From Mucilaginibacter geliditolerans (GTDB lineage: Bacteria; Bacteroidota; Bacteroidia; Sphingobacteriales; Sphingobacteriaceae), in the NCBI RefSeq assembly GCF_014200495.1, contig NZ_JACHBY010000003.1, forward strand, positions 828,079 to 892,078: DNA of 64,000 nt. The letters are read 5' to 3'. Below, one piece after another: positions 1 through 64,000 of the stretch. The notes below the pieces were generated by a model. It saw nothing but the letters and a program-made list of their open reading frames with translations. It was not told the DNA's origin and did no database searches. A program made the translations under genes and the position numbers. The stretch's first letter is position 1. Each line of letters opens with the position of its first letter.

Positions 1-41
1 CAGTTTATGAACGGGGCTTTGAATTATAAAATAAATCCCTA

Positions 42-2939
42 TTAAAAATTCAATGTAAATTTGGTGTATAAGCGCATACCATTAAAGCCCATTTGTACTG
101 CCTCAAACGGACCGCCCGATTCGCTGTCGCCAAAAGAGCTAGTGCCACTGGTTGGGTTTACCGAACCTTTAACCAGGTCGGTATCAGGGTGTACGTTAAA
201 AAGGTTATCAACGCCCAATGTCCACGCTATGTTCTTGCGGATTTTGTATGAAGCATACAGGTCGGTAGTGATCTTAGGTGAAAAGTTGAATATTTCCGGT
301 ACCGGAGTGGTAGTGCCATCCAAATATACCGAAGGAAAATATTGGTCAGGAGCACTCGGTGCCGGACTAACCTCGCCAAAACCCAGTTCTTTTACATCAC
401 CATAATAAGTAAGGTGCGTACCGAACGCGAATTTATTTATGCCATATTCAAGGTTCAGGGTAAATTTAGCAGCCGGAGCACTGGCTTTCAGGAAATACTG
501 TTCCCTGTCATCAAAGAAGGACGCGCTATCAGAAGGAGTTTTTTTAAGTGATGCCGGGATATGGATCTGATCGATATGCAGGTTTTGGATGTTGCCTGCC
601 AATAAAGCGTTGAAATGGCTGTTACCCCAACGTTTTTTGTAATCTATCACAATATCAACACCTTTATTGGTAGTGTTTACCGCGTTAGCAAAAAACTGCG
701 CCTGTTGCGAGTTTTGGGCCTGCAATATATAATTGATAGTACCCGGTGTATTTATGTTACCCAATGCAGGGTCGCCGGTGTTATAGGTACCGGATATAAC
801 TATCCTGTTCTTGATCTTTATATCGTACCCATCAACAGTAACGGTTAAGTTATGTAATGGCTGCCAAGCAAAGCCTAAGCTATAATTAACCGATGTTTCA
901 GGGGTTAGCTTAGGGATCTCTGCCGCTTTTGCCGCCGCCGATACCGTTGATACCAGCGTTGTATAATACAAATTACCACTTACTATATTGGTATTGGTAT
1001 TGCTAAAGTTGATCTGTTGCAACGTAGGTGCGCGAAAACCTGAACTTATTGAACCACGCAGGTTAAAGTTATCGGTCAGCTTGTAACGGGTTGCAAATTT
1101 AAATGAGCTTTCGCCGCCAAAATCAGAGTAATGCTCAACGCGGGCAGCACCATCAACTAACCATTGTTTTGTAACATCCAAGGCACCTTCAGCATAAAAT
1201 CCTTCATTGGTACGTGATGCTACTGTTGCCTGGCTAGGGGTGTAACCTGGGTAACCTTCAGAGCCTGATGCTTTAGAATATAAAGTATCCTGCCCCTTTG
1301 ATCCTACACCTGGTAGTTTAGCGCCGCCGTCAATATAGGAGTTAGGCTCGCCTGCATACAGTTGGTAACGCTCATACCTGAACTCACCACCAAATGATAC
1401 CTGTAAGCCTTGCGCAACATGGGCAAAACGTTTGGTTATATCAACGTTAGCGGTGTTTTGTAAAAAGTTAAAGCCGCCATCATCAAACCGGGTTTGGATA
1501 GGCTGACCAGCAACATAAGGCAATGAGGCATTAAAAGTATTATCGCCAAAATAATGGAAGTCGTTTCTGCCGGTATTATCACTGATATCCCAATCCCATT
1601 TGCTTTCCGTAGTTCCCCTGAAACCAAAGGCAGCCGACATATCCTTAATGTACACATCTTCCTGCGGATCGTAGTATACATTGTCTGGATTATAAGCGGC
1701 ACCTGCCGGAGCATCTATCTTCATAATGCCAGGTACAAAAATCAGGTTACCATCGGCATCGGTAGGGAATTTTGTTGGATTAGCACGCAGGCCATTATCA
1801 TAGTTCCAGCTGCGGGTGTAGGCATACACATTTGAATGCTTGTAATTATAACCGCCAAAAGAGTAAAAGACGGTATTAGTACCTTTTATCGGTATCTCCA
1901 TATTGTACATACCACCACCTGATGCAACCGAGCCATCGCCAAAAGCACGGCGCTCACGGCTTATCGCTCCATTAGGGTCATCTCTAAAGGTTTTACCTTC
2001 ATTCTCATAATTACCGCCAACGTTTAAAAATCCGCCGTTCTTACCTATTGCAACGCCATAATCGGCGCCAAGGGTAAATGTTTGCCCGTCAAACTTTTTA
2101 CCGGTATAATAAGCCGCAGGATCTGAATAGTTCAGTGTGTTATATTTTTGATCGTTATAACCGCTAAAACCTGCATTTATGGTTAAATGGTTAGTATCTC
2201 TTTTTAGTACGATGTTGATGACACCCGCTATCGCGTCAGAACCATATTGTGCCGATGCGCCGTCACGCAGGATCTCCACATGATCAATTGAAGCCTCTGG
2301 TATAGCATTTAAGTCGGTCCCGCTATTACCACGGCCACGGGTACCTACTTCGTTCACAAAAGCCGACTGGTGACGACGCTTGCCATTAACCAATACCAGT
2401 GTTTCATCAAAACCGAGGCCGCGTAAGCTGGCAAAATCTATCGCGTCAGATCCGTCGCCACCGCTTTGTTTGTTATAGTTAAATGAAGGCACCTGCTGAT
2501 TCAGCTGGCTCATCAGATCGGGTTTGGCCGTTGTTTGGTTTACCTGGCTTATGTTTACCACATCTACCGGTACCGGTGATTCAATTTTTGTGCGTCCGGC
2601 ACCACGGTTACCCAATACCACCACTTCTTTTAATGATTCTGAGGAAGAAGGTAACTCCATGTTCAATACATTTTTGCCATCCTTGATAACCACACTCACT
2701 GTTTTCTTTTCGTAGCCTACGGCCGAAAAGGTTACTGTATAAGTGCCTGCTTTTAACGAAAGTGAATATGTGCCTGCCGCGTTTGTTGAGGTACCCGCTG
2801 CCGATGGCATTGCCAGCACTGTGCCAGCTTCAACAGGCTTACCGGCACTTGTTACCGTGCCCGTGAGGGTTTGTGCAAATAGGGGTGCACAAACCGTTAG
2901 GAATGTTCCTAAAAGAAATAAATGTAAACGTAATTTCAT
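42..2939 (-). CDS. TonB-dependent outer-membrane receptor
   Basis: A 965-residue outer-membrane active transporter of unknown substrate, energised by TonB-ExbBD. The sequence shows a signal peptide (about 1-22, ending LFAQ), a carboxypeptidase-regulatory-like beta domain (about 24-95, with the family's G.V..AGKPVEAGTV pattern), a TonB-box-like stretch EVVVLG at 105-110, and a plug domain (about 120-250) containing LVNGKRRHQ and VEILRDGASAQYGSDAIAG. A long beta-barrel follows and ends in an aromatic residue (KFTLNF), as expected for BAM-inserted barrels. No SusD-like lipoprotein lies beside it, so a polysaccharide-utilisation role is not supported; the plug is of the general siderophore/peptide/vitamin type. 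The gene is single and minus-strand, with a 10-bp-arm palindrome about 80 bp upstream that could be a regulator site. Family certain, substrate not inferable. Confidence 0.95.
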   Translation of the reverse strand: MKLRLHLFLLGTFLTVCAPLFAQTLTGTVTSAGKPVEAGTVLAMPSAAGTSTNAAGTYSLSLKAGTYTVTFSAVGYEKKTVSVVIKDGKNVLNMELPSSSESLKEVVVLGNRGAGRTKIESPVPVDVVNISQVNQTTAKPDLMSQLNQQVPSFNYNKQSGGDGSDAIDFASLRGLGFDETLVLVNGKRRHQSAFVNEVGTRGRGNSGTDLNAIPEASIDHVEILRDGASAQYGSDAIAGVINIVLKRDTNHLTINAGFSGYNDQKYNTLNYSDPAAYYTGKKFDGQTFTLGADYGVAIGKNGGFLNVGGNYENEGKTFRDDPNGAISRERRAFGDGSVASGGGMYNMEIPIKGTNTVFYSFGGYNYKHSNVYAYTRSWNYDNGLRANPTKFPTDADGNLIFVPGIMKIDAPAGAAYNPDNVYYDPQEDVYIKDMSAAFGFRGTTESKWDWDISDNTGRNDFHYFGDNTFNASLPYVAGQPIQTRFDDGGFNFLQNTANVDITKRFAHVAQGLQVSFGGEFRYERYQLYAGEPNSYIDGGAKLPGVGSKGQDTLYSKASGSEGYPGYTPSQATVASRTNEGFYAEGALDVTKQWLVDGAARVEHYSDFGGESSFKFATRYKLTDNFNLRGSISSGFRAPTLQQINFSNTNTNIVSGNLYYTTLVSTVSAAAKAAEIPKLTPETSVNYSLGFAWQPLHNLTVTVDGYDIKIKNRIVISGTYNTGDPALGNINTPGTINYILQAQNSQQAQFFANAVNTTNKGVDIVIDYKKRWGNSHFNALLAGNIQNLHIDQIHIPASLKKTPSDSASFFDDREQYFLKASAPAAKFTLNLEYGINKFAFGTHLTYYGDVKELGFGEVSPAPSAPDQYFPSVYLDGTTTPVPEIFNFSPKITTDLYASYKIRKNIAWTLGVDNLFNVHPDTDLVKGSVNPTSGTSSFGDSESGGPFEAVQMGFNGMRLYTKFTLNF

Positions 2940-3394
2940 GTTTTGTCGAGGTTGGTTAAAATAATATGTTAATTTATCTCTAAAATAAAATTATTATTCG
3001 GTTAAATATCATTTTACCAAAATAATCACTACTTTATCAGTGATTATTACAAACTAAATTAGTTTTACTTTAATTTTTATAAAAAATTATCAATTATTTA
3101 AAAAATAAACATGTATTATTTCAATTTATATAAAAATACAAGGCATAAAACTTAATATTTTATATATGAAAACCATTATTAGTAAAATATGTCATTAAAT
3201 ACTAGTCAATAATTGATACAATCAGACTACATTAAAGAACATTTTTATCAATTAAACATTTTAGGAATAATTTTATATAATAATTTAAACAGAATGCTTC
3301 TATTATTTGGAAGAAGTGTTTATAAAATCTTATACACAGGAAAAGTAAAACGCATATGACACGCTGCGTTTGTTTAAGAATCGATCGGAGACGA
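2940..3394. other. AT-rich non-coding gap upstream of the TonB receptor
   Basis: No convincing gene is visible. The stretch is much richer in A and T than its surroundings and is probably the promoter and leader region of the minus-strand receptor gene. It contains the perfect palindrome annotated separately at 3021-3048. Confidence 0.5.
3021..3048. promoter_or_regulatory. Perfect inverted repeat upstream of the TonB receptor
   Basis: Arms AATAATCACT and AGTGATTATT are exact reverse complements (10 bp each) around an 8-base spacer. The centre is about 95 bp upstream of the receptor start at 2939. Stem length and position suit a dimeric repressor or activator site. It is not followed by a T-run, so a terminator is less likely. 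The cognate regulator is unknown. Confidence 0.4.
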
Positions 3395-3502
3395 TCAGGA
3401 GAATAAAGCCATAAAATAGTCCCACAGGCCTTTTTTACCCGTAATTACTATTTCAAATTGCTCATCAATTTGTTTTGAAAAGTCTATTAGTTCACGGCTC
3501 AT
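3395..3502 (-). CDS. Possible 35-residue small protein
   Basis: An ATG-started frame with a normal stop encodes a 35-residue peptide beginning MSRELIDFSKQIDEQFEIV and ending in an aromatic tail with LWDYFMALFS. The N-terminal half is acidic and helix-like; the C-terminal end is amphipathic or hydrophobic. It sits alone in the gap between the TonB receptor and the GDSL lipoprotein gene, and codon choice looks ordinary for the region. No ribosome-binding site is evident, which is normal in this phylum. I do not recognise a family. It could be a chance frame; conservation in related genomes would decide. Confidence 0.3.
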   Translation of the reverse strand: MSRELIDFSKQIDEQFEIVITGKKGLWDYFMALFS

Positions 3503-3575
3503 GGTAAAAATAGATTAATTATATCAAATATAAAGTATTTTTATACCAAAAACCAAATTGGTATTTGTTTATTTA

Positions 3576-3621
3576 TTTTTCATAACGATGCATTTATTAC
3601 AAAATGCATCGTTATGAAAAA
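3576..3621. terminator. Perfect 20-bp hairpin, bidirectional terminator
   Basis: The left arm 3576-3595 and right arm 3602-3621 are exact reverse complements around a 6-base loop (ATTACA). Arms begin with a T-run and end with an A-run, so the RNA ends in U's on either strand. It lies 6 bases past the stop of the minus-strand GDSL lipoprotein gene and most likely ends the fadL-lipoprotein transcript. Confidence 0.75.
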
Positions 3622-3627
3622 ATCTTA

Positions 3628-4941
3628 TTATGGGAAAGTAAGGCCCGGATAAGCCGCAACGTTGGCTAAAGGAATGCTTGAGCCATAAGTACTGTTTATA
3701 GCCTTTATAAACTCATTGGCTATAATAGAGTATCCGCGTGGCGTAAGGTGTACGCCATCAAGCGAGAATAAGCCACCGCTGATGTATGATGAATTAAGGC
3801 TGATACCATCAACCACCAAACCATTTGCTTTAACATTATTTAAGTAAGTATAGGCATCAAAAACTGCCAGGCCTTTTTGGGCCGCAATTGATTTAATGGT
3901 AGTGTTGTATGACTGCACGTAATCGCGGGTTAAGGCAACTTCATTGGCATCCAGCACATATTGATTATCAATTGGCGTTACTGGGGTTAAACCATAAGGC
4001 TGCGGGCCGTAAGGCGTTGTTACCAGCGTACCGATCATACTGGTTGGGAATGTTAGTATGATGAGGTCATTTGCTGTTGCTATCCTTGGCGCATAAGTAG
4101 TACCGGATACCAGCGCATTTACATACAATGCCTTCGCAGCCGGGTTTTTCGCTTGCACAGCGGCTAAAATAGCGCCAACCGTTACCGTATTAAAATAAGG
4201 GATAGAGGTAACATCAGGTATTGTAGCTACCACACCTTTTTGCCCTGATGCGGTTAGTTTTTCTATCGATAACTCATACAGCTCAGCAAAGGTATTTTTA
4301 TCTGTTAGCACATCCCCAACACCACCACCGGTCGCGTAGGCTAATGCATCATTATTACCCAGCCAATCAGAGAAAAAGGTAAACGACTTAGCTGTTACAA
4401 AATCAAGGTAATCGGTTGTATTGGTCGGTGCATCACCCGGCAGCATACGCTCAAAAAAGCCATTAAGGTTCCCGTAAGGAGCGTAAGTGATATTCAGCAG
4501 TTTAATTCCCGGCACGCCATAGTTCTCAATATCGCCGGTGTATTTGGTGTATAAAGTAACGTTACCAAACCCCGGCACAGGCAATATGCCGCGTATAGCC
4601 AGATCTGTAGTAACAGGTGCAGTAATAGGGTTTCCACTGGCATCAAAACCTGTTAGTTTAAGATAGCCTGAGCCGTTTTCCTGGCCGGTAGCGAATAAAG
4701 GCTGATTAAACGTGCCGCCGCCTACTGCCAGCATTTGCTTAGCCATGATAGACGGGTATGAGTTTAATTGGCCTGCAAGGTATAAACCACCATTAGAGTA
4801 ACCCGCTGTTAAGGAATTACCTACAGCTATAAAGCGTGTAAAATCAGCCCTGCCTTTTGTTGGCGCGGGGTTGTGTACTTCGGGCTTACAGGCAGCTAAA
4901 AATAGCAAACCTGCAATAAGATATATTTTAAAGTTCTTCAT
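3628..4941 (-). CDS. SGNH/GDSL-family lipoprotein hydrolase
   Basis: A 437-residue predicted lipoprotein of the SGNH/GDSL esterase-lipase family. The signal peptide ends in the lipobox LAAC with Cys18. Block I appears as GNSLTAG at 41-47 with the nucleophile candidate Ser43. A GNNDA stretch fits the block III Asn, and DGVHLTPRGY near the C-terminus supplies Asp395 and His398 of the catalytic triad. It is transcribed with the FadL-type porin directly upstream (16-base gap, same strand). That pairing suggests it frees fatty acids from esters at the cell surface or in the periplasm and hands them to the porin. Which face of the membrane it occupies cannot be read here. The asparagine in place of the usual Asp in GDSL is common in Bacteroidetes members. 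Confidence 0.88.
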   Translation of the reverse strand: MKNFKIYLIAGLLFLAACKPEVHNPAPTKGRADFTRFIAVGNSLTAGYSNGGLYLAGQLNSYPSIMAKQMLAVGGGTFNQPLFATGQENGSGYLKLTGFDASGNPITAPVTTDLAIRGILPVPGFGNVTLYTKYTGDIENYGVPGIKLLNITYAPYGNLNGFFERMLPGDAPTNTTDYLDFVTAKSFTFFSDWLGNNDALAYATGGGVGDVLTDKNTFAELYELSIEKLTASGQKGVVATIPDVTSIPYFNTVTVGAILAAVQAKNPAAKALYVNALVSGTTYAPRIATANDLIILTFPTSMIGTLVTTPYGPQPYGLTPVTPIDNQYVLDANEVALTRDYVQSYNTTIKSIAAQKGLAVFDAYTYLNNVKANGLVVDGISLNSSYISGGLFSLDGVHLTPRGYSIIANEFIKAINSTYGSSIPLANVAAYPGLTFP

Positions 4942-4957
4942 GTTTGTTATTTTTTAA

Positions 4958-6181
4958 TTACCAGTGATAAGCCAATGATAAGCCTGGGATGTAAACATTT
5001 GTTTCAAACGTACCTGCTAATTGCGACTGAATATTGGTTTGGGTGCGTGCATCAACGTGCTCATACTCAAATGAAACATCAAGATCTAATCTTGAAGCCA
5101 ATTTATACCCTAAACCACATGTTACAAATTGGCGTGGAGCGTCGGGGGCTTCTGCAGTAACATAACCATCCTGTACAGCTGTGCCTGCAAAACCACCGCC
5201 AAAGCGTATGAACAGGTTGTTACATGCCTTGTATTGAGCACCAGCCCTTACACTAATGGCATCCTGGTAATTACGGGCCGAATAGCTATCCTGTAATTGA
5301 GGTGTATTGATCTTGTAGTCAAAAGCTAAAGCTTTGTAAACATCCCATCCAACTAAATTGGCATCCAAAGCGAGTGTCCATCTTTCTGTTGGATAAAACC
5401 CAAAGCCGATTGATGTAGTTGATGGCAGCGGAATTGTTGCTTTAAAGCTATTAGGCTGCGGAAAGCTGCTTTGTAAGGATGAAGGAACATTAAAAATAGC
5501 ATTGCCATTATTAATGGTAGTACTTACACCTGAACGATGGGTAATACCAACGGTAATACCCGATTCGGTTTTTATAAAGATACCTGCGTTCCAACCATAC
5601 CCTTTACCTGATCCTTTAAGTTCGGCCTGCCCGTCCTGTCCGGCAGAATTGGTTAACGGGATAGCCTCCGTAAGATCAACTATACCGCGGTTATATACAA
5701 AGCCGCCGCCTATGCTCAAATAATCGGTTAGTTTTATACTTAATGTAGGCTGAAAGTAAATGGCTTTAAGATCGAGGCTTTCCAGCGTATATTTTCCTGC
5801 CCAACTATCTCCCCAGTCGGTTAAACCGCCAAAGGGCGTATATACGGCCATACCCAATTTCCACCAACCATTTTTGGGCCCTACGGCAGCATAAAAATTA
5901 AATGGTGTAGCAACCTTGTTTTCAACATGATCCTGCACATTGGTACCCATGGGGTTAAAAACAGACCTGAACATTAACGGGCTAATGCCTGCCTGAATAT
6001 AATTATCAGGCAACATAACAACGGCGCCGGGATTAAAAAATACGGAGGCACCATCCTGTAGCAGACCGGTACCGGTGTGGCCCATACCTATTTGTTTCTG
6101 CCCCTCAAGGTTCACCTGGAATCCTTGCGCGAATGAAATAACAGGTATCAGTGCGAGCACTAATAGTAGAATTTTCTTCAT
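4958..6181 (-). CDS. fadL: FadL/OmpP1/TodX-family outer-membrane fatty-acid transporter
   Basis: A 407-residue outer-membrane beta-barrel of the FadL family, which lets long-chain fatty acids or other hydrophobic substrates diffuse across the outer membrane. A signal peptide ends ISFAQ. The mature N-terminus GFQVNLEGQKQIGMGHTGTG is the hatch-type start, followed by DGASVFFNPGAVVML, a typical family block near the N-terminus. Barrel strands with alternating aromatic residues fill the rest, ending LSLAYHW. It heads a two-gene minus-strand unit with the GDSL lipoprotein and diverges from the AraC-type regulator at 6373. The 43-bp element at 6265-6307, about 83 bp upstream of the start, is shared with the fadE promoter region. 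Substrate is inferred from the neighbouring beta-oxidation genes. Confidence 0.9.
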   Translation of the reverse strand: MKKILLLVLALIPVISFAQGFQVNLEGQKQIGMGHTGTGLLQDGASVFFNPGAVVMLPDNYIQAGISPLMFRSVFNPMGTNVQDHVENKVATPFNFYAAVGPKNGWWKLGMAVYTPFGGLTDWGDSWAGKYTLESLDLKAIYFQPTLSIKLTDYLSIGGGFVYNRGIVDLTEAIPLTNSAGQDGQAELKGSGKGYGWNAGIFIKTESGITVGITHRSGVSTTINNGNAIFNVPSSLQSSFPQPNSFKATIPLPSTTSIGFGFYPTERWTLALDANLVGWDVYKALAFDYKINTPQLQDSYSARNYQDAISVRAGAQYKACNNLFIRFGGGFAGTAVQDGYVTAEAPDAPRQFVTCGLGYKLASRLDLDVSFEYEHVDARTQTNIQSQLAGTFETNVYIPGLSLAYHW

Positions 6182-6264
6182 GATTGTATAATTGGTTTAT
6201 ATGGTGCTATTTGTAAAGCTACAAATACGCTTTCTAAAAAAATAAAATTAGGTTGGTTTTATAC

Positions 6265-6307
6265 GAAAAAAAGGGCTATAATGCGGAGATATTAGTCAAA
6301 AAGTCGG
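6265..6307 (-). promoter_or_regulatory. Shared fad operator, copy A (fadL/araC side)
   Basis: Read on the minus strand this 43-bp stretch matches the plus-strand copy at 8664-8706 at 39 of 43 positions without gaps; the first 28 positions differ at one base. It contains two direct TCCG half-sites exactly 21 bp apart (TCCGAC and TCCGCA), which is the classic two-turn spacing of AraC-family dimers, then a C-rich spot and a run of seven T's. It lies between the divergent fadL and AraC-type genes, 83 bp from the fadL start and about 65 bp from the regulator start. Binding by the neighbouring regulator is inference. Confidence 0.65.
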
Positions 6308-6372
6308 AGAAAGGATTAATTTAGAGTTAACTATCAACACTATATTTAATTAGTTATATTAAATAAATACAT

Positions 6373-7260
6373 ATGAGTAAAAAAGTCGCACAATTAAGCT
6401 TATCAAAATTTGCAGACCTGTACGCAGATAAGCTTGTTGGCCCCGATTTTTTTATCACCGATGAAAAACAACTGTTGAGCCTCAGCGAATATCCCTATCG
6501 TTCCGATGGGTATATTATTGGCATATGCACCCGCGGCACGGCACAGGTTGAAGTGAACCTGCAGGTATACCAGTCGAGGCCCGATGCCATGCTCCTGGCC
6601 ACGCCTTTCCATACCTTACGCATTTATAACAGCAGCCCTGATTTTTTATGCCGCTTCATTGTTTTTTCAAAAGCATTCTTAACGGAGAATAATGTTAACA
6701 GCCATTTCCTGGAATCGTTCAGTTATTTTAAAAGCGCATCGCTTCCGGTTATATATCCCACGCATGAAGAGATAAACATGCTGCTGGATATTTATATGCT
6801 GATGAAGAAAAAGCTGGAGCGTGAGGAGCACCCTTACCGTATGGAAATATCAAGGAGCATTTTAACCTCGCTGCTATACGAGGTGGAATCAATATATGAG
6901 CACCATCATGTAATGATAAAGGGGAAACAAACCCGCAAGCAGGAGTTGAATGTGCTGTTCCAGGAACTGGTTTTTCATCATTATAAGGAACACCGCAACG
7001 TACAGTATTATGCCGATGCGTTGTATGTATCATCAAAACACCTTACCGAAACCATTAAAGAAGTAACAGGCCGAACTGCCGGTGAGTGGATAGACGATGC
7101 CGTGATACTGGAAGCAAAGGTATTACTAAGGAACCACGAGATCAGCATAGCCCGCATAGCCGAGGATATTAATTTCCCCGATCAATCCTCTTTTGGCAAG
7201 TATTTTAAAAACCACACAGGGCTTTCCCCGTCAGATTATCGTGTGGCAATGGCTATTTAA
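6373..7260 (+). CDS. AraC-family transcriptional regulator
   Basis: A 295-residue regulator. The N-terminal half (about 25-110) reads as a cupin-like sensing domain, with YIIGICTRGTAQVEVNLQVY and a following beta-rich segment. The C-terminal region (about 195-290) carries the two AraC-type helix-turn-helix motifs: VQYYADALYVSSKHLTETIK, then ISIARIAEDINFPDQSSFGK followed by YFKNHTGLSPSDYR, the family signature. It is divergent from the fadL-lipoprotein operon and is followed, two small genes later, by the beta-oxidation genes. With the duplicated operator-like element upstream of both fadL and fadE, it is the natural candidate regulator of fatty-acid uptake and oxidation, perhaps sensing a fatty acid or acyl-CoA. 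Ligand and sign of regulation are not visible. Confidence 0.9.
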   Translation: MSKKVAQLSLSKFADLYADKLVGPDFFITDEKQLLSLSEYPYRSDGYIIGICTRGTAQVEVNLQVYQSRPDAMLLATPFHTLRIYNSSPDFLCRFIVFSKAFLTENNVNSHFLESFSYFKSASLPVIYPTHEEINMLLDIYMLMKKKLEREEHPYRMEISRSILTSLLYEVESIYEHHHVMIKGKQTRKQELNVLFQELVFHHYKEHRNVQYYADALYVSSKHLTETIKEVTGRTAGEWIDDAVILEAKVLLRNHEISIARIAEDINFPDQSSFGKYFKNHTGLSPSDYRVAMAI

Positions 7261-7356
7261 TACCGCTTAATTATACTGTTACCCAACTATAAATTTATAA
7301 ATACGTATCAGGTGGTTTAATATATTAAATTCACAATATATCAAGCCCCCTAAAAA

Positions 7357-7812
7357 ATGAAAAAAACTATTATTATACTGTTTTTGCTGGCATCGTCGCT
7401 ACTGGTAAAAGCCCAGCATGCGCAACCCGACAGCGTTATAAAAGTAACACCTACTAAAACAGGCACCCATACCACATATGCATATACTATTGCAGGCAAA
7501 GTGCAAACACCAGATGAGGTTAAGATTAAACTGTTAGCCTATACCCCGTCGGCCAATGAATTTCGGCAAGCAAAAATTGAAACTAAATGGGCTGTTATTT
7601 CAACAGTGGGGTTTGCCGTATCAGCTATAGGAGCAGTAATTGAGTACACGAACAATAATAACGCCCCCGCTACCGAGCACCATAGCCTTACAGGCGCATA
7701 TATTTTTACTGGTGCTGCTACCGCGTTTTTTACCAGCGCCGTAATTAACCTGGTGCAGGCCGGCAAACACAAAACCAAAGCCATGAAGGTGTATAACCAG
7801 CGTTTTGAGTAA
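7357..7812 (+). CDS. Small exported membrane protein, tandem paralogue 1
   Basis: A 151-residue protein of unknown function. An N-terminal signal peptide ends VKAQ, followed by a short polar domain with YAYTIAGKVQTPDEVKIKLL. Two hydrophobic segments follow: ISTVGFAVSAIGAVIEY (about 83-99) and IFTGAATAFFTSAVINLV (about 115-132). It ends KAMKVYNQRFE. The next gene (8066-8575) is a clear paralogue with the same order of elements and the same ending. Leader sequences and trailing hairpins of the two genes also match in part, so the whole transcription unit was duplicated. I recognise no family. It lies between the fatty-acid regulator and fadE, so a link to lipid uptake is possible but unsupported. 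Confidence 0.75.
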   Translation: MKKTIIILFLLASSLLVKAQHAQPDSVIKVTPTKTGTHTTYAYTIAGKVQTPDEVKIKLLAYTPSANEFRQAKIETKWAVISTVGFAVSAIGAVIEYTNNNNAPATEHHSLTGAYIFTGAATAFFTSAVINLVQAGKHKTKAMKVYNQRFE

Positions 7813-7837
7813 ACGTAAAATATTTTTTTACATATTA

Positions 7838-7860
7838 AAAGTCCTTATAAAGGGTTTTTA
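7838..7860 (+). terminator. Decayed terminator hairpin after paralogue 1
   Basis: An imperfect hairpin (AAAAGTCCTT / AAGGGTTTTT) aligns with the perfect terminator after the second paralogue at 8598. Following T-rich sequence is also shared (TTTTTTGACTTTTTA in both). It looks like the same element with mutations, so it may terminate poorly. Confidence 0.45.
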
Positions 7861-8065
7861 ATATCTGTTTTTTTGACTTTTTACTTTTGGACTTGTAACT
7901 TCTTTGATAGATTCGACAAGGATTTCAGTAAACATATATATGATTGTTACATAGCTACTTATAAGAAAAAAAAGTAATCAACTTGTTACATAATCCTGGG
8001 TTGACAAATAGTGATTTGGATAGTTTAATATTATAAATTCACATAATATTAAATACATCCAAAAA

Positions 8066-8575
8066 ATGAAAAACCTTATTATTACCCTGTTTCTACTTAC
8101 ATCGTCATTGTTGGTAGAAGCACAACAAAATCAACCATCGCATGCGCAACCCGACAGCGTAATTAAACTGATTCCTTATGGCGAGGGCAGGCAGGCAGGC
8201 TATCTTTACACCATTGGCGGCAAACTACAAACACCCGATGATGTTAAGATGAAACTTTTAGCTTATGCACCATCAGCCGATGAGTACCATAAGGCCAGGA
8301 ACAGTGCAACGTGGGTCTATATTTCAACGGCAGGTTTTGCCATAACAAGCACGGTAGCTATATTCGAGTATGCGCACAACAGTAAAACGAACGGCGCAAC
8401 AACCGCCTGGGTGAACGGCGTACCAACTTTTGAATACCCGCATCACAGCTATACCAGCGCCTATATTTTTACAGGGCTTGCCACTGCGTTTATTACCAGT
8501 ACCATTATTAACCTTGTACATGCCAGCAAACATGCTAAAAAAGCCCTGGATGTATACAATCAACGTTTTGAGTAA
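8066..8575 (+). CDS. Small exported membrane protein, tandem paralogue 2
   Basis: A 169-residue paralogue of the gene at 7357-7812. Shared features are the start MKN/MKK followed by a hydrophobic signal ending VEAQ, then HAQPDSVIK, the block GGKLQTPDDVKMKLLAYAPSA, a first membrane segment (ISTAGFAITSTVAIFEY), a second one (YIFTGLATAFITSTIINLV) and the ending VYNQRFE. It has an 18-residue longer linker between the two membrane segments. Its promoter region (TTTAATAT..TAAATTCACA) resembles that of the first copy. A strong terminator follows, separating it from fadE. Function unknown. Confidence 0.75.
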   Translation: MKNLIITLFLLTSSLLVEAQQNQPSHAQPDSVIKLIPYGEGRQAGYLYTIGGKLQTPDDVKMKLLAYAPSADEYHKARNSATWVYISTAGFAITSTVAIFEYAHNSKTNGATTAWVNGVPTFEYPHHSYTSAYIFTGLATAFITSTIINLVHASKHAKKALDVYNQRFE

Positions 8576-8597
8576 ACTTAATTGGTTCCCATTTGTT

Positions 8598-8623
8598 AAA
8601 AGCCCTATAAAGGGCTTTTTTTA
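8598..8623 (+). terminator. Rho-independent terminator after paralogue 2
   Basis: Perfect 9-bp stem (AAAAGCCCT / AGGGCTTTT) with a 4-base loop followed by a T-run. It closes the transcript of the second small membrane protein and makes read-through into fadE unlikely. Confidence 0.85.
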
Positions 8624-8663
8624 TTTAAGCTGTTTTTTGACTTTTTAACTTACAAAGCTCTTT

Positions 8664-8706
8664 CCGACTTTTTGACGAATATCTCCGCATTGTAAACCTT
8701 TTTTTC
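8664..8706 (+). promoter_or_regulatory. Shared fad operator, copy B (upstream of fadE)
   Basis: Plus-strand partner of the element at 6265-6307: 39 of 43 positions identical, ungapped, with TCCG half-sites 21 bp apart and the same seven-T run. It ends 114 bp before the fadE start and just after the previous gene's terminator, so it lies in the fadE promoter region. Orientation relative to the controlled gene is the same as for fadL. Confidence 0.65.
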
Positions 8707-8820
8707 AACCAGTAACGAATATAATTTTACCCCTGATTATAGAACCAAAATATTGCAAGGGTCAAAAGCGTTTATGCAATAACCAATTAAGTATAAAACA
8801 TATCCTTAAAAAACAATTTT

Positions 8821-10617
8821 ATGAGCAGTACTGAAGCTGTAAAAGCTATAAAGGGAGGGGAGTTCCTGATAAGGGAAACTTCGGCAGAAGATGTTTTCAT
8901 TCCGGAAGAATGGAATGAGGAACAATTGATGATAGCCGAAACATGCACCAACTTTCTTGCGCAACACATCACACCAAACCTGGTTCGTATTGATGATCAG
9001 GAAGAGGGATTGATGCCGCATTTGATGGAGGAAGCAGGTGCATTGGGCTTACTAAGCATATCAATACCCGAGGAATATGGTGGCTTTGGCAAGGATTTTA
9101 AAACATCAATGCTGGTTACCGAAAAACTGGGCGCAGGCAATTCATTTTCCGTGGCGTTTTCAGCGCATACGGGCATTGGTACCTTGCCTATATTATATTA
9201 TGGTAACGATGAGCAGAAAGCAAAATATATACCCAAACTGGCCAGTGGCGAGTGGAAAGGCGCTTATTGCTTAACCGAGCCAAGTTCAGGTTCTGATGCC
9301 AATTCGGGTAAGGCTCGTGCAAAACTTACCGAGGATGGCAAGCATTACCTGCTTAATGGCCAGAAAATGTGGATCACCAATGCAGGCTTTGCTGATATCT
9401 TCACCGTTTTTGCTAAGATTGATAATGATGAAAACCTGAGCGCATTCATAGTTGAAAAGAGCTTTGAGGGCATCACCCTGAATCCTGAAGAACATAAAAT
9501 GGGCATAAAAGGCAGCTCAACCCGGCAGGTATTTTTTAATGACTGCAAAGTACCGGTTGAAAACCTGTTATCAGAACGCCAGAATGGTTTTAAGATAGCC
9601 GTTAACATATTAAATCTCGGCCGTATAAAATTAGGCGGCGGCACAGTTGGGGCAAGTAAGGAAGTTACTACCCAGGCTATCCGTTATGCTAATGAGCGCG
9701 AACAATTCGGCAGGCCGATCTCAAAATATGGCGCTATCCGTTATAAACTGGCACAATCTGCCATCCGCACCTATGCATCTGAGTCTGCCATCTATCGCGC
9801 CAGCGAAAATATGGAACAGGCTACCGAGCATTTGGTTGAAACCGGCATGGATGCCATAAAAGCCAAGCTAAAAGGTACCGAGCAGTATGCTATTGAAGCA
9901 GCCATCATCAAAGTACACGCATCTGAAACATTGAATTATGTGGTTGACGAAGGCGTACAGATCTACGGTGGGATGGGCTATAGTGCCGAGGCTCCTATGG
10001 ACCGCGCTTATCGCGATTCACGCATCAATCGCATATTTGAGGGCACTAACGAGATTAACCGCATGCTGACTGTCGACATGATGCTGAAACGCGCCATGAA
10101 AGGTGAGCTTGACCTGATGGGACCTGCAGCAAAGGTAGCGGGCGAACTAATGAGTATTCCTGATTTTGGAGGCAGTGAGGATGAAGGCTTATTCAGCAAG
10201 GAAAAGAAATATATAGCCGGGTTTAAAAAAGCCGTATTAATGGTGGCCGGTGGCGCGGTACAAAAGCTGATGCAGCAATTAGGCAAGGAACAGGAAGTAT
10301 TAATGAACGTGGCCGATATGCTGATAGAACTGTATGTAAGCGAATCGACCCAGTTACGTGTTGAGAAGCTGGTGAGCATGCGCGGCGAAGAAGCCTGCAA
10401 AGAACAATTGGACATTATGCGGGTTTATATAAACGACGCGGCAGAGCACATCGCAAAATCGGGAAAAGAAGCCATTAATTCATTTGCTGATGGCGATGAA
10501 AGAAGAATGATGCTGATGGGCCTTAAACGCTTTACAAAAACCGAAGATTTTAACACGACTCAGGCCCGCAGAAACATTGCTGCGAAGCTGATTGAAGAAA
10601 ATAAATATTGTTTTTAA
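8821..10617 (+). CDS. fadE: Acyl-CoA dehydrogenase, long-chain FadE type
   Basis: A 598-residue FAD enzyme for the first step of beta-oxidation (acyl-CoA to trans-2-enoyl-CoA), passing electrons to the ETF encoded next. The core (about 40-430) has the two family signatures: GAYCLTEPSSGSDANS and later the C-terminal flavin/catalytic block with YGGMGYSAEAPMDRAYRDSR and IFEGTNEINRML, whose Glu in FEGTNE is the expected catalytic base. The extra 170-residue C-terminal helical region is absent from short-chain enzymes and fits the VLCAD/ACAD9-like and Bacillus FadE class (about 594 residues, from memory). First gene of the beta-oxidation run, preceded by the shared operator. Chain-length preference is inferred only from class. 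Confidence 0.93.
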   Translation: MSSTEAVKAIKGGEFLIRETSAEDVFIPEEWNEEQLMIAETCTNFLAQHITPNLVRIDDQEEGLMPHLMEEAGALGLLSISIPEEYGGFGKDFKTSMLVTEKLGAGNSFSVAFSAHTGIGTLPILYYGNDEQKAKYIPKLASGEWKGAYCLTEPSSGSDANSGKARAKLTEDGKHYLLNGQKMWITNAGFADIFTVFAKIDNDENLSAFIVEKSFEGITLNPEEHKMGIKGSSTRQVFFNDCKVPVENLLSERQNGFKIAVNILNLGRIKLGGGTVGASKEVTTQAIRYANEREQFGRPISKYGAIRYKLAQSAIRTYASESAIYRASENMEQATEHLVETGMDAIKAKLKGTEQYAIEAAIIKVHASETLNYVVDEGVQIYGGMGYSAEAPMDRAYRDSRINRIFEGTNEINRMLTVDMMLKRAMKGELDLMGPAAKVAGELMSIPDFGGSEDEGLFSKEKKYIAGFKKAVLMVAGGAVQKLMQQLGKEQEVLMNVADMLIELYVSESTQLRVEKLVSMRGEEACKEQLDIMRVYINDAAEHIAKSGKEAINSFADGDERRMMLMGLKRFTKTEDFNTTQARRNIAAKLIEENKYCF

Positions 10618-10628
10618 ACCTCACCCTG

Positions 10629-10677
10629 CCCTCTCCAAAGGAGAGGGTTCTAAAACAAAGTCTCCCCTTTGGGGAGA
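10629..10677. repeat. Double short-palindrome intergenic repeat
   Basis: Two adjacent perfect palindromes, CCCTCTCC-AAA-GGAGAGGG (10629-10647) and TCTCCCC-TTT-GGGGAGA (10661-10677), fill the fadE-etfB gap. Such GGGGAG/CTCCCC intergenic palindromes recur in the window (21128-21143). They may attenuate or stabilise the mRNA between fadE and etfB, or be a passive mobile repeat. Confidence 0.6.
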
Positions 10678-10706
10678 TTTAGAGGTGTTAATTTATAAAT
10701 TTACAA

Positions 10707-11450
10707 ATGAAAATATTAGTCTGCATAAGCCAGGTGCCGGATACCAGCACCAAAATTGTGTTAAAGGATAACAATACTGCGGTAAACACGCAGGGAACTA
10801 CCTGGATCATCAACCCGTATGATGAATGGTACGCGCTCATCCGCGCGCTCGAATTAAAAGAAAGTGGCGTAGCAAGCGATGTCCACCTGGTAACTGTTGG
10901 TAAAGCCGATACCGAGCCGGTGATCAGGAAGGCGCTGGCCCTGGGCGGCGACCAGGCCGTACGCATTGATGCCGATAGCAACGACCCTTACGAAACTGCC
11001 AGTTACATAGCCGAATATGCCAAGAGCAATGGTTACGACCTAGTTTTATGTGGCAAGGAATCCATTGATTATAACAACGGGACCGTTGGCGTTATGCTGG
11101 CCGAACTGCTGGATATGGATTACATAGGCTTTGCAACCAATATACAGGTTGAAGGCAGCACCGCTACCGTAAAACGCGAAATTGAGGGCGGCGAAGAAAC
11201 CGATACTGTTAGTTTACCTGTGGTGATCTCCTGCCAAAAAGGTGTTGCTGAGGCCCGCATACCAAATATGCGTGGTATTATGGCTGCACGTACCCGTCCG
11301 CTTAATGTGGTTACGCCTACCGCGGTAACGCCTGTAGCTGCCATATTATCGTATGAGATGCCACCGGCAAAAGCGGGTATAAAAATGGTGAGTCCTGATA
11401 ATATGGATGAACTGGTTCAATTGCTGCACACTGAGGCAAAAGTTATCTAA
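10707..11450 (+). CDS. etfB: Electron transfer flavoprotein subunit beta
   Basis: A 247-residue ETF beta subunit, partner of EtfA, carrying electrons from acyl-CoA dehydrogenases to the quinone pool through ETF:quinone oxidoreductase. The start MKILVCISQVPDTSTKI and the block WIINPYDEWYALIRALELKE are typical. The segment YDLVLCGKESIDYNNGTVG matches the AMP/FAD-binding region, and RIPNMRGIMAARTRPL is the family signature near the C-terminus. A near -7 box (TAAATTTA) stands just before the start, so an extra promoter in the fadE-etfB gap is possible. EtfA follows after 16 bases. Confidence 0.95.
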   Translation: MKILVCISQVPDTSTKIVLKDNNTAVNTQGTTWIINPYDEWYALIRALELKESGVASDVHLVTVGKADTEPVIRKALALGGDQAVRIDADSNDPYETASYIAEYAKSNGYDLVLCGKESIDYNNGTVGVMLAELLDMDYIGFATNIQVEGSTATVKREIEGGEETDTVSLPVVISCQKGVAEARIPNMRGIMAARTRPLNVVTPTAVTPVAAILSYEMPPAKAGIKMVSPDNMDELVQLLHTEAKVI

Positions 11451-11466
11451 CTAAAATCTAAAAAAC

Positions 11467-12441
11467 ATGTCTGTATTAGTATTGGTAGAACATACCGATG
11501 GAAACATAAAAAAGAAAAGCTTCGAAGCGGTACAATATGCTGCTGAAATAGCCAAACAAACAAGCACAACTGCTACCGCTTTAGTTTTAGGAACTATTGC
11601 CGATAGCGAATTGGAAACCTTAGGCAATTACGGTGCGCAAAAAGTATTGCACGTTGCCGACAAGCGCCTTAACGATCTGCATGCACGTGCCTATACCAGC
11701 GCATTGATCGCGGCAGCACAAAAAGAAGGCAGCAAGATCATTGTTATGCTGCATGATATTAATGGCAAAGCTGTAGCACCAAGAGTTGCTATAAAGCTGA
11801 AAGCCGGTATGGTTGCAGGCGCGTTGTCATACCCTGATCTGGCTAAAGGTTTTGTAATTAAAAAAGCTGTGTACTCAGGTAAGGCATTCGCGTTTGTAAA
11901 TATTACAAGCGATGTAAAAGTGATCACCGTTATGGCCAACAGCTTCCCGTTGGTACAGGGCGATGGCAAAGCAGCTGTTGAAAAACTGGATTTAACTTTT
12001 GGCGATAAGGATTTCGGCATAAAAGTAAAAGAAGTAAATAAAGTAACCGGCGAAGTTTCATTGGCAGATGCAGAACTGGTAGTATCCGGCGGTCGCGGTA
12101 TGAAAGGCCCTGAAAACTGGGGCCTGATAGAAGACCTGGCTAAAGAACTGGGAGCAGCCACAGCATGTTCACGCCCGGTAGCCGATGCAGGCTGGAGGCC
12201 GCACCATGAGCACGTGGGCCAAACAGGTGGTACCATCCGCCCTAATTTATATATCGCTGTGGGGATTTCGGGCGCTATCCAGCATTTGGCAGGGGTTAAT
12301 GGTTCAAAGGTTATTGTGGTTATCAACAAAGATCCTGAAGCACCATTCTTTAAAGCGGCTAACTACGGTGTTGTAGGCGATGCCATGGAAATATTGCCAC
12401 GACTTACCGAAGCGGTAAAGAAATTCAAAGCGCATAAATAA
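11467..12441 (+). CDS. etfA: Electron transfer flavoprotein subunit alpha
   Basis: A 324-residue ETF alpha subunit. The N-terminal domain (MSVLVLVEHTDGNIKKKSFE) pairs with EtfB. The C-terminal FAD-binding domain holds VVSGGRGMKGPENWG, ACSRPVADAGWRPHHEHVGQ, the segment GGTIRPNLYIAVGISGAIQH, and INKDPEAPFFKAANYGVVGD, which together form the family signature. It receives electrons from the dehydrogenases at 8821 and probably 44690. It is 7 bases from the following thioesterase gene, which points to one transcript. Confidence 0.96.
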   Translation: MSVLVLVEHTDGNIKKKSFEAVQYAAEIAKQTSTTATALVLGTIADSELETLGNYGAQKVLHVADKRLNDLHARAYTSALIAAAQKEGSKIIVMLHDINGKAVAPRVAIKLKAGMVAGALSYPDLAKGFVIKKAVYSGKAFAFVNITSDVKVITVMANSFPLVQGDGKAAVEKLDLTFGDKDFGIKVKEVNKVTGEVSLADAELVVSGGRGMKGPENWGLIEDLAKELGAATACSRPVADAGWRPHHEHVGQTGGTIRPNLYIAVGISGAIQHLAGVNGSKVIVVINKDPEAPFFKAANYGVVGDAMEILPRLTEAVKKFKAHK

Positions 12442-12448
12442 CCGGGCT

Positions 12449-12895
12449 ATGGTGGTATACTATGAGGGTCAGGTATTATGGTCACAGCTGGATGCAAACC
12501 AGCACATGCGGCATTCGGCCTATGCGGATATTGCCGCGCAGGCCCGTTTAAACATGCTGAACAGCCTGGGTTTACACCCCGCAGAACTTTTTGAATACCA
12601 CATAGGCCCCATATTATTCAGGGAAGAGCTTTTTTACCTGCGCGAGATAACTATAAATGATATCGTAAAAGTATCCTGCGAACTGATCAAAGCCCGTGCC
12701 GATGGTTCCCGCTGGACCATTCGCCATGAGATACATCGCGGCGATGGTATCAAGGCAGCCATTATTATTGCTGAAGGTGCATGGATCGATATGCAAAAAA
12801 GGAAACTTGCTGTTTTACCTATTCAGTTAAGTGAATTATTCATGCTATCACCAAAAGGTGAAGATTACGTAGAAGAACAAGCCAAAACCAAATAA
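12449..12895 (+). CDS. Hot-dog fold acyl-CoA thioesterase
   Basis: A 148-residue protein of the 4-hydroxybenzoyl-CoA/acyl-CoA thioesterase (hot-dog) superfamily. The N-terminal motif LWSQLDANQHMRHSAYADIA aligns with the D..GH(M)....Y catalytic segment of YbgC/FadM-like enzymes, with Asp and Asn/His in place. ELFYLREITINDIVKVSCEL and AIIIAEGAWIDMQKRKL are the expected strands after it. In E. coli FadM clears long-chain acyl-CoA dead-end intermediates during oleate breakdown, and the same service role fits this operon. It lies between etfA (7 bases) and the acyl-CoA-binding protein (5 bases), indicating tight co-transcription. Confidence 0.82.
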   Translation: MVVYYEGQVLWSQLDANQHMRHSAYADIAAQARLNMLNSLGLHPAELFEYHIGPILFREELFYLREITINDIVKVSCELIKARADGSRWTIRHEIHRGDGIKAAIIIAEGAWIDMQKRKLAVLPIQLSELFMLSPKGEDYVEEQAKTK

Positions 12896-12900
12896 CACCG

Positions 12901-13155
12901 ATGGAACTGAAAGAGCAATTTGATAAAGCCGTAGCCGACAGCAAACAACTGCCGTCGCGGCCGGATAACGATACATTATTACGCATATACAGCCTGTACA
13001 AACAAGCCACTGAGGGCGATATTAATGCTGAGCCACCGGGCATGTTTGATTTTGTAGCCAAAGCCAAATATGATGCATGGACGAAGTTGAAAGGTGTTAG
13101 TGCTGAGGATGCGATGAGGCAATATGTGGAGGTTGTGGAGAATCTTAAAAAATAA
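12901..13155 (+). CDS. Acyl-CoA-binding protein
   Basis: An 84-residue four-helix protein of the ACBP family that binds long-chain acyl-CoA in the cytosol, buffers it and delivers it to enzymes. Family residues are evident: LLRIYSLYKQATEGDINAEP and FVAKAKYDAWTKLKGVSAED followed by AMRQYVEVVENL. Length matches the usual 80-90 residues. ACBPs are ubiquitous in eukaryotes but patchy in bacteria, so its place inside a beta-oxidation operon supports a direct role in this pathway. Its stop codon touches the first arm of the inverted repeat at 13155-13250. Confidence 0.92.
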   Translation: MELKEQFDKAVADSKQLPSRPDNDTLLRIYSLYKQATEGDINAEPPGMFDFVAKAKYDAWTKLKGVSAEDAMRQYVEVVENLKK

Positions 13156-13250
13156 TGTCATGCCGAACTTGTTTCGGCATCTCACAGGACAGGTGTTCAG
13201 CATGAAGTAGACCGAGCATGTGGGGTCCCGAAACAAGTTCGGGATGACAT
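13155..13250. repeat. Long imperfect inverted repeat after the ACBP gene
   Basis: Left arm 13155-13178 and right arm 13227-13250 match at 22 of 24 positions when one is reverse-complemented, around a 48-base centre. The left arm starts at the ACBP stop codon. The two arms each also hold a short inner palindrome (CCGAACTTGTTTCGG type). It resembles a dispersed non-autonomous intergenic repeat and may also act as an RNA hairpin that partially ends transcription. No coding potential. The rest of the gap to 13462 is AT-rich leader. Confidence 0.7.
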
Positions 13251-13462
13251 ACGTGGGTTTTCCGAAATATTGACAAATGTTTCCGTCATTTAGCCCTTGA
13301 TATATCCTTAATGAAAGGGATATTTGTTATTATAAACCAATACTAAATTATTTAAATCGTCACCTGATTATTGTTACCTGTAAAAAAGGTAAAACTTATT
13401 ATGCTTTATATTTATTAAGGTATTATAAGCCTGTTTAATTAGCTGATTTAAAACCTGTAATA

Positions 13463-13918
13463 ATGTCTGTATTAAAAAGAAATCTCATCCGTTTAATGTT
13501 AGTGATGCTAACATTGGTAACCGTAAACATTGCCGCAAAAGCTCAAACCGACCAGATAGAGGGCCTGTGGTATAATGATGTTAAAAGCGGTAAGATCCTC
13601 ATCACCCGCGAAAAGGATGGTAAGTTTTACGGCAAGGTAGTTTGGCTCAAAGAACCACTGAAAAATGGCAAGCCAAAGGTTGATGAATTAAATGAAGATG
13701 AAAAATTGCGCGGCAGGCCACGGCTGGGACTGCCTGTATTATACGGCTTTGTGAAGGACGGGGACAACAAGTATACCGACGGTAAAATTTACGACCCGAA
13801 TAACGGAAAGACCTATTCCTGTAACATTACCTTCAAAGGCAATAAGCTGGATATACGCGGATATATCGGCATCTCGCTGTTTGGGCGTACTACAACCTGG
13901 ACAAGGGCTGAAAATTGA
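13463..13918 (+). CDS. DUF2147 family exported protein
   Basis: A 151-residue exported protein. The signal peptide ends IAAKAQ. The mature part is a DUF2147 domain: IEGLWYNDVKSGKILITREK, then YGKVVWLKEP, and the block LGLPVLYGFVKDGDNKYTDG followed by KIYDPNNGKTYSCNI. These lipocalin-like beta-barrel proteins are periplasmic and of unknown function. It sits inside the beta-oxidation run, 48 bases before fadN, so it may be co-transcribed, but the family occurs in many contexts. Whether it handles lipids is unknown. Confidence 0.85.
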   Translation: MSVLKRNLIRLMLVMLTLVTVNIAAKAQTDQIEGLWYNDVKSGKILITREKDGKFYGKVVWLKEPLKNGKPKVDELNEDEKLRGRPRLGLPVLYGFVKDGDNKYTDGKIYDPNNGKTYSCNITFKGNKLDIRGYIGISLFGRTTTWTRAEN

Positions 13919-13966
13919 ACTATTAACTGATCTTAATATATATTTAATAACAACAAGCATAAACTA

Positions 13967-16345
13967 ATGGATGCTAAACGAATAATAAAGAAAGTCGCGG
14001 TACTGGGTTCGGGAGTGATGGGCAGCAGGATTGCCTGTCATTTTGCAAACATCGGCGTACAGGTGCTGCTGCTGGATATTGTACCGAAGGATGCCCCTGC
14101 CGATAAAAAAAGCAGGAATAAAATAGTTGATGACGCGCTGGCCTTTGCCTTAAAATCAAACCCATCACCCATCTACTTGAAATCATTTGCCAAACGTATC
14201 ACCACCGGCAATTTTGAGGATGATATGCCCAAAATTGCGGAGTGCGACTGGATAATTGAAGTTGTAGTCGAACGCCTCGACATTAAGCAAATTGTATTTG
14301 AAACTGTTGAAAAATTCAGGAAAGCGGGTACACTCATTACATCAAATACATCAGGTATTCCTATCCATTTAATGGCTGAGGGCCGCAGCGATGATTTTAA
14401 ACAGCACTTTTGCGGCACCCACTTTTTTAACCCGCCGCGTTATTTAAAGCTGCTGGAAATTATCCCTACAAAGGATACATTAAGCAGTGTGACCGATTTC
14501 CTGATGGCTTATGGTGAGAAATTCCTGGGCAAAACTACGGTGTTGGCAAAAGATACGCCTGCATTCATTGGTAACCGTATTGGTGTTTTCAGCATCATGA
14601 ATTTGTTGCACTACGTGGATAAAACAGGCATGACGGTTGAGGAAGTAGATAAACTTACCGGCCCGGTGATCGGTCACCCGAAATCAGCAACCTTCCGCAC
14701 AACGGATGTGGTGGGTTTGGATACCATGATTCATGTGGCTAACGGCTTGTATGAAAATGCAAAGGATGATGAAGCGAGAGAATCGTTCAAGATCCCTGAC
14801 TTCGTTACCGGCATGGCCAAAAACAACTGGCTGGGTAGCAAGACAAACCAGGGTTTTTATAAAAAAGAGAAAGTAGATGGCGCAAACCAATTCTTCGCGC
14901 TCGACCTGAAAACTTTGGAATATAAGCCATCGCAAAAAGTGAAATTTCCATCGCTGGAAACTACCAAAGCTGTTGATAGTTTAAAGGATCGCCTAAAAAT
15001 ATTATTTGCCGCGAAGGACAAAGCAGGTGAATTTTATCGCTCTACTTTTTACGAACTATTTGCTTATTCCAGCAACCGCATCCCTGAAATTTCAGACGAG
15101 CTTTATAAAATAGATGCCGCCATGAACGCCGGTTTCGGCTGGGAAATGGGTCCGTTTGAAAAATGGGACGCATTAGGCGTAGCTGACACGGTTAAAGCGA
15201 TGGAAGAAAGTGGCAATAAACCTGCGCAGTGGGTTTATGATATGCTGGCATCGGGCGCGCAATCATTTTACAAGGTGGAGAACGGCAAGCGCTTGTATTA
15301 CGACATACCATCAAAAACCTACAAAATAATACCGGGCACCGAGCAATTTATTTTGCTGGATAACATCCGCCCGACACATACCATTTGGAAAAACAGCGGC
15401 ACCACTATTACCGATATCGGCGATGGTATCATCAACCTGGAATTCCACACTAAAATGAACACCATTGGCGGTGAGGTGATCGAAGGCATCAACAAAGCCA
15501 TTACGTTTGCCGAAGCCAGTTATAAAGGTTTAGTGATCTCTAACGAAGGTGCAAACTTTAGCGCGGGCGCAAATGTGGGCATGATCTTCATGCTGGCAGT
15601 CGACCAGGAATTTGATGAGCTGAACATGGTGATCAAGGCATTCCAGAACACGATGATGCGGGTGCGTTATTCATCTATCCCGGTTGTGGTTGCCCCACAC
15701 CAAATGGCTTTAGGCGGCGGCTGCGAGATCTGTTTACATGCAGACAAGGTAGTTGCCCATGCTGAAACATATATGGGTCTGGTGGAATTCGGCGTAGGCC
15801 TCATCCCCGGCGGCGGCGGCACCAAGGAGTTTGCTTTGCGATTATCCGACGATCTGCAGGAAGGCGATATCGAAACAAACAATTTCCGTGACCGCTTCCT
15901 GACCATCGGCCAGGCAAAGGTATCCACATCAGCTTATGAAGCCTTTGATTTCGGCTACCTGAAAAAAGGCCGTGACGCTATTGTGGTATCACAAAACCGG
16001 TTACTGGCCGAAGCCAAACAACATTGTTTGCAGATGGCTGATGAAGGCTATGTACAGCCAGTTCCGCGTACCGACATCCGGGTATTAGGCAAACAGGCAC
16101 TGGGCCTGGGTTATGTAGGCGCGAATACCATGTACAGCGGCAATTACATCAGTGAGCATGACGTGAAGATCTCACAAAAATTGGCTTATGTACTTGCAGG
16201 TGGCGATTTGTCGCAGCCAACAACAGTAAGTGAAGATTACTTGTTAGGATTAGAAAGGGAAGCCTTTGTGGCCCTATGCACCGAGCGCAAAACGCTGGAA
16301 CGCATACAATCTATTTTAACAGGAGGAAAAATATTAAGGAATTAA
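13967..16345 (+). CDS. fadN: 3-hydroxyacyl-CoA dehydrogenase/enoyl-CoA hydratase, FadN type
   Basis: A 792-residue bifunctional enzyme for the hydration and NAD-dependent dehydrogenation steps of beta-oxidation. Domain order is reversed from E. coli FadB. The Rossmann domain comes first (KKVAVLGSGVMGSRIACHF, GxGxxG near 13-18), with catalytic His in GTHFFNPPRYLK and the link DTPAFIGNRIG. A second dehydrogenase C-domain follows (GFGWEMGPFEKWDALG). The crotonase domain is last, with FSAGANVGMIFML, then the catalytic-type Glu residues in ALGGGCEICLHAD and GLVEFGVGLIPGGGG. Length and order match Bacillus subtilis FadN (about 789 residues, from memory). It is followed by the thiolase that normally forms its partner. 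Confidence 0.94.
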   Translation: MDAKRIIKKVAVLGSGVMGSRIACHFANIGVQVLLLDIVPKDAPADKKSRNKIVDDALAFALKSNPSPIYLKSFAKRITTGNFEDDMPKIAECDWIIEVVVERLDIKQIVFETVEKFRKAGTLITSNTSGIPIHLMAEGRSDDFKQHFCGTHFFNPPRYLKLLEIIPTKDTLSSVTDFLMAYGEKFLGKTTVLAKDTPAFIGNRIGVFSIMNLLHYVDKTGMTVEEVDKLTGPVIGHPKSATFRTTDVVGLDTMIHVANGLYENAKDDEARESFKIPDFVTGMAKNNWLGSKTNQGFYKKEKVDGANQFFALDLKTLEYKPSQKVKFPSLETTKAVDSLKDRLKILFAAKDKAGEFYRSTFYELFAYSSNRIPEISDELYKIDAAMNAGFGWEMGPFEKWDALGVADTVKAMEESGNKPAQWVYDMLASGAQSFYKVENGKRLYYDIPSKTYKIIPGTEQFILLDNIRPTHTIWKNSGTTITDIGDGIINLEFHTKMNTIGGEVIEGINKAITFAEASYKGLVISNEGANFSAGANVGMIFMLAVDQEFDELNMVIKAFQNTMMRVRYSSIPVVVAPHQMALGGGCEICLHADKVVAHAETYMGLVEFGVGLIPGGGGTKEFALRLSDDLQEGDIETNNFRDRFLTIGQAKVSTSAYEAFDFGYLKKGRDAIVVSQNRLLAEAKQHCLQMADEGYVQPVPRTDIRVLGKQALGLGYVGANTMYSGNYISEHDVKISQKLAYVLAGGDLSQPTTVSEDYLLGLEREAFVALCTERKTLERIQSILTGGKILRN

Positions 16346-16357
16346 AAAAAGTATCAG

Positions 16358-16412
16358 GTAGCTAGTATCATGTATCAAGATTGTTTTTGTCTTGATACAT
16401 GATACTAGCTAC
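16358..16412. repeat. Perfect 23-bp inverted repeat between fadN and fadA
   Basis: Arms 16358-16380 and 16390-16412 are exact reverse complements with a 9-base T-rich loop. The RNA would form a very stable hairpin ending 16 bases before the thiolase start. No strong T-run follows on the plus strand. It could lower or stage expression of the downstream genes, or act as an mRNA processing or stabilising element. The sequence looks like a dispersed repeat of the GATACATGATAC type rather than a classical terminator. Confidence 0.75.
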
Positions 16413-16428
16413 TTAAAATCTAATAAAT

Positions 16429-17604
16429 ATGAACGCATATATAGTGGCGGCCAGCCGCAGCGCTGTTGGAAAAGCAACCCGTGGTGGTTTTAGATTTACC
16501 CGCCCGGATACTCTTGCCGCCGATGTTATAAAACACCTGATGGCATCTGTACCGAATGTGGATAAGGATGAGATAGAGGATGTAATTGTAGGTAATGCCA
16601 CACCAGAGGCAGAGCAGGGGCTGAATGTTGCCCGCTTAATCTCGCTAATGTCGCTGGATACCGATAAGGTACCGGGCATGACGGTGAACAGGTATTGCGC
16701 ATCGGGACTGGAAACTATTGCCATCGCGTCGGCAAAAATACATGCCGGCATTGCAGATTGTATCATAGCCGGTGGTGTTGAAAGCATGAGCCTGTTACCT
16801 ATGGGCGGCTGGCGCATTGTTCCCAATGCTGATGTGGCCCTGGCTCACCCTGATTATTACTGGGGCATGGGTCTAACTGCCGAGGCTGTAGCTAAGGAGT
16901 ATAAAATCAATCGTGAGGAGCAGGACCTGTTTGCCTATAACTCGCACCAGAAAGCCATCAGCGCCATAAAGGAAGGTAAGTTTAAGGATGAAATAGTGCC
17001 TGTAAACATTACTGAGGTTTATGTTGATGAAAGCGGCAAAAAGAAGAAAAGGGATTTTAAGATAGATACCGATGAAGGCCCAAGGGCAGATACCTCTATT
17101 GATGCCCTGGCAAAATTAAAACCAGTTTTTGATGCAAAGGGTGTGGTTACCGCTGGTAATTCATCCCAAACCAGTGATGGCGCTGCCTTTGTGATGGTGG
17201 TAAGTGAGCGTTTTATGAAAAAGAATAACCTTACCCCTATAGCCCGTTTGGTAAACTATGCCGTTGTTGGCGTGCCGCCAAGGATTATGGGCATAGGCCC
17301 TCTGTATGCCATACCGAAAGTGTTAAAAATGGCAGGTATGAAACAGCAGGACATGGATTTGTTCGAGCTAAATGAAGCCTTTGCATCGCAATCATTAGCG
17401 GTTATCAAGGGTCTGGACCTGAACCCTGATCTCATCAATGTTAACGGAGGCGCTATTGCTTTGGGTCATCCGCTGGGTTGCAGCGGGGCTAAGCTTTCGG
17501 TGCAGCTTTTTAACGAGTTGAAAAAACGTGATAAAAAATACGGTATGGTAACCATGTGTGTGGGTACCGGGCAAGGTGCCGCGGGCATATTTGAAATGTT
17601 ATAG
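16429..17604 (+). CDS. fadA: Acetyl-CoA C-acyltransferase (3-ketoacyl-CoA thiolase)
   Basis: A 391-residue thiolase for the last step of beta-oxidation, releasing acetyl-CoA. The nucleophile is Cys90 in NRYCASGLETIA. The second active-site block is GHPLGCSGAK with His347, and the acid/base Cys377 lies in MCVGTGQGAAGIF. The N-terminal block holds EIEDVIVGNATPEAEQGLN and ends with a standard C-terminus. The length equals that of Bacillus FadA. It follows the FadN-type enzyme after a long hairpin and precedes the acyl-CoA synthetase by 17 bases, so the downstream genes form one unit. Confidence 0.95.
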   Translation: MNAYIVAASRSAVGKATRGGFRFTRPDTLAADVIKHLMASVPNVDKDEIEDVIVGNATPEAEQGLNVARLISLMSLDTDKVPGMTVNRYCASGLETIAIASAKIHAGIADCIIAGGVESMSLLPMGGWRIVPNADVALAHPDYYWGMGLTAEAVAKEYKINREEQDLFAYNSHQKAISAIKEGKFKDEIVPVNITEVYVDESGKKKKRDFKIDTDEGPRADTSIDALAKLKPVFDAKGVVTAGNSSQTSDGAAFVMVVSERFMKKNNLTPIARLVNYAVVGVPPRIMGIGPLYAIPKVLKMAGMKQQDMDLFELNEAFASQSLAVIKGLDLNPDLINVNGGAIALGHPLGCSGAKLSVQLFNELKKRDKKYGMVTMCVGTGQGAAGIFEML

Positions 17605-17621
17605 AACTAAAAATTAGCGCA

Positions 17622-19433
17622 ATGGAAGCGACAAGATTATTTGATTGCATACCAGCACAGGCCGCAGCGCCCCGGGCTGATTTCTTAGCTGCAAAAGAAA
17701 ACGGCATATGGCGGTCATACAGTACACAGGAAGTGCATACTATGATTAACCAGCTCACCATGGCGCTGCTGGATATGGGTATTTCCTCAGGCGACGGTAC
17801 GGATGAGGGCAGGGATAAGATCGGCCTCATCAGCAATGGCCGGCCTGAATGGGTAATAGTTGATCTCGCTGTACAGCAAACAGGCGCGGTTTTAGTGCCA
17901 TTGTATCCCAACACAAATGCCAAGGAAATTGAGCAGATCCTGATCGAATCGGCAGTAAAATATATTTTTGTGAGCGATAAGGAACTTTGTGATAAAGTAA
18001 GTCTCGTTCGCCATAATGTACCAACGTTAAAGGAGGTATATGCTTTCGATAAAATTGAAAGTTGTCCCAACTGGACAGAATTACTCAAGCCTTTGCCAAC
18101 TGGTTACCTGCAAAAAATAGCCGGTATAACCAGCAATATCAGCGAGAACGATCTTACTACCATCATTTATACATCGGGTACTACAGGCAGGCCCAAAGGC
18201 GTAATGCTGAGCCATAAAAATATTGTGAGCAATGTGTTGGCATCAGGGCTGGTGCTTTCGCAGATCCCGGTCAGTGAAAAACGCGCATTCAGCTTTTTGC
18301 CTATGAACCATATTTTTGAAAAGATGTGTACCTACATCTATCTCTTTTATGGGTTCTCCATTTCTTATGCCGAGAATATGGATACCATCGGCCCGAATAT
18401 CCGCGATGTAAAACCCTCTATTTTTACCGCCGTACCACGCCTGCTCGAGAAGATATTTGAGCGCATTATGGCCGAAGGACAAAAACTAACCGGCGCAAAA
18501 AAGAAGATCTTTTTATGGTCGGTTAAAGTGGCGGAGGAATTTGAGCTTGAGCACACCAGTCCCTGGTATAAAATTAAACTGGCCGTTGCTGAGAAGCTGG
18601 TTTTCAGTAAATGGCGGGCAGCTATCGGTGGTAATTTAAAGGCGATAGTTATCGGCAGCTCCGCCTGCCCGGTTAAGCTCGAAAAGATATTTACTGCTGC
18701 CGGCATGGCGGTGATGGAAGGTTACGGCTTAACTGAAACCTCGCCTGTAATATCGGTTAATCAATATGACCCGAAAGGGCGAAAATTTGGTACCGTAGGT
18801 AAACTGATCGACAAGGTGCAGGTTAAAATAGCCGAGGACGGCGAAATACTTTGCAAAGGCCCAAATGTTATGATGGGCTATTATAAAAACCCGGAAATGA
18901 CTGCCGAGGTTATGCAGGATGGCTGGTTCCATACCGGTGATATCGGTGTACTGGATGAACAAGGCTTCCTGAAAATCACCGACCGTAAAAAGGAGATCTT
19001 CAAAACATCGGGTGGTAAATATGTAGCCCCGTTGCCTATCGAGAATAAAATGAAGGAAAATCATTTTATTGAACAGATGATGGTGGTGGGTGCAGGCAAA
19101 AAATTTACAGCTGCTTTGATCGTGCCATCATACACTAATTTATTGCCATGGTGCAGGGCAAATGATATTCCCACTATCTCACATGCCGAAATATTGAAAG
19201 ACAAACGTGTGATTGCCCTATATCAATCAGCAGTAGACACTTTCAACCCTGAGTTTAACCATGTGGAACAGGTGAAAAAGATCACTTTGCTGCCCAATGA
19301 ATGGTCGATAGAAAGTGGGGAGCTTACGCCAACCGGAAAAATGAAGCGCAAGGTGATAACTGAAAAATACAATGCCGAGATAGAGAAAATGTATGCAGGC
19401 GAACCAAATGAAAGTCCGTCGCTGGTAAGCTAA
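17622..19433 (+). CDS. fadD: Long-chain fatty-acid-CoA ligase (AMP-forming)
   Basis: A 603-residue acyl-CoA synthetase that activates fatty acids entering through the outer membrane, using ATP and CoA. The AMP-binding P-loop TTIIYTSGTTGRPKGVMLSH lies near 183-202. The adenylate-binding block is GYGLTETSPVISVNQ and the ATP/AMP-binding motif follows as GWFHTGDIGVLDEQGF, then ITDRKKEIFKTSGGKYVAP. The last block carries the catalytic-type Lys of TPTGKMKRK. Length and order fit the long-chain (ACSL-like) branch. Next to fadA and followed after 13 bases by the isomerase gene. Confidence 0.93.
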   Translation: MEATRLFDCIPAQAAAPRADFLAAKENGIWRSYSTQEVHTMINQLTMALLDMGISSGDGTDEGRDKIGLISNGRPEWVIVDLAVQQTGAVLVPLYPNTNAKEIEQILIESAVKYIFVSDKELCDKVSLVRHNVPTLKEVYAFDKIESCPNWTELLKPLPTGYLQKIAGITSNISENDLTTIIYTSGTTGRPKGVMLSHKNIVSNVLASGLVLSQIPVSEKRAFSFLPMNHIFEKMCTYIYLFYGFSISYAENMDTIGPNIRDVKPSIFTAVPRLLEKIFERIMAEGQKLTGAKKKIFLWSVKVAEEFELEHTSPWYKIKLAVAEKLVFSKWRAAIGGNLKAIVIGSSACPVKLEKIFTAAGMAVMEGYGLTETSPVISVNQYDPKGRKFGTVGKLIDKVQVKIAEDGEILCKGPNVMMGYYKNPEMTAEVMQDGWFHTGDIGVLDEQGFLKITDRKKEIFKTSGGKYVAPLPIENKMKENHFIEQMMVVGAGKKFTAALIVPSYTNLLPWCRANDIPTISHAEILKDKRVIALYQSAVDTFNPEFNHVEQVKKITLLPNEWSIESGELTPTGKMKRKVITEKYNAEIEKMYAGEPNESPSLVS

Positions 19434-19446
19434 ACCTTAACCCATC

Positions 19447-20214
19447 ATGAGCACTATTCAAGTATTAATAAACGACAGGCTGGCGGTAGTCACGCTTGAT
19501 AGGGGGCGATCTAACCCTATCAACCACCAAATGATAAAAGACCTGCTGACTTGCTTTCAGGAGCTTGGGGCAGATGACAATGTAGGCGGAGTGATCATCA
19601 CTGGTAAACCGGGCTTCTTCTCGTCCGGCATCGATCTGATGGAGGCTTATGATTATGATGAAGAACAGATCAAACAATTCTGGACGGATTTTCTTGCGCT
19701 TCCGGGTACGCTATCATCCTTTAAAAAACCTTTGGTTGGCGCGCTTAACGGGCATAGTCCGGCAGGTGGCTGCATCATTGCGCTTTGCTGCGATTACAGG
19801 GTGATGGTTGAGGGGCAATTTATCATCGGGTTGAATGAGATCCCGGTTGGCATCATCGTTCCTGATAGCGTTTTTAATTTATACGCTTTTGTGCTTGGTC
19901 AGCATAAAGCTTACCAATATTTAATAGAAGGCAAGCTGCTGAATGCCACCGAAGCATTGCAAGTGGGCTTAATAGATGAGCTTACTACCCCTGAAAATTT
20001 AATCGCGGCAGCAGAGAAAAAGATTCGGACCTATATGCAATTCCACCCCATTACCTGGGGCGCAAGTAAAATGAATTTGCGTAAGGAGGTGATCAGCAAA
20101 TTAAAGGCAGATCAAAGCGACTTGTTAAAGATCATGCTGAAACAATGGTGGCACCCTGCAACCCGTAAGGGATTGCAAAAAATGATCGAGAATTTAAAGG
20201 CTAAATCAGCCTAA
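19447..20214 (+). CDS. Delta3,delta2-enoyl-CoA isomerase-like crotonase
   Basis: A 255-residue crotonase-fold protein best read as an enoyl-CoA isomerase that shifts cis-3/trans-3 double bonds to trans-2, needed for oleate-like chains. The oxyanion block GALNGHSPAGGCIIALCCDY keeps Gly-Gly but has Ile where hydratases carry the first catalytic Glu. The second Glu is kept in GLNEIPVGIIVPDSV. Retention of only the second Glu, and close resemblance of PAGGC.IAL.CDYR and GLNE to mitochondrial ECI1 (recalled, not searched), support isomerase rather than hydratase. Chain ends in EALQVGLIDEL and basic helices. Followed after 14 bases by the dienoyl-CoA reductase-like gene. Confidence 0.82.
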   Translation: MSTIQVLINDRLAVVTLDRGRSNPINHQMIKDLLTCFQELGADDNVGGVIITGKPGFFSSGIDLMEAYDYDEEQIKQFWTDFLALPGTLSSFKKPLVGALNGHSPAGGCIIALCCDYRVMVEGQFIIGLNEIPVGIIVPDSVFNLYAFVLGQHKAYQYLIEGKLLNATEALQVGLIDELTTPENLIAAAEKKIRTYMQFHPITWGASKMNLRKEVISKLKADQSDLLKIMLKQWWHPATRKGLQKMIENLKAKSA

Positions 20215-20228
20215 AAGACATAAAAATC

Positions 20229-21110
20229 ATGAGCAATATTACAGACAGCGCATACAAGGGTATGTTAAGAGACGACGCTTTAAAAGGCAAAACCATTATT
20301 GTAACTGGTGGCGGCACCGGGCTTGGCCGCTCCATGGGCACTTATTTTTTAAAGCTGGGCGCTAATTTGGTGATCACCAGTCGCAAGCTGGATGTGCTGG
20401 AGCAAACCGCCAAGGAGATGGAAGCCGAAACCGGAGGCAAAGTTTTAGCCGTTGCCTGCGATGTACGCAAATATGATGAGGTGGAAAATGTATTACAGCA
20501 AGCTATCAACACCTTTGGGCAGGTAGATGTATTGCTGAACAATGCCGCTGGTAACTTTATTTCACCTACTGAACGCCTCTCGGCTAACGCTTTCGCGGCG
20601 GTTATTGATATAGTGCTGAAAGGCTCGGCTAATTGCTCGCTGGCTTTGGGTAAATACTGGATAGATAAGAAAATACCCGGTAATATTTTAAACATAGTTA
20701 CCACTTATGCCTTTACCGGCTCAGCATATGTAGTGCCATCGGCTTGTGCTAAGGGTGGCGTTTTGGCCATGACAAGGTCGCTGGCTGTTGAGTGGGGCAG
20801 GCATGGCATCCGCACCAACGCCATTGCTCCCGGGCCATTTCCCACCAAAGGCGCGTGGGACAAACTGCTCCCCGGCGAAATGGCTAAAAAATTCGATTTC
20901 AAAAACCGCGTACCTCTTAAACGTGTAGGCGAGCATCAGGAACTGGCTAACCTGGCCGCATTTTTAGTATCCGATTTCTCAGGCTATATCAACGGTGAAG
21001 TGATCACCATTGATGGCGGCGAATGGCTGCAAGGCGCAGGCCAGTTTAATGCCTTAGAGATGGTTCCACCTGAAATGTGGGACAGTATTGAGCAGGCGAC
21101 GAGGAAGTAA
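20229..21110 (+). CDS. 2,4-dienoyl-CoA reductase-like SDR oxidoreductase
   Basis: A 293-residue short-chain dehydrogenase that resembles mitochondrial DECR1 rather than the iron-sulfur flavoenzyme FadH of E. coli. The NADP-type Rossmann start is GKTIIVTGGGTGLGRSMG with TSRKLDVL following. NNAAGNFISPTERLSANAF is the striking DECR-type block, and the active site region TTYAFTGSAYVVPSACAKGG has the Tyr, Ser and Lys positions of that family. GGEWLQGAGQFNALE closes the chain. It would reduce 2,4-dienoyl-CoA formed from polyunsaturated chains. Last gene of the run; a short palindrome (21128-21143) and repeats follow. Family assignment by recall. Confidence 0.84.
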   Translation: MSNITDSAYKGMLRDDALKGKTIIVTGGGTGLGRSMGTYFLKLGANLVITSRKLDVLEQTAKEMEAETGGKVLAVACDVRKYDEVENVLQQAINTFGQVDVLLNNAAGNFISPTERLSANAFAAVIDIVLKGSANCSLALGKYWIDKKIPGNILNIVTTYAFTGSAYVVPSACAKGGVLAMTRSLAVEWGRHGIRTNAIAPGPFPTKGAWDKLLPGEMAKKFDFKNRVPLKRVGEHQELANLAAFLVSDFSGYINGEVITIDGGEWLQGAGQFNALEMVPPEMWDSIEQATRK

Positions 21111-21211
21111 AGCTCTCCATCATAGTTCCCCTCTTGAGAGGGGTTAGGGGTGTGTTATACCTTTAATTAAGGTAAACCAATCACTAGTCAACTAATCTCT
21201 AATCACTATCA

Positions 21212-21312
21212 TTTGGGCGCTGCCTGCGGCCCGTGCTTTCCGCTCATACTGCACAGGCTTTAGGCGCGGCCGCACTAAGGCTCTCAAAGTGGGCCGGTAT
21301 CCGCTGCTATCA
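21212..21312. repeat. GC-rich dispersed repeat, copy 1
   Basis: Aligns with 63811-63912 over about 100 bases, sharing CCTGCGG, TCATAC, GCAGGC-like, TTAGGC and GGGCCGGTAT blocks in the same order. Visibly more GC-rich than the flanking AT-rich bases. A non-coding, non-autonomous repeat family is the simplest reading; the parent mobile element is not in the window. Confidence 0.6.
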
Positions 21313-21647
21313 CTAACGCGAACTTCAACGCGCTCCGCCGACTCACCCAGTCGTTGCTTCGCTCGACTACCCTCTCTACCGCGAGCGGTAAAGAGGGTAA
21401 GAAATTTATTTCTTTATCAGCTCCGTTAGGAGCAAAATGTTGGTAGCATAGAATTTACCATTTATTCGCGCCGTAGGTGCGTAACCAATCGCCATTATCA
21501 ATTCCCTGAAAAGCGCAGAGTTATGTACCTACGGCACATACTATTTTAATCATTATTTTTCTACCAACATTTAACCCCGATGGGGTTATTCTTCTGTAAC
21601 ACAATTGATTTATAATAATTTACTTGCAATATTAAATATTTATCATT

Positions 21648-21666
21648 TACTTTGAATTTCAAAGTA
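21648..21666. promoter_or_regulatory. Operator-like palindrome upstream of the membrane protein/regulator pair
   Basis: Perfect 7-5-7 palindrome TACTTTGAATTTCAAAGTA, 7 bases before the start codon at 21674, overlapping the promoter. A near-identical palindrome with the same CAAAGTACTTT extension stands at 22675-22693 before the next gene unit. Binding by the winged-helix protein at 22356 is inference. Confidence 0.65.
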
Positions 21667-21673
21667 CTTTATA

Positions 21674-22375
21674 ATGAAAGATAAAGACATATTAGATGAG
21701 ATCAGTTCCATCAAAAATATTATGGAGCGTTCCACCCGGTTCATATCTCTGAGTGGGCTATCAGGGGTAATGGCTGGTATTTATGCATTAGTTGGAGCTG
21801 GGTTGGCGTATAACAATCTTAAACCTTTTTATGAAATAACTCATAATCCCAAAACAGGTTTTGTTTATGGTGAATCATCTACTTTGTCGAATATAAAGGG
21901 ATTATTTTACGGTTCTACAAATACAGGTTACCTTGAAGCTATAGCTATTCAATTGCTTCTTATTGCAATAATTGTCCTCATCCTTTCAATTGGTACAGGT
22001 ATTTTATTAACCATCCGCAAAGCCCACCGCAAAAGCCAATCCGTTTGGAACCAAAGCAGCAGGGCATTCTTAAAGAAAGGATTATTACCCCTACTAACCG
22101 GAGGCTGTTTTATTTTGATATTGCTGGTGCATCAATATTATGGTATAATTGCGCCTGCCTGTCTGATTTTTTATGGATTGGCACTGGTAGCCGCAAGTCA
22201 ATATACCTATGGTGATGTAAAATGGCTGGGCTTATCAGAGATAGGTTTAGGGCTTTTAGCTATGCTGTTCCCTTTATACGGCTTGCTGTTTTGGGCATTT
22301 GGTTTTGGCGTGCTGCACATTTTGTACGGCACCATTATGTACTTTAAATACGACCGTGAAAATAGCGCTCACTAA
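21674..22375 (+). CDS. Polytopic membrane protein of unknown function
   Basis: A 233-residue protein with an N-terminal cytosolic helix (MKDKDILDEISSIKNIMERS) and about five to six membrane segments: near 25-45, 95-120 (LLLIAIIVLILSIGTGILLT), 140-160, 165-180, 195-215 and 217-230. I do not recognise a named family. It overlaps the following winged-helix regulator by 20 bases in a different frame, which strongly suggests translational coupling. Such membrane-protein/winged-helix pairs occur in Bacteroidetes and may form a sensor-regulator couple. It carries the palindromic operator candidate right at its start. Confidence 0.8.
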   Translation: MKDKDILDEISSIKNIMERSTRFISLSGLSGVMAGIYALVGAGLAYNNLKPFYEITHNPKTGFVYGESSTLSNIKGLFYGSTNTGYLEAIAIQLLLIAIIVLILSIGTGILLTIRKAHRKSQSVWNQSSRAFLKKGLLPLLTGGCFILILLVHQYYGIIAPACLIFYGLALVAASQYTYGDVKWLGLSEIGLGLLAMLFPLYGLLFWAFGFGVLHILYGTIMYFKYDRENSAH

Positions 22376-22658
22376 TTTTGATAAAGCCTTTGAGAACCGC
22401 ATACGCCTGCAAATTATGAGCGTACTGGTTGCCAATGAGAGTTACGATTTCAACTCCCTAAAGGAACTGCTTGCCGTAACCGATGGTAACCTGGCATCGC
22501 ATTTAAAGGCTTTGGAAAAAGAGGAATATATCAGCGTTATCAAATCATTTTTGGGCCGCAAACCTAATACACGTTACCAGGCATCCGCCAAAGGCATCGC
22601 TGCATTTAAAAAACACTTAGAGGCCCTGGAAAATTTAATAAAACAGCAAAAGGGCTAA
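22356..22658 (+). CDS. Winged-helix transcriptional regulator
   Basis: A 100-residue DNA-binding protein. I chose the GTG at 22356: the longer frame upstream merely reads the membrane-protein gene in another frame, while the family normally starts just before the first helix (ALTNFDKAFENRIRLQIMSV). The HTH follows as FNSLKELLAVTDGNLASHLK, with recognition-helix residues LASHLKALEKE, then a wing (YISVIKSFLGRKPNTRYQAS). This fits the small ArsR/MarR-like winged-helix family often called HTH_34. It overlaps the membrane protein's stop by 20 bases. The paired palindromes before both gene units suggest it represses itself and the next operon. Confidence 0.87.
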   Translation: MKIALTNFDKAFENRIRLQIMSVLVANESYDFNSLKELLAVTDGNLASHLKALEKEEYISVIKSFLGRKPNTRYQASAKGIAAFKKHLEALENLIKQQKG

Positions 22659-22674
22659 TATTTTTTTGACTACA

Positions 22675-22693
22675 TGCTTTGTAATACAAAGTA
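22675..22693. promoter_or_regulatory. Second copy of the winged-helix operator candidate
   Basis: TGCTTTGTAATACAAAGTA matches the palindrome at 21648-21666 in spacing (5-base centre) and in the downstream CTTT. Only the outer left base breaks the symmetry (G for A). It is 29 bases before the ferritin-like gene start at 22723. Confidence 0.6.
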
Positions 22694-22722
22694 CTTTTAA
22701 AAAATCTTTATCAAACTAAAAT

Positions 22723-23454
22723 ATGCAAACAAGCAAAAACTGGATAGAGCATTTCAAGGCAAATGCGCTCCAAAAAAGAGTGAACTGGGATTTAAATCCG
22801 CGTATAACCAGGAAAGAAATAAGAACCATACTACCCTCCTTACAGGCATGGCAACTGGGCGAAACATCGGAAGGCAAAAACCTGATCATGGCTTCAACCC
22901 GTTATGCGGAGCGCATCGGCGACCCGGATTATGTAACTGCCGTTAAACTTTTCATTAAGGAGGAGCAAAAGCATGGCAACAATCTCGGCCATTACCTGGA
23001 TAGCATCAATATGCCAAGAATAAAAAAGAACTGGGGCGATTCCATGTTCCGCAGGGTGCGATATATGAATACGAGCATGGAAACATGGACACTGGCCGTA
23101 ATTGTAGTAGAAAGCACCGCCCAGATATTTTATCAGGCTTTAAAAGATGCCACCGGATGCGAGCTGCTGAAACAAATATGCACCGATATACTCATAGACG
23201 AAGCCTATCATATCACCTTTCAAACGGAAAGATTGGTCATCATATTCGATAGTAAAACCATCGGCGAGAAAAATTTTAGGCGGTATTTTTATAAAGCGTT
23301 CTGGCATTTCACTTCCACATTGGTATGGTTTGCGCACCGCAAATTGTTTAAAGCTGGTGGTAATACATTTAGTGGTTATATGCGAAAAATGGATCGCAAA
23401 TATTTAAAAACACTTAACCGCATTACCTCTGAAGCGGCAGTGCAAATGGCTTAA
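22723..23454 (+). CDS. Ferritin-like diiron-type protein
   Basis: A 243-residue protein with the helical pattern and metal-ligand motifs of ferritin-like diiron proteins. KEEQKHGNNLGHYLDSINMP holds an ExxH pair, and a second ExxH lies in LIDEAYHITFQTERLVII. Earlier Glu residues in ASTRYAERIGDPDYV may complete the site, and VVESTAQIFYQALKD lies between them. No signal peptide. It is the first gene of a three-gene run with a DUF2809 protein and an MpaB/DUF2236 protein, both plausible redox neighbours. The reaction is unknown: it could be an oxidase, oxygenase or iron-handling protein. Confidence 0.78.
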   Translation: MQTSKNWIEHFKANALQKRVNWDLNPRITRKEIRTILPSLQAWQLGETSEGKNLIMASTRYAERIGDPDYVTAVKLFIKEEQKHGNNLGHYLDSINMPRIKKNWGDSMFRRVRYMNTSMETWTLAVIVVESTAQIFYQALKDATGCELLKQICTDILIDEAYHITFQTERLVIIFDSKTIGEKNFRRYFYKAFWHFTSTLVWFAHRKLFKAGGNTFSGYMRKMDRKYLKTLNRITSEAAVQMA

Positions 23455-23481
23455 GGATAATTAAAAATTAAACACAAAACC

Positions 23482-23850
23482 ATGTTAAGCTTCAACTCCA
23501 AATATTTCTATTTAGCCCTGCTGCTATTAATTACCGAGATCATCATCGCCACATGGGCACACGACGCGTTTATCCGGCCCTATGGAGGGGATTTTCTGGT
23601 AGTGATACTAATCTATTGCCTGGTTAAAAGCTTTATGGATAGCCCTGTTTCACCTACTATCCTGGGTGTATTAGTGTTTGCTTATGCGGTGGAGATCTCC
23701 CAGTATTTTCATTTGGTAAACCTGCTTGGGCTGGGAAATTCAAAACTTGCCCGTATTATAATGGGGACATCCTTTTCATGGACGGATATGCTGATGTACT
23801 CACTTGGTATGCTTTTGGTTTTAATAATTGAGCTATGCAGAAAGAGATAA
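23482..23850 (+). CDS. DUF2809 membrane protein
   Basis: A 122-residue integral membrane protein with about four segments (5-25, 30-50, 58-78, 100-118). The DUF2809 signature is seen in HDAFIRPYGGDFLVVILIYC and in VEISQYFHLVNLLGLG, followed by GTSFSWTDMLMYSLG. Function of the family is unknown. Its last 16 bases overlap the start of the following MpaB-family gene, suggesting translational coupling. Confidence 0.88.
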   Translation: MLSFNSKYFYLALLLLITEIIIATWAHDAFIRPYGGDFLVVILIYCLVKSFMDSPVSPTILGVLVFAYAVEISQYFHLVNLLGLGNSKLARIIMGTSFSWTDMLMYSLGMLLVLIIELCRKR

Positions 23851-24608
23851 AATATTTTGTGAGTGAAGATTCGATAGTGCGCGAGATATGGGGCCGTGCC
23901 GATAGTATCCTTTTCATTTTTGCAGGTGCCGCCGCCGAATTTGCGCTGAATAAGGCGGTCGACTGGCTATATTTTACCGGCCAATTACCTGCTGATCCGC
24001 TCGCAAGGTTGTTCTCTACTGTAGGTTATGCAAGGCAAATTATCTTTTCTGAGTTAGACGAGGCAAATCGCACCATCGACCAGATAACTGCTATCCATAA
24101 AGGCGTAGAAGAAAACCGTGGCGCTCAAATCCCCGACTGGGCCTACCGCGATGTATTGTTTATGCTGATCTATTATTCTGTTCGTTCCTATGAAGTATTG
24201 TACCGGGAACTCACTTACAACGAAAAGGAAGAGGTATTCAACACTTTTTACCGCGTTGGTAAAAGAATGGGCTTGCAGGAATTACCTGTAGATTATACCG
24301 ATTGGGTGCTCATCCGCAATCAGCATTTGCAAAAAGATACCGTACAGAGTCATTTTACAACCGACCTGTATAAACAATACAGAAAGCACCTGGGCCCTGT
24401 ACGGTATCAGCTATTAAAAGAGGTTCAGTTAATGATAGTTCCTGAAAGGGTGCGCGCCCTGCTTTCGCTTGGCAACGCACTCCTGCTATTTCCTGTATTG
24501 TGGCTATATAAGTTAACCCGGCTGGCTAAAGCCGACGAATATTTAATAGCCGCTGTTTTACCCGATGTTTACAAAAAGCAGGTGAGCTCTTTAACCATTA
24601 AACGTTAA
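23835..24608 (+). CDS. MpaB/DUF2236-family putative oxygenase
   Basis: A 257-residue protein of the family related to fungal MpaB and latex-clearing (rubber) oxygenase, which are haem-dependent oxidants. The start EDSIVREIWGRADSILFIFA and the run AAAEFALNKAVDWLYFTGQL are typical, as is DPLARLFSTVGYARQIIF. Later blocks include LIYYSVRSYEVLYRELTYNE. A hydrophobic segment near 203-220 (LLSLGNALLLFPVLWLYKLT) may anchor it to the membrane. Substrate unknown. It ends three bases inside the convergent LuxR-type gene. Confidence 0.84.
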   Translation: MQKEIKYFVSEDSIVREIWGRADSILFIFAGAAAEFALNKAVDWLYFTGQLPADPLARLFSTVGYARQIIFSELDEANRTIDQITAIHKGVEENRGAQIPDWAYRDVLFMLIYYSVRSYEVLYRELTYNEKEEVFNTFYRVGKRMGLQELPVDYTDWVLIRNQHLQKDTVQSHFTTDLYKQYRKHLGPVRYQLLKEVQLMIVPERVRALLSLGNALLLFPVLWLYKLTRLAKADEYLIAAVLPDVYKKQVSSLTIKR

Positions 24609-24955
24609 CTAATATCGTTTGAAGCGTTAACGTAATACTCCGGTTTTATGGCAATTTCCGTTAGTTGTTGCTGGTGCTTTAGTAAAAGGCCTTTCCACCA
24701 AAAACAATACCCGCGAGGAAAAACAACCTCGCCAATATGTTCTTTCCTTGAAAGATCTTCCAGCGCCAATAGTTTATACATCACTTTGCGGGAGTGGTCA
24801 ACAACCACATGCGATTTTTTTGAATAACCCAGCATCTGGTTTATTTCCCTGTTTGATTTTCCCGATAATATAAATTCAAAGATCTCGATATGATGAGTTG
24901 ATAGCCCCCGCGACTTTAACAACGGCCTGTTCATTGATATAACTTCCTGTTTCAT
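24605..24955 (-). CDS. LuxR-type helix-turn-helix protein
   Basis: A 116-residue DNA-binding protein. A LuxR/GerE-like HTH covers about 17-66: GLSTHHIEIFEFILSGKSNR followed by EINQMLGYSKKSHVVVDHSR, with the usual LS..E..I..L..G.SN.EI..L pattern. There is no receiver or sensor domain. The C-terminal 50 residues are of unknown fold, ending in a polar tail. It is the last gene of the adhesin/PorP/PorE-like run (31 bases after the small membrane protein), so it may regulate that operon or its targets. The stop codon overlaps the convergent MpaB-family stop (a TTAA palindrome). Confidence 0.75.
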   Translation of the reverse strand: MKQEVISMNRPLLKSRGLSTHHIEIFEFILSGKSNREINQMLGYSKKSHVVVDHSRKVMYKLLALEDLSRKEHIGEVVFPRGYCFWWKGLLLKHQQQLTEIAIKPEYYVNASNDIS

Positions 24956-24986
24956 GCTGCACTCGTTTTATCTGTCTGTGTAAAAA

Positions 24987-25214
24987 TTAAATATGTATTA
25001 GGTTGGTCATGCTTATTAAAATACAAATAGCTACAATGCTTATGGTTATGTTAACCGTACCGATCAGCACCCGGTCAACCTGCTGATCCTGCAACCGGTA
25101 ACCGATCCGTTGTGTGAGGTTAAACAGTATAAAAACACCATACACCCCCAAACCAATAGCTATTAAGAAAATGACGACAAACATCATTCCCTGTGAATTA
25201 TTAAAATAGCCCAT
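24987..25214 (-). CDS. Small two-helix membrane protein
   Basis: A 75-residue membrane protein with two segments, about 11-33 (MFVVIFLIAIGLGVYGVFIL) and 49-70 (IGTVNITISIVAICILISM), separated by a basic hydrophilic loop (QRIGYRLQDQQVDR). No family recognised. It lies between the PorE-like protein (33 bases upstream) and the HTH gene, and is probably part of the same transcript. Confidence 0.65.
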   Translation of the reverse strand: MGYFNNSQGMMFVVIFLIAIGLGVYGVFILFNLTQRIGYRLQDQQVDRVLIGTVNITISIVAICILISMTNLIHI

Positions 25215-25247
25215 AAATTTCTCCCTTGTTATGATCCTTATTATTGT

Positions 25248-27206
25248 TTATTCTGCTTTTAACACTGTAAATTCTGTTCTCCTGTTTAGCTGGCGCCCTT
25301 CAGGATTGTCCTTGCCATCAGGCAGCGAGTTAGGCGCAATCGGCCTGGTTTTGCCATATCCTTTGGCAAATATCCGGGTGTCGCTCACACCTTTTGATAT
25401 CATATAATCAACGCATGCCTGCGCCCTGGCCTGTGAAAGCTTCATGTTATAGGCATCGCTGCCGATGGAGTCGGTATGCGCGCTCAACTCGATCTTTATC
25501 TTAGGGTTGTCTATCATTATTTTAACTATACCATCCAATATCACCTTTGATTCAGGGCGAAGCGTCGCTTTGTTAAAATCATACAGGACATTCTTTATCA
25601 CAATAGGTTTGTTTATTATAAAAGCCTGCAGGCATATATCCGGACTGAGCAGTGTATCGTTCCTCATCTCGCCCTGGCTTGGTACCGGCAGCGATTTGGT
25701 GAAATAACCTTTCTTCTTCAGTATTAAATTATAGGGGCGCTTAGTGGTTACATTAAAGGTGTATTTTGCATCATTGCCTACCACTTCTTGCTTTATTGTA
25801 TCTTTAGATAGCGAATCAACAAAGCTTACTTTAACACCTGCTAGTGGTGTATGCGTATCGCAATCAGTTACTATGCCTGTAAGCACATATTTTTTATCGA
25901 ACACCTCAAACAGATCAAGGCAGCAATCTGATGCACGATCAGAGCTGAGATAGAACTTTTTACCGTCCTTATCATCTGGGAAATAATAGAGGTCATCCTT
26001 AGCGGAGTTCATGGGATACCCCATATTTTTTGGTGTGGACCACTGCCCAACACTTTCATAACTTACAAAAAAGTCAAATCCACCTAAACCAACAAAGCCT
26101 TTCGAACTGTAAACAAGTTTTTTGTCGGATGAGTCATAATAAGGCGCCTGTTCATCAAGCGGTGTATTAATAGTGCTGCCTAAATTAACCGAGTTGCTTG
26201 GATTACCGCTTGCATCCAGGTCGCTAACCCATATATCATCCCCACCCTGTCCGCCGGGTTTATTTGATGCGAAGAAAAGGCGCTTTCCATCAGCGGTAAC
26301 AAAAGGCTGCAATGAGTTAAAGCCCTCCACATTTACGTTGGTGTTGAGCTTTACAGGAGTGCCCCATTCGTTATTTGCCCGGGTACTTAAATAAATGCCG
26401 TGTATGATTTTGCTGCCTTCCTTATACCAGCGGGTAAGGTACATGCGTTTACCGGTTGGGTCGATGGATGGGGTGCCGTACTCTACTTCCTTCTTGTTAT
26501 CACTATTATTAAAACTGATCATTTCAGGGTTGCTGCTGCTATCCTTTACCGCATACACCCTGTTCAGGTGTTTTTTATCGTCTTTAATAATTCTTGATGA
26601 AGTGATCCACCGGCTGCCATTGTTAATGATGAGCGAATAATCCGAACCATCGGAATTAATGGTTCCCTTCATCTTCACTACATCAATTAATGCCGGATAT
26701 TGATACTGCTCTTTAGCAAAGCGGCAATTGGCTAGTTCCTTATCAGCAATAGCTATGTAGTTGCCGGTGCCATTGTAGTCGGTTTTAAATTGTTCCAGCT
26801 GTTTTATGGCCTCATCAAAATGCTGATTGGCACGCAGGCATATACCATACCATAGTCTATCCAGCGGATATTTTGCCGCATTACCGCCGTCAATAACCTT
26901 AAAATACCAGCCCTCGGCCTCAAGGTAGTTTTCATACAGGCGATATGATTCTGCCAACTGATAACTGATGTATGCGCGATCAAAGCTTTTGGCGCTCTTA
27001 GGCGATTTTCCGTTCGAGCGGAAAGGCACTTCAGGTTGAGGAACCAGATTTAAGCCGCTGGCCACTTTTTTATAATAAAAGGCCGCTTCGTAATAATCCT
27101 TATTATTAAATGCTTTATCGGCCAATGCCTTATCGTTCTCATTAAACTGAGCAAAGGCAGTGGTGATAAAAAAGGATATGAAAATGGTAAATAATATTTT
27201 TTTCAT
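25248..27206 (-). CDS. PorE-like OmpA-family protein with TPR, propeller and regulatory domains
   Basis: A 652-residue exported protein whose domain order (TPR-like helices about 20-160, a beta-propeller of PD40 type about 215-420, a carboxypeptidase-regulatory-like domain about 440-520, OmpA C-terminal domain about 535-652) matches PorE of the type IX secretion system. Seen directly are YEAAFYYKKVASGLN (TPR), LFFASNKPGGQGGDDIWVSD (propeller), GIVTDCDTHTPLAGVKVSFV and the peptidoglycan-binding block ELSAHTDSIGSDAYNMKLSQ with NRRTEF near the end. PorE anchors the PorP-type component to peptidoglycan, so adjacency to PorP/SprF and a type B cargo is expected. Signal peptide ends TAFAQ. Confidence 0.87.
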   Translation of the reverse strand: MKKILFTIFISFFITTAFAQFNENDKALADKAFNNKDYYEAAFYYKKVASGLNLVPQPEVPFRSNGKSPKSAKSFDRAYISYQLAESYRLYENYLEAEGWYFKVIDGGNAAKYPLDRLWYGICLRANQHFDEAIKQLEQFKTDYNGTGNYIAIADKELANCRFAKEQYQYPALIDVVKMKGTINSDGSDYSLIINNGSRWITSSRIIKDDKKHLNRVYAVKDSSSNPEMISFNNSDNKKEVEYGTPSIDPTGKRMYLTRWYKEGSKIIHGIYLSTRANNEWGTPVKLNTNVNVEGFNSLQPFVTADGKRLFFASNKPGGQGGDDIWVSDLDASGNPSNSVNLGSTINTPLDEQAPYYDSSDKKLVYSSKGFVGLGGFDFFVSYESVGQWSTPKNMGYPMNSAKDDLYYFPDDKDGKKFYLSSDRASDCCLDLFEVFDKKYVLTGIVTDCDTHTPLAGVKVSFVDSLSKDTIKQEVVGNDAKYTFNVTTKRPYNLILKKKGYFTKSLPVPSQGEMRNDTLLSPDICLQAFIINKPIVIKNVLYDFNKATLRPESKVILDGIVKIMIDNPKIKIELSAHTDSIGSDAYNMKLSQARAQACVDYMISKGVSDTRIFAKGYGKTRPIAPNSLPDGKDNPEGRQLNRRTEFTVLKAE

Positions 27207-27272
27207 GGGTGCGAAGGTTAGTGCGTTAACAGGTAAGGCTTGTTGTACTGCATATGGTTGATTTTATATGAT

Positions 27273-28271
27273 CTAAAGCCTTGGACAAATCGGTTCAGGT
27301 CCCTGAATGCGTTTATGGAACACATAACTTATTGATAATTCAAACCCGCCCTGCCCGCTGGTAGCCGAACTTAATTGTGATGTATTAAAATCATAGCTTG
27401 CACCTACAATGTAGTTGTCGAAATGATAGCCCACATTGGCAATTGCCGCATCATTAAAGCGGTACATTACCCCCATTATCAACCCGTTATCGCTCGGTAA
27501 TTTAATTTCAGAGTAGAGGCCCAGATCCTTTTCCTGTGCTGCCTGCTGTTTTATGTATATCGCATGCGGTATAAGGTCGAGATCCTCATTTATAGTAAGG
27601 CGTATACCACCATGTACAGTGTAACGCATGGGCAGCTTACTATTGATCCCCTCAACTGCAAAAGGATCTTTTGGCTGGGTGAGGTGGCCTACGCTGACCC
27701 CCAGAAATGGATTGGCCACATCTGTAGGGTTACCATCATAATAAAATATACCTGCGCCTGCATCAAAAATTGTGGCATTAGTGCTCGAGAAGTTTTCAAA
27801 ATTGGGCAGGTTAGGGTCAAAGCCACTGCCTGGGTTAAATTGATCGCCCAGTTGTAATTTACTGGCATCAAAACTCCTATTTATTAAACCTGCCTGTACG
27901 CCAAAGTGCAATTGCTGGTTACCATCATCAGATATTGCTATGCCATACCCAAAAGTACCATAAGCTGCCAGGTAATTATACCCCACGCTACCGGCAGACT
28001 GGTCAAGTATATTTATACCCAGTCCCACTTTATCCGTTGGGCGAAAATCAGCAGATATAGCTGCTGTTTGATATGAATTGGGTATAGTGGCGTATTGATC
28101 CTTAAAGTTGGCATTTACACGTGCCTCACCGTTCATCACACCGGTTAAAGCCGGGTTTAACCACAGCGGATACGCATAATATTGCGAGAAATGCGGATCT
28201 ATCTGTGCTTTTAGCTGGCCAACCATTATTAGCTGTAAAAGTGCCGCCATTGTTATTATTATTTTTTTCAT
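27273..28271 (-). CDS. PorP/SprF-family type IX secretion membrane protein
   Basis: A 332-residue outer-membrane beta-barrel of the PorP/SprF family. The signal peptide ends QLKAQ, and the family start IDPHFSQYYAYPLWLNPALT is present, with DQYATIPNSYQTAAISADFR next. GLGINILDQSAGSVGYNYLA and later barrel strands follow. SprF-type proteins bind type B C-terminal domains and are needed for surface attachment of the linked adhesin. The giant adhesin is directly upstream (72-base gap) and the PorE-like gene downstream (66 bases), which makes this the dedicated partner of that cargo. Confidence 0.93.
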   Translation of the reverse strand: MKKIIITMAALLQLIMVGQLKAQIDPHFSQYYAYPLWLNPALTGVMNGEARVNANFKDQYATIPNSYQTAAISADFRPTDKVGLGINILDQSAGSVGYNYLAAYGTFGYGIAISDDGNQQLHFGVQAGLINRSFDASKLQLGDQFNPGSGFDPNLPNFENFSSTNATIFDAGAGIFYYDGNPTDVANPFLGVSVGHLTQPKDPFAVEGINSKLPMRYTVHGGIRLTINEDLDLIPHAIYIKQQAAQEKDLGLYSEIKLPSDNGLIMGVMYRFNDAAIANVGYHFDNYIVGASYDFNTSQLSSATSGQGGFELSISYVFHKRIQGPEPICPRL

Positions 28272-28343
28272 AGTAGTATGTTCTTGTTGGTAAATGCAAT
28301 CATTTAAGGTTTCTTATCAATTTCCGGGAACTGCGATGATTTA

Positions 28344-31300
28344 TCATCGCAGTAGCGTAATTGTCCCTTTCTTTTTAATCTGCTGACCGTCATTCATCAC
28401 TGCTTCCAGGTAATACACATATACACCAACCGGTTGCTTGGTACCTTTATAGGTGCCGTCCCATCCGTTCGATTGGTTTAATGTTGAGTAAATCATTTCG
28501 CCCCATTGATCGTACACATAAAATTTTATGCTCTTTATCGCGGTGCCGTACACATATTCTATATCATTTTTTCCATCACCGTTAGGGGTAAATGCATTCG
28601 GTACAAATATTCCGTTGCCATTAGGGTTAGTTGTTGTACCGGTTATAGCGGCCGAGTTATCACTCAACTGGCATTGCGAGCCACCAACTGCACGAACCAC
28701 AATGGTTATGCTCTGCGCTGGCTGAAGACCTGCTATTGTATGTGTTAAGCCAGCGGTGCCCGAGCTTGGATCGGTAAACGTAACACCGTTATCAATACTA
28801 ACCTGGTATGCTACCGCGCCGGTTACAGCACCCCATGCAAAGGTTAAGCTTGATGGTGTTGACGCGCTTACAGTTACCACCGGTGCCGATAATTGCTGTA
28901 GTATGGTCACAGTTACCGAAGTACGCGTTGCTGAAGCACAGCCGCTGGTGCCATTCATGGCCGCGGCGTAATAGGTTGTACTGGCAGTTAATGCCGGTGT
29001 TGTAAAGCTGGTGCCGGTGGCTATGGCGGTACCGCCTGTTGCTGTGCTATACCAGGCTATCGTTGCACCCGGATCACTAACGGTTGCCGACAGTGTGGTA
29101 GGCGATCCAGGGCATATAGATGTTCCCTGGCTGCTTATTTGCGGTGCCGATGGCGCAGGCTGTACCGTAATATTTACCGCGGTACGTGTTGCTGATGGGC
29201 AGCCGGTGGCATTGGTTGCCTCGGCATAATAAGTGGTGTTGCTTGTTAATACCGGGGTCACAAAATCCTGGCTTGATGATAGCAATGTACCGCCTGTTGC
29301 GCTATTATACCAGTTATAAGTAAAGCCTGTTTGCGGGTTATCAATAGCCAGTGTTACTTGTGTGCCGCTGCAGGTGTTTTGAGCTGTACCACTTGTTATA
29401 AGTGGTGCGCCCGGTGCTGAAACTGCTGTTACCTGTACACTTGCCAGCGATGCGCTGGTACATGTTCCGTTAACCGCTTCAACATAATAAGTGGCATTGG
29501 CTGTTACCGCACCAGTGGTGTAGCTCGGACCAGTAAACAGCAGGTTAGTGCGTGTAGCCGAATCATACCAGTTATAAGTTAAGGCACTTTGCGGGCTCGA
29601 TATTGATAACGTAGCCGTACTGCCCATACAAGCTGATACATTGGCCGATGTTGGTACAGGTGCTGCCGGCGGCTGGGTGGTTGTTATCTGCACCGCTGTA
29701 CGGGTTGTTGACGCGCAACCACCTGTACTGCTTACTGCTTCAACATAGTAAGTAGTTGAAGCCGTTAAGGCCGGCGTAGTATAAACAGGCCCTGTAAATA
29801 TTGCCGTACCACCTGTAGCTGCTGTATACCAGTTAAAGGTAACATTTGCTGTGGTGCTGGTAGCGGTTAAGGTTACCGAGCTGCCAGCGCAGGTTGTTGG
29901 TGATGATGAACCACCTTGTGCGGTAACAGTTGGCGCTGTTGGTAAAGCATTTATATTGATATCAACCTCGGCACGTGTGGCAGATGTACAGCCTGTACCG
30001 TTGGCAGCCTCAGCAAAATAACTTGTATTTGCGGTAAGTGCAGGGGTGGTAAAGCTGGTGCCAGTGGCTACCGGTGTGCCGCCTGTGGCTGCTGTGTACC
30101 AGTTATAGGTTAAGCCTGCAATCGGGTTTGATATAGTTAAAGTAACCGTTGAGCCTGTGCATGATTGTACAGTACTGCCATTGGCTATAGTAGGAGCCCC
30201 TGGTGCTGTAATAGCCGTTACCTGAACCTGTGCCAGTGACGGACTTGTACAAGTGCCATTCAACGCCTCAACATAATAAGTTGCATTGGCAGTTATGGCA
30301 GCAGTTGTATAGCTTGCCCCGATAAACAACAGGTTGGTTTTCGCAGCCGAATCATACCAGTTATAGGTTATGCCTGTTTGCGGATTGGCTACTGCTAAAG
30401 TAGCTGTACTACCTATACAAGCCGATACTGTAGCTGATACCGGCACCGGTGTTGCCGGTGGTTGGGTAACGCTGATCTGCACCGCAGTTCGTGAAGCTGA
30501 TGCGCAACCGCCTACTGTGCTCACTGCATCCACATAATAAGTAGTTGCAGCGGTTATGGCCGGGGTGGTATAAACCGCACCGGTAAATATTGGTGTGCCA
30601 CCTGTTGCTGCAGTATACCAGTTAAACGTAACATTAGCTGTGGTGCTTGTTGCGGTTAAGGTTACGCTGCTACCCGCGCAGGTTGTTGGTGTTGATGAGC
30701 CACCCTGTGCAGTAACCGTTGGCGGGGTTGGCAAGGCATTTATATTGATATCAACTTCGGTGCGTGATGGCGATGAGCAGGCTGAACTGTTAGCTGCTTC
30801 AACAAAGTAACTGGTATTGGCAGTAAGCGACGGTGTGGTAAAGCTGATGCCTGTTGCCAGGGCAGTGCCACCAGTTGCAGTCGAGAACCAGCTGTAAGTA
30901 TAGCCCGCAGCCGGGTTAGATATGGTTAAGGTGACCGTTGATCCTGTACATGATTGCACCGTGCCGCCATTAGCTACAACCGGGGCAACCGGCGCAGCTT
31001 GTATGGTTACCTGCGCTTGTGCCAGGTTATTACTACTGCAACCCGCACTGTTTGATGCCGATACATAGAAATCGGTAGCGGTAGTGATCGGACCGGTTAC
31101 ATAGGTAGCGCCTGTAAATAACAGGTTGGTTTTAGTAGCTGAATCGTACCAGTTATAAGTTACACCTGCTTGTGGCGAGCTTATTTGTAAGGTTGCCGGA
31201 TTGCCCGCGCAAACAGCCACGCTATTACTTACCAATACCGGATCGTTTGGCAAGGCATTTATGTTAATGGTTACCGCCGTGCGTGTTGATGGGTTACAAT

Positions 31301-34300
31301 TACCTGCAGTAACGGCATCAACATAATACGTAGTTGCAGCGGATAATGCCGGGGTATTAAATTGTGTACCGGTGAACAATAATGTACCACCCGTTGCCGC
31401 ATCATACCAATTATAAACATCATTTGTTTGTGGGTTAGAGATACTAACACTTGCTGATGATCCGGTACAAACAGACAGGCCGCCAGTTGGGATCACTACC
31501 GTTGGAGGTGTTGGCAATGGCTGTACAGTGATATCAGTCTCGGTACGTGTTGGGCTGGTACAGCCGGTGCTGTTAACCGCCTCAACAAAGTACGATACAT
31601 TGCTGGTAAGATTATTTACAGTAAAGGTTGTGCCGGTGAATGCCAGTGTGCCCGCAGTTGCCGCGGTATACCAGTTATAGGTGAGACCAGCAACAGGATT
31701 GGTTACGCTTAAAGTCGCGCTTCCGCCATTACATACGGTGGTTTGTGTAGCACTTAAAGTTGGCGCGGTTACCTGGTTTGTAACTGATATGCTCACCTGT
31801 GTACGCCCGCCTGTATTTATACAACCACTGGCGGTATTCGAGGCCTCTATATAATAAATTGTATTTTGGGTGATAGCAGGCGTAGTATAAGTTATGCCTG
31901 ATGCTACTGCTGTACCACCTGTGGCTGCGGTATAGTATTTATAAGTGACCCCTGTTTGCGGGCTCAATATATTTATAATAGCAGGGCTGCCCAAACATAC
32001 GGTAAGGTTAGCTGCTTGTACGCCAGGTTGTGACGGTGACTGGTTAACATCCACCGTTGCTAATACCCTTGATGGACTGGTACAGCTGCCATTTACCAAC
32101 TGAACATAATAAGTAGCATTGGCAATTGGCGTTACCTGGTAATTTGCACCGGTGAATAGCAGGTTGCCGGCTGTTGCTGCATCGTACCATTGTACAATTG
32201 CAGTGCCTGCATTGGTTACCGATAAAGTAGCGCTGCTGCCTGAGCATACCTGCACTGTACTTTGTGCCAGTACCGGGTTAACAGGCGATGGCGATACATT
32301 CGCGGTAGCTGCAACCCTGTTTGGATTAGGGCATGAGTTTGCAGTACGGCTGCTTTCAACATAATAAGTTGTAGTTGCTGTTAACGCAGGGGTAGTATAG
32401 GTAGTACCTGTAAATAATGCTGTACCGCCTGTAGCTGTACTATACCATTTATAGGTTAAACCAGTACGGGCGTTACTAACCGTAAAGGAAGCTGTACTGC
32501 CTGAACATATATTTTCTGTTGATACGCTTAGTTTAGGTTGTTCCACCTCTTTTGTCGCATACAATATATCGAGCGAGTTAAGGAGTGAAACCAATCCGTT
32601 AGACAGCCTTACTTCAACTGCATCATAAGCAACCTGTGGCGCAAATTCTATGATCGCGTCCTCATTACCTGACAAGATCTGAATTTTTATAAGGCTGCTA
32701 CTCACATTAACACGATCGCCATTGTAAACAGTACCATTACTACTGTATGATGCTACCTGGATATGATCCAGTATGCCAGCAGTAAGTAAGCTGGCAGGTA
32801 CCCTTATCCTTATTTTTACGGTATCACCTTTAATACCGCCATCACCAAATATTAGTTCCTGGCCTGAGTAAGCATTTAATAATGATAATGGCAAGTTCAG
32901 TACGGAAAAGTTGGTCGTATCCTGATCCACTGAAAAATTTGGATTGGTTACTGTACAACCCACGCATAATATGCCGCTATTGCTGGTTGTTTGTGATGAT
33001 GCAAAATCGCACGAAGTGGAGAAAATAGTATTAACGGTGATGTTAACCGCTGTACGCTGCGGACTTGTACAGCCTGTTGCCGCTAATTGCGCCTCAACAT
33101 AATAAGTTGTATTTGATGTTAATGCAGGGGTAGTAAATGAGGCTCCGGTGGCTACTGGTGTACCGCCTGTTGCAGTTGTATACCAGTTAAATGTAGCACC
33201 TGCGGTAGTTGAAGTTGCTGTTAAGGTTGCTGTTTGTCCGGCTGTTACCTGCGCGTTTGATGGGTTTACCGTAACCACTGGCTGTACAGGGGTTGGGTTA
33301 ACATTTACGGCAGCGGCGGCCCTTGTTGGACTAACACAACTTCCCAGCGATGCTTCAACATAATAGGTTGTATTTGCGGTAAGTGCAGGCGTTGTGTATT
33401 GCGCACCTGTAAATACTGGTGTGCCGCCTGTTGCAGCAGTGTACCAGTTAAAGGTAACGCCCGACTGTGTTGAGGTAGCAGTTAATATTTCTGATGAACC
33501 GGAACAGGTTTGTACCGGGGTTTGTGAAACGGTTGGCACCAATGGCGATGTAGCCACGTTTGCGGTAACCAATGTACGGGTTGAACTGCCGCATTGCCCG
33601 CTGCCATTGGCCTCAACATAATAAGTTGCTGATGCGGTAAGCGCAGCAGTTGTATATGGGTTACCTGTAAACACCGGTGTACCACCTGTTGCTGCAGTAT
33701 ACCAGCTAAAGGTTACCCCGGTTACCGCGGTAGCCGTAAAAGTAGCCGGCGAACCTGAGCAAACTGTTTGCGTAGGTACGGCTACGACCGGCGCGGCAGG
33801 TACAGGTGTAATAGTAATTGTTGCCGGAGTACGTACGCTTTGGGTACATCCGTCGGCGGTGCGGCCTGCTTCGGCATAATAAGTTGTTGTAGTGTTTAAA
33901 ACTGGTGTATTAAACGTTGCGCCTGTAAATACTGGTGTACCGCCTGTAGCTGTGGTATACCATTTTACAGTTACATATGATGGTACTGTAGCTGTGAGTG
34001 TTGACTGTGTACCCGCGCAGGCCGTAACACTTGAGGTTGCAATCACCGGCTTGGCAACTTCTTCGGATGCATCATAAATATTTAAGGCAGTAAGTACACT
34101 TGCTACAGAGTTTAGTGTGATCTGAACCCTGTCAAAATCCTTGGTTGCTACAAACGCGTACCTAAAACGGCTGGTGCCATTAAGCAGTGTAATAGTTATA
34201 AGCGATGGGTTTATGGCAAAACCGTCGTTATTAAAAGTGGTGCCATTATAAGTGGAAATACCTATTCCTGAAAGCACACTTACACTTGCCAGTGATCCCG

Positions 34301-37300
34301 GTATACCCAGTTCCATTACTACGGTATCACCCGCATGGCCGGTATTGGCAAAGCGCAGGGTTTGATAAGCCCCGGCACCAAGTAGCCCAACAGGTACATC
34401 TAACTGAGAGAAAGTGTTGCGGTCGTTATCAACAGCGCCGGTAGCATTGTTTATCGAACATAAAACGCATAACCCGTTTGTGCCTGACACCTGGTCGATC
34501 GCGGCGTCGCAAGGTGTAGGACTAACAGCTGATGTGCTAATATTCACCACTCCGCTTGCCCTTGTGGCTGATTTTGTATTGGTCGCAGTTACAACGGCCT
34601 CAGCATAATAGGTGGCCGCTGCAAATAACGGTGGCGAAGTAAAGGTTGCCCCCGTAAATATGCTGGTACCGCCTGTTGGCGTAGTATACCAGTTAAATAC
34701 CGTACCCGGCGTAGTTGATGAGGCCGTTAAAGTAGCTGTTGTACCCGGAGCTATAGTTTGTGTAGCCGGGGTAACGGTTACATTTGGCACTACAATAGGG
34801 GTAATATTAACCGTAGCCGGTGTACGGCCCGGTGATACGCAACTGCCTAATGACGACTCGGCATAATAGGTTGTTGGCGTAGTTAAAGCAGGAGTTGTAA
34901 AGGTTGTGCCTGTATATAAGGCTGTACCACCGGTTGCTGTGCTATACCATTTTACGGTTACATTATTGGCAACGGTAGCGGTAAAGGTTGCTGTTTGTCC
35001 GCTGATGATGGTAGTAGTTGATGGCGTAACCACAGGGGCTACCGGTGGATTATCAACCAAAACCGAAACAGGGTAACGCACCGGGCTAACGCAGGTACCG
35101 CGGGTATAAGCTATATAATAAGTTGTGTTTGCATTTAATGCCGGTGTTGTATAGCTGGTACCGGTATAAGCAACCGTTCCACCGGTTGGTGTAGTATACC
35201 ATTGGAAAGTTCCGTTAGTAGGCGATGTGATATTCAGCACCGCTGTACTACCCTTACAAATTTCTGTATTCGGATTACTAAACACAGGTTTAGGGTACTG
35301 CTGCAATGCATAATAGATCTGCAATGTGGTTAAAGCTGTTAATGCACCTGAGTTTAACCTGACGGTGGCGCTGGTATAGGCGGCAGGTGCCGGTACATAA
35401 ATAGCATATTTAGTACCGCCGCTTAACAGGCTCACTTTTATCAGCGCATTGTTAAGTGCATAGCTTGCAACCTGCGTAGCGCCATTGTATAAAATAACCT
35501 GGAAATTACCCAGCACGCTTGCACTAAGCAGGTTTGCGGTGCTGCCAACTACAATTTTAATGGTATCGCCGGCAAAACCCGGTTGCTGGAAGGTGAGGTT
35601 TTGCTCGCCATAAGCACCTAAAAGGCCTGCTAACACTGTAATTGTTGATGCTGTTGTAGTATCCGCATCTGTTGCCAGCGCAGGGTTAATCACACCGCAA
35701 CCTATACATATACCATTTATATCATTAGTTTGCGCATTGGCAAATGAGCATGGCGTATTGGTGTTGATAGTTACATTAATGGTTATAGCTGTACGGTCAG
35801 CCGACTGACAACCGGTAGCATTAACCGCGGTTACATAATAGGTAGTATTTGTAAATAGCGCGGGGGTGGTATAGGTTGTCCCGGTAAAAATTGGGGTAGC
35901 CGCTGTGGCTGAGCTATACCAGTTGTAAGTATTTCCTGTTTGTGTATTAGTTACCTGAATGGTAGCTGTTTGTCCGGCGCTTATAGTTAAATTATTAGCG
36001 GCCAGTGTTGGGTCGGCAGGTTTTGGCGCTACGGTTATAATTGATGCAGTACGCGCGCTGCTTGGGCAGCCGGTAACATTAACGGCTTCAGCATAATAAG
36101 TAACGCTGGCATTTAATGCTGCTGTGGTAAAGTTTACGCCTGTAAATACCGGTGTGCCGCCTGTTGCGGTAGTGTACCAGTTATAGGTATCCCCGGTTAC
36201 CGGGCTGGCTATGGATAGTACGGCTACATCACCGGCACAAATAGTTTGGTTTGGCGCGGTAAGGGTTGGCGCCGCCGGCAGCGGACTGATAGTCGCGGTT
36301 ACCTGCGTGCGGCCAGGGCTTACACAAGTACCGCCAGCTACTGCCTCGGCATAATAACTTGTGGTTTGAGTTAAGGCACCGGTTGTAAAAGTATTGCCCG
36401 TAGCTACAGGTGTACCACCGGTTGCAGTGGTATACCAGTTAACAGTTACCCCCGTTACAGCGCTTGCGGTAAAAGTTGCCGCTGAACCCGGACAAACAGT
36501 AACTGCATTAGTGGTTATAACCGGGTTGGCCGGTATAGCATTAACAGTTACCGTAACCTTTGTTCGTTCGGATTGATCGGTACAGCCACTGCGCATTGCC
36601 GCAACATAATAGGTGGTGGTGGCAGTTAGTGCCGGTGTTGTAAAGCTGCTGCCCGTAAATAATGGGGTGGTTGCAGTGGCCGATGCATACCATAAAAAGG
36701 TAGTATTAGGCACAGCGGTAGCAGTTAAGGTAGCTGTACTACCATTACATATTGATGCATTATTGGTTACGGTGTTATTAAACTTGATAACAGGTCGAGG
36801 TATCAGCTTTTGAGCTTCATATAAATTTAAGGTTGATAAAACATTTACCAGGCCGCCCAAAGTAACCTGTACCCGATCAAAAACATTGATTGGCGCATAG
36901 GTAACAATAACCTGAGGACTGGCGGCGCCAGCATTTAGTATTTGTACTGATAAAAGCGATGAATTTAAAAGATAAGACTCGGCAGTACCGTTGGTTCCAT
37001 TATAGGTTGATACCGTAATATCCGTCAAAACACCGGCTTGTAATAGCGCGCCGGGTACGGATAAGGTAAGCCGTATAGAATCCCCTTTTACTGATGGGGC
37101 TTCATATATAATAGTTTGTTGTGCATAGGCACCTACTGCTCCAACCGCGGTGCTTAAAGTTGATGCGGTGGTTAAGTTGCCGTCAATAGCGTTCTGCGGG
37201 TTTGCTACGCCGCCTACATTGACGCCCAGGTTAAGCAAGCCTGCCGATATACCGTGCAACTCATCAATAGGAGAGTTACAGGCGCCGGGCGCGGTGCCGT

Positions 37301-37832
37301 TATAAAAAGCATCATAGAGATACAGGTTGCTTAATGCGCCTACAATACCGCCTACAAGTGTAACCCTGATGCGGTCATAAGTAGCTCCCGGCGATATACT
37401 TACCTCAAACTGATCATTATTACTAAGCGCGGATATTAATGTTGATGCCAGTACGGGGCTGCCAATTGCGGTTGTACCATTGTAGGCCTGCAATTCAATA
37501 CCGCCCAATACAGTAGCGCTCAACAATTTATCACCTGTACCTAATTTTACGGTTACAGGTGTACCGGCCGCAACCTTACTGCTGCCCGGAAATATGAGTT
37601 CCTGGTAAGTACTTGCAGCTACGCCAACACCTATATTTAAGGTTGAGTAAGTTTCTATATTGCCGTCATCGGCATTTTGAGGACTAGTTACCGTACAAGC
37701 TAAACAAAGCAAGCTTGTTGAACCGTGATCTTCACTGCTGGCATATATGCGCTGGGCATGAGCGCTTGCGGCAGTTATTAATAACAAACATAAGATAATG
37801 ATATGCTTGTAAATAATAGTATAAATTTTCAT
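28344..37832 (-). CDS. Giant type IX secreted multidomain adhesin with type B C-terminus
   Basis: A 3,162-residue surface protein. A signal peptide (about 1-26, ending AHAQ) is followed by five related stalk modules at about 27-178, 182-345, 693-850, 1107-1265 and 1607-1762. Each holds a Cys-rich start and a jelly-roll-like strand pattern. Between and after them lie about 25 Ig-like units of 75-85 residues with a repeated core (NWYTAATGGT..FTG, TTYYVEA), fitting the Ig_7 family. A FnIII-like domain (about 2982-3065) precedes the gliding-associated C-terminal domain (FTPNGDGKND and WDGTYKGTKQPVGVYVYYLE), a type B sorting signal. It is the first gene of the operon with PorP/SprF. Adhesion is inferred from architecture. 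Three 789-bp super-repeats near the 3' end show recent tandem growth. Confidence 0.93.
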   Translation of the reverse strand: MKIYTIIYKHIIILCLLLITAASAHAQRIYASSEDHGSTSLLCLACTVTSPQNADDGNIETYSTLNIGVGVAASTYQELIFPGSSKVAAGTPVTVKLGTGDKLLSATVLGGIELQAYNGTTAIGSPVLASTLISALSNNDQFEVSISPGATYDRIRVTLVGGIVGALSNLYLYDAFYNGTAPGACNSPIDELHGISAGLLNLGVNVGGVANPQNAIDGNLTTASTLSTAVGAVGAYAQQTIIYEAPSVKGDSIRLTLSVPGALLQAGVLTDITVSTYNGTNGTAESYLLNSSLLSVQILNAGAASPQVIVTYAPINVFDRVQVTLGGLVNVLSTLNLYEAQKLIPRPVIKFNNTVTNNASICNGSTATLTATAVPNTTFLWYASATATTPLFTGSSFTTPALTATTTYYVAAMRSGCTDQSERTKVTVTVNAIPANPVITTNAVTVCPGSAATFTASAVTGVTVNWYTTATGGTPVATGNTFTTGALTQTTSYYAEAVAGGTCVSPGRTQVTATISPLPAAPTLTAPNQTICAGDVAVLSIASPVTGDTYNWYTTATGGTPVFTGVNFTTAALNASVTYYAEAVNVTGCPSSARTASIITVAPKPADPTLAANNLTISAGQTATIQVTNTQTGNTYNWYSSATAATPIFTGTTYTTPALFTNTTYYVTAVNATGCQSADRTAITINVTINTNTPCSFANAQTNDINGICIGCGVINPALATDADTTTASTITVLAGLLGAYGEQNLTFQQPGFAGDTIKIVVGSTANLLSASVLGNFQVILYNGATQVASYALNNALIKVSLLSGGTKYAIYVPAPAAYTSATVRLNSGALTALTTLQIYYALQQYPKPVFSNPNTEICKGSTAVLNITSPTNGTFQWYTTPTGGTVAYTGTSYTTPALNANTTYYIAYTRGTCVSPVRYPVSVLVDNPPVAPVVTPSTTTIISGQTATFTATVANNVTVKWYSTATGGTALYTGTTFTTPALTTPTTYYAESSLGSCVSPGRTPATVNITPIVVPNVTVTPATQTIAPGTTATLTASSTTPGTVFNWYTTPTGGTSIFTGATFTSPPLFAAATYYAEAVVTATNTKSATRASGVVNISTSAVSPTPCDAAIDQVSGTNGLCVLCSINNATGAVDNDRNTFSQLDVPVGLLGAGAYQTLRFANTGHAGDTVVMELGIPGSLASVSVLSGIGISTYNGTTFNNDGFAINPSLITITLLNGTSRFRYAFVATKDFDRVQITLNSVASVLTALNIYDASEEVAKPVIATSSVTACAGTQSTLTATVPSYVTVKWYTTATGGTPVFTGATFNTPVLNTTTTYYAEAGRTADGCTQSVRTPATITITPVPAAPVVAVPTQTVCSGSPATFTATAVTGVTFSWYTAATGGTPVFTGNPYTTAALTASATYYVEANGSGQCGSSTRTLVTANVATSPLVPTVSQTPVQTCSGSSEILTATSTQSGVTFNWYTAATGGTPVFTGAQYTTPALTANTTYYVEASLGSCVSPTRAAAAVNVNPTPVQPVVTVNPSNAQVTAGQTATLTATSTTAGATFNWYTTATGGTPVATGASFTTPALTSNTTYYVEAQLAATGCTSPQRTAVNITVNTIFSTSCDFASSQTTSNSGILCVGCTVTNPNFSVDQDTTNFSVLNLPLSLLNAYSGQELIFGDGGIKGDTVKIRIRVPASLLTAGILDHIQVASYSSNGTVYNGDRVNVSSSLIKIQILSGNEDAIIEFAPQVAYDAVEVRLSNGLVSLLNSLDILYATKEVEQPKLSVSTENICSGSTASFTVSNARTGLTYKWYSTATGGTALFTGTTYTTPALTATTTYYVESSRTANSCPNPNRVAATANVSPSPVNPVLAQSTVQVCSGSSATLSVTNAGTAIVQWYDAATAGNLLFTGANYQVTPIANATYYVQLVNGSCTSPSRVLATVDVNQSPSQPGVQAANLTVCLGSPAIINILSPQTGVTYKYYTAATGGTAVASGITYTTPAITQNTIYYIEASNTASGCINTGGRTQVSISVTNQVTAPTLSATQTTVCNGGSATLSVTNPVAGLTYNWYTAATAGTLAFTGTTFTVNNLTSNVSYFVEAVNSTGCTSPTRTETDITVQPLPTPPTVVIPTGGLSVCTGSSASVSISNPQTNDVYNWYDAATGGTLLFTGTQFNTPALSAATTYYVDAVTAGNCNPSTRTAVTININALPNDPVLVSNSVAVCAGNPATLQISSPQAGVTYNWYDSATKTNLLFTGATYVTGPITTATDFYVSASNSAGCSSNNLAQAQVTIQAAPVAPVVANGGTVQSCTGSTVTLTISNPAAGYTYSWFSTATGGTALATGISFTTPSLTANTSYFVEAANSSACSSPSRTEVDININALPTPPTVTAQGGSSTPTTCAGSSVTLTATSTTANVTFNWYTAATGGTPIFTGAVYTTPAITAATTYYVDAVSTVGGCASASRTAVQISVTQPPATPVPVSATVSACIGSTATLAVANPQTGITYNWYDSAAKTNLLFIGASYTTAAITANATYYVEALNGTCTSPSLAQVQVTAITAPGAPTIANGSTVQSCTGSTVTLTISNPIAGLTYNWYTAATGGTPVATGTSFTTPALTANTSYFAEAANGTGCTSATRAEVDININALPTAPTVTAQGGSSSPTTCAGSSVTLTATSTTANVTFNWYTAATGGTAIFTGPVYTTPALTASTTYYVEAVSSTGGCASTTRTAVQITTTQPPAAPVPTSANVSACMGSTATLSISSPQSALTYNWYDSATRTNLLFTGPSYTTGAVTANATYYVEAVNGTCTSASLASVQVTAVSAPGAPLITSGTAQNTCSGTQVTLAIDNPQTGFTYNWYNSATGGTLLSSSQDFVTPVLTSNTTYYAEATNATGCPSATRTAVNITVQPAPSAPQISSQGTSICPGSPTTLSATVSDPGATIAWYSTATGGTAIATGTSFTTPALTASTTYYAAAMNGTSGCASATRTSVTVTILQQLSAPVVTVSASTPSSLTFAWGAVTGAVAYQVSIDNGVTFTDPSSGTAGLTHTIAGLQPAQSITIVVRAVGGSQCQLSDNSAAITGTTTNPNGNGIFVPNAFTPNGDGKNDIEYVYGTAIKSIKFYVYDQWGEMIYSTLNQSNGWDGTYKGTKQPVGVYVYYLEAVMNDGQQIKKKGTITLLR
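28890..31250 (-). repeat. Three tandem 789-bp super-repeats inside the adhesin gene
   Basis: The segment coding Ig-like units 17-25 is made of three units of about 263 residues, each three Ig domains long: about 30466-31250, 29676-30465 and 28890-29675. A matching block (AGGTTGTTGG) occurs at 29891 and 30680, exactly 789 bases apart. The first two are near-identical in protein (TAQGGSSTP and TAQGGSSSP units); the third is more diverged. Confidence 0.75.
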
Positions 37833-38293
37833 AGACGCGGATATTAAGGTTAGATGCTTTAATTAGGCATCTAAAATTAATAAGCACTTCTAGCATATCG
37901 TGAATGCACTTTGTTCACTTACAAGCAGCATAGGGCATGCTGTTCACACCGCAAAATGTCGTTCATTCTGTTCATTAAAAAAACGCACAGATGGTACAAG
38001 GATATATAAATTCAGAATGTTATATTATATAACGCACAAACTATCCGGTTTAATATATTCCGGGCCTATGAAATTTATTTTCATGCACGACACAAATGTT
38101 CATTCTTTATAATTAAGATAATTTTTTACAATAGGTTATATAATAAAATACCCGAAACAGGTTCAATACGAATTTATCAATAGTTAATATTTATCAAAAT
38201 AAACACAACGGTTAATTATAAAAACAACTCACTATGCGCATTGCTTAAAAGAGCCCTTAATCCTACTTTTATTTCCTCTATTGTATATTTTTA
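37833..38293. other. Adhesin promoter region and AT-rich gap
   Basis: No gene I can support. It holds the 5' region of the minus-strand adhesin, with a small hairpin TAGATGC/GCATCTA at 37851-37873, several GTTCA-rich repeats (one annotated at 37959) and a long AT-rich stretch. The plus-strand side includes a near -7 box (TATATTTT at 38284-38291) for the small gene at 38294. Confidence 0.5.
37959..37976. promoter_or_regulatory. GTTCATT direct-repeat motif, copy 1
   Basis: TCGTTCATTCTGTTCATT contains GTTCATT twice with 9-base periodicity and lies about 130 bp upstream of the adhesin start. A copy differing at one base occurs at 38708-38725, upstream of the NACHT gene. GTTCA blocks also stand nearby at 37911 and 37941. 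A shared regulator site is possible. Confidence 0.4.
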
Positions 38294-38602
38294 ATGGATA
38301 AAATGAGTATTTTTCTTAATCATTTTAACCGAACCTATAACATGGACAAAATTTTCATCAGCAATGAAATTAAGTTGCAAATACTGAAAGTTAGCGGCCT
38401 GCCTGCCACAAAACCATACAACCTTGCCGGAGAAACCCGATTGGATATTCTGAATTATGACAAGGATGAAGACTTTTGCCGAACGCTTGAATATCGCCTA
38501 CAGGAGATAGCCTCCCAATACAATACCGGGAAAATTATAGTAGAAGGCGACATCTCAAAAAGCTGCACCGTTAGCCATTGTGTAAAGCTGGTTTTCCCAT
38601 GA
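38294..38602 (+). CDS. Small protein of unknown function
   Basis: A protein of up to 102 residues. Codon use looks genuinely coding through the C-terminal half (TLEYRLQEIASQYNTGKIIV). No family is recognised, and no signal peptide or membrane segment is present. The second ATG at 38342 (MDKIFISNEIKLQILKVSG) is the likelier start, giving 86 residues, because a near -7 box TATATTTT ends only two bases before the first ATG. It has two Cys near the end. It lies 277 bases before the NACHT gene on the same strand; a functional link is unproven. Confidence 0.55.
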   Translation: MDKMSIFLNHFNRTYNMDKIFISNEIKLQILKVSGLPATKPYNLAGETRLDILNYDKDEDFCRTLEYRLQEIASQYNTGKIIVEGDISKSCTVSHCVKLVFP

Positions 38603-38707
38603 AAAAATAGCGTATAATTATCAACCCTGTCATTTTACCGGTTCATAAATCACGCTAATAGTTTTCTGCCTGAATGATAAAAAAGGGTAGCGTGAATGGC
38701 CACAGTT

Positions 38708-38725
38708 TCGTTCATTTTGTTCATT
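38708..38725. promoter_or_regulatory. GTTCATT direct-repeat motif, copy 2
   Basis: TCGTTCATTTTGTTCATT, identical to the copy at 37959 except one base. A third, weaker ATTCATT follows in phase. It is about 155 bp upstream of the NACHT gene, in an AT-rich stretch with no coding potential (38603-38879). Confidence 0.4.
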
Positions 38726-38879
38726 GTTATTCATTTACAACCAATGGCTCTAAGCTTTATAGCAAACAGTTAATATTAACCAGATTATAGTTAATATTAT
38801 CATAAGAAGAAAAAACCAATTGAAACATTACTGACGTATGTACAGTAATAAACTAACCTTATTCCTAAACTAAACCGTT

Positions 38880-41441
38880 ATGACGTCTTTCTTGATTCAG
38901 CATTTTGATACGCTAAAAAGACTCGTTCTTTCAGATGGCGGATTTAAAAACATCTCCCCATCCGATTGTAAAGCGTTATCATTACTCATCTTCAAAAAAA
39001 CTAACCAGCAAATAAGTGAAACTACTTTAAAGCGGGTATACGGCTTTGCTTATAGTAAATTTAAGCCTTCATTATTTACGTTGGATGCCATGGCAAAGTT
39101 TTGTGATTATGGGGGTTGGGCAGATTTTTGCGAGCATAATACAAGCAGCAAAACAAAGAATCATGAAATTAAAGATGTTTGCTGGCATAACATTAAACAT
39201 AATGCCGATAAAATAACCAGCTTCACCCTACAATCCTTAAAAAACAGATCGGGTATACCTTATAACCAAACCATAAAAAGAAAATTTATTGATGACCATT
39301 TTGATGCTTTTTTAAAAGATGATTATACAGCTACTTTAATAACAGCGCCGGCCGGCTACGGTAAAACACTTGCATTATGCCACTGGGTTGAAGAACATAT
39401 GGCCATGAATGTACTGGGTCTGAATGATGATATCGTTCTATTTTTTAGCAGCAACGCGCTGATAAATGTTTTTATAAGCGGCAAGGATATAAACGAGTGG
39501 CTGCTATCATTACTGGGCTACGGCTGCGAGGACGATTTTTCGACCTTATTAGATATTAAGCAAAAGCATAAAGGGAATTTTTACCTCATAATTGATGGCC
39601 TCGACGAGCACATGTTTAAAAGCGAGCAATTCCATCTGCTGTTCAATCAAATTCTGGATGTTTTTTCATTTTATCAGTTTCATGATTCGTTTAAGCTTGT
39701 ACTAACTATGCGCTCTTCAACATGGATAAATCACAGGCACGAGGTAGAGGACTTTAAAAACAGATGGTTTCAGGGGTATATGATAGGTGATGATCAGGCT
39801 ATAAATGCCCCCCTATTTAATTTACAGGAGATAAAGGAGCTATGCACCAATATAAACCCCTCCATACAGAACTTTTTAGGCATTGAAGTTGCCGATAACT
39901 TTAACCACCCACTATATTTTCAGTTTTATTACCGGCAGCATAAGGATGATTTTACCCTTAATAATGTTGACCACGTATGCATTTACGAACTGATCTCCAT
40001 TTTTATACTAAACAAAATATACCTGGGTGCCCATTCTGCCGAAAAGATGCTACTCGTTAAAGCTCTTGTTGGGAAGATGGATTTTGCAAATGCCCGGTAT
40101 GATGTAGATAAACTGAAGATGAATGACCTGATCAGGCAATATCCGCAAGCTTATAATGACCTGCTGGGGATAGGCTTTATAAGGGAGGTGAACAGGAGCA
40201 ACGATGTACAATACAACACCATTATCCAATTTGCCAACGATAACTTTTTAGATTACAGCATTGCCAACACTTTACTTTCAAACAACCAAAATATTTTTAA
40301 TTCGCAGCTGATAGCGGTAATTAATGAATCATTTAAAAATGAGCGCAAGGTTCCGATACTTAAATGGTGCATTATATATACCATAAAAACAGGGCAGCAG
40401 GAAAGTTTTGAACTTTTAGCAGAAACCCGGCTTTCGGCCAGGGAGAAAGCGGAGATCATCATTTTTTTAGGCGATATGTTTGAAAAAGTATGCGTATCAC
40501 TGGTTAAAAGCGAGGCGATGATCCAGTACTTCAGGCAGGATTGCAGCAACGGCTTATTCGATTACTTTTTTGGCCTCGAATTCATAAACGCCGATTATAT
40601 AAAGGCCCTGCAAACCCTGCTCCGCTTTGAGCTATCAAACAAAAAGAAAATATTAATATATACCAGCCTGGCAGCAATAGCTGTAATGCAGCTGGATATG
40701 AACAAGCTGGAGGGTTACATCGTAAACCTGAAAAACTTCCCGGCAGAGGATTTGCAATCGATGGCATTAAATCCATTGCACTGCCTCGAAACCGCTTTCT
40801 ACTTTCTAAAATATGGCATAGTTAAAAAAGAAGCCTTTGCCGAACTAACCAGCTTTTACTTTAATCCGCCAAAAAGCGAAAATGGATTTGAAAAAACTAA
40901 CACCAACGATATTTTATACCTGTTGGCTATTCATACCTTATCCATATGCAAAAACCCGGTTAAGCTGCTGAGATTTACCCGGGCGCTCAACAAAATCTAC
41001 AAAAATGACCCTGAACATTTACAGGGCTACCGCTTCCTTTTACAACTCATAACTACTGATGCTCATCTTCAGGCAAATAAAACAACCGAGGGATTAAGCA
41101 ATTATGCCGACACTTTAATACTATATGAAGCTAATAAAGACTCCTATACCCCTTTTATGAAAGCCTCATTTTATTTGCTGAAGGTAAAAATGTGCCTCTA
41201 TCAAAATAACAGCGCTGATTTACAGCAAACCATGAAATCATTGATTTCTTTAGCCGATCAATCCGGATTTAAGCTAATAAAAGTGCAGGCGCTGGTCTTT
41301 ATACTATCAAACAAGGAGCTGCTAAATATAAACCCTGGCTACTACAAGCAAATCTATTATGATTTTATAAAACTTGTACGCGAAAGCGGCTTTAGAGAAG
41401 AGAGCTTTATTACTAACGAAGTGGCATTGGCTATTAAATAA
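38880..41441 (+). CDS. NACHT-type STAND ATPase with N-terminal HTH-like domain
   Basis: An 853-residue protein. The N-terminal 85 residues (ISETTLKRVYGFAYSKFKPS followed by LFTLDAMAKFCDYGGWADF) resemble the short HTH-like domain seen in many Bacteroidetes regulators. A P-loop NTPase follows: Walker A APAGYGKT at 156-163, and the NACHT-type Walker B FYLIIDGLDE at 234-243 with Asp239 and Asp242-Glu243. A sensor-1 Arg lies in LTMRSS (Arg278). The rest (about 330-853) is alpha-helical, probably TPR/ARM-like repeats used for ligand sensing. NACHT proteins act as signal-triggered switches; bacterial ones include antiphage proteins, but no effector domain is visible here, so a regulator is equally likely. 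Family of the NTPase is sure; role is not. Confidence 0.85.
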   Translation: MTSFLIQHFDTLKRLVLSDGGFKNISPSDCKALSLLIFKKTNQQISETTLKRVYGFAYSKFKPSLFTLDAMAKFCDYGGWADFCEHNTSSKTKNHEIKDVCWHNIKHNADKITSFTLQSLKNRSGIPYNQTIKRKFIDDHFDAFLKDDYTATLITAPAGYGKTLALCHWVEEHMAMNVLGLNDDIVLFFSSNALINVFISGKDINEWLLSLLGYGCEDDFSTLLDIKQKHKGNFYLIIDGLDEHMFKSEQFHLLFNQILDVFSFYQFHDSFKLVLTMRSSTWINHRHEVEDFKNRWFQGYMIGDDQAINAPLFNLQEIKELCTNINPSIQNFLGIEVADNFNHPLYFQFYYRQHKDDFTLNNVDHVCIYELISIFILNKIYLGAHSAEKMLLVKALVGKMDFANARYDVDKLKMNDLIRQYPQAYNDLLGIGFIREVNRSNDVQYNTIIQFANDNFLDYSIANTLLSNNQNIFNSQLIAVINESFKNERKVPILKWCIIYTIKTGQQESFELLAETRLSAREKAEIIIFLGDMFEKVCVSLVKSEAMIQYFRQDCSNGLFDYFFGLEFINADYIKALQTLLRFELSNKKKILIYTSLAAIAVMQLDMNKLEGYIVNLKNFPAEDLQSMALNPLHCLETAFYFLKYGIVKKEAFAELTSFYFNPPKSENGFEKTNTNDILYLLAIHTLSICKNPVKLLRFTRALNKIYKNDPEHLQGYRFLLQLITTDAHLQANKTTEGLSNYADTLILYEANKDSYTPFMKASFYLLKVKMCLYQNNSADLQQTMKSLISLADQSGFKLIKVQALVFILSNKELLNINPGYYKQIYYDFIKLVRESGFREESFITNEVALAIK

Positions 41442-41455
41442 CTGAGAATTTGGTA

Positions 41456-42058
41456 TTACTGTACTTGCTTTTTGTAGTCTTTTTTCCAGTCGAGGTAGCC
41501 TAATAATGCTATGCCCACGTATATGGCATACATTATTGCTGTAAGATGCAGGCCTTTGAATATGTATACGCCAACGTATACTATGTCAACAAATATCCAT
41601 ATCAGCCAGTTTTCAAGCACCTTACGTGCTAAAAACACCTGCGCTACCAGGCTGCAAGCCGTACAAAAACTATCAATATATGGATATGATGCCGGTGTAT
41701 ATTTTAGCAGGGTACCCAATATAAAAGTGAAAACTATAATGGCTATAATTGAATATATGATCTCCTTACTGGTGATGACAGCTACAGGGATTTTCTTTTC
41801 ATCGCCGGCTTTTTTGCTCCAGTAATACCAGCCATATACATTCATTATTAAAAAATAAACCTGCAGCCCCATATCTGCAAAAAGATGGGTGTCATAAAAA
41901 ATAACAATATAAATAGCCACGCTGACGATAGCTATCGGCCAGTTCCAGATATTATTTACAGCCGCCAGGTAAACACATAATAAACCGGTTATTACGCCTA
42001 TTACCTCCAGCAAGCTTTGCTGCTGCCACCATTGCTGTAAGGCGTGTATGAGTTGCAT
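41456..42058 (-). CDS. pnuC: Nicotinamide riboside transporter PnuC
   Basis: A 200-residue inner-membrane protein with about seven hydrophobic segments. PnuC-family residues are seen in NNIWNWPIAIVSVAIYIVIF and DTHLFADMGLQVYFLIMNVY, with GWYYWSK following; these line the substrate channel. It imports nicotinamide riboside for NAD synthesis, with phosphorylation by a kinase (not in this window) providing trapping. A ribosome-site or riboswitch is not evident in its 120-base upstream gap. Its stop is 14 bases from the convergent NACHT stop. Confidence 0.93.
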   Translation of the reverse strand: MQLIHALQQWWQQQSLLEVIGVITGLLCVYLAAVNNIWNWPIAIVSVAIYIVIFYDTHLFADMGLQVYFLIMNVYGWYYWSKKAGDEKKIPVAVITSKEIIYSIIAIIVFTFILGTLLKYTPASYPYIDSFCTACSLVAQVFLARKVLENWLIWIFVDIVYVGVYIFKGLHLTAIMYAIYVGIALLGYLDWKKDYKKQVQ

Positions 42059-42096
42059 GGCGGTAAATATATGGAAGTATATTATAAATTGAGATG

Positions 42097-42157
42097 AAAA
42101 GCAGGGGCTTTGTGCGATTCCCTCCCCTGGGAGGGAATCGCGCGGGGCCTCTGCTTT
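42097..42157 (-). terminator. Long hairpin terminating the M13 peptidase gene
   Basis: Perfect 13-bp inner stem (42114-42126 with 42129-42141) extended by an imperfect outer stem AAAAGCAGGGG / CCTCTGCTTTT. It is 25 bases past the peptidase stop on the minus strand and ends in T's. The inner block GATTCCCTCCC/GGGAGGGAATC is typical of a dispersed intergenic repeat in this group. Confidence 0.75.
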
Positions 42158-42181
42158 TTATTTGTGTTGATTATTTACTCA

Positions 42182-44236
42182 CTACCAAATCTTCACCCTT
42201 TTATCCGGATCAACCCACATTTTGTCGCCTTTTTTTATGTGGAAAGCTTCATAGAACTCTGGCACATCTGTAAACGGACCGTTTACACGCAAAAATCCGG
42301 GGGCATGCTCATTGGTCAATATCTGGCTAGATACGGCTTCCTGCCTGTCCTGTCCCAGCCATCCCAGCGCATAACCCAAAAAGAAGCGCTGCATAGGAGT
42401 TAATCCGTTTATGATTTTGCCTTCTTTGTATTGGTCTGTCTTCTTAAAGGCATCCAGGCCTATTACTATCCCACCCAGATCGGCAATATTTTCGCCTTGG
42501 GTAGCTTTACCATTAACGTGCAGGCCATAAACCGTGTAACCGTTAAACTGATCAATAAGCATTTGAGCGCGTTGCTTAAATTTAACCGAATCAGCCGGTA
42601 ACCACCATTCTTTCAAATTGCCATCAGCATCAAACTGGCGGCCTGAGTCGTCAAAACCATGCGTCATCTCGTGGCCAATGGTTGATGCTGCTGCATAGCC
42701 GTATACTACCGCGTCGTCAACATCCTCATCCTTAATACCGGGGATAGAGAATTGCGCAGCCGGCAGTACTATCTCATTGTTAGATGGGTTATAATAAGCA
42801 TTATACGTTTGCGGTGTTATATCCCATTCTGTACGGTCGACCGGTTTGCCTAGTTTATTGGCCTCAAAGCGGTGCCAAAAGTTGTTTGCGCGCATCACAT
42901 TCAATGCATACGGACCGCGATCGATAGTTAACGATGAAAAATCCTTCCATTTATCAGGATAACCAACCTTTGGTGTTACCCTGGACAGTTTATAATAAGC
43001 TTTCTCCTTGGTTTGTTGGCTCATCCAGTCCAGCTTTTCAATATGCTCCTTAAAGCTGGTGCGCATAGCTTCAACCAGTTTTACATAACGGTCCTTGGTT
43101 TTTTCAGGGAAATATTCTTTTACAAATATCTGCCCCAATACTTCGCCCATTAAACTATTCTCCACATCAAGCACACGTTTCCAGCGTGGCAATTGCGCTT
43201 TACTGCCATATAATACAGTACCATAAAAACGGAAACTCTCCTGGTCAAAGGGTTTGCTTAGGTAGGAACTGTAATCACTCACCAGATTTTTGAGCAGGTA
43301 GCTTTTCCAATCGGCAATGCTGTAAGTTTTAATCGCCTTGTTTAAGGCCCTGTAATATTCCGGCTGCCCAACAATTACCGTATCTACGCCCTTGTAATCC
43401 ATCTGTTCAAAGGTGGCTTTCCAGTCTATATCCGGCGCTAGTTGGTTTAAGCCGGCTAAAGGCATCTTATTATAGTTATGGTACGGATCGCGCAGGTCTT
43501 CCAGCTTACGTGAGCTATCAGCCAAAAACTTTTCGAGAGCATAAACCCTTTTACTGGCCATATCGGCGTCAGCGTCATTTAGGCCGGCAAGTTTAAACAG
43601 GGTTGGTAAATGTTTTTGCTGATAATCGTTACGTATGGTAATACTATGTGGGTCGTTATTAAAATAATAATCGCGGTTGGGTAAACCTATACCTGCCTGC
43701 CACAGGTTCATGAGCATTTTAGCGCTGTTTTTTGAATCCTGCCCAACCTGGGCACCAATCGGTGTTGAGCCCCCTATAGTTTGCAGGTGGGCAAACTCCT
43801 CAACCAGGCCTTTTATATCTTTAATACTTGCTATCCTGTCTATTTCGGGTTTAAGGGGGGCCAGGCCCTGCTTCTCAATATTAACCGTATCCATCCCCGA
43901 AAAATAGAAATCACCTATCTTTTGTGTGTTGGAGCCTTTTGGCGCATTGGCTTTAAGCGCATCCTCATTTATTTTTTTAAGCTGATCCCGTAACTCTTCC
44001 TCAACTATATTACCGATACCCCACGATGAATATGCCGCCGGTATTGGGTTCTTTTTGAGCCAGCCGCCATTAGCGTATTTAAAAAAATCATCACCGGGTT
44101 TTACAGTGGTATCCCTGTTGGTGTAAACTGGGTCGTTTGCTACGGTTACGGGTGTATTATTTTTGCAGGAATTAAATAATATGGTGCCCAATGAGCACAA
44201 GGCAATAGCCTTTACAATTGATTTTTGTGAGGTCAT
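42182..44236 (-). CDS. M13-family metalloendopeptidase lipoprotein (PepO/neprilysin type)
   Basis: A 684-residue zinc peptidase of the M13 family, presumably on the periplasmic or surface side. The lipobox FNSC marks a lipoprotein start. The zinc motif HEMTH lies in ASTIGHEMTHGFDDSGRQFD, with the third ligand Glu and Asp in ENIADLGGIVIGLDA. The conserved N-terminal domain begins with PGDDFFKYANGGWLKKNPIP and the C-terminal block HAPGFLRVNGPFTDVPEFYE ends in W, both usual. Single gene with the strong terminator downstream. Cleaves short peptides in family members. Confidence 0.95.
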   Translation of the reverse strand: MTSQKSIVKAIALCSLGTILFNSCKNNTPVTVANDPVYTNRDTTVKPGDDFFKYANGGWLKKNPIPAAYSSWGIGNIVEEELRDQLKKINEDALKANAPKGSNTQKIGDFYFSGMDTVNIEKQGLAPLKPEIDRIASIKDIKGLVEEFAHLQTIGGSTPIGAQVGQDSKNSAKMLMNLWQAGIGLPNRDYYFNNDPHSITIRNDYQQKHLPTLFKLAGLNDADADMASKRVYALEKFLADSSRKLEDLRDPYHNYNKMPLAGLNQLAPDIDWKATFEQMDYKGVDTVIVGQPEYYRALNKAIKTYSIADWKSYLLKNLVSDYSSYLSKPFDQESFRFYGTVLYGSKAQLPRWKRVLDVENSLMGEVLGQIFVKEYFPEKTKDRYVKLVEAMRTSFKEHIEKLDWMSQQTKEKAYYKLSRVTPKVGYPDKWKDFSSLTIDRGPYALNVMRANNFWHRFEANKLGKPVDRTEWDITPQTYNAYYNPSNNEIVLPAAQFSIPGIKDEDVDDAVVYGYAAASTIGHEMTHGFDDSGRQFDADGNLKEWWLPADSVKFKQRAQMLIDQFNGYTVYGLHVNGKATQGENIADLGGIVIGLDAFKKTDQYKEGKIINGLTPMQRFFLGYALGWLGQDRQEAVSSQILTNEHAPGFLRVNGPFTDVPEFYEAFHIKKGDKMWVDPDKRVKIW

Positions 44237-44689
44237 TTAAAATTCGTGTATAAAATTAAATACAGTGTGTACAAAAAAATGGAATGTATGTGGTTTTCCT
44301 GAACACTATAGTATTATAAAGGTATCTCAAAATTGCAAAATCAGAAATGTTATTTATTCTTAATTGTTGTATAAGTATGCTTTTTTTAACTGGTTTTGCG
44401 ATTAACAAACTAAAAATTAAAATTTTTAGTCCTAATTACCAAATTATGGCTTTGCATTTGTATAGAAATCTGTGGCCTACATACGCCATGAAAACAAATC
44501 TATCGTCTACCTATAAAAATGAATTCTCAGACACCCAAGCTGATAATTTTTGTTCTTTGTTTTGGGTTTAATCAATAGTTTAAATTAATTAGGGGAAAGG
44601 GAGCTTCAAAAGAGCTCTCTTTTTTTTATGTAAAACTTTTTACTATGCTTGCATAGTATTACATTAGGGCATTATATAATTATAACCAA
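44237..44689. other. Gap with orphan terminator, possible small RNA or peptide
   Basis: The gap holds the peptidase promoter region (minus strand) and a plus-strand AT-rich stretch that ends in a terminator at 44596-44627 before the acyl-CoA dehydrogenase. A terminator without an obvious upstream gene suggests a short transcript. A 74-residue ATG frame (44347-44571) precedes it, and a 27-residue one begins at 44488 (MKTNLSSTYKNEFSDTQADN). Neither is convincing in composition. Confidence 0.4.
44596..44627 (+). terminator. Terminator before the short-chain acyl-CoA dehydrogenase gene
   Basis: Stem about 10 bp (AAAGGGAGCT pairs with AGCTCTCTTT, one G-U pair) followed by a T-run. It would insulate the dehydrogenase gene at 44690 from upstream transcription. 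Confidence 0.65.
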
Positions 44690-45829
44690 ATGCATTTTGA
44701 ATTATCAGAAGAACAGAAAATGATACGCCAGGCAGCCCGCGATTTTGCACAAACTGAGCTGAAACCTGGTGTAATTGAAAGGGACGAGCATCAAAAGTTC
44801 CCCGCCGAACAAATAAAGAAGCTGGGAGAGCTTGGTTTTTTGGGGATGATGGTATCGCCACAGTACGGCGGCAGTGGTATGGATGCTATTTCATATGTGC
44901 TGGTGATGGAAGAGTTATCAAAAATTGATGCTTCAGCTTCAGTAGTAGTTTCTGTAAATAATTCATTAGTATGCTACGGACTTGAGAAATACGGCAGTGA
45001 GGAACAAAAGCAAAAATACCTTATACCATTAGCCAAAGGCGAAAAGATAGGTGCGTTCTGCCTGTCGGAGCCGGAGGCGGGTTCTGATGCTACCTCACAA
45101 AGGACCACCGCTATTGATATGGGCGATCATTACCTGTTAAACGGCACCAAAAACTGGATAACTAATGGCAGCTCGGCCTCAACTTACCTGGTAATGGCAC
45201 AAACGGATGCCAGTAAGCGCTCCCACGGTATAAATGTGCTGATAGTAGAAAAAGGCATGGAGGGTTTTACCATAGGCGCTAAAGAAAACAAAATGGGCAT
45301 ACGCGGCTCTGATACTCATTCCCTTATGTTTAATGATGTTAAAGTACCTAAAGAAAACCGCATAGGTGAAGATGGGTTTGGGTTTAAATTTGCCATGAGC
45401 ACCCTCGAGGGCGGCCGCATTGGCATTGCCGCGCAGGCATTGGGTATAGCATCGGGCGCGCTTGAGTTGGCTGTGCAATATGCTAAGGAGCGCACGGCTT
45501 TTGGCAAAACCATTGCAAACCTGCAAGCCATACAATTTAAACTGGCCGATATGGCTACTGATATTGAGGCAGCCCGCTTATTATGCCTGCGTGCCGCATG
45601 GCTAAAAGATAATGGCAAGCCTTATGGCCAGGCCAGCGCTATGGCCAAACTATTTGCATCTGAAACGGCCATGAAAACAACTATTGAAGCTGTACAGATA
45701 CATGGTGGTTATGGCTTTGTAAAGGAATATCATGTAGAGCGTTTAATGCGCGATGCCAAAATAACACAGATATATGAAGGAACTTCTGAAATTCAGAAGA
45801 TTGTCATATCCCGCGAGGTGCTGAAATAA
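44690..45829 (+). CDS. Acyl-CoA dehydrogenase, short/medium-chain type
   Basis: A 379-residue four-domain acyl-CoA dehydrogenase that oxidises acyl-CoA and hands electrons to ETF. The flavin block GAFCLSEPEAGSDATSQRTT and the substrate segment NWITNGSSASTYLVMAQTD are seen. The C-terminal domain has IQIHGGYGFVKEYHVERLMR-like VQIHGGYGF and the catalytic-base segment IYEGTSEIQKIVISREVL. Length is typical for the butyryl/short-chain class (butyryl-, isobutyryl- or isovaleryl-CoA cannot be told apart). Stand-alone after a terminator, remote from the fad run, so it probably serves short-chain or branched-chain breakdown. Confidence 0.95.
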   Translation: MHFELSEEQKMIRQAARDFAQTELKPGVIERDEHQKFPAEQIKKLGELGFLGMMVSPQYGGSGMDAISYVLVMEELSKIDASASVVVSVNNSLVCYGLEKYGSEEQKQKYLIPLAKGEKIGAFCLSEPEAGSDATSQRTTAIDMGDHYLLNGTKNWITNGSSASTYLVMAQTDASKRSHGINVLIVEKGMEGFTIGAKENKMGIRGSDTHSLMFNDVKVPKENRIGEDGFGFKFAMSTLEGGRIGIAAQALGIASGALELAVQYAKERTAFGKTIANLQAIQFKLADMATDIEAARLLCLRAAWLKDNGKPYGQASAMAKLFASETAMKTTIEAVQIHGGYGFVKEYHVERLMRDAKITQIYEGTSEIQKIVISREVLK

Positions 45830-45845
45830 TAGCACTGCTTTTGTT

Positions 45846-45853
45846 TACTTTTG
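45846..45853 (+). promoter_or_regulatory. Bacteroidetes -7 box before the TlpA-type gene
   Basis: TACTTTTG fits TAnnTTTG and lies 14 bases before the ATG at 45868. This argues for a start at 45868 rather than an upstream TTG inside the box. Confidence 0.5.
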
Positions 45854-45867
45854 ATTTTGTATCCATT

Positions 45868-47097
45868 ATGAAAAGTAAAACGCTGTTATTCCTGGTATTA
45901 TTCTTATTTGCCGCTACTGGCTTCGCACAAACTAAATTACAAATTGGTGTTTGGCGCGGGGTGTTAAAAACATCATCGGGCAATAACCTGCCTTTTAACT
46001 TTAGTTTGGCTGATAGTGCCGGCAAACCGGTGATCGCTATCATGAACGGTGACGAACGCCTGCAGGTAACTGATGTTAAGGTAGATGGCGACTCTGTGTT
46101 TATCCATATGCCTTTCTTTGATTCTGAATTCAGGCTGAGACATGAGGCTAATTTTTTGGTAGGCAAATGGATAAAACATTTGGGCACAAAGGATGCTACT
46201 ATGGATTTTATAGCACAGCCCAACGCAACATGGCGCTTCTTTAAAGATAGCCCAGCGCCTGCGTTCAATGTATCAGGGCGGTGGTCGGCTATTTTTGGTG
46301 ATGGTGACAAAAGAGATACCACCGTTGGAGAATTTAAACAAACAGGATCGAAGTTAACCGGTACATTTTTAACCACCACCGGTGATTATCGCTACCTGGA
46401 AGGTTCGGTAGCGGGCGACAGTTTATATCTATCATGCTTTGATGGCGGTCATGCTTTTATATTTACAGCCAAGATCAGCTCGGACCAAACGCTGACTGAT
46501 GGCAAAATGTACTCAGGTTACTCTGGTTTGGATCATTGGACGGCTGTTAGAAATGAAAACGCCAAACTACCTGATGCCTATTCGCTAACCGCCTTAAAAT
46601 CCGGTTATGATAAAATTGCTTTTACTTTCAGGGACCTGAAGGGCAATAAAGTGTCACTAAGCGATGCCCGCTTTAAAAACAAGGTTGTTATTGTACAGAT
46701 ACTAGGCTCATGGTGCCCGAATTGTATGGATGAAACTACCTTTTTTGTAAATAGCTATTATGCCAAATATCACCCTAAAGGCGTAGAGATTGTTGGCCTG
46801 GCTTATGAGCGCACTACCGATTTTTCAAAATCGCAGCGTACGGTACAACAGTTAAAAGATCATTTTAACATCCCTTACCCATTATTAATAACAGGCTATA
46901 CCCCTGGCAAAGGCGACCCACAAAAGAGCCTGCCTATGCTGGCTGATTTCAAGGGCTTCCCCACTACCATCATCATTGATAAAAAAGGTGATGTACGTAA
47001 AATACACACCGGTTTCAGCGGTCCGGGCACAGGTGAGTACTACACCCAGTTTGTTGATGAATTTGATAAGCTGACGGATGACCTGTTAGCAGAATAA
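45868..47097 (+). CDS. TlpA-type thioredoxin-domain protein
   Basis: A 409-residue exported thiol-disulfide protein. The ATG at 45868 gives a clean signal peptide MKSKTLLFLVLFLFAATGFA ending AQ. The N-terminal 240 residues form a beta-rich domain of unknown role. The C-terminal thioredoxin fold has the active site SWCPNC, in LGSWCPNCMDETTFF, followed by NSYYAKYHPKGVEIVGLAYE and the cis-Pro region KGFPTTIIIDKKGDVR. Such proteins reduce or isomerise disulfides in the periplasm and serve cytochrome maturation or scavenging. Its own promoter box is seen, so it is not in an operon with the dehydrogenase. Confidence 0.9.
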   Translation: MKSKTLLFLVLFLFAATGFAQTKLQIGVWRGVLKTSSGNNLPFNFSLADSAGKPVIAIMNGDERLQVTDVKVDGDSVFIHMPFFDSEFRLRHEANFLVGKWIKHLGTKDATMDFIAQPNATWRFFKDSPAPAFNVSGRWSAIFGDGDKRDTTVGEFKQTGSKLTGTFLTTTGDYRYLEGSVAGDSLYLSCFDGGHAFIFTAKISSDQTLTDGKMYSGYSGLDHWTAVRNENAKLPDAYSLTALKSGYDKIAFTFRDLKGNKVSLSDARFKNKVVIVQILGSWCPNCMDETTFFVNSYYAKYHPKGVEIVGLAYERTTDFSKSQRTVQQLKDHFNIPYPLLITGYTPGKGDPQKSLPMLADFKGFPTTIIIDKKGDVRKIHTGFSGPGTGEYYTQFVDEFDKLTDDLLAE

Positions 47098-47100
47098 TTT

Positions 47101-47280
47101 GATTTCGGATTTGGGAATTTCGATTTCGGATTTTTAAAAGCCTTCGTCATTCTGAGGAACGAAGAACCTATCCGCGTTCAATCTGCAGGCGATTATCTGC
47201 TGCTTGTATAACAGATGCTTCGTTCCTCAGCATGACAATTAAAAAATAAATCCCAAATCGAAATCCGAGATCCGGAATCA
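47101..47280. repeat. Nested inverted repeat reaching into the pepT stop codon
   Basis: Outer arms (about 47101-47135 and 47248-47280, GATTTCGGAT.. and its complement) enclose inner arms TCATTCTGAGGAACGAAG at 47147-47164 and a matching complement at 47218-47235. The right outer arm contains the pepT stop (47278-47280). The outer block recurs at 59538. It looks like a non-autonomous intergenic element. Confidence 0.7.
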
Positions 47281-48531
47281 CGCACGCTCTTCCCAAATCT
47301 CGCACAAATTCAATATAGTCTTAACAGCCTTCTGCATATCCTGTACAGATACCCATTCCTGTTTGCCGTGGAAAGCATGCTCACCTGCAAAAATATTAGG
47401 GCAGGGCAGGCCCATAAATGATAAGCGGGAGCCATCCGTTCCGCCCCTGATACTGCATAGCTTGGCATCCATACCACTGCGTCTTATGGCTTCCATACCG
47501 TATTCAACAATTTGCGGGTGCTCATCCAGCTTATTCTTCATGTTGCGGTATTGTGGTTTTACCTGCAGCTCATAGGTTGAATTAGGATAGTTTTTTAAGA
47601 CATCCTCCGTAATTCCCCTTATCACATCAGCATGCTGCTTTAATTTATCTTCCTCAAAATCGCGGATAATGAAATCAACCGTAGCCTGCTCCACGTGCCC
47701 GGCAATATTTACCGGGTGCACAAAGCCTTGTTTAAGTTCAGTCCCCTCGGGCGATAGCTCAAAGGGTAATTTAGCAACTATGCGCCCTGCAATCTTTATA
47801 GCGCTTTCCATTTTGCCTTTAGCAAAGCCGGGGTGCGAACTAAGGCCATTTATGATAAGCTTTGCCCCATCAGCGCTAAAGGTTTCATTCTCCATATTAC
47901 CGGCACTCTCACCATCAATGGTATAGCCGGCATAGGCGCCTAGTTTTTTAATATCAACCTTATCAACACCACGGCCTATTTCTTCATCAGGGGTAAACAA
48001 TATGCGTATGCTGCCATGCTTAATTTCAGGATGATTAATCAGATGATAGCAGGCATCCATAATTTCGGCAACGCCTGCCTTGTTATCGGCGCCAAGCAGG
48101 GTGGTGCCGCTGGCCGTAACAATATCATTTCCGATCTGATTTTTCAGATCTGGGTGCTCACTCATTTTCAGTATTTGCGATTCATCATCAGGCAAAATCA
48201 AATCCTCACCCTGGTAATTTTTGTGAACTATGGGCTTAACATTTAGTCCGCTGCAATCAGGCGAAGTGTCCATATGCGAACAAAAACAGATCACAGGAAC
48301 ATCCTGTTTAGTAGTATTGGCAGGTATGGTTGCATATACGTATCCAAACTCATCCAGGTGTGCATCTGCAACGCCTATTTCCAGCAATTCATTAACCAAT
48401 AGTTTACCAAGGTCCATTTGTTTTTTGCTTGATGGGTAAGTTTCTGAAGCCGGATCAGACTGCGTATCTATCACCACGTAGCGCAAAAACCGCTCTAAAA
48501 CATAAAATTTTAAACTTTTTTTATAATCCAT
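47278..48531 (-). CDS. pepT: Peptidase T (tripeptide aminopeptidase)
   Basis: A 417-residue zinc aminopeptidase of the M20 family. The start ATG at 48531 (MDYKKSLKFYVLERFLRYV) gives the normal length; an upstream frame would add 14 residues. Zinc ligands and active site are in CFCSHMDTSPDCSG, TTLLGADNKAGVAEIMDAC, and FTPDEEIGRGVDKVDIK, with a last His in AFHGKQEWVSVQDM. It removes N-terminal residues of tripeptides in the cytosol. Divergent from the beta-barrel gene at 48622. The end of the gene overlaps a dispersed inverted repeat. Confidence 0.95.
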   Translation of the reverse strand: MDYKKSLKFYVLERFLRYVVIDTQSDPASETYPSSKKQMDLGKLLVNELLEIGVADAHLDEFGYVYATIPANTTKQDVPVICFCSHMDTSPDCSGLNVKPIVHKNYQGEDLILPDDESQILKMSEHPDLKNQIGNDIVTASGTTLLGADNKAGVAEIMDACYHLINHPEIKHGSIRILFTPDEEIGRGVDKVDIKKLGAYAGYTIDGESAGNMENETFSADGAKLIINGLSSHPGFAKGKMESAIKIAGRIVAKLPFELSPEGTELKQGFVHPVNIAGHVEQATVDFIIRDFEEDKLKQHADVIRGITEDVLKNYPNSTYELQVKPQYRNMKNKLDEHPQIVEYGMEAIRRSGMDAKLCSIRGGTDGSRLSFMGLPCPNIFAGEHAFHGKQEWVSVQDMQKAVKTILNLCEIWEERA

Positions 48532-48621
48532 CGAATTTATTATATTAGAGGGAGGGGCATATTTATAGTGCAAACTGTAAATCCCCCGTAATTTGTAAAT
48601 TTTAATATTAATTTCAACAAA

Positions 48622-49359
48622 TTGAAAAAAATCTTTTTACTTATCGCGTTAATATTTTCTTCAATAATGGTAGAAGCACAAGGCGGATCTACTTATACGC
48701 CGATGGCTGTTGGCTTTGGAGTAAGCACTATTCGTGGCTATACAAACGTCGCTGAGCAAAATAACACACTTGCGTTTAACGGTAATTTTACTTATTACGC
48801 AACACCGTTTGTTCCATTAACAGCAGAGTTACAAGTAGGTAGATTATGGGGTGGCAGCCGCGCAAATGACCAATACAGACGCGAATATGTAAATAATTAC
48901 CAGGCGTTTATTATACATGGAGAAATACAGCTGGGTGAGTTGATCGATTTCTCGGGAAGCCGCTTTTTAGATATCGTTAAAGATTTTTATGCCGGACCGG
49001 GATTTGGCTTCTTAAACAATAGCGTTGAGAACCAGCGTACCAACTTAATTGCCTCCCCAGGGCAACCGGTTGGATCATACACATTCCCGGGGTCGGATAA
49101 GAGCATAAATCCAATGGCATCTTTTAGGGCAGGGTATGAATTTAAATTTTACAATGAGTTTGATGAGCCTTATTTAAGGCTTGACATTGAATATGTTCAC
49201 AACTTTGTTTATGGCTCAGGGCTTGATGGCTATAACGATCCACCAAGCATATTTAAGCATGAGCACTCCGACTCATACCGACAAATTACCATTGGTTTAA
49301 AATACAGCTTTGGCGAGGTTAAGAACTACATGAAAAGCATAAAAAACGCCTATTATTAA
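48622..49359 (+). CDS. Outer-membrane beta-barrel protein, unknown role
   Basis: A 245-residue exported protein. It starts with TTG at 48622 (no nearby ATG), followed by a signal peptide ending VEAQ and a short Gly-rich start. Alternating hydrophobic strands (TYYATPFVPLTAELQVGRLW and similar), and an ending PSYRQITIGLKYSFGEVKN-like region, are typical of small Bacteroidetes beta-barrels (the OmpW/opacity-like kind). No close family recognised. It is divergent from pepT. A near -7 motif (GTAATTTG) lies 40 bases upstream. Confidence 0.75.
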   Translation: MKKIFLLIALIFSSIMVEAQGGSTYTPMAVGFGVSTIRGYTNVAEQNNTLAFNGNFTYYATPFVPLTAELQVGRLWGGSRANDQYRREYVNNYQAFIIHGEIQLGELIDFSGSRFLDIVKDFYAGPGFGFLNNSVENQRTNLIASPGQPVGSYTFPGSDKSINPMASFRAGYEFKFYNEFDEPYLRLDIEYVHNFVYGSGLDGYNDPPSIFKHEHSDSYRQITIGLKYSFGEVKNYMKSIKNAYY

Positions 49360-49370
49360 TTACTACTTAG

Positions 49371-49378
49371 TACTTTTG
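49371..49378 (+). promoter_or_regulatory. -7 box directly before the MmcQ-family start
   Basis: TACTTTTG ends 5 bases before the TTG start at 49384. With the start so close the transcript would be nearly leaderless. Confidence 0.45.
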
Positions 49379-49383
49379 TATTA

Positions 49384-49740
49384 TTGAATATAGAAGAACT
49401 ACGTGATTATTGCCTGCAGAAACGCGGAGTAACAGAAGGTCTCCCTTTTGGTGAAAACACATTGGTTTTTAAAGTAGGCGGCAAGATCTTTTTACTTACC
49501 GGTTTGGAAGATGGCAACAGGTTTAATGTAAAATGTGATCCTGAATTGGCTGTTGAACTGCGCGAGCGCCATAATGAAGTTAAACCTGGCTATCACATGA
49601 ATAAAGTTCACTGGAATACAGTTTATATGGATGGCGCTTTAACAGCAAAACAGCTTTGCCAGATGATTGACCACTCCTACAACCTGATATTTAAAAGCCT
49701 CTCAAAACAATCACAGGCAGAAATACTTGCCTTAGATTGA
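49384..49740 (+). CDS. MmcQ/YjbR family protein
   Basis: A 118-residue protein of the MmcQ/YjbR (CyaY-like fold) family, whose members are often named DNA-binding but have no firm role. Family residues: EELRDYCLQKRGVTEGLPFG, VGGKIFLLTGLEDGNRFNVK and PGYHMNKVHWNTVYMDGALT. It begins with TTG just after a -7 box. No other start is available in frame before the first conserved block. Downstream gap has no gene. Confidence 0.9.
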   Translation: MNIEELRDYCLQKRGVTEGLPFGENTLVFKVGGKIFLLTGLEDGNRFNVKCDPELAVELRERHNEVKPGYHMNKVHWNTVYMDGALTAKQLCQMIDHSYNLIFKSLSKQSQAEILALD

Positions 49741-50152
49741 ATTAATTATCCCAGTTATCATCCTTGGCTTTATTGAAAAGCAATCGGCAGTAAAAGTTGG
49801 TATTTTCGCTGGTAAACCAGTTAAACACTGCATGCCAATTCTGATATAGTTGAGATTGATATATAGCTATCTTTTTACAGTTTATGTAATAAGGCACAGC
49901 ATAAGCGGCTGCTATTTTATTCGATAAACTAATCAAGGGCCGGCAAACAGCACCACAAGATAATTAGTTTATTATAGCACAACAGACCTGTTAAAAATTT
50001 GCATAGATAAGATTAGCGTACTACACAACAGGTATGGCAAAGCCAGTAACGCTAAATTTTAGCAGCATTACATTTATTAGGTGATAAGGAAGCGGTTTAT
50101 AAAAGTAGAAAGCCGATTTCTCCGCCTTTCAGCAATTATTAATAATGAAAGC
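49741..50152. other. Gap without a supported gene
   Basis: A minus-strand frame of 64 residues (49742-49936, aromatic-rich, starting with TTG) touches the previous stop but has no family resemblance I can name, so I do not call it. The rest is AT-rich. The plus-strand terminator hairpin of the RRM gene begins at 50153. Confidence 0.4.
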
Positions 50153-50187
50153 GAACGCCGGCAAAATATGCCGGCGTTCAGCTTTTT
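50151..50187. terminator. GC-rich terminator of the RRM protein gene
   Basis: Perfect 11-bp stem GAACGCCGGCA / TGCCGGCGTTC at 50153-50163 and 50169-50179 with 5-base loop, extended by AGC/GCT, flanked by T's on both sides. It ends the minus-strand RRM gene 26 bases past its stop and may act in both directions. Confidence 0.8.
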
Positions 50188-50212
50188 ATATGATAATAAC
50201 CCTTATTAAAGA

Positions 50213-50593
50213 TTACCAACGACCACCGCCGCCGCCGCCTCTGTTGTCTTTGGAGTAGCCACCGCCGCCACCGCCACGGTTTCCACCGCCGCCGTAACCA
50301 CCGCCGCCGCCACGGTTTCCACCGCCGCCGAAGCTTTTGCGATCACTAGGCTTTCTTTCTTCAGCCTGGCTTACCGCGATAGTTCTGCCTGCAACCTCAG
50401 AACCATTTAAAGCACTGATCGCTTGTTGAGCGCTCTCATCGTCTGGCATTTCTACAAATCCGAAACCTTTACTTCTACCGGTTTCTCTGTCATTAATTAA
50501 CTTAACGGAGCTTACTTCGCCATACGCTTCAAAAAGTTCTTTTAAATCGGCTTCCTCTAATTTAAAAGGAAGGCTTCCTACAAATATGTTCAT
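50213..50593 (-). CDS. RRM-domain RNA-binding protein with glycine-rich tail
   Basis: A 126-residue single-RRM protein like the cold-induced RNA-binding proteins of bacteria and plants. RNP2 is NIFVGSLP (2-9) and RNP1 is SKGFGFVEM near 42-50, with the alpha-beta core from 1 to about 78. The tail (about 85-126) is an RGG-like repeat of Gly and Arg (GGGGNRGGGG). The ATG at 50593 is preferred to an upstream TTG. It probably binds structured mRNA at low temperature. The 200-base upstream gap (50597-50793) is AT-rich and could hold a long leader. Confidence 0.93.
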   Translation of the reverse strand: MNIFVGSLPFKLEEADLKELFEAYGEVSSVKLINDRETGRSKGFGFVEMPDDESAQQAISALNGSEVAGRTIAVSQAEERKPSDRKSFGGGGNRGGGGGYGGGGNRGGGGGGYSKDNRGGGGGGRW

Positions 50594-50793
50594 CAATCTT
50601 TAATTTATAACGGGCTATTTTTTTGTTGCCCTAATCATTTATACACCAAATATAATAAAGTTGTTTTATTATTATTGTAAGATACAATTAATGTTCACAT
50701 TATTTTAAATGAACACTTATTGCTTTACTGGCAAAATCTCATCTTTTTTGTTAAATCTTCCACAAAATAGTAGAAATAAACACTTAATTGGGG

Positions 50794-52995
50794 TTAATAC
50801 CCTTTTTGATCCTGCTCTTTTTCCCGTTCTTCCTCCAGTTTCTTTATAGCCCGCTTTTCCTGCCGTATCTGTTTTTTGGTTTTTCCGGCCGTATCAATAG
50901 GGAATGTTTTACCGTTAACGGTTACTGTTGCCTTATCATCATTCTTTGCTTCTTCGGCTTTACGGGTAGTATCTTTTTTGCCAAACAGCTTCTGAAAGAA
51001 TGTTAATTTCTTCTCTGGCTCAACAACCGGCGTTGCATCATTATCGTCATTGCCTTGTTTTATTATACTATCAGCCTTGGCAGTATCAACTGTTGATACC
51101 TCACGGCGCAGGCTTTCTTTTAAGCGTACATCATAAAATCCGTATGCATTGCTATCCCGCTGGGCCTTTCCATGGCCAGCCATCAGGTTACCGATCAAAT
51201 TAAAATAACCATGCAGGCCGGGCCTTAAACTGCCATCGGGCATAAAGGCATACAAGCCGGCTTTGGGGTTAGGTAAAATGCTGGCCAGGTAAATACTCTC
51301 GCCCAGGGTAAGCTGCCCTGGCGTTTTACCAAAATAATAGCGCGATGCCGGCCCTATACCGTAAATATGATAGCCAAACTCCACAATATTAAAATACACC
51401 TCCAACATGCGGTCTTTGGTCATGAGGTGATTATTCTCGATCATCCATACCAGCAGGATCTCCTCAATCTTGCGGGCAAGATTTTTATCACGGTTCAGGA
51501 AAGTATTCCTGATGAGCTGCATAGAGATGGTACTGCCCCCGCGCGAAAATTTCTTCTTCTCAAAGTCCGTAGCAATGGATTTTCGGATTGATTCCTCAAC
51601 AAACCCGTTATTGCTATAAAACGAAGGGTCTTCGGAGGTCATAATCGCGTTACGGGTATCGATAGCAATCTCATTAAGTGGCGTATAATCCGGGTTTGCC
51701 GGGCCCACTGTAAACGGTGATGCTGGCGATTTAACTTCGTATGGTGTTTGTACAAACGGGTGGTTCAGCTTGGTCAAATCGGTTTTACCAAACTTAATGA
51801 TCCTGAAATTATCCTTATTCAATTGCGAGTTGAACTGCACCGCATTAGGGTTTGAAGCATCCAGGTAAAAATTAAGGCTATAATTCAACTTGCCTGCAAC
51901 CTGTATGCCTGCAAACGACTCGAACAAACCACCAGGGAATGAATCAAAGAGATCCTGCCCGTTAAGCCAGCCTGTATTTATCTTTAATTCATATATCTTA
52001 ACCGGGCTCAGTGTGTATTTGATGTAAGGGTGCGCGGTTATCTTTTTTAAATGTATCACCGATGAGCTATCGAGCGATATATAATTAGACCCAACAAATA
52101 CATTGGCATCAATTGACGCATTGGGGATAACTATATCATTTGTGGCAAGCTTACGGTTGCTGATCAGCAAATTACTCACCGACCATGAGCCATATATCCG
52201 GGTTTCACCACCACTACGCTCAACTTTTGTAAGCTGGGTAGTAATAGTATCAAAGCTTAGTTTTGTATGAAAGCGCTCTTCAATTATGGGCAGTTCCACT
52301 TTTTTACCATCGGCATATAGCTTCACATTAATTTCTTTGTCTGACGGATGCAGTTTACCCTCAAAATGCCAGGTGGCCATACCATCATTAACATTAATGG
52401 TTGAAGTTAAAGTGCCATTTTTAATAGCCGCGGTTGTGGTAAGCAATTTTAAAGTGGTGCTATCCTTGGTAAAAGTGAACAGGAAATTTTTGAGCTTGAG
52501 ATTATCCGGTATCTTATACAAAAACTCGTTGATGAGTTTGTTTGCCAGTTCGGCAAGGCTACCTTTGGTTTGTGTTGCAGTGGAATCCTTTTTCTTTTTA
52601 AACAGGAAATCGAAGTTTTTTACCTTGTTAATATCCGTAAGATTCAGATGACCATCTTCCAGGTCAACATCCGATAGTTTTACAGCGCCATATATAAGCG
52701 GCATCAGCTTAACGCTGATTTCCAGCTTTTTAATATTTAATAAGCTGTCGCGATTTTGAGGGACTACAATAATATTTGAGAAAGAGACCGTACTTAAGCC
52801 AGTAAAGCTTGCCGAACCAATTTGCAGATCGATATTATACTCGGTTTTGGCTGTTAATTTAGCTTTCTTTATCTCTCTTTGGAGTATGGCATCACGTTTT
52901 GTATAGGCGATATAACCGCCAATTAAAACAATAATTATTAGGGAGATAACAACAATTAGGGCAATACGTATATACTTAGGATTAAGGCGATGCAT
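50794..52995 (-). CDS. GT51 peptidoglycan transglycosylase-domain protein
   Basis: A 733-residue membrane-anchored protein. A single N-terminal segment (IRIALIVVISLIIIVLIGGY) is followed by about 400 residues of beta-rich, AsmA-like sequence with many LK and NIV strands. The GT51 transglycosylase domain (about 445-600) carries KFSRGGSTISMQLIRNTFLN and the block ARKIEEILLVWMIENNHLMT, then EVYFNIVEFGYHIYGIGPAS, all conserved motifs. No penicillin-binding transpeptidase domain follows; instead there is a charged tail (about 640-733, KKLTFFQKLFGKKDTTRK). It would polymerise glycan strands from lipid II. The long AsmA-like region is an unusual addition. Confidence 0.88.
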   Translation of the reverse strand: MHRLNPKYIRIALIVVISLIIIVLIGGYIAYTKRDAILQREIKKAKLTAKTEYNIDLQIGSASFTGLSTVSFSNIIVVPQNRDSLLNIKKLEISVKLMPLIYGAVKLSDVDLEDGHLNLTDINKVKNFDFLFKKKKDSTATQTKGSLAELANKLINEFLYKIPDNLKLKNFLFTFTKDSTTLKLLTTTAAIKNGTLTSTINVNDGMATWHFEGKLHPSDKEINVKLYADGKKVELPIIEERFHTKLSFDTITTQLTKVERSGGETRIYGSWSVSNLLISNRKLATNDIVIPNASIDANVFVGSNYISLDSSSVIHLKKITAHPYIKYTLSPVKIYELKINTGWLNGQDLFDSFPGGLFESFAGIQVAGKLNYSLNFYLDASNPNAVQFNSQLNKDNFRIIKFGKTDLTKLNHPFVQTPYEVKSPASPFTVGPANPDYTPLNEIAIDTRNAIMTSEDPSFYSNNGFVEESIRKSIATDFEKKKFSRGGSTISMQLIRNTFLNRDKNLARKIEEILLVWMIENNHLMTKDRMLEVYFNIVEFGYHIYGIGPASRYYFGKTPGQLTLGESIYLASILPNPKAGLYAFMPDGSLRPGLHGYFNLIGNLMAGHGKAQRDSNAYGFYDVRLKESLRREVSTVDTAKADSIIKQGNDDNDATPVVEPEKKLTFFQKLFGKKDTTRKAEEAKNDDKATVTVNGKTFPIDTAGKTKKQIRQEKRAIKKLEEEREKEQDQKGY

Positions 52996-53081
52996 CTACA
53001 GAAATTTATCCAAAACTAAACTAAATCTTATCCGATACAAACGCAGGGAGTAGTAAAATGTTTCTGTACAAAAAGCAGTTA

Positions 53082-53864
53082 TTATTTTTCGGCTATGACA
53101 ACCCTGTACTTATTTTTATAAATCACATGTCCGTTACTTTGGATATAGGGCTGCGCAGCGGCCAAAATGGTTTCATGTACTTTCTCGAAGCCACTATGCT
53201 CAATTGCTTTTGCAGCCGGGCCGGCAGACAGGAGGCCTTTCAGCGCTGTTCCCATATCCGGGTAATCCCATATGGAGGGGACATCGGCACTGTTGATCAC
53301 TTTAAAGCCAACCTCCTGTAAAATATTTCCCAGCATTTTATTTTCAGATAGCGCGAAAGGCCCTGGAGCGTCAGGCAGCGGCGGGGGCAACAAGCTGCCA
53401 ACCGCTTTTAAATAGGTTACCGCTTCGCAATCTTCCTTATTACCCCAAACCATAACTACTAATTTGCCGCCGGTTTTCAATACACGGTTTGCTTCGGCAA
53501 GCGCGTTTTTTGTGTTCGCCGCGTATTGGAATGAGTTAAACCCGCACACCACATTAAAGGATCTGTCCGCAAAGGGCAGTTCTTCCATCTCACCGGTTAA
53601 AAATGTAACAGCTGGCGCGCGAAGTTTTGCCTGCGTTATTAGTTCTTCGGTGGCATCAATACCGATGATATTGGCACCAATTTCATGAGCCATGCTGCTG
53701 AATAAGCCCGAACCACAGCCAACATCCAACAAGTTATCATCAGCGCTCAGCTTAAGAAAATCGAGCGCATATAAATAGCCATCGCTCCCTGTTTTTTCCT
53801 GGATAGTTGCCCAATCCTGCGGGCGATGACCCCATAGTTTACCTTGTATCGCTTTTGAACCCAT
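53082..53864 (-). CDS. Class I SAM-dependent methyltransferase
   Basis: A 260-residue methyltransferase. Motif I is LLDVGCGSGLFSSMAHEIGA, with IGIDATEELITQA as the acidic loop and a later VVCGFNSFQYAANTKNALAE fitting motifs II-III. The C-terminal half is the usual Rossmann finish with a variable substrate part. Substrate unknown. It is preceded by a gap of repeats and lies convergent to nothing. Another small minus-strand gene could share its transcript only after a 86-base gap, so it is likely single. Confidence 0.9.
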   Translation of the reverse strand: MGSKAIQGKLWGHRPQDWATIQEKTGSDGYLYALDFLKLSADDNLLDVGCGSGLFSSMAHEIGANIIGIDATEELITQAKLRAPAVTFLTGEMEELPFADRSFNVVCGFNSFQYAANTKNALAEANRVLKTGGKLVVMVWGNKEDCEAVTYLKAVGSLLPPPLPDAPGPFALSENKMLGNILQEVGFKVINSADVPSIWDYPDMGTALKGLLSAGPAAKAIEHSGFEKVHETILAAAQPYIQSNGHVIYKNKYRVVIAEK

Positions 53865-53990
53865 ATTATAAATGTCTGTAATTCATTTGATTATAGCAAT
53901 ATAAAAAAGAAGCCTTGATTAAATTCTATTGATTTTATGGCGTCGTAGCCCCGGGGGGGATTAAAACCAGTTTTTAGAAAGAACTTTAAT

Positions 53991-54043
53991 CTTTCTCCTT
54001 TCAGCCTTTCACTTCTCCAATCTTTCAGCTTTCTCCTTTCAGC
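53991..54043 (+). repeat. Pyrimidine-rich direct repeat
   Basis: CTTTCTCCTTTCAGC occurs twice (53991-54005 and 54029-54043) in a C/T-rich tract of the 248-base gap between the divergent methyltransferase and Mrp genes. No coding potential. Such tracts recur in related genomes as dispersed repeats. Confidence 0.55.
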
Positions 54044-54095
54044 TCCCTCAAACTCATTTTATCATTCTTATGACACTATTCCCCCCTCGATTTAG

Positions 54096-54103
54096 TAAAT
54101 TTG
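54096..54103 (+). promoter_or_regulatory. -7 box before the Mrp-family gene
   Basis: TAAATTTG fits the Bacteroidetes consensus and ends 9 bases before the ATG at 54113, supporting that start. Confidence 0.5.
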
Positions 54104-54112
54104 CTGTAAGTT

Positions 54113-55189
54113 ATGATCATCACTAAAGAACAAGTATTACAAGCCCTGGGCAATGTTGAGGAACCTGACCTGAAAAAGGACCTGGTTACCCTAAACATGA
54201 TACAGGATATACATATTGAAGGCAACCGTGTAAGTTTTTCGGTTATACTAACCACCCCGGCATGCCCTTTAAAGGCCATGATTGAGAATGCCTGCCGAAA
54301 CGCTATCCTGCACTTTATCAGCAAGGAAGCCGAGGTAAATATCAACATGACCTCACGTGTTACCACGCAAAAAAATACCGGCGTACCGGGGGTAAAAAAT
54401 ATTATCGCGGTAGCATCAGGTAAAGGCGGTGTGGGTAAATCAACCGTTGCGGTAAATCTTGCGCTGGGTTTAGCAAAAGCCGGATCGAAAGTTGGGTTGA
54501 TCGATGCTGATATTTATGGGCCATCCATCCCTATCATGTTTGGGCTGGAAAACGCGCGCCCAAGGGCGAGCCAGGTTGAAGGTGGCAAAACCCGTATCGA
54601 ACCTATTGAAAAATATGGTATTAAATTATTATCCATAGGCTTTTTTACCGATCCGAACCAGCCCGTGCCATGGCGCGGACCAATGGTATCAACAGCTGTA
54701 AAACAGCTGTTTAATGATGCCGACTGGGGCGATTTGGATTATCTGGTAGTAGATTTGCCACCGGGTACAGGCGATATACATATCACCATAACACAAACTT
54801 TCCCGGTAACGGGCGCGGTTATTGTTACAACTCCACAGAATGTAGCACTTGCCGATGCTAAAAAGGGTATAGGCATGTTTATGATGGATGCCATTAATGT
54901 ACCGATATTGGGTATAGTGGAGAATATGTCGTACTTTACACCTGCGGAACTGCCTGAAAATAAATATTATATTTTTGGACAAGGCGGCGGCGAAAAGCTG
55001 GCAAATATGCTTGATGTACCATTTTTGGGTGAAATACCTTTGGTAAAAAGTATCAGTGATTCGGGCGATGCAGGAACGCCGATTGTGTTGGATGAATATT
55101 CGGTACAATCAAAGGCGTTTATTGATATGGCCAAGCGTGTAGCGCAGCAGGTATCCATATCCAACGCGAAAGTTTTGGATACGGTTTAG
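54113..55189 (+). CDS. mrp: Mrp/ApbC-family iron-sulfur cluster carrier ATPase
   Basis: A 358-residue P-loop protein that carries Fe-S clusters to apoproteins. The N-terminal MIP18/DUF59 domain (about 1-85) precedes the deviant Walker A ASGKGGVGKSTVAVNLALGL near 100-119, and IDADIYGPSIPIMFGLE contains Asp of Walker A'. The Walker B region VVDLPPGTGDIHITITQTFP is present. The CxxC cysteine pair of E. coli Mrp is missing: the segment ENMSYFTPAELPENKYYIFG replaces it, a change I believe is usual in this phylum. A NifU-like scaffold gene follows, which fits the role. Confidence 0.92.
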   Translation: MIITKEQVLQALGNVEEPDLKKDLVTLNMIQDIHIEGNRVSFSVILTTPACPLKAMIENACRNAILHFISKEAEVNINMTSRVTTQKNTGVPGVKNIIAVASGKGGVGKSTVAVNLALGLAKAGSKVGLIDADIYGPSIPIMFGLENARPRASQVEGGKTRIEPIEKYGIKLLSIGFFTDPNQPVPWRGPMVSTAVKQLFNDADWGDLDYLVVDLPPGTGDIHITITQTFPVTGAVIVTTPQNVALADAKKGIGMFMMDAINVPILGIVENMSYFTPAELPENKYYIFGQGGGEKLANMLDVPFLGEIPLVKSISDSGDAGTPIVLDEYSVQSKAFIDMAKRVAQQVSISNAKVLDTV

Positions 55190-55204
55190 AGGCAAGTTAG
55201 ATAC

Positions 55205-55280
55205 AAGAACCAAGAGGCAGGAATCAGGATAAAATGCATAAAAAACTGTCTTGAATCCTGATTCTTAACTCTTGACTCTT
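55205..55280. repeat. Imperfect 26-bp inverted repeat between mrp and nifU-like genes
   Basis: Arms 55205-55230 and 55255-55280 pair at 21 of 26 positions, with a perfect 10-bp core (GAATCAGGAT/ATCCTGATTC). The right arm is followed by TTTTTAAAA, so it may also end the mrp transcript. It belongs to the GAATCAGGA-type intergenic repeats. Confidence 0.55.
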
Positions 55281-55325
55281 TTTAAAAAATAATTAATAAC
55301 TTTACTTTTTTATAAATTAGTAAAA

Positions 55326-55604
55326 ATGAGTTTATTAGATCAGGTGGAAGCAGCGTTGGACTCTATTCGTCCGTATTTGGAAGCTGATGGCGGGAACGTT
55401 TCAATTGAAGAGATCACCCCTGAGGGTGTGGTGAGGCTTAAACTGCTGGGCTCATGCGGCTCATGCCCTATGAGTATCATGACACTGAAAGCAGGTATTG
55501 AGCAGGCTATAAAAAAAGCGGTTCCGGAAATTACAGCTATCGAGGCCATTAACCTAACCGATATTGACGACCCGAACGCGGTGCTTCCTGAAAACTTAAG
55601 ATAG
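55326..55604 (+). CDS. NifU-like iron-sulfur scaffold protein
   Basis: A 92-residue NifU C-terminal-domain protein. The Cys pair of the Fe-S site is in LGSCGSCPMSIMTLKAGIEQ, with IRPYLEADGGNVSIEEIT as the N-terminal family block. It assembles or carries 4Fe-4S clusters. Its place directly after the Mrp-family gene suggests the two act together in cluster delivery. Its start is ATG with a near -7 box (TAACTTTA) in the 130-base gap, so it may have its own promoter. Confidence 0.93.
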   Translation: MSLLDQVEAALDSIRPYLEADGGNVSIEEITPEGVVRLKLLGSCGSCPMSIMTLKAGIEQAIKKAVPEITAIEAINLTDIDDPNAVLPENLR

Positions 55605-55647
55605 TGTTAAGAATTGTTAAATTGCATTACCTGATGCACTAATAGTG

Positions 55648-55655
55648 TACTTTTG
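55648..55655 (+). promoter_or_regulatory. -7 box upstream of the carboxypeptidase-regulatory gene
   Basis: TACTTTTG with a TTG 23 bases upstream as a -33 element, giving a leader of about 60 bases to the start at 55724. Confidence 0.45.
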
Positions 55656-55723
55656 CTTAAGATTTTCTAAACAAAAATCCAACAAACAAGGTAATTTAAA
55701 AGAGAGAGACGGCTCATAGCTAT

Positions 55724-56368
55724 ATGAAGCATATAATTGGCATATTATTTTTATTTATTTCTGTAACAGCCTTTGCACAAAAGCAGGAAAAGCCGCTGGT
55801 ACAGTTCACAGGCATAGTACATAACGCCGATAGCTCTTTGGTTATAGTGCCTTATGTAAATATTACCTACACAAATTCACAAAAAACAGCTTATGTAACC
55901 AATTATGAGGGTTATTTCTCATTTGTGGCACATGAGCAGGATACCCTGCGCTTTACCTGTGTGGGTTATGCCCCAACAACTGTGGTTATACCTGCCAATG
56001 TAAATAAAAGTTATACGATACAGGTAAACTTAAAACCGCAGATCATTAACCTGCCTACTTTCCATGTGTTCCCGTGGGCAACTACTGATGAGTTTAAAAA
56101 AGATTTTGTAGCCATGAAGGTTGCTGACGACGATTTGGAAATTGCTAAAAAGAATGTGAGCAAATCGACCTTAACAGCGCTGATAAGCACACTGGCCAGG
56201 GACGGACAAGAAATAGGCGATGCCAACTACCAGGGCTTAAACTCAAGCATTATGAATTCACACTCCATAACGCCTAACCCACTGTTAAACCCACTTGCAT
56301 GGGGTAGCTTTATTAACCAGATAACCCAGGGTGATAAAAGCCGCCAAAGCAATGGCGATACTAACTAG
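55724..56368 (+). CDS. Exported carboxypeptidase-regulatory-like domain protein
   Basis: A 214-residue exported protein. The signal peptide ends TAFAQ. A carboxypeptidase-regulatory-like beta domain spans about 26-105 (VQFTGIVHNADSSLVIVPYV, then YEGYFSFVAHEQDTLRFTCV), followed by an acidic and Asn-rich C-terminal half (MKVADDDLEIAKKNVSKSTL) without a known domain. No TonB barrel, so it is not a receptor fragment of normal type. Convergent with peptide deformylase; stops overlap by four bases. Confidence 0.82.
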   Translation: MKHIIGILFLFISVTAFAQKQEKPLVQFTGIVHNADSSLVIVPYVNITYTNSQKTAYVTNYEGYFSFVAHEQDTLRFTCVGYAPTTVVIPANVNKSYTIQVNLKPQIINLPTFHVFPWATTDEFKKDFVAMKVADDDLEIAKKNVSKSTLTALISTLARDGQEIGDANYQGLNSSIMNSHSITPNPLLNPLAWGSFINQITQGDKSRQSNGDTN

Positions 56369-56937
56369 CGCCCTTTCTTAACTGCCGGAAATTTCATCCT
56401 GTATTCAACATCCACAATACCTTTCGAGATATCGGTAAGCTTTTTCTCTATCAGGCGCCTGCGTAGCGGGCTCAGTTTATCGGTAAACAATTTGCCATCA
56501 ATATGGTCGTACTCATGCTGTATAACCCTTGCGGCTAACCCTTTAAAGGTTTCTTCGTAGTGTTTCCAGTTCTCATCGTAGTATGATAAGCGCACGGTAG
56601 CCTTGCGGTAAACATCCTCTCTGATATCAGGGATGCTCAGGCAACCTTCATTAAAGGCCCATTCTTCACCGTTCTCTTCTAAAATAGTGGCGTTTATAAA
56701 TACTTTTTTGAAGTTCTCCAGTTCCGGCTCATCATCAGCAAAAGGGGTAGCATCAATAACAAATAAACGCATGGATAAACCTATCTGTGGTGCTGCCAGT
56801 CCTACGCCGCGTGCCGCATACATGGTTTCAAACATATCCTCAGCTAACTGTTTTATATTCGGATATTCATCAGGCTCAATTGCGCCAGCTTTTCTTCTTA
56901 ATACGGGATCGCCATAGGCTATTATCGGGTACTTCAT
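56365..56937 (-). CDS. def: Peptide deformylase
   Basis: A 190-residue iron/zinc enzyme that removes the formyl group of nascent proteins. The three motifs are present: GVGLAAPQIG (about 44-53), the EGCLSIP metal-ligand Cys motif (about 105-111), and QHEYDHIDG with the two His ligands and the catalytic Glu (about 148-156). Extra C-terminal residues are normal. A -7 box lies just before the start and inside the M16 peptidase 3' region, so it seems to have its own promoter. Confidence 0.97.
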   Translation of the reverse strand: MKYPIIAYGDPVLRRKAGAIEPDEYPNIKQLAEDMFETMYAARGVGLAAPQIGLSMRLFVIDATPFADDEPELENFKKVFINATILEENGEEWAFNEGCLSIPDIREDVYRKATVRLSYYDENWKHYEETFKGLAARVIQHEYDHIDGKLFTDKLSPLRRRLIEKKLTDISKGIVDVEYRMKFPAVKKGR

Positions 56938-56941
56938 TTTA

Positions 56942-56949
56942 CAAAAATA
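56942..56949 (-). promoter_or_regulatory. -7 box before the peptide deformylase start
   Basis: TATTTTTG on the minus strand (56942-56949) is four bases upstream of the deformylase start at 56937. It fits TAnnTTTG and lies in the short gap after the M16 peptidase stop at 56955. Confidence 0.45.
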
Positions 56950-56954
56950 CAGGT

Positions 56955-58187
56955 TTATGCGTTAGGTTCAAACAGTAAGGTAATCATACGGTCAGTATCG
57001 AATATTTCATTACTTATGGCTAACATATCTTCAGCTGTTACAGCGTTAATTTTGGCAAATACTTCCTCCAATGAGTCAGCATGATTAAAGTCGATCATAC
57101 TTTTTGCTATGGAGATGATCAACCCCATCCTGCTTTCTTCTGCCAAAGCAATCTGACCTATAAATTTTTGCTTGGCCTGATGCAGTTGTAAGGTGCCCAG
57201 TTTATTATCGCGCAGCTTTTTCAGTTCCTTATGCACCAGCTTAAGCGCTTTCTCGCTTTTCTCCGTATCTGTACCAAAATAAATGGAGAAGATGCCGGTA
57301 TCGGTTAATGTGGTATAATTTGATTCGATGGTATAGGCGATGCCGTATTTTTCCCTGATCTCCAGGTTCAGTCTGCTGCTCATGCCCATACCGCCAAGCA
57401 GGTTATTAAGCAATAACAAGCCATTTTTGTATGGATGGTTTGACGCGTAAGCCTGGTTACCTATGATACAATGGGTTTGCGATATAGGGCGGTTTAAAGT
57501 ATGGATGCTACCTGTATTGATCTCAGGTTTTATCCTGTTCTTTTTGCTGCTGTTTGCAGCAACTGCGCCGAAATACTTTTCTCCAAGTTTAACCACCTTC
57601 TTAAAATCATAATCGCCAAAAACGGCAAAGATCATTTCGCTGGTGTTATTGCTGGCAGCCGTAAAGGCTTTTATATCATTAATATCAAACTTAGCTACCG
57701 TTTCGGGTGTGCCGAGTATGTTCTCGCCTATCGGGTGACCTTTAAACAGCAAAGCCTCAAAATCATCCTGTATAGCTTCTTCGGGCTGATCAAGATAGGA
57801 GGCGATCTCATCCAGTATCACGCCGCGTTCTTTTTCCATTTCCTCTTCGGGAAAGGTGGAGTGGAACAGGATATCTTCAAACAGGTCCATAGTGCGTTCC
57901 AGGTGCTGCTTTAGCAACGAGGCGTGGATGCAGGTATATTCCTTGGTGGTATAGGCGTTCAGATCGGCGCCCACCAGTTCGAGCCGGTTCAGGATCTGGC
58001 TGGTGTTGCGTTTTTCGGTTTCCTTAAACAGAAGGTGTTCAATAAAATGCGCCAGCCCCTCCTGGTGCAGCGGCTCATCGCGCGAGCCTGCATTCAGCAC
58101 AAAGCAACAATGTGTAATGGTTGATGGCGAATGTTTTAATAATATCCTTATGCCGTTGGGTAATGTATGAACCTGGTAATCGATCAT
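56955..58187 (-). CDS. M16-family zinc peptidase
   Basis: A 410-residue pitrilysin-type protease, close to the mitochondrial processing-peptidase-like bacterial family. The inverted zinc motif HFIEH is in GLAHFIEHLLFKETEKRNTS, with the downstream Glu in ERGVILDEIASYLDQPEEAI. The C-terminal domain is the usual inactive half. I prefer ATG at 58187 (MIDYQVHTLPNGIRILLKHS) over the upstream TTG frame because a -7 box lies at 58194. Followed by the deformylase gene 17 bases on. Confidence 0.9.
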   Translation of the reverse strand: MIDYQVHTLPNGIRILLKHSPSTITHCCFVLNAGSRDEPLHQEGLAHFIEHLLFKETEKRNTSQILNRLELVGADLNAYTTKEYTCIHASLLKQHLERTMDLFEDILFHSTFPEEEMEKERGVILDEIASYLDQPEEAIQDDFEALLFKGHPIGENILGTPETVAKFDINDIKAFTAASNNTSEMIFAVFGDYDFKKVVKLGEKYFGAVAANSSKKNRIKPEINTGSIHTLNRPISQTHCIIGNQAYASNHPYKNGLLLLNNLLGGMGMSSRLNLEIREKYGIAYTIESNYTTLTDTGIFSIYFGTDTEKSEKALKLVHKELKKLRDNKLGTLQLHQAKQKFIGQIALAEESRMGLIISIAKSMIDFNHADSLEEVFAKINAVTAEDMLAISNEIFDTDRMITLLFEPNA

Positions 58188-58193
58188 GAGGCG

Positions 58194-58201
58194 CAAAGAT
58201 A
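58194..58201 (-). promoter_or_regulatory. -7 box before the M16 peptidase
   Basis: TATCTTTG on the minus strand, 6 bases upstream of the ATG at 58187. This position rules out the longer upstream frame as the real start. Confidence 0.5.
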
Positions 58202-58241
58202 GTGTTTCACCGCCTGAACCGGCGATTAATTTGAATTTGGG

Positions 58242-58886
58242 TTATGCCGGATGCCCGCCTCCATAAAAAGTTGCAACGAGTACTATAGCAACAATTGCAA
58301 CGCCAATAACTAATGGCATTACAAAAGACCGGGTGCGATAAAATGTGCCATACCCGATATAACGTTTCCAAAAGAAGTAATCAAGGCAATACGCCCCTAT
58401 AAGGCCGCCTATAATTCCGTATGTATCTTTAGATTTCGGGTGAAAATGTATACCGATCCAGACTTGTACCAGGGTAAACACAACGCCAAACATTAAGATA
58501 TATAATGCCTCAGTTGTTTTTCCAAGCTTGCGCGCATTTAGTGATAGCATTATAGAACCAAACAATGCCGAGAAGAATACAGTGAAAAAATACAATACAC
58601 GCCTTGAGTACATTTGCGGGGCATCCGGGTCTTCAACAATGGCACTTTTATATTCATCATTGAACATACTTAAATTACCTGATACGATAGCTGCATTTGC
58701 GCGGTGTGCTTGTAAATCTTCTCGAATCACCTTTACCTCTTCATCAGAAAATTCATGCCCTCGTGATTGCAGTTCGGCAAGCGATGCTTCCACTGTTTCG
58801 GGCATGTACTTTTGCCGGTTATCGATGCGTTCAAGAAGTTCTTCGTTGGTTCTGCCGGTGGCAAGAAAGTTAAATTTAGATTCCAT
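58242..58886 (-). CDS. Membrane protein of unknown function
   Basis: A 214-residue protein with a hydrophilic N-terminal part (about 1-85, helical and charged: NFLATGRTNEELLERIDNRQ) and four membrane segments (about 92-112, 124-145, 152-170, 183-207). The second half has pairs such as GIHFHPKSKDTYGIIGG and ends GGGHPA. No family recognised. It lies 54 bases before the M16 peptidase on the same strand, so it could share the transcript. Confidence 0.8.
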   Translation of the reverse strand: MESKFNFLATGRTNEELLERIDNRQKYMPETVEASLAELQSRGHEFSDEEVKVIREDLQAHRANAAIVSGNLSMFNDEYKSAIVEDPDAPQMYSRRVLYFFTVFFSALFGSIMLSLNARKLGKTTEALYILMFGVVFTLVQVWIGIHFHPKSKDTYGIIGGLIGAYCLDYFFWKRYIGYGTFYRTRSFVMPLVIGVAIVAIVLVATFYGGGHPA

Positions 58887-59004
58887 TATGATAATAAGTG
58901 GCTAAATGTAATAAATAAGCTACATACCTCTTTAAAAACTCCAAAGAACAACAAATTCATTCCTTTAATTTGAACGTATTATGCATTCTCGCTATATTAG
59001 TTGC

Positions 59005-59535
59005 ATGAAATTAGTAGACCTTGATTTTGAGCCTCTTATATTAGCTGACGCTATTGAACAACGTGTGAAAGAGATTGGCATACAGCTCAATAAGGATTAC
59101 AGCGACACCAAACCTGTATTTGTAGGTGTACTAAACGGCAGCTTTTTATTTATTGCCGACCTGATAAAACAAATTGACATCCCCTGCGAAATAACCTTTA
59201 CCAAACTGGCCTCCTACTACGGCGGGACTAAAAGCACCCTGAAGATCCGCGATGATATTGATTTCAGCGTTGATATCAAGGGCCGTGACGTGTTGATCAT
59301 TGAAGATATTGTTGATACCGGCAACACCGCTCATTACCTTATCGACAAGCTGAAGGCAAAAGAACCCGCCTCGATAAAACTATGCTCCCTGCTGCTAAAA
59401 CCGGCCTCCCTGCAAACCAAAATTGATGAGCTTAAATATGTAGGCTTTGAAATTGAGAACCACTTTGTAGTAGGCTATGGCCTGGATTACAAGGAAATGG
59501 GGAGAAATTTGAGGGATATTTATAAGAAGGTGTAG
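59005..59535 (+). CDS. hpt: Hypoxanthine phosphoribosyltransferase
   Basis: A 176-residue purine salvage enzyme (hypoxanthine or guanine to nucleotide). The PRPP-binding motif is VLIIEDIVDTGNT, with TFTKLASYYGGTKSTLKI upstream and the C-terminal GYGLDYKEMGRNLRDIY typical of this family. The ATG at 59005 (MKLVDLDFEPLI) is preferred; an ATG at 58981 adds eight residues. Near -7 boxes precede both. Single gene before the repeat block. Confidence 0.93.
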   Translation: MKLVDLDFEPLILADAIEQRVKEIGIQLNKDYSDTKPVFVGVLNGSFLFIADLIKQIDIPCEITFTKLASYYGGTKSTLKIRDDIDFSVDIKGRDVLIIEDIVDTGNTAHYLIDKLKAKEPASIKLCSLLLKPASLQTKIDELKYVGFEIENHFVVGYGLDYKEMGRNLRDIYKKV

Positions 59536-59537
59536 TT

Positions 59538-59690
59538 GGATTTCGGAATTGGGAATTTCGATTTTGTTATACGACATTGTTTTTACACGCGTCATTGCGA
59601 GCGATAGCGTGGCAATCCCAAACTGTACAGGGCAATTTTGAAATACAGACTTGCATAGTCGGGGATTGCTTCGTACCTAGCAATGACGCT
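59538..59690. repeat. Composite dispersed repeat after hpt
   Basis: Begins with the GATTTCGGAATTGGGAATTT block that also occurs at 47101. It then holds an imperfect inverted repeat of about 30 bp, 59589-59619 with 59661-59690 (GCGTCATTGCGAGCGATAGC and its mate). No coding potential. The rest of the gap to 59770 has no supported feature. Confidence 0.6.
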
Positions 59691-59770
59691 TGGTGAGTTT
59701 AATGTGCGAGCAAAGCTTCCACCCGCTGTTTATGTCCCCACAAACAGCTACCTAATTACCTAGCCTCTGC

Positions 59771-59797
59771 TATAAAATTGCCTGTGAGGACACAGGC
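59771..59797 (-). terminator. Terminator of mfd
   Basis: A perfect 7-bp stem GCCTGTG / CACAGGC (59780-59786 and 59791-59797) with 4-base loop; on the minus strand it is followed by AATTTTAT, a weak T-run. It lies 13 bases past the mfd stop. Confidence 0.55.
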
Positions 59798-59809
59798 GAT
59801 GGAGTGATA

Positions 59810-62800
59810 TTACACCCCAACCGGTTCCACAATATCACTCAGCAATTCAATCGCTTCATCAATCCCGTTTACACCCTCAATACTTAGCCTCAGCGTATTT
59901 TTCACTTCCTTTAAATTTGTTCTGCGGGGGTTGGCTTGTACAAAGTTGAGCACCTGCCGAAATACCGGGGTTTCAAAGTAAGGGGATTGCTGGTTGGTGA
60001 TAAAGTAGCCCCGTAGCACATTCTTTTTAAGTGAGATCTTTTCGAAGCCGATAGCTTTACCCAGCCATTGCAGGCGCATGGTGTTCAGCAGGTCGTTTAC
60101 CTGGCGGGGGATAGGGCCAAACCTGTCGTGCAGTTGTTGTTGAAAGGCTTCCAGGTCGAATTCATTTTCCAACTTGGCCATTTCCGAATAGAGGTTATAA
60201 CGCTCAGATAAGCTGGTTACATATTCGTTTGGTATCAAGATCTCTAAATCGGTATCTATTTGTGTAAAGGCGATGAACGGCCGTGGTTTATCCTCAGGGA
60301 AAACGCCTTTAAACTCATCCTCTTTCAGTTCCTGTATGGCTTCGTCCAGTATCTTGTGGTACATCTCGAAACCTATTTCGGCTATAAAACCGCTTTGTTC
60401 GGCACCCAGCAGGTTACCGCTGCCACGAATGTCCAGATCCCGCATGGCAACGTTAAAGCCACTGCCTAAATCAGAGAATTCTTCAATAGCGCTCAGCCGT
60501 TTGCGGGCCTCGCTGGTAAGGGTTGATAGTGGCGGACTCAGCAGATAACAATAAGCCTTTTTGTTGCTCCTGCCCACACGACCCCTCATTTGGTGCAGGT
60601 CGCTCAGGCCAAACATATGGGCGTGGTTTATGATGATAGTATTGGCGTTAGGAATATCCAACCCAGCCTCAATAATGGTGGTGGCTACCAGCACATCGTA
60701 TTCGCCGTTCACAAATTTCAGCATCACATCCTCTAAAGCATCACCCTCCAACTGACCGTGGGCTATGCCTATACGAGCTTTAGGTACCAGCTTATGGATC
60801 ATGCCGCCTAGTTGCGGCAGATCAGCCACGCGGTTATGGATAAAGAATACCTGGCCATCACGGTTTATCTCAAACTCAACGGCTTCTTTTATCAGCTTAT
60901 CATTAAACACATGTAGCTCGGTAACCACTGGCTGCCTGTTTGGTGGCGGGGTTGATATAATGGAAAGATCCCTCGCACCCATTAAGGAAAAATGCAAAGT
61001 ACGTGGGATAGGCGTAGCGGTAAGCGTCAGCGTATCCACATTAGCGCGCATTTGCTTCAGTTTTTCCTTGGTTGATACGCCGAACTTCTGCTCCTCGTCA
61101 ATGATCATCAACCCAAGATCCTTAAACTTTACGTCCTTGCTCACCAGTCGGTGCGTACCTATGATGATATCCACCTTGCCCTCCTTCAGCTTTTCTAAAG
61201 TATCCTTTATCTGCTTGCTCGATTTAAAGCGGTTCACATAATCGATATTGCAAGGAAAGCCTTTTAAACGCTCTGAGAACGTTTTAAAATGCTGGGCGGC
61301 TAAAATGGTAGTCGGCACTAAAATAGCCACCTGCTTGCTGTCTGCAACGGCCTTAAAGGCGGCACGAACGGCAACTTCCGTTTTACCAAAGCCCACATCA
61401 CCGCAAATGAGCCTGTCCATCGGGTGCGGCGATTCCATGTCCTTTTTAAAGTCGTTGGTGGCTTTTTCCTGGTCGGGGGTATCTTCGTATAAGAATGAAG
61501 CCTCCAGCTCGGTTTGCAAATAACTATCCGGCGAGAAAGCGTTACCCTGCTGTGTTTTACGCACGGCGTAAAGCTTGATCAGGTCGCGGGCTATGTCTTT
61601 AACTTTTTTTTTTGTTGTTTTCTTCAGGCGCTCCCAGGTATCGGTCCCCAGCTTGTTCATCTTGGGCACCGCTCCCTCTTTACCACTGTATTTGGAAATG
61701 CGGTTAAGCGAGTTGATATTCACATATAGCAGGTCATTATCAGCATAAAGCAAGCGGATCATTTCCTGCATCTTACCGTTAACCTCAATCTTTTCAAGGC
61801 CATTATACTTGCCTATACCATGATCTATGTGGGTAACGTAATCGCCGGGCTTAAGCTCACGCAGTTCCTTCAGCGTGATGGCCTGTGAACGCTGGTAACC
61901 TTTCTTGAGCTTATATTTATAATAACGATCGAAGATCTGGTGATCGGTATAGCAGGCTAGTTTCTGCTCATGGTCAACAAAACCTTCACGTATGGATATG
62001 CTAATTGGTGTAAATTTTACGGTCTTATCCAGGTCGTCCAAAATGGCGTAAAGCCTTTCCACCTGCCGGGCGGAATCGGTAAGAATAAAATTCTCTACAC
62101 GCTCCGCTTCGTTATTTTTAAAGTTATGGATCAGCAGACTAAAGTCCTTATTGAACGATGGCTGCGGGCGCATATCAAAATTAATGGCAGCATCGGCCTG
62201 GTAAAAGAACTGCTTTCCAAATTCCACTACCGGAAAATCGCCCAGTTGCGATGAGATGAGTTTTTCATCAGTAAAACCAAATTTAGGATCAATCCAATCC
62301 GGGTTCTGGTTCTTTTCATCTGCCGATAGCGCCTTCCATAATTGGGTGGCTTTTTTATAGCCATCCTGGATAATATCTAAGGTAAACTGTACATCTTTTA
62401 TCCAAATCTGCGTACCGGCATCAACATACTCCAATAAGGAAATATTGCTCTCCGTTAAAAATTTGGATTGCACATTAGGTACAATGGTAATGCTTTTCAC
62501 CTGCTCAACCGAAAGCTGGCTCTCGATCTCGAACGTACGGATAGATTCAATGAGGTCTCCAAAAAACTCAACCCTGTAAGGCAGTTCATGCGAAAAGGAG
62601 AAAATATCAACGATACCGCCACGAACAGAGAACTGTCCCGGCTCATACACAAAATCAACCCTGTCGAAATCATACTCCACCAAAAACTCATTGATAAAAT
62701 CGATGCTGAGCTTGTTGTTTATGGAAATTTCCAGCGTATTTTTTTCGAGCGATGCGCGATCTATTACCTTTTCAGCCAGGGCCTCAGGGTAGGTAACGAT

Positions 62801-63163
62801 CAGCTGCCCAAATTCAGAGGAATGGTTAAGCTCATTCAATACCTCAGCACGGGCAAGCACATTGCTGCTATCGGGCTGGGTAAACTCAAATGCTTTACGG
62901 TACGATGATGGGAAAAGTAAAACTTCTTTACCGGTAAGGTTCTCCAGGTCGGCCTGGAAATAACCTGCTTCTTCGCGGTCGGGCAGCACAAATACCATGT
63001 GCTGGTGCTGCAAAAAATACAAAGCTACCGCCATGGCCGAATCACTTGATCCGACTAAACCACGAAGCTGAACCCTTGGATTTTTTGAGGCATTAAGCGC
63101 TTGCGCCAATGCTTTGATCCGTTCATCAGCCTTATACCTGTCTAATATATCACGGATGTTCAA
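59810..63163 (-). CDS. mfd: Transcription-repair coupling factor Mfd
   Basis: A 1,117-residue ATP-driven translocase that pushes stalled RNA polymerase off DNA and recruits UvrA. The UvrB-like N-terminal part includes LRGLVGSSDSAMAVALYFLQ. The RNA-polymerase-binding domain is seen in LKPGDYVTHIDHGIGKYNG, and the helicase Walker A is ICGDVGFGKTEVAVRAAFKA. DEEQKFGVSTKEKLK is Walker B, LTATPIPRTLHFSLMGARDL follows, and the TRG region lies near GLDIPNANTIIINHAHMFGL. The TTG at 63163 (MNIRDILDRYKADER) is preferred over an upstream GTG because a near -7 box TATCTTCG lies between them. Single gene with its own terminator. Confidence 0.95.
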   Translation of the reverse strand: MNIRDILDRYKADERIKALAQALNASKNPRVQLRGLVGSSDSAMAVALYFLQHQHMVFVLPDREEAGYFQADLENLTGKEVLLFPSSYRKAFEFTQPDSSNVLARAEVLNELNHSSEFGQLIVTYPEALAEKVIDRASLEKNTLEISINNKLSIDFINEFLVEYDFDRVDFVYEPGQFSVRGGIVDIFSFSHELPYRVEFFGDLIESIRTFEIESQLSVEQVKSITIVPNVQSKFLTESNISLLEYVDAGTQIWIKDVQFTLDIIQDGYKKATQLWKALSADEKNQNPDWIDPKFGFTDEKLISSQLGDFPVVEFGKQFFYQADAAINFDMRPQPSFNKDFSLLIHNFKNNEAERVENFILTDSARQVERLYAILDDLDKTVKFTPISISIREGFVDHEQKLACYTDHQIFDRYYKYKLKKGYQRSQAITLKELRELKPGDYVTHIDHGIGKYNGLEKIEVNGKMQEMIRLLYADNDLLYVNINSLNRISKYSGKEGAVPKMNKLGTDTWERLKKTTKKKVKDIARDLIKLYAVRKTQQGNAFSPDSYLQTELEASFLYEDTPDQEKATNDFKKDMESPHPMDRLICGDVGFGKTEVAVRAAFKAVADSKQVAILVPTTILAAQHFKTFSERLKGFPCNIDYVNRFKSSKQIKDTLEKLKEGKVDIIIGTHRLVSKDVKFKDLGLMIIDEEQKFGVSTKEKLKQMRANVDTLTLTATPIPRTLHFSLMGARDLSIISTPPPNRQPVVTELHVFNDKLIKEAVEFEINRDGQVFFIHNRVADLPQLGGMIHKLVPKARIGIAHGQLEGDALEDVMLKFVNGEYDVLVATTIIEAGLDIPNANTIIINHAHMFGLSDLHQMRGRVGRSNKKAYCYLLSPPLSTLTSEARKRLSAIEEFSDLGSGFNVAMRDLDIRGSGNLLGAEQSGFIAEIGFEMYHKILDEAIQELKEDEFKGVFPEDKPRPFIAFTQIDTDLEILIPNEYVTSLSERYNLYSEMAKLENEFDLEAFQQQLHDRFGPIPRQVNDLLNTMRLQWLGKAIGFEKISLKKNVLRGYFITNQQSPYFETPVFRQVLNFVQANPRRTNLKEVKNTLRLSIEGVNGIDEAIELLSDIVEPVGV

Positions 63164-63170
63164 AACGATG

Positions 63171-63178
63171 CGAAGATA
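63171..63178 (-). promoter_or_regulatory. Near -7 box before mfd
   Basis: TATCTTCG on the minus strand, seven bases before the TTG start at 63163, differing from TAnnTTTG at one base. It supports the shorter start. Confidence 0.4.
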
Positions 63179-63315
63179 CGCAAAAAAGGCGTTTCCACTC
63201 ACCTCGTCATAAATTCTAACTTAATTATAAAACAATATTGCAGGTTAATTACTTTTTAGTCATAATCAACGTATTAATTATATTGATTACATTTATTTAA
63301 CCAAATACTATTACA

Positions 63316-63723
63316 ATGAAGAATGCATTTATAACAGGGCTCGTTATTGGGGTCCTAAGCGGCTTATGGCTGTTTGCCATGCACTTATTAGGTTATGACT
63401 TGTCTAAAGACCAGGTTTCACCGTTTGAATATGTTTCAGTAATTATACCGGTCGCAGGCCTTTATCTCGGGCTCAGAAGTTACCGCGCCCACGATTGTAA
63501 TGGGCAGATAGGATTTTTAGAAGCCTTGATACAATGCTTTAAAATATTGGTACTGGCAGGCGTTATTGCCATTTTTGCAGCCATATTGTATATTAGTTAT
63601 GTTAGTGCAGGCAATAATGTACGCGATTTCTCGGGCCGTATGTTTGCCGCACTGTTAATTGGCCTGTTAGCTTCATTGGGCGTATCATTGGTACTTACCA
63701 CCAAATCAAATAAGGTTGATTAG
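63316..63723 (+). CDS. DUF4199 membrane protein
   Basis: A 135-residue integral membrane protein of the DUF4199 family of Bacteroidetes. It has four segments at about 4-24, 40-56, 70-95 and 110-128. The family block YVSVIIPVAGLYLGLRSYR is followed by NGQIGFLEALIQCFKILVLA, the typical YxxG.x.F..A...G pattern. Function unknown. Followed by a terminator. Confidence 0.88.
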   Translation: MKNAFITGLVIGVLSGLWLFAMHLLGYDLSKDQVSPFEYVSVIIPVAGLYLGLRSYRAHDCNGQIGFLEALIQCFKILVLAGVIAIFAAILYISYVSAGNNVRDFSGRMFAALLIGLLASLGVSLVLTTKSNKVD

Positions 63724-63747
63724 GGGTTAAATATGATCTTTTTAATG

Positions 63748-63780
63748 GCAGCCCGGCTTATAATTGGGCTGCTGTTTTTT
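63748..63780 (+). terminator. Terminator of the DUF4199 gene
   Basis: Stem GCAGCCC / GGGCTGC (63748-63754 and 63766-63772), 11-base loop, then a TGTTTTTT run. It is 25 bases past the stop. Confidence 0.8.
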
Positions 63781-63810
63781 GCCTTCTTACTTATTGGCTT
63801 AAATAATTTA

Positions 63811-63912
63811 TGGGCATTCCCTGCGGGCCGGGCTTTGCATTCATACGCCTGCAGGCATTAGGCTCGGCTTGCGCGCAATCCCGAACCGGGCCGGTATCTA
63901 TTTCAATCCCTC
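63811..63912. repeat. GC-rich dispersed repeat, copy 2
   Basis: Aligns with copy 1 at 21212-21312 over about 100 bases, with CTGCGGGCCGGGCTTT, CATACGCCTGCAGGCATTAG and CGGGCCGGTAT in the same order. The two copies are in the same orientation. No gene is seen from here to the end of the window. Confidence 0.6.
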
Positions 63913-64000
63913 CTATGTTTGTAATCGTTATTCTTGTATAGATTATATAAGTGAAAGAGAGTGAGAGCCGGGCTATCCCTTAATAGCTATTTGCATGTTG

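Follow-up and report, generated by a model that had tools for sequence, protein, structure and literature searches.

Candidate operators in the fad locus

The fatty-acid locus of Mucilaginibacter geliditolerans raises the question of which protein reads the closely similar elements that precede its fadL and fadE genes, and what that protein does at their promoters. In the window, by which we mean the whole stretch of 64,000 nucleotides that was analysed, a first-pass annotation had placed the two elements at 6265–6307 (minus strand) and 8664–8706 (plus strand), with an ungapped identity of 39/43 and TCCG half-sites 21 bp apart. Recomputation from the sequence gave the same identity over that span, and both elements carry the half-sites as TCCG-N17-TCCG, 21 bp from start to start. 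The limits needed a small shift: the true start lies one base outside, at the TCCG at 6308 (minus) and 8663 (plus), and counted from this first TCCG the elements are identical at 40/44 positions. As a 38-bp pattern, the predicted fadL operator covers 6271–6308 (minus), with identity to the fadE copy extending to 6265, and the predicted fadE operator covers 8663–8700 (plus), with identity to the fadL copy extending to 8706. A third predicted operator, absent from the first-pass annotation and fitting both the 38-bp and a 25-bp pattern, lies at 13261–13298 (plus), where it precedes DUF2147, fadB, thiolase and acyl-CoA synthetase genes.

The 29-base core pattern, with up to 3 mismatches, matched only the fadL and fadE sites in the window (0 matches in 100 shuffles) and the same two places in the whole 6.5-Mb genome, where the reversed control gave 0. 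Searching the genome with the looser 38-bp pattern (up to 3 mismatches) resulted in the detection of the third site at 0 mismatches and of one 3-mismatch match on another contig; its reversed control had 1 match. With the 25-bp pattern (up to 2 mismatches) the three sites matched at 0 mismatches and two places elsewhere at 2 mismatches, the latter being uninformative because the reversed control yields 21. Judged by these patterns, the convincing copies in the 6.5-Mb genome are three, all within the fad locus. The site is not scattered, and this low number rules out a dispersed repeat, a possibility that the first-pass annotation had itself raised. Self-identity of the sites, computed over lags 8–29 for 86 distinct 44-mers, peaked at lag 21 (0.571), with the next value at lag 29 (0.429). 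Tandem half-sites about 21 bp apart are a feature of AraC class II direct-repeat operators.

Genes downstream of the elements

Behind the first element lie genes for a FadL-family outer-membrane transporter (4958–6181, minus; PF03349, 158.5 bits), whose product scored 64 of 585 bits against the FadL equivalog model and did not reach it, and for a GDSL-type lipase/acylhydrolase downstream of fadL (3628–4941, minus; PF00657, 34.1 bits). The second element is followed on the plus strand by FadE, an acyl-CoA dehydrogenase (8821–10617; NF058590, 799.7 bits, cut-off 600), two electron-transfer flavoproteins, one of beta type (10707–11450; PF01012, 117 bits, the subunit being taken from NCBIfam matches below cut-off) and one of alpha type (11467–12441; an open reading frame named by position and eye, conserved beside EtfB), a 4HBT-type thioesterase (12449–12895; PF13279, 61.9 bits) and an acyl-CoA-binding protein (12901–13155; PF00887, 111.5 bits). 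The first gene past the third element encodes a DUF2147 protein (13463–13918, plus; PF09917, 120.2 bits). It is followed on the same strand by a FadB-type 3-hydroxyacyl-CoA dehydrogenase/enoyl-CoA hydratase (13967–16345; 3HCDH_N, 3HCDH and ECH_1), a FadA-like thiolase (16429–17604; Thiolase_N and Thiolase_C), a FadD-like acyl-CoA synthetase (17622–19433; AMP-binding, 222.5 bits), an enoyl-CoA hydratase/isomerase (19447–20214; ECH_1, 141.4 bits) and, closing the presumed third operon, a short-chain dehydrogenase (20229–21110; adh_short_C2, 163.7 bits). A common operator thus precedes genes of uptake (fadL) and of beta-oxidation (fadE and DUF2147-fadB), as expected of a regulon, and the putative regulon would comprise all three gene sets, that is, uptake plus a beta-oxidation set.

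The AraC-family regulator and its co-occurrence with the site

The protein that we propose as the reader of the operators, because of its co-occurrence with the site, is the 295-aa AraC-family regulator encoded between fadL and fadE (6373–7260, plus). Its presence between the two sites, as the first-pass annotation had it, was borne out by HTH_18 (71.4 bits, cut-off 33.6) and by HTH_AraC (43.9 bits, above cut-off). The regulator has the C-terminal double helix-turn-helix domain of the AraC/XylS family, and Pfam and fold both back the assignment. For the N-terminal cupin-type ligand-binding domain of the family, the Pfam model reached 20.0 bits, under its cut-off of 21.1, and the E. coli AraC equivalog model NF007860 gave 71.3 bits, below its cut-off of 208. 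In whole-chain Foldseek searches the Rns and ToxT structures ranked first, but with an rmsd of about 8–13.

We followed the site and the regulator through 149 genomes of Mucilaginibacter, a genus of soil bacteria. The site and an AraC orthologue were found together in 64 of them, the site alone in 1, the AraC alone in 0 and neither in 84; in the single genome with a site and no orthologue, the site is at a contig end. The six other FadE genomes, in which the AraC is absent, have no site. The fadL site is kept in 32/32 loci where fadL adjoins araC, a site precedes the gene that follows araC in 36/36 loci, and the third site is kept in 29/33 loci with fadB and missing from four. The conservation in related genomes on which the first-pass proposal depended was therefore seen, at fadL and before the first downstream gene, together with the AraC gene. 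The second site, which it had linked to fadE, goes with whichever gene heads the operon and not with fadE as such: it is followed by etfB in 8 distinct loci and by the thioesterase gene in one. Since the genomes are related, co-occurrence and conservation are not independent trials.

The sites might instead be read by a DNA-binding protein encoded elsewhere, whether another member of the AraC family or a general factor, with the intervening araC serving a different purpose. The genome holds many AraC-family candidates (88 at first look), and related sites occur near other AraC genes (L144, L148). Against this stand the orthologue in 64 of the 65 site-bearing genomes of the genus, an AraC that never occurs without the site, the presence of both in one further genus (g26), and the confinement of all three sites to this locus. 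We consider another reader improbable, and the AraC encoded here very likely binds the operators. Beside the AraC paralogues (32–41% identical; L138–L144), no nearby site was found at up to 4 mismatches. A 5-mismatch site lies just after the AraC gene of L144, and there is a 6-mismatch site in L140.

Position of the elements at the predicted promoters

The Bacteroidetes –7 box has the consensus TAnnTTTG, as given in PMC6847099, and we searched for this consensus with one mismatch allowed, counting the offset from the first base of the operator. Predicted boxes were found for fadL (TAATTTTA; 6243–6250, minus) at 58 nt from the operator start, for fadE (TAATTTTA; 8722–8729, plus) at 59 nt and for the third promoter (GATATTTG; 13319–13326, plus) at 58 nt. 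The box occupies the same offset in 46/47 distinct fadL promoters, 41/42 distinct fadE promoters (shuffle maximum 5 in both cases) and 26/29 distinct third promoters (shuffle maximum 4). Among the etfB promoters 7/8 have a predicted box, 6/8 at 58 nt and 1/8 at 59 nt. The offset of 58/59 stays fixed although the leader length varies among promoters. With the predicted –7 box 58–59 nt from its start, the operator covers about –70 to –33, which is where an AraC-type activator contacting the –33 region would sit. At these predicted promoters the promoter-proximal half-site adjoins the –35/–33 element at fixed spacing, as in class II operators.

From the fadL site toward araC, the best offset of a –7 box occurred in only 8/47 sequences (shuffle maximum 5), compared with 46/47 toward fadL, so that control of araC itself from this site is unsupported. 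In three loci where fadL does not adjoin araC (L036, L041, L047) the site is absent upstream of araC; it therefore goes with fadL.

The same geometry bears on whether the AraC, once bound, might instead repress the genes when fatty acids are absent. Some AraC-family proteins do repress, or both activate and repress. Here the operator ends at about –33 and leaves the –7 box and the start site uncovered, the fixed box spacing in four promoter classes suits contact with polymerase, and the last consensus base, G, is missing from the fadL and fadE boxes. We regard repression as unlikely; there is a good probability that the AraC activates the fad genes.

The MarR-linked operon of related genomes

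The first-pass annotation had proposed an AraC-controlled fad regulon of Bacteroidetes in place of a TetR/GntR-type FadR. The common AraC-type operator stands, while the taxonomic scope and the contrast required revision. The searched genomes show the system in only part of Mucilaginibacter and in genus g26, so that it is not a general Bacteroidetes regulon. In a family sample of 131 genomes, 78/86 FadE-bearing genomes without this AraC carry a MarR-type gene 3.6–5.1 kb upstream of fadE, compared with 0/8 AraC genomes; the local contrast is therefore MarR. This fadB-fadA-fadE operon of Sphingobacteriaceae is headed by the MarR-type gene and has neither the AraC nor the site beside it, and its FadB and FadE are homologous to those described here (66–73%, for most FadE). 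The FadE of this locus shares 69–71% identity with the MarR-linked FadE proteins of its own genus and 60–73% with FadE from other genera that lack the AraC. In this lineage the AraC arrangement apparently takes the position that a MarR-linked fad operon has in most of the relatives sampled. The two genes are not mutually exclusive, as a MarR gene is present in 142/149 genomes of the genus, the source genome included; what differs among genomes is the presence or absence of fad genes beside it.

A MarR-type protein linked to the fad genes in relatives might also be taken for the reader of these sites, given its place beside fadB-fadE in most sampled family members and the one MarR that the source genome retains. 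MarR operators are usually palindromic, whereas this site is a direct repeat; the MarR gene is in 142/149 genomes of the genus against 65 with the site, and the six genomes with MarR beside the fad genes have none, which leaves this explanation with a negligible probability.

Concerted change of the sites

Within a genome, the spacers of the two sites resemble each other more than under permutation (0.93 versus 0.83), as do the ten bases upstream (0.418 versus 0.323); relatedness remains in the permutation. Beyond the core, sequences remain site-specific. Gene conversion would explain the sharing of upstream bases outside the core just as well as co-evolution with the regulator would. This likeness might also reflect a dispersed repeat or a recent duplication that has no part in regulation and whose copies gene conversion keeps similar. 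However, each genome has three convincing copies, every one at a promoter and at a fixed distance from the –7 box; the sites are conserved while their flanks diverge, and the sequence outside the core is site-specific, which makes such an origin extremely improbable.

Proposed mechanism and its significance

The three elements are probably the operators through which the AraC-family protein, the product of the gene between fadL and fadE, exerts class-II-type activation of the fad regulon. On the sequence evidence, each operator would consist of two half-sites arranged head to tail, one 21 bp after the other, in which TCCG is followed at a distance of about 10 bp by a G-C box. An AraC dimer bound there would extend to about –33 with its promoter-proximal half, and would bring RNA polymerase to a promoter that has its –7 box at a constant distance. 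We give roughly even weight to induction by fatty acid or acyl-CoA. Such a mechanism is common among AraC/XylS proteins; what is new is the regulon and the exchange of regulator. More tentatively, fatty-acid degradation in the family may have changed hands, from a MarR-headed fadB-fadA-fadE operon to a Mucilaginibacter AraC activator sensing long-chain fatty acid or acyl-CoA directly, with operators evolving in concert and the MarR left without fad genes.

The open-access literature yielded little on how Bacteroidetes control fatty-acid catabolism, and a search of its titles turned up no paper named after an AraC or MarR protein that regulates these genes in the phylum. If the proposal is true, it describes an activator of AraC type for fatty-acid catabolism in this phylum, of which no earlier report was found there, and a traceable passage of control from a presumed repressor to an activator. 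The regulator, the three predicted operators and promoters, and the regulator that sister lineages have instead are described to single-base resolution. A handful of oligonucleotides and a single gene deletion would suffice to test the regulon. About 150 sequenced species of the genus are available for a study of the replacement, and the locus offers a Bacteroidetes activator-promoter pair.

Comparison with known systems

E. coli AraC at araI1-I2, a case of class II activation, shares with the proposed system an AraC-family protein, direct-repeat half-sites about 21 bp apart and a promoter-proximal half-site at the edge of the –35/–33 region; here the promoter is of Bacteroidetes type (–7 TAnnTTTG), the genes are lipid genes and the operators are three. 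FadR (GntR), FadR (TetR) and PsrA regulate fatty-acid degradation in other phyla, mostly as repressors released by acyl-CoA. They resemble the proposed AraC system in that they control the genes for uptake and beta-oxidation of fatty acids together, and differ from it in protein family, operators and logic. Within the Bacteroidetes, PMC3878776 describes hybrid two-component regulators of Bacteroides thetaiotaomicron with an AraC-type DNA-binding domain and predicted direct repeats at an average distance of 21 bp; these are hybrid sensor kinases for polysaccharides, whereas the regulator described here, of 295 aa, is of one-component type and encoded next to fatty-acid genes. ToxT/Rns, described as binding fatty acids (PMC7504960), and SphR, described as responding to sphingosine (PMC3900636), belong to the same family and provide a precedent for long aliphatic ligands.

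RESULTS

Three operators of one type precede the fad genes

The first-pass annotation had proposed that fadL and fadE share an AraC-type operator, with 39 of 43 positions identical and TCCG half-sites exactly 21 bp apart. Both observations held, the spacing in each of the two elements; counted from the TCCG at 6308 (minus strand) and at 8663 (plus strand), 40 of 44 positions were identical. Across 86 distinct 44-mers, self-identity peaked at lag 21 (0.571), followed by lag 29 (0.429), the half-sites being TCCGACTTTTTGACtAATATC and TCCGCAtTacAGCCCTTTtTT. With up to 3 mismatches allowed, the 29-base core had no further copy in either the window or the 6.5-Mb genome; 100 window shuffles gave no match, nor did the reversed pattern genome-wide. 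The core is thus not a dispersed repeat, since the genome search returned only the fadL and fadE copies.

A 38-bp pattern that tolerates the weaker positions detected a third site at 13261-13298 (0 mismatches), 164 bp 5' of the DUF2147 gene. Besides the window sites, this pattern gave one match elsewhere in the genome, with 3 mismatches, and its reversed control also gave one. A 25-bp pattern (up to 2 mismatches) matched all three sites perfectly and had two further matches elsewhere, each with 2 mismatches; its reversed control gave 21 matches. The third site is followed by genes for DUF2147, FadB, thiolase, acyl-CoA synthetase, enoyl-CoA hydratase and SDR proteins. The three operators therefore head fadL-GDSL, fadE-etfB-etfA-thioesterase-ACBP and the fadB set, with operon boundaries presumed from strand and spacing. 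The original proposal was right in its core and incomplete in extent. Between araC (6373..7260, plus strand) and fadE lie genes for two tandem, related small proteins of 151 and 169 aa (7357-7812 and 8066-8575), which had no Pfam match and were found in the closest relatives only (L004, L005, L023).

The sites are conserved and accompany the AraC gene

The locus was gathered from genomes named Mucilaginibacter and from further genomes, and its gene order was mostly conserved. Among 37 loci the site recurred at fadL (32/32 loci where fadL adjoins araC) and 5' of the first gene after araC (36/36); the third site was present in 29 of the 33 loci having fadB. It was missing from loci L036, L047, L129 and L136, where L047 and L136 apparently represent one genome. 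The third promoter may be dispensable in L036, L047 and L136, because fadE, the thioesterase gene and fadB lie close to one another there and neither etfBA nor DUF2147 was detected in these fetched loci. Where fadE was relocated, the site was kept 5' of the new first gene, which was etfB in 8 distinct loci and the thioesterase gene in one.

Among 149 genus genomes, the site was detected in 65 (up to 3 mismatches; reversed control, 0/149) and AraC in 67 (E <= 1e-50), of which three held only paralogues of 40-43% identity, leaving 64. Site and AraC occurred together in 64 genomes, the site alone in one, AraC alone in none and neither in 84, counts that are not independent trials because the genomes are related. 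In the site-only genome, G136, the site lies at contig base 164. FadE (E <= 1e-150) was present in 68 genomes, seven of them without AraC, namely G136 and six others; these six had no site genome-wide (up to 3 mismatches) or in the fetched fad region (up to 5).

The operators stand at a fixed distance from predicted promoters

The Bacteroidetes promoter has been described as TAnnTTTG at -12 to -5 (the -7 box) with TTTG at -33 (PMC6847099; PMC9723704); the -33 motif is weak in Flavobacterium johnsoniae (PMC6847099). A -7 box with at most 1 mismatch was found 58 nt from the first base of the operator in 46/47 fadL, 26/29 third-site and 6/8 etfB promoters, and at 59 nt in 41/42 fadE promoters and one more of the 8 etfB promoters. 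In 200 simple shuffles the maximum at any single offset was 5 (fadL), 4 (third site), 2 (etfB) and 5 (fadE). The distance from operator end to start codon ranged over 87-105 nt (fadL), 119-289 nt (third site), 82-124 nt (etfB) and 56-225 nt (fadE); because it varies, the spacing to the -7 box is not, fadL excepted, a by-product of a fixed leader. The operators are therefore placed at about -70 to -33 of the predicted promoters, where an AraC-type activator could contact the -33 region. In the window, neither the fadL box nor the fadE box ends in the G of the consensus, as would fit promoters needing help.

Sites within one genome resemble each other

Within one genome, the spacer of the fadL site and that of the downstream site were 0.93 alike versus 0.83 when permuted (0/1000; 45 loci). 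The ten bases upstream of the two sites were also more alike (0.418 versus 0.323; 0/1000), and the downstream flank showed no excess (0.401 versus 0.395; 230/1000). Short tracts of gene conversion, or co-evolution with a single regulator, could account for this likeness. Within single genomes, derived variants of the spacer and some of the bases upstream recur in both of the inverted operator copies on either side of araC, as though one had been copied from the other or the two selected together. AraC is oriented away from fadL in every locus where both were found.

A MarR-linked operon is the counterpart in relatives

All six AraC-free, site-free genus genomes with FadE carry a MarR-type gene 5' of fadE on the same strand (6/6, by gene coordinates). 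The annotated loci L121, L122 and L126 encode a MarR-type protein, assigned by Pfam in L121 and L122, together with FadB, what looks by eye like a thiolase, and FadE. Related proteins of about 117 aa are encoded inside or beside this operon, between thiolase and fadE (L121 10318-10674; L122 3398-3751 and 8154-8507), and by eye resemble four-helix-bundle (23S intervening sequence) proteins.

In a family sample of 131 genomes, FadE was found in 94, MarR in 99 and AraC in 8. In 78 of the 86 AraC-free FadE genomes, MarR shared the strand of fadE and lay 3.6-5.1 kb 5' of it; in the other eight, the two were on separate contigs (three) or MarR had no match (five). The linkage occurred in 0/8 AraC genomes, MarR being on another contig in five, 0.9 Mb away in one and without a match in two. 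In this family the AraC system therefore stands in the place of a MarR-linked operon. The annotation had set AraC against the TetR/GntR-type FadR used elsewhere; the contrast within the family is with the MarR-linked operon.

The genome of the window, G002 and G067 retain the MarR gene with no fad genes adjoining. In the first, this gene (G000:C9:128070-128492; L153 8053-8505) is 75% identical to the MarR heading the fadB-fadA-fadE operon of relatives, and the genes after it, two small lipoprotein-like and one photolyase-like (by eye), are of the same kind as those past fadE in L122 and L126.

Related sites occur beyond the genus

In genus g26, all three sites lie beside AraC orthologues in G173 and, spread over two contigs, in G197. 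G395 (genus g37) has one similar site at 7901 (minus strand) of L148, between ORFs at 4432-7750 and 8283-9179, with an AraC gene of 31% identity running divergently from it. The operon after it encodes Aminotran_1_2, GNAT and epimerase proteins (Pfam) and resembles one for sphingolipid synthesis, with a serine palmitoyltransferase-like member. In L144, TCCA-N17-TCCA at 8380 (minus strand; 5 mismatches) directly follows a 40%-identical AraC paralogue and precedes a nitroreductase gene; it retains the inner TTGAC and the operator layout, with one base changed. These sequences hint that this AraC branch reads one type of site.

DISCUSSION

Searches of open-access papers, judged by title or abstract start, showed no AraC- or MarR-controlled fatty-acid regulon of Bacteroidetes. 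Direct repeats at an average distance of 21 bp have already been published for AraC-type hybrid regulators of Bacteroides (PMC3878776). A mechanism of the kind proposed is commonplace among AraC proteins; what is new is the regulon and its contrast with the MarR-linked operon.
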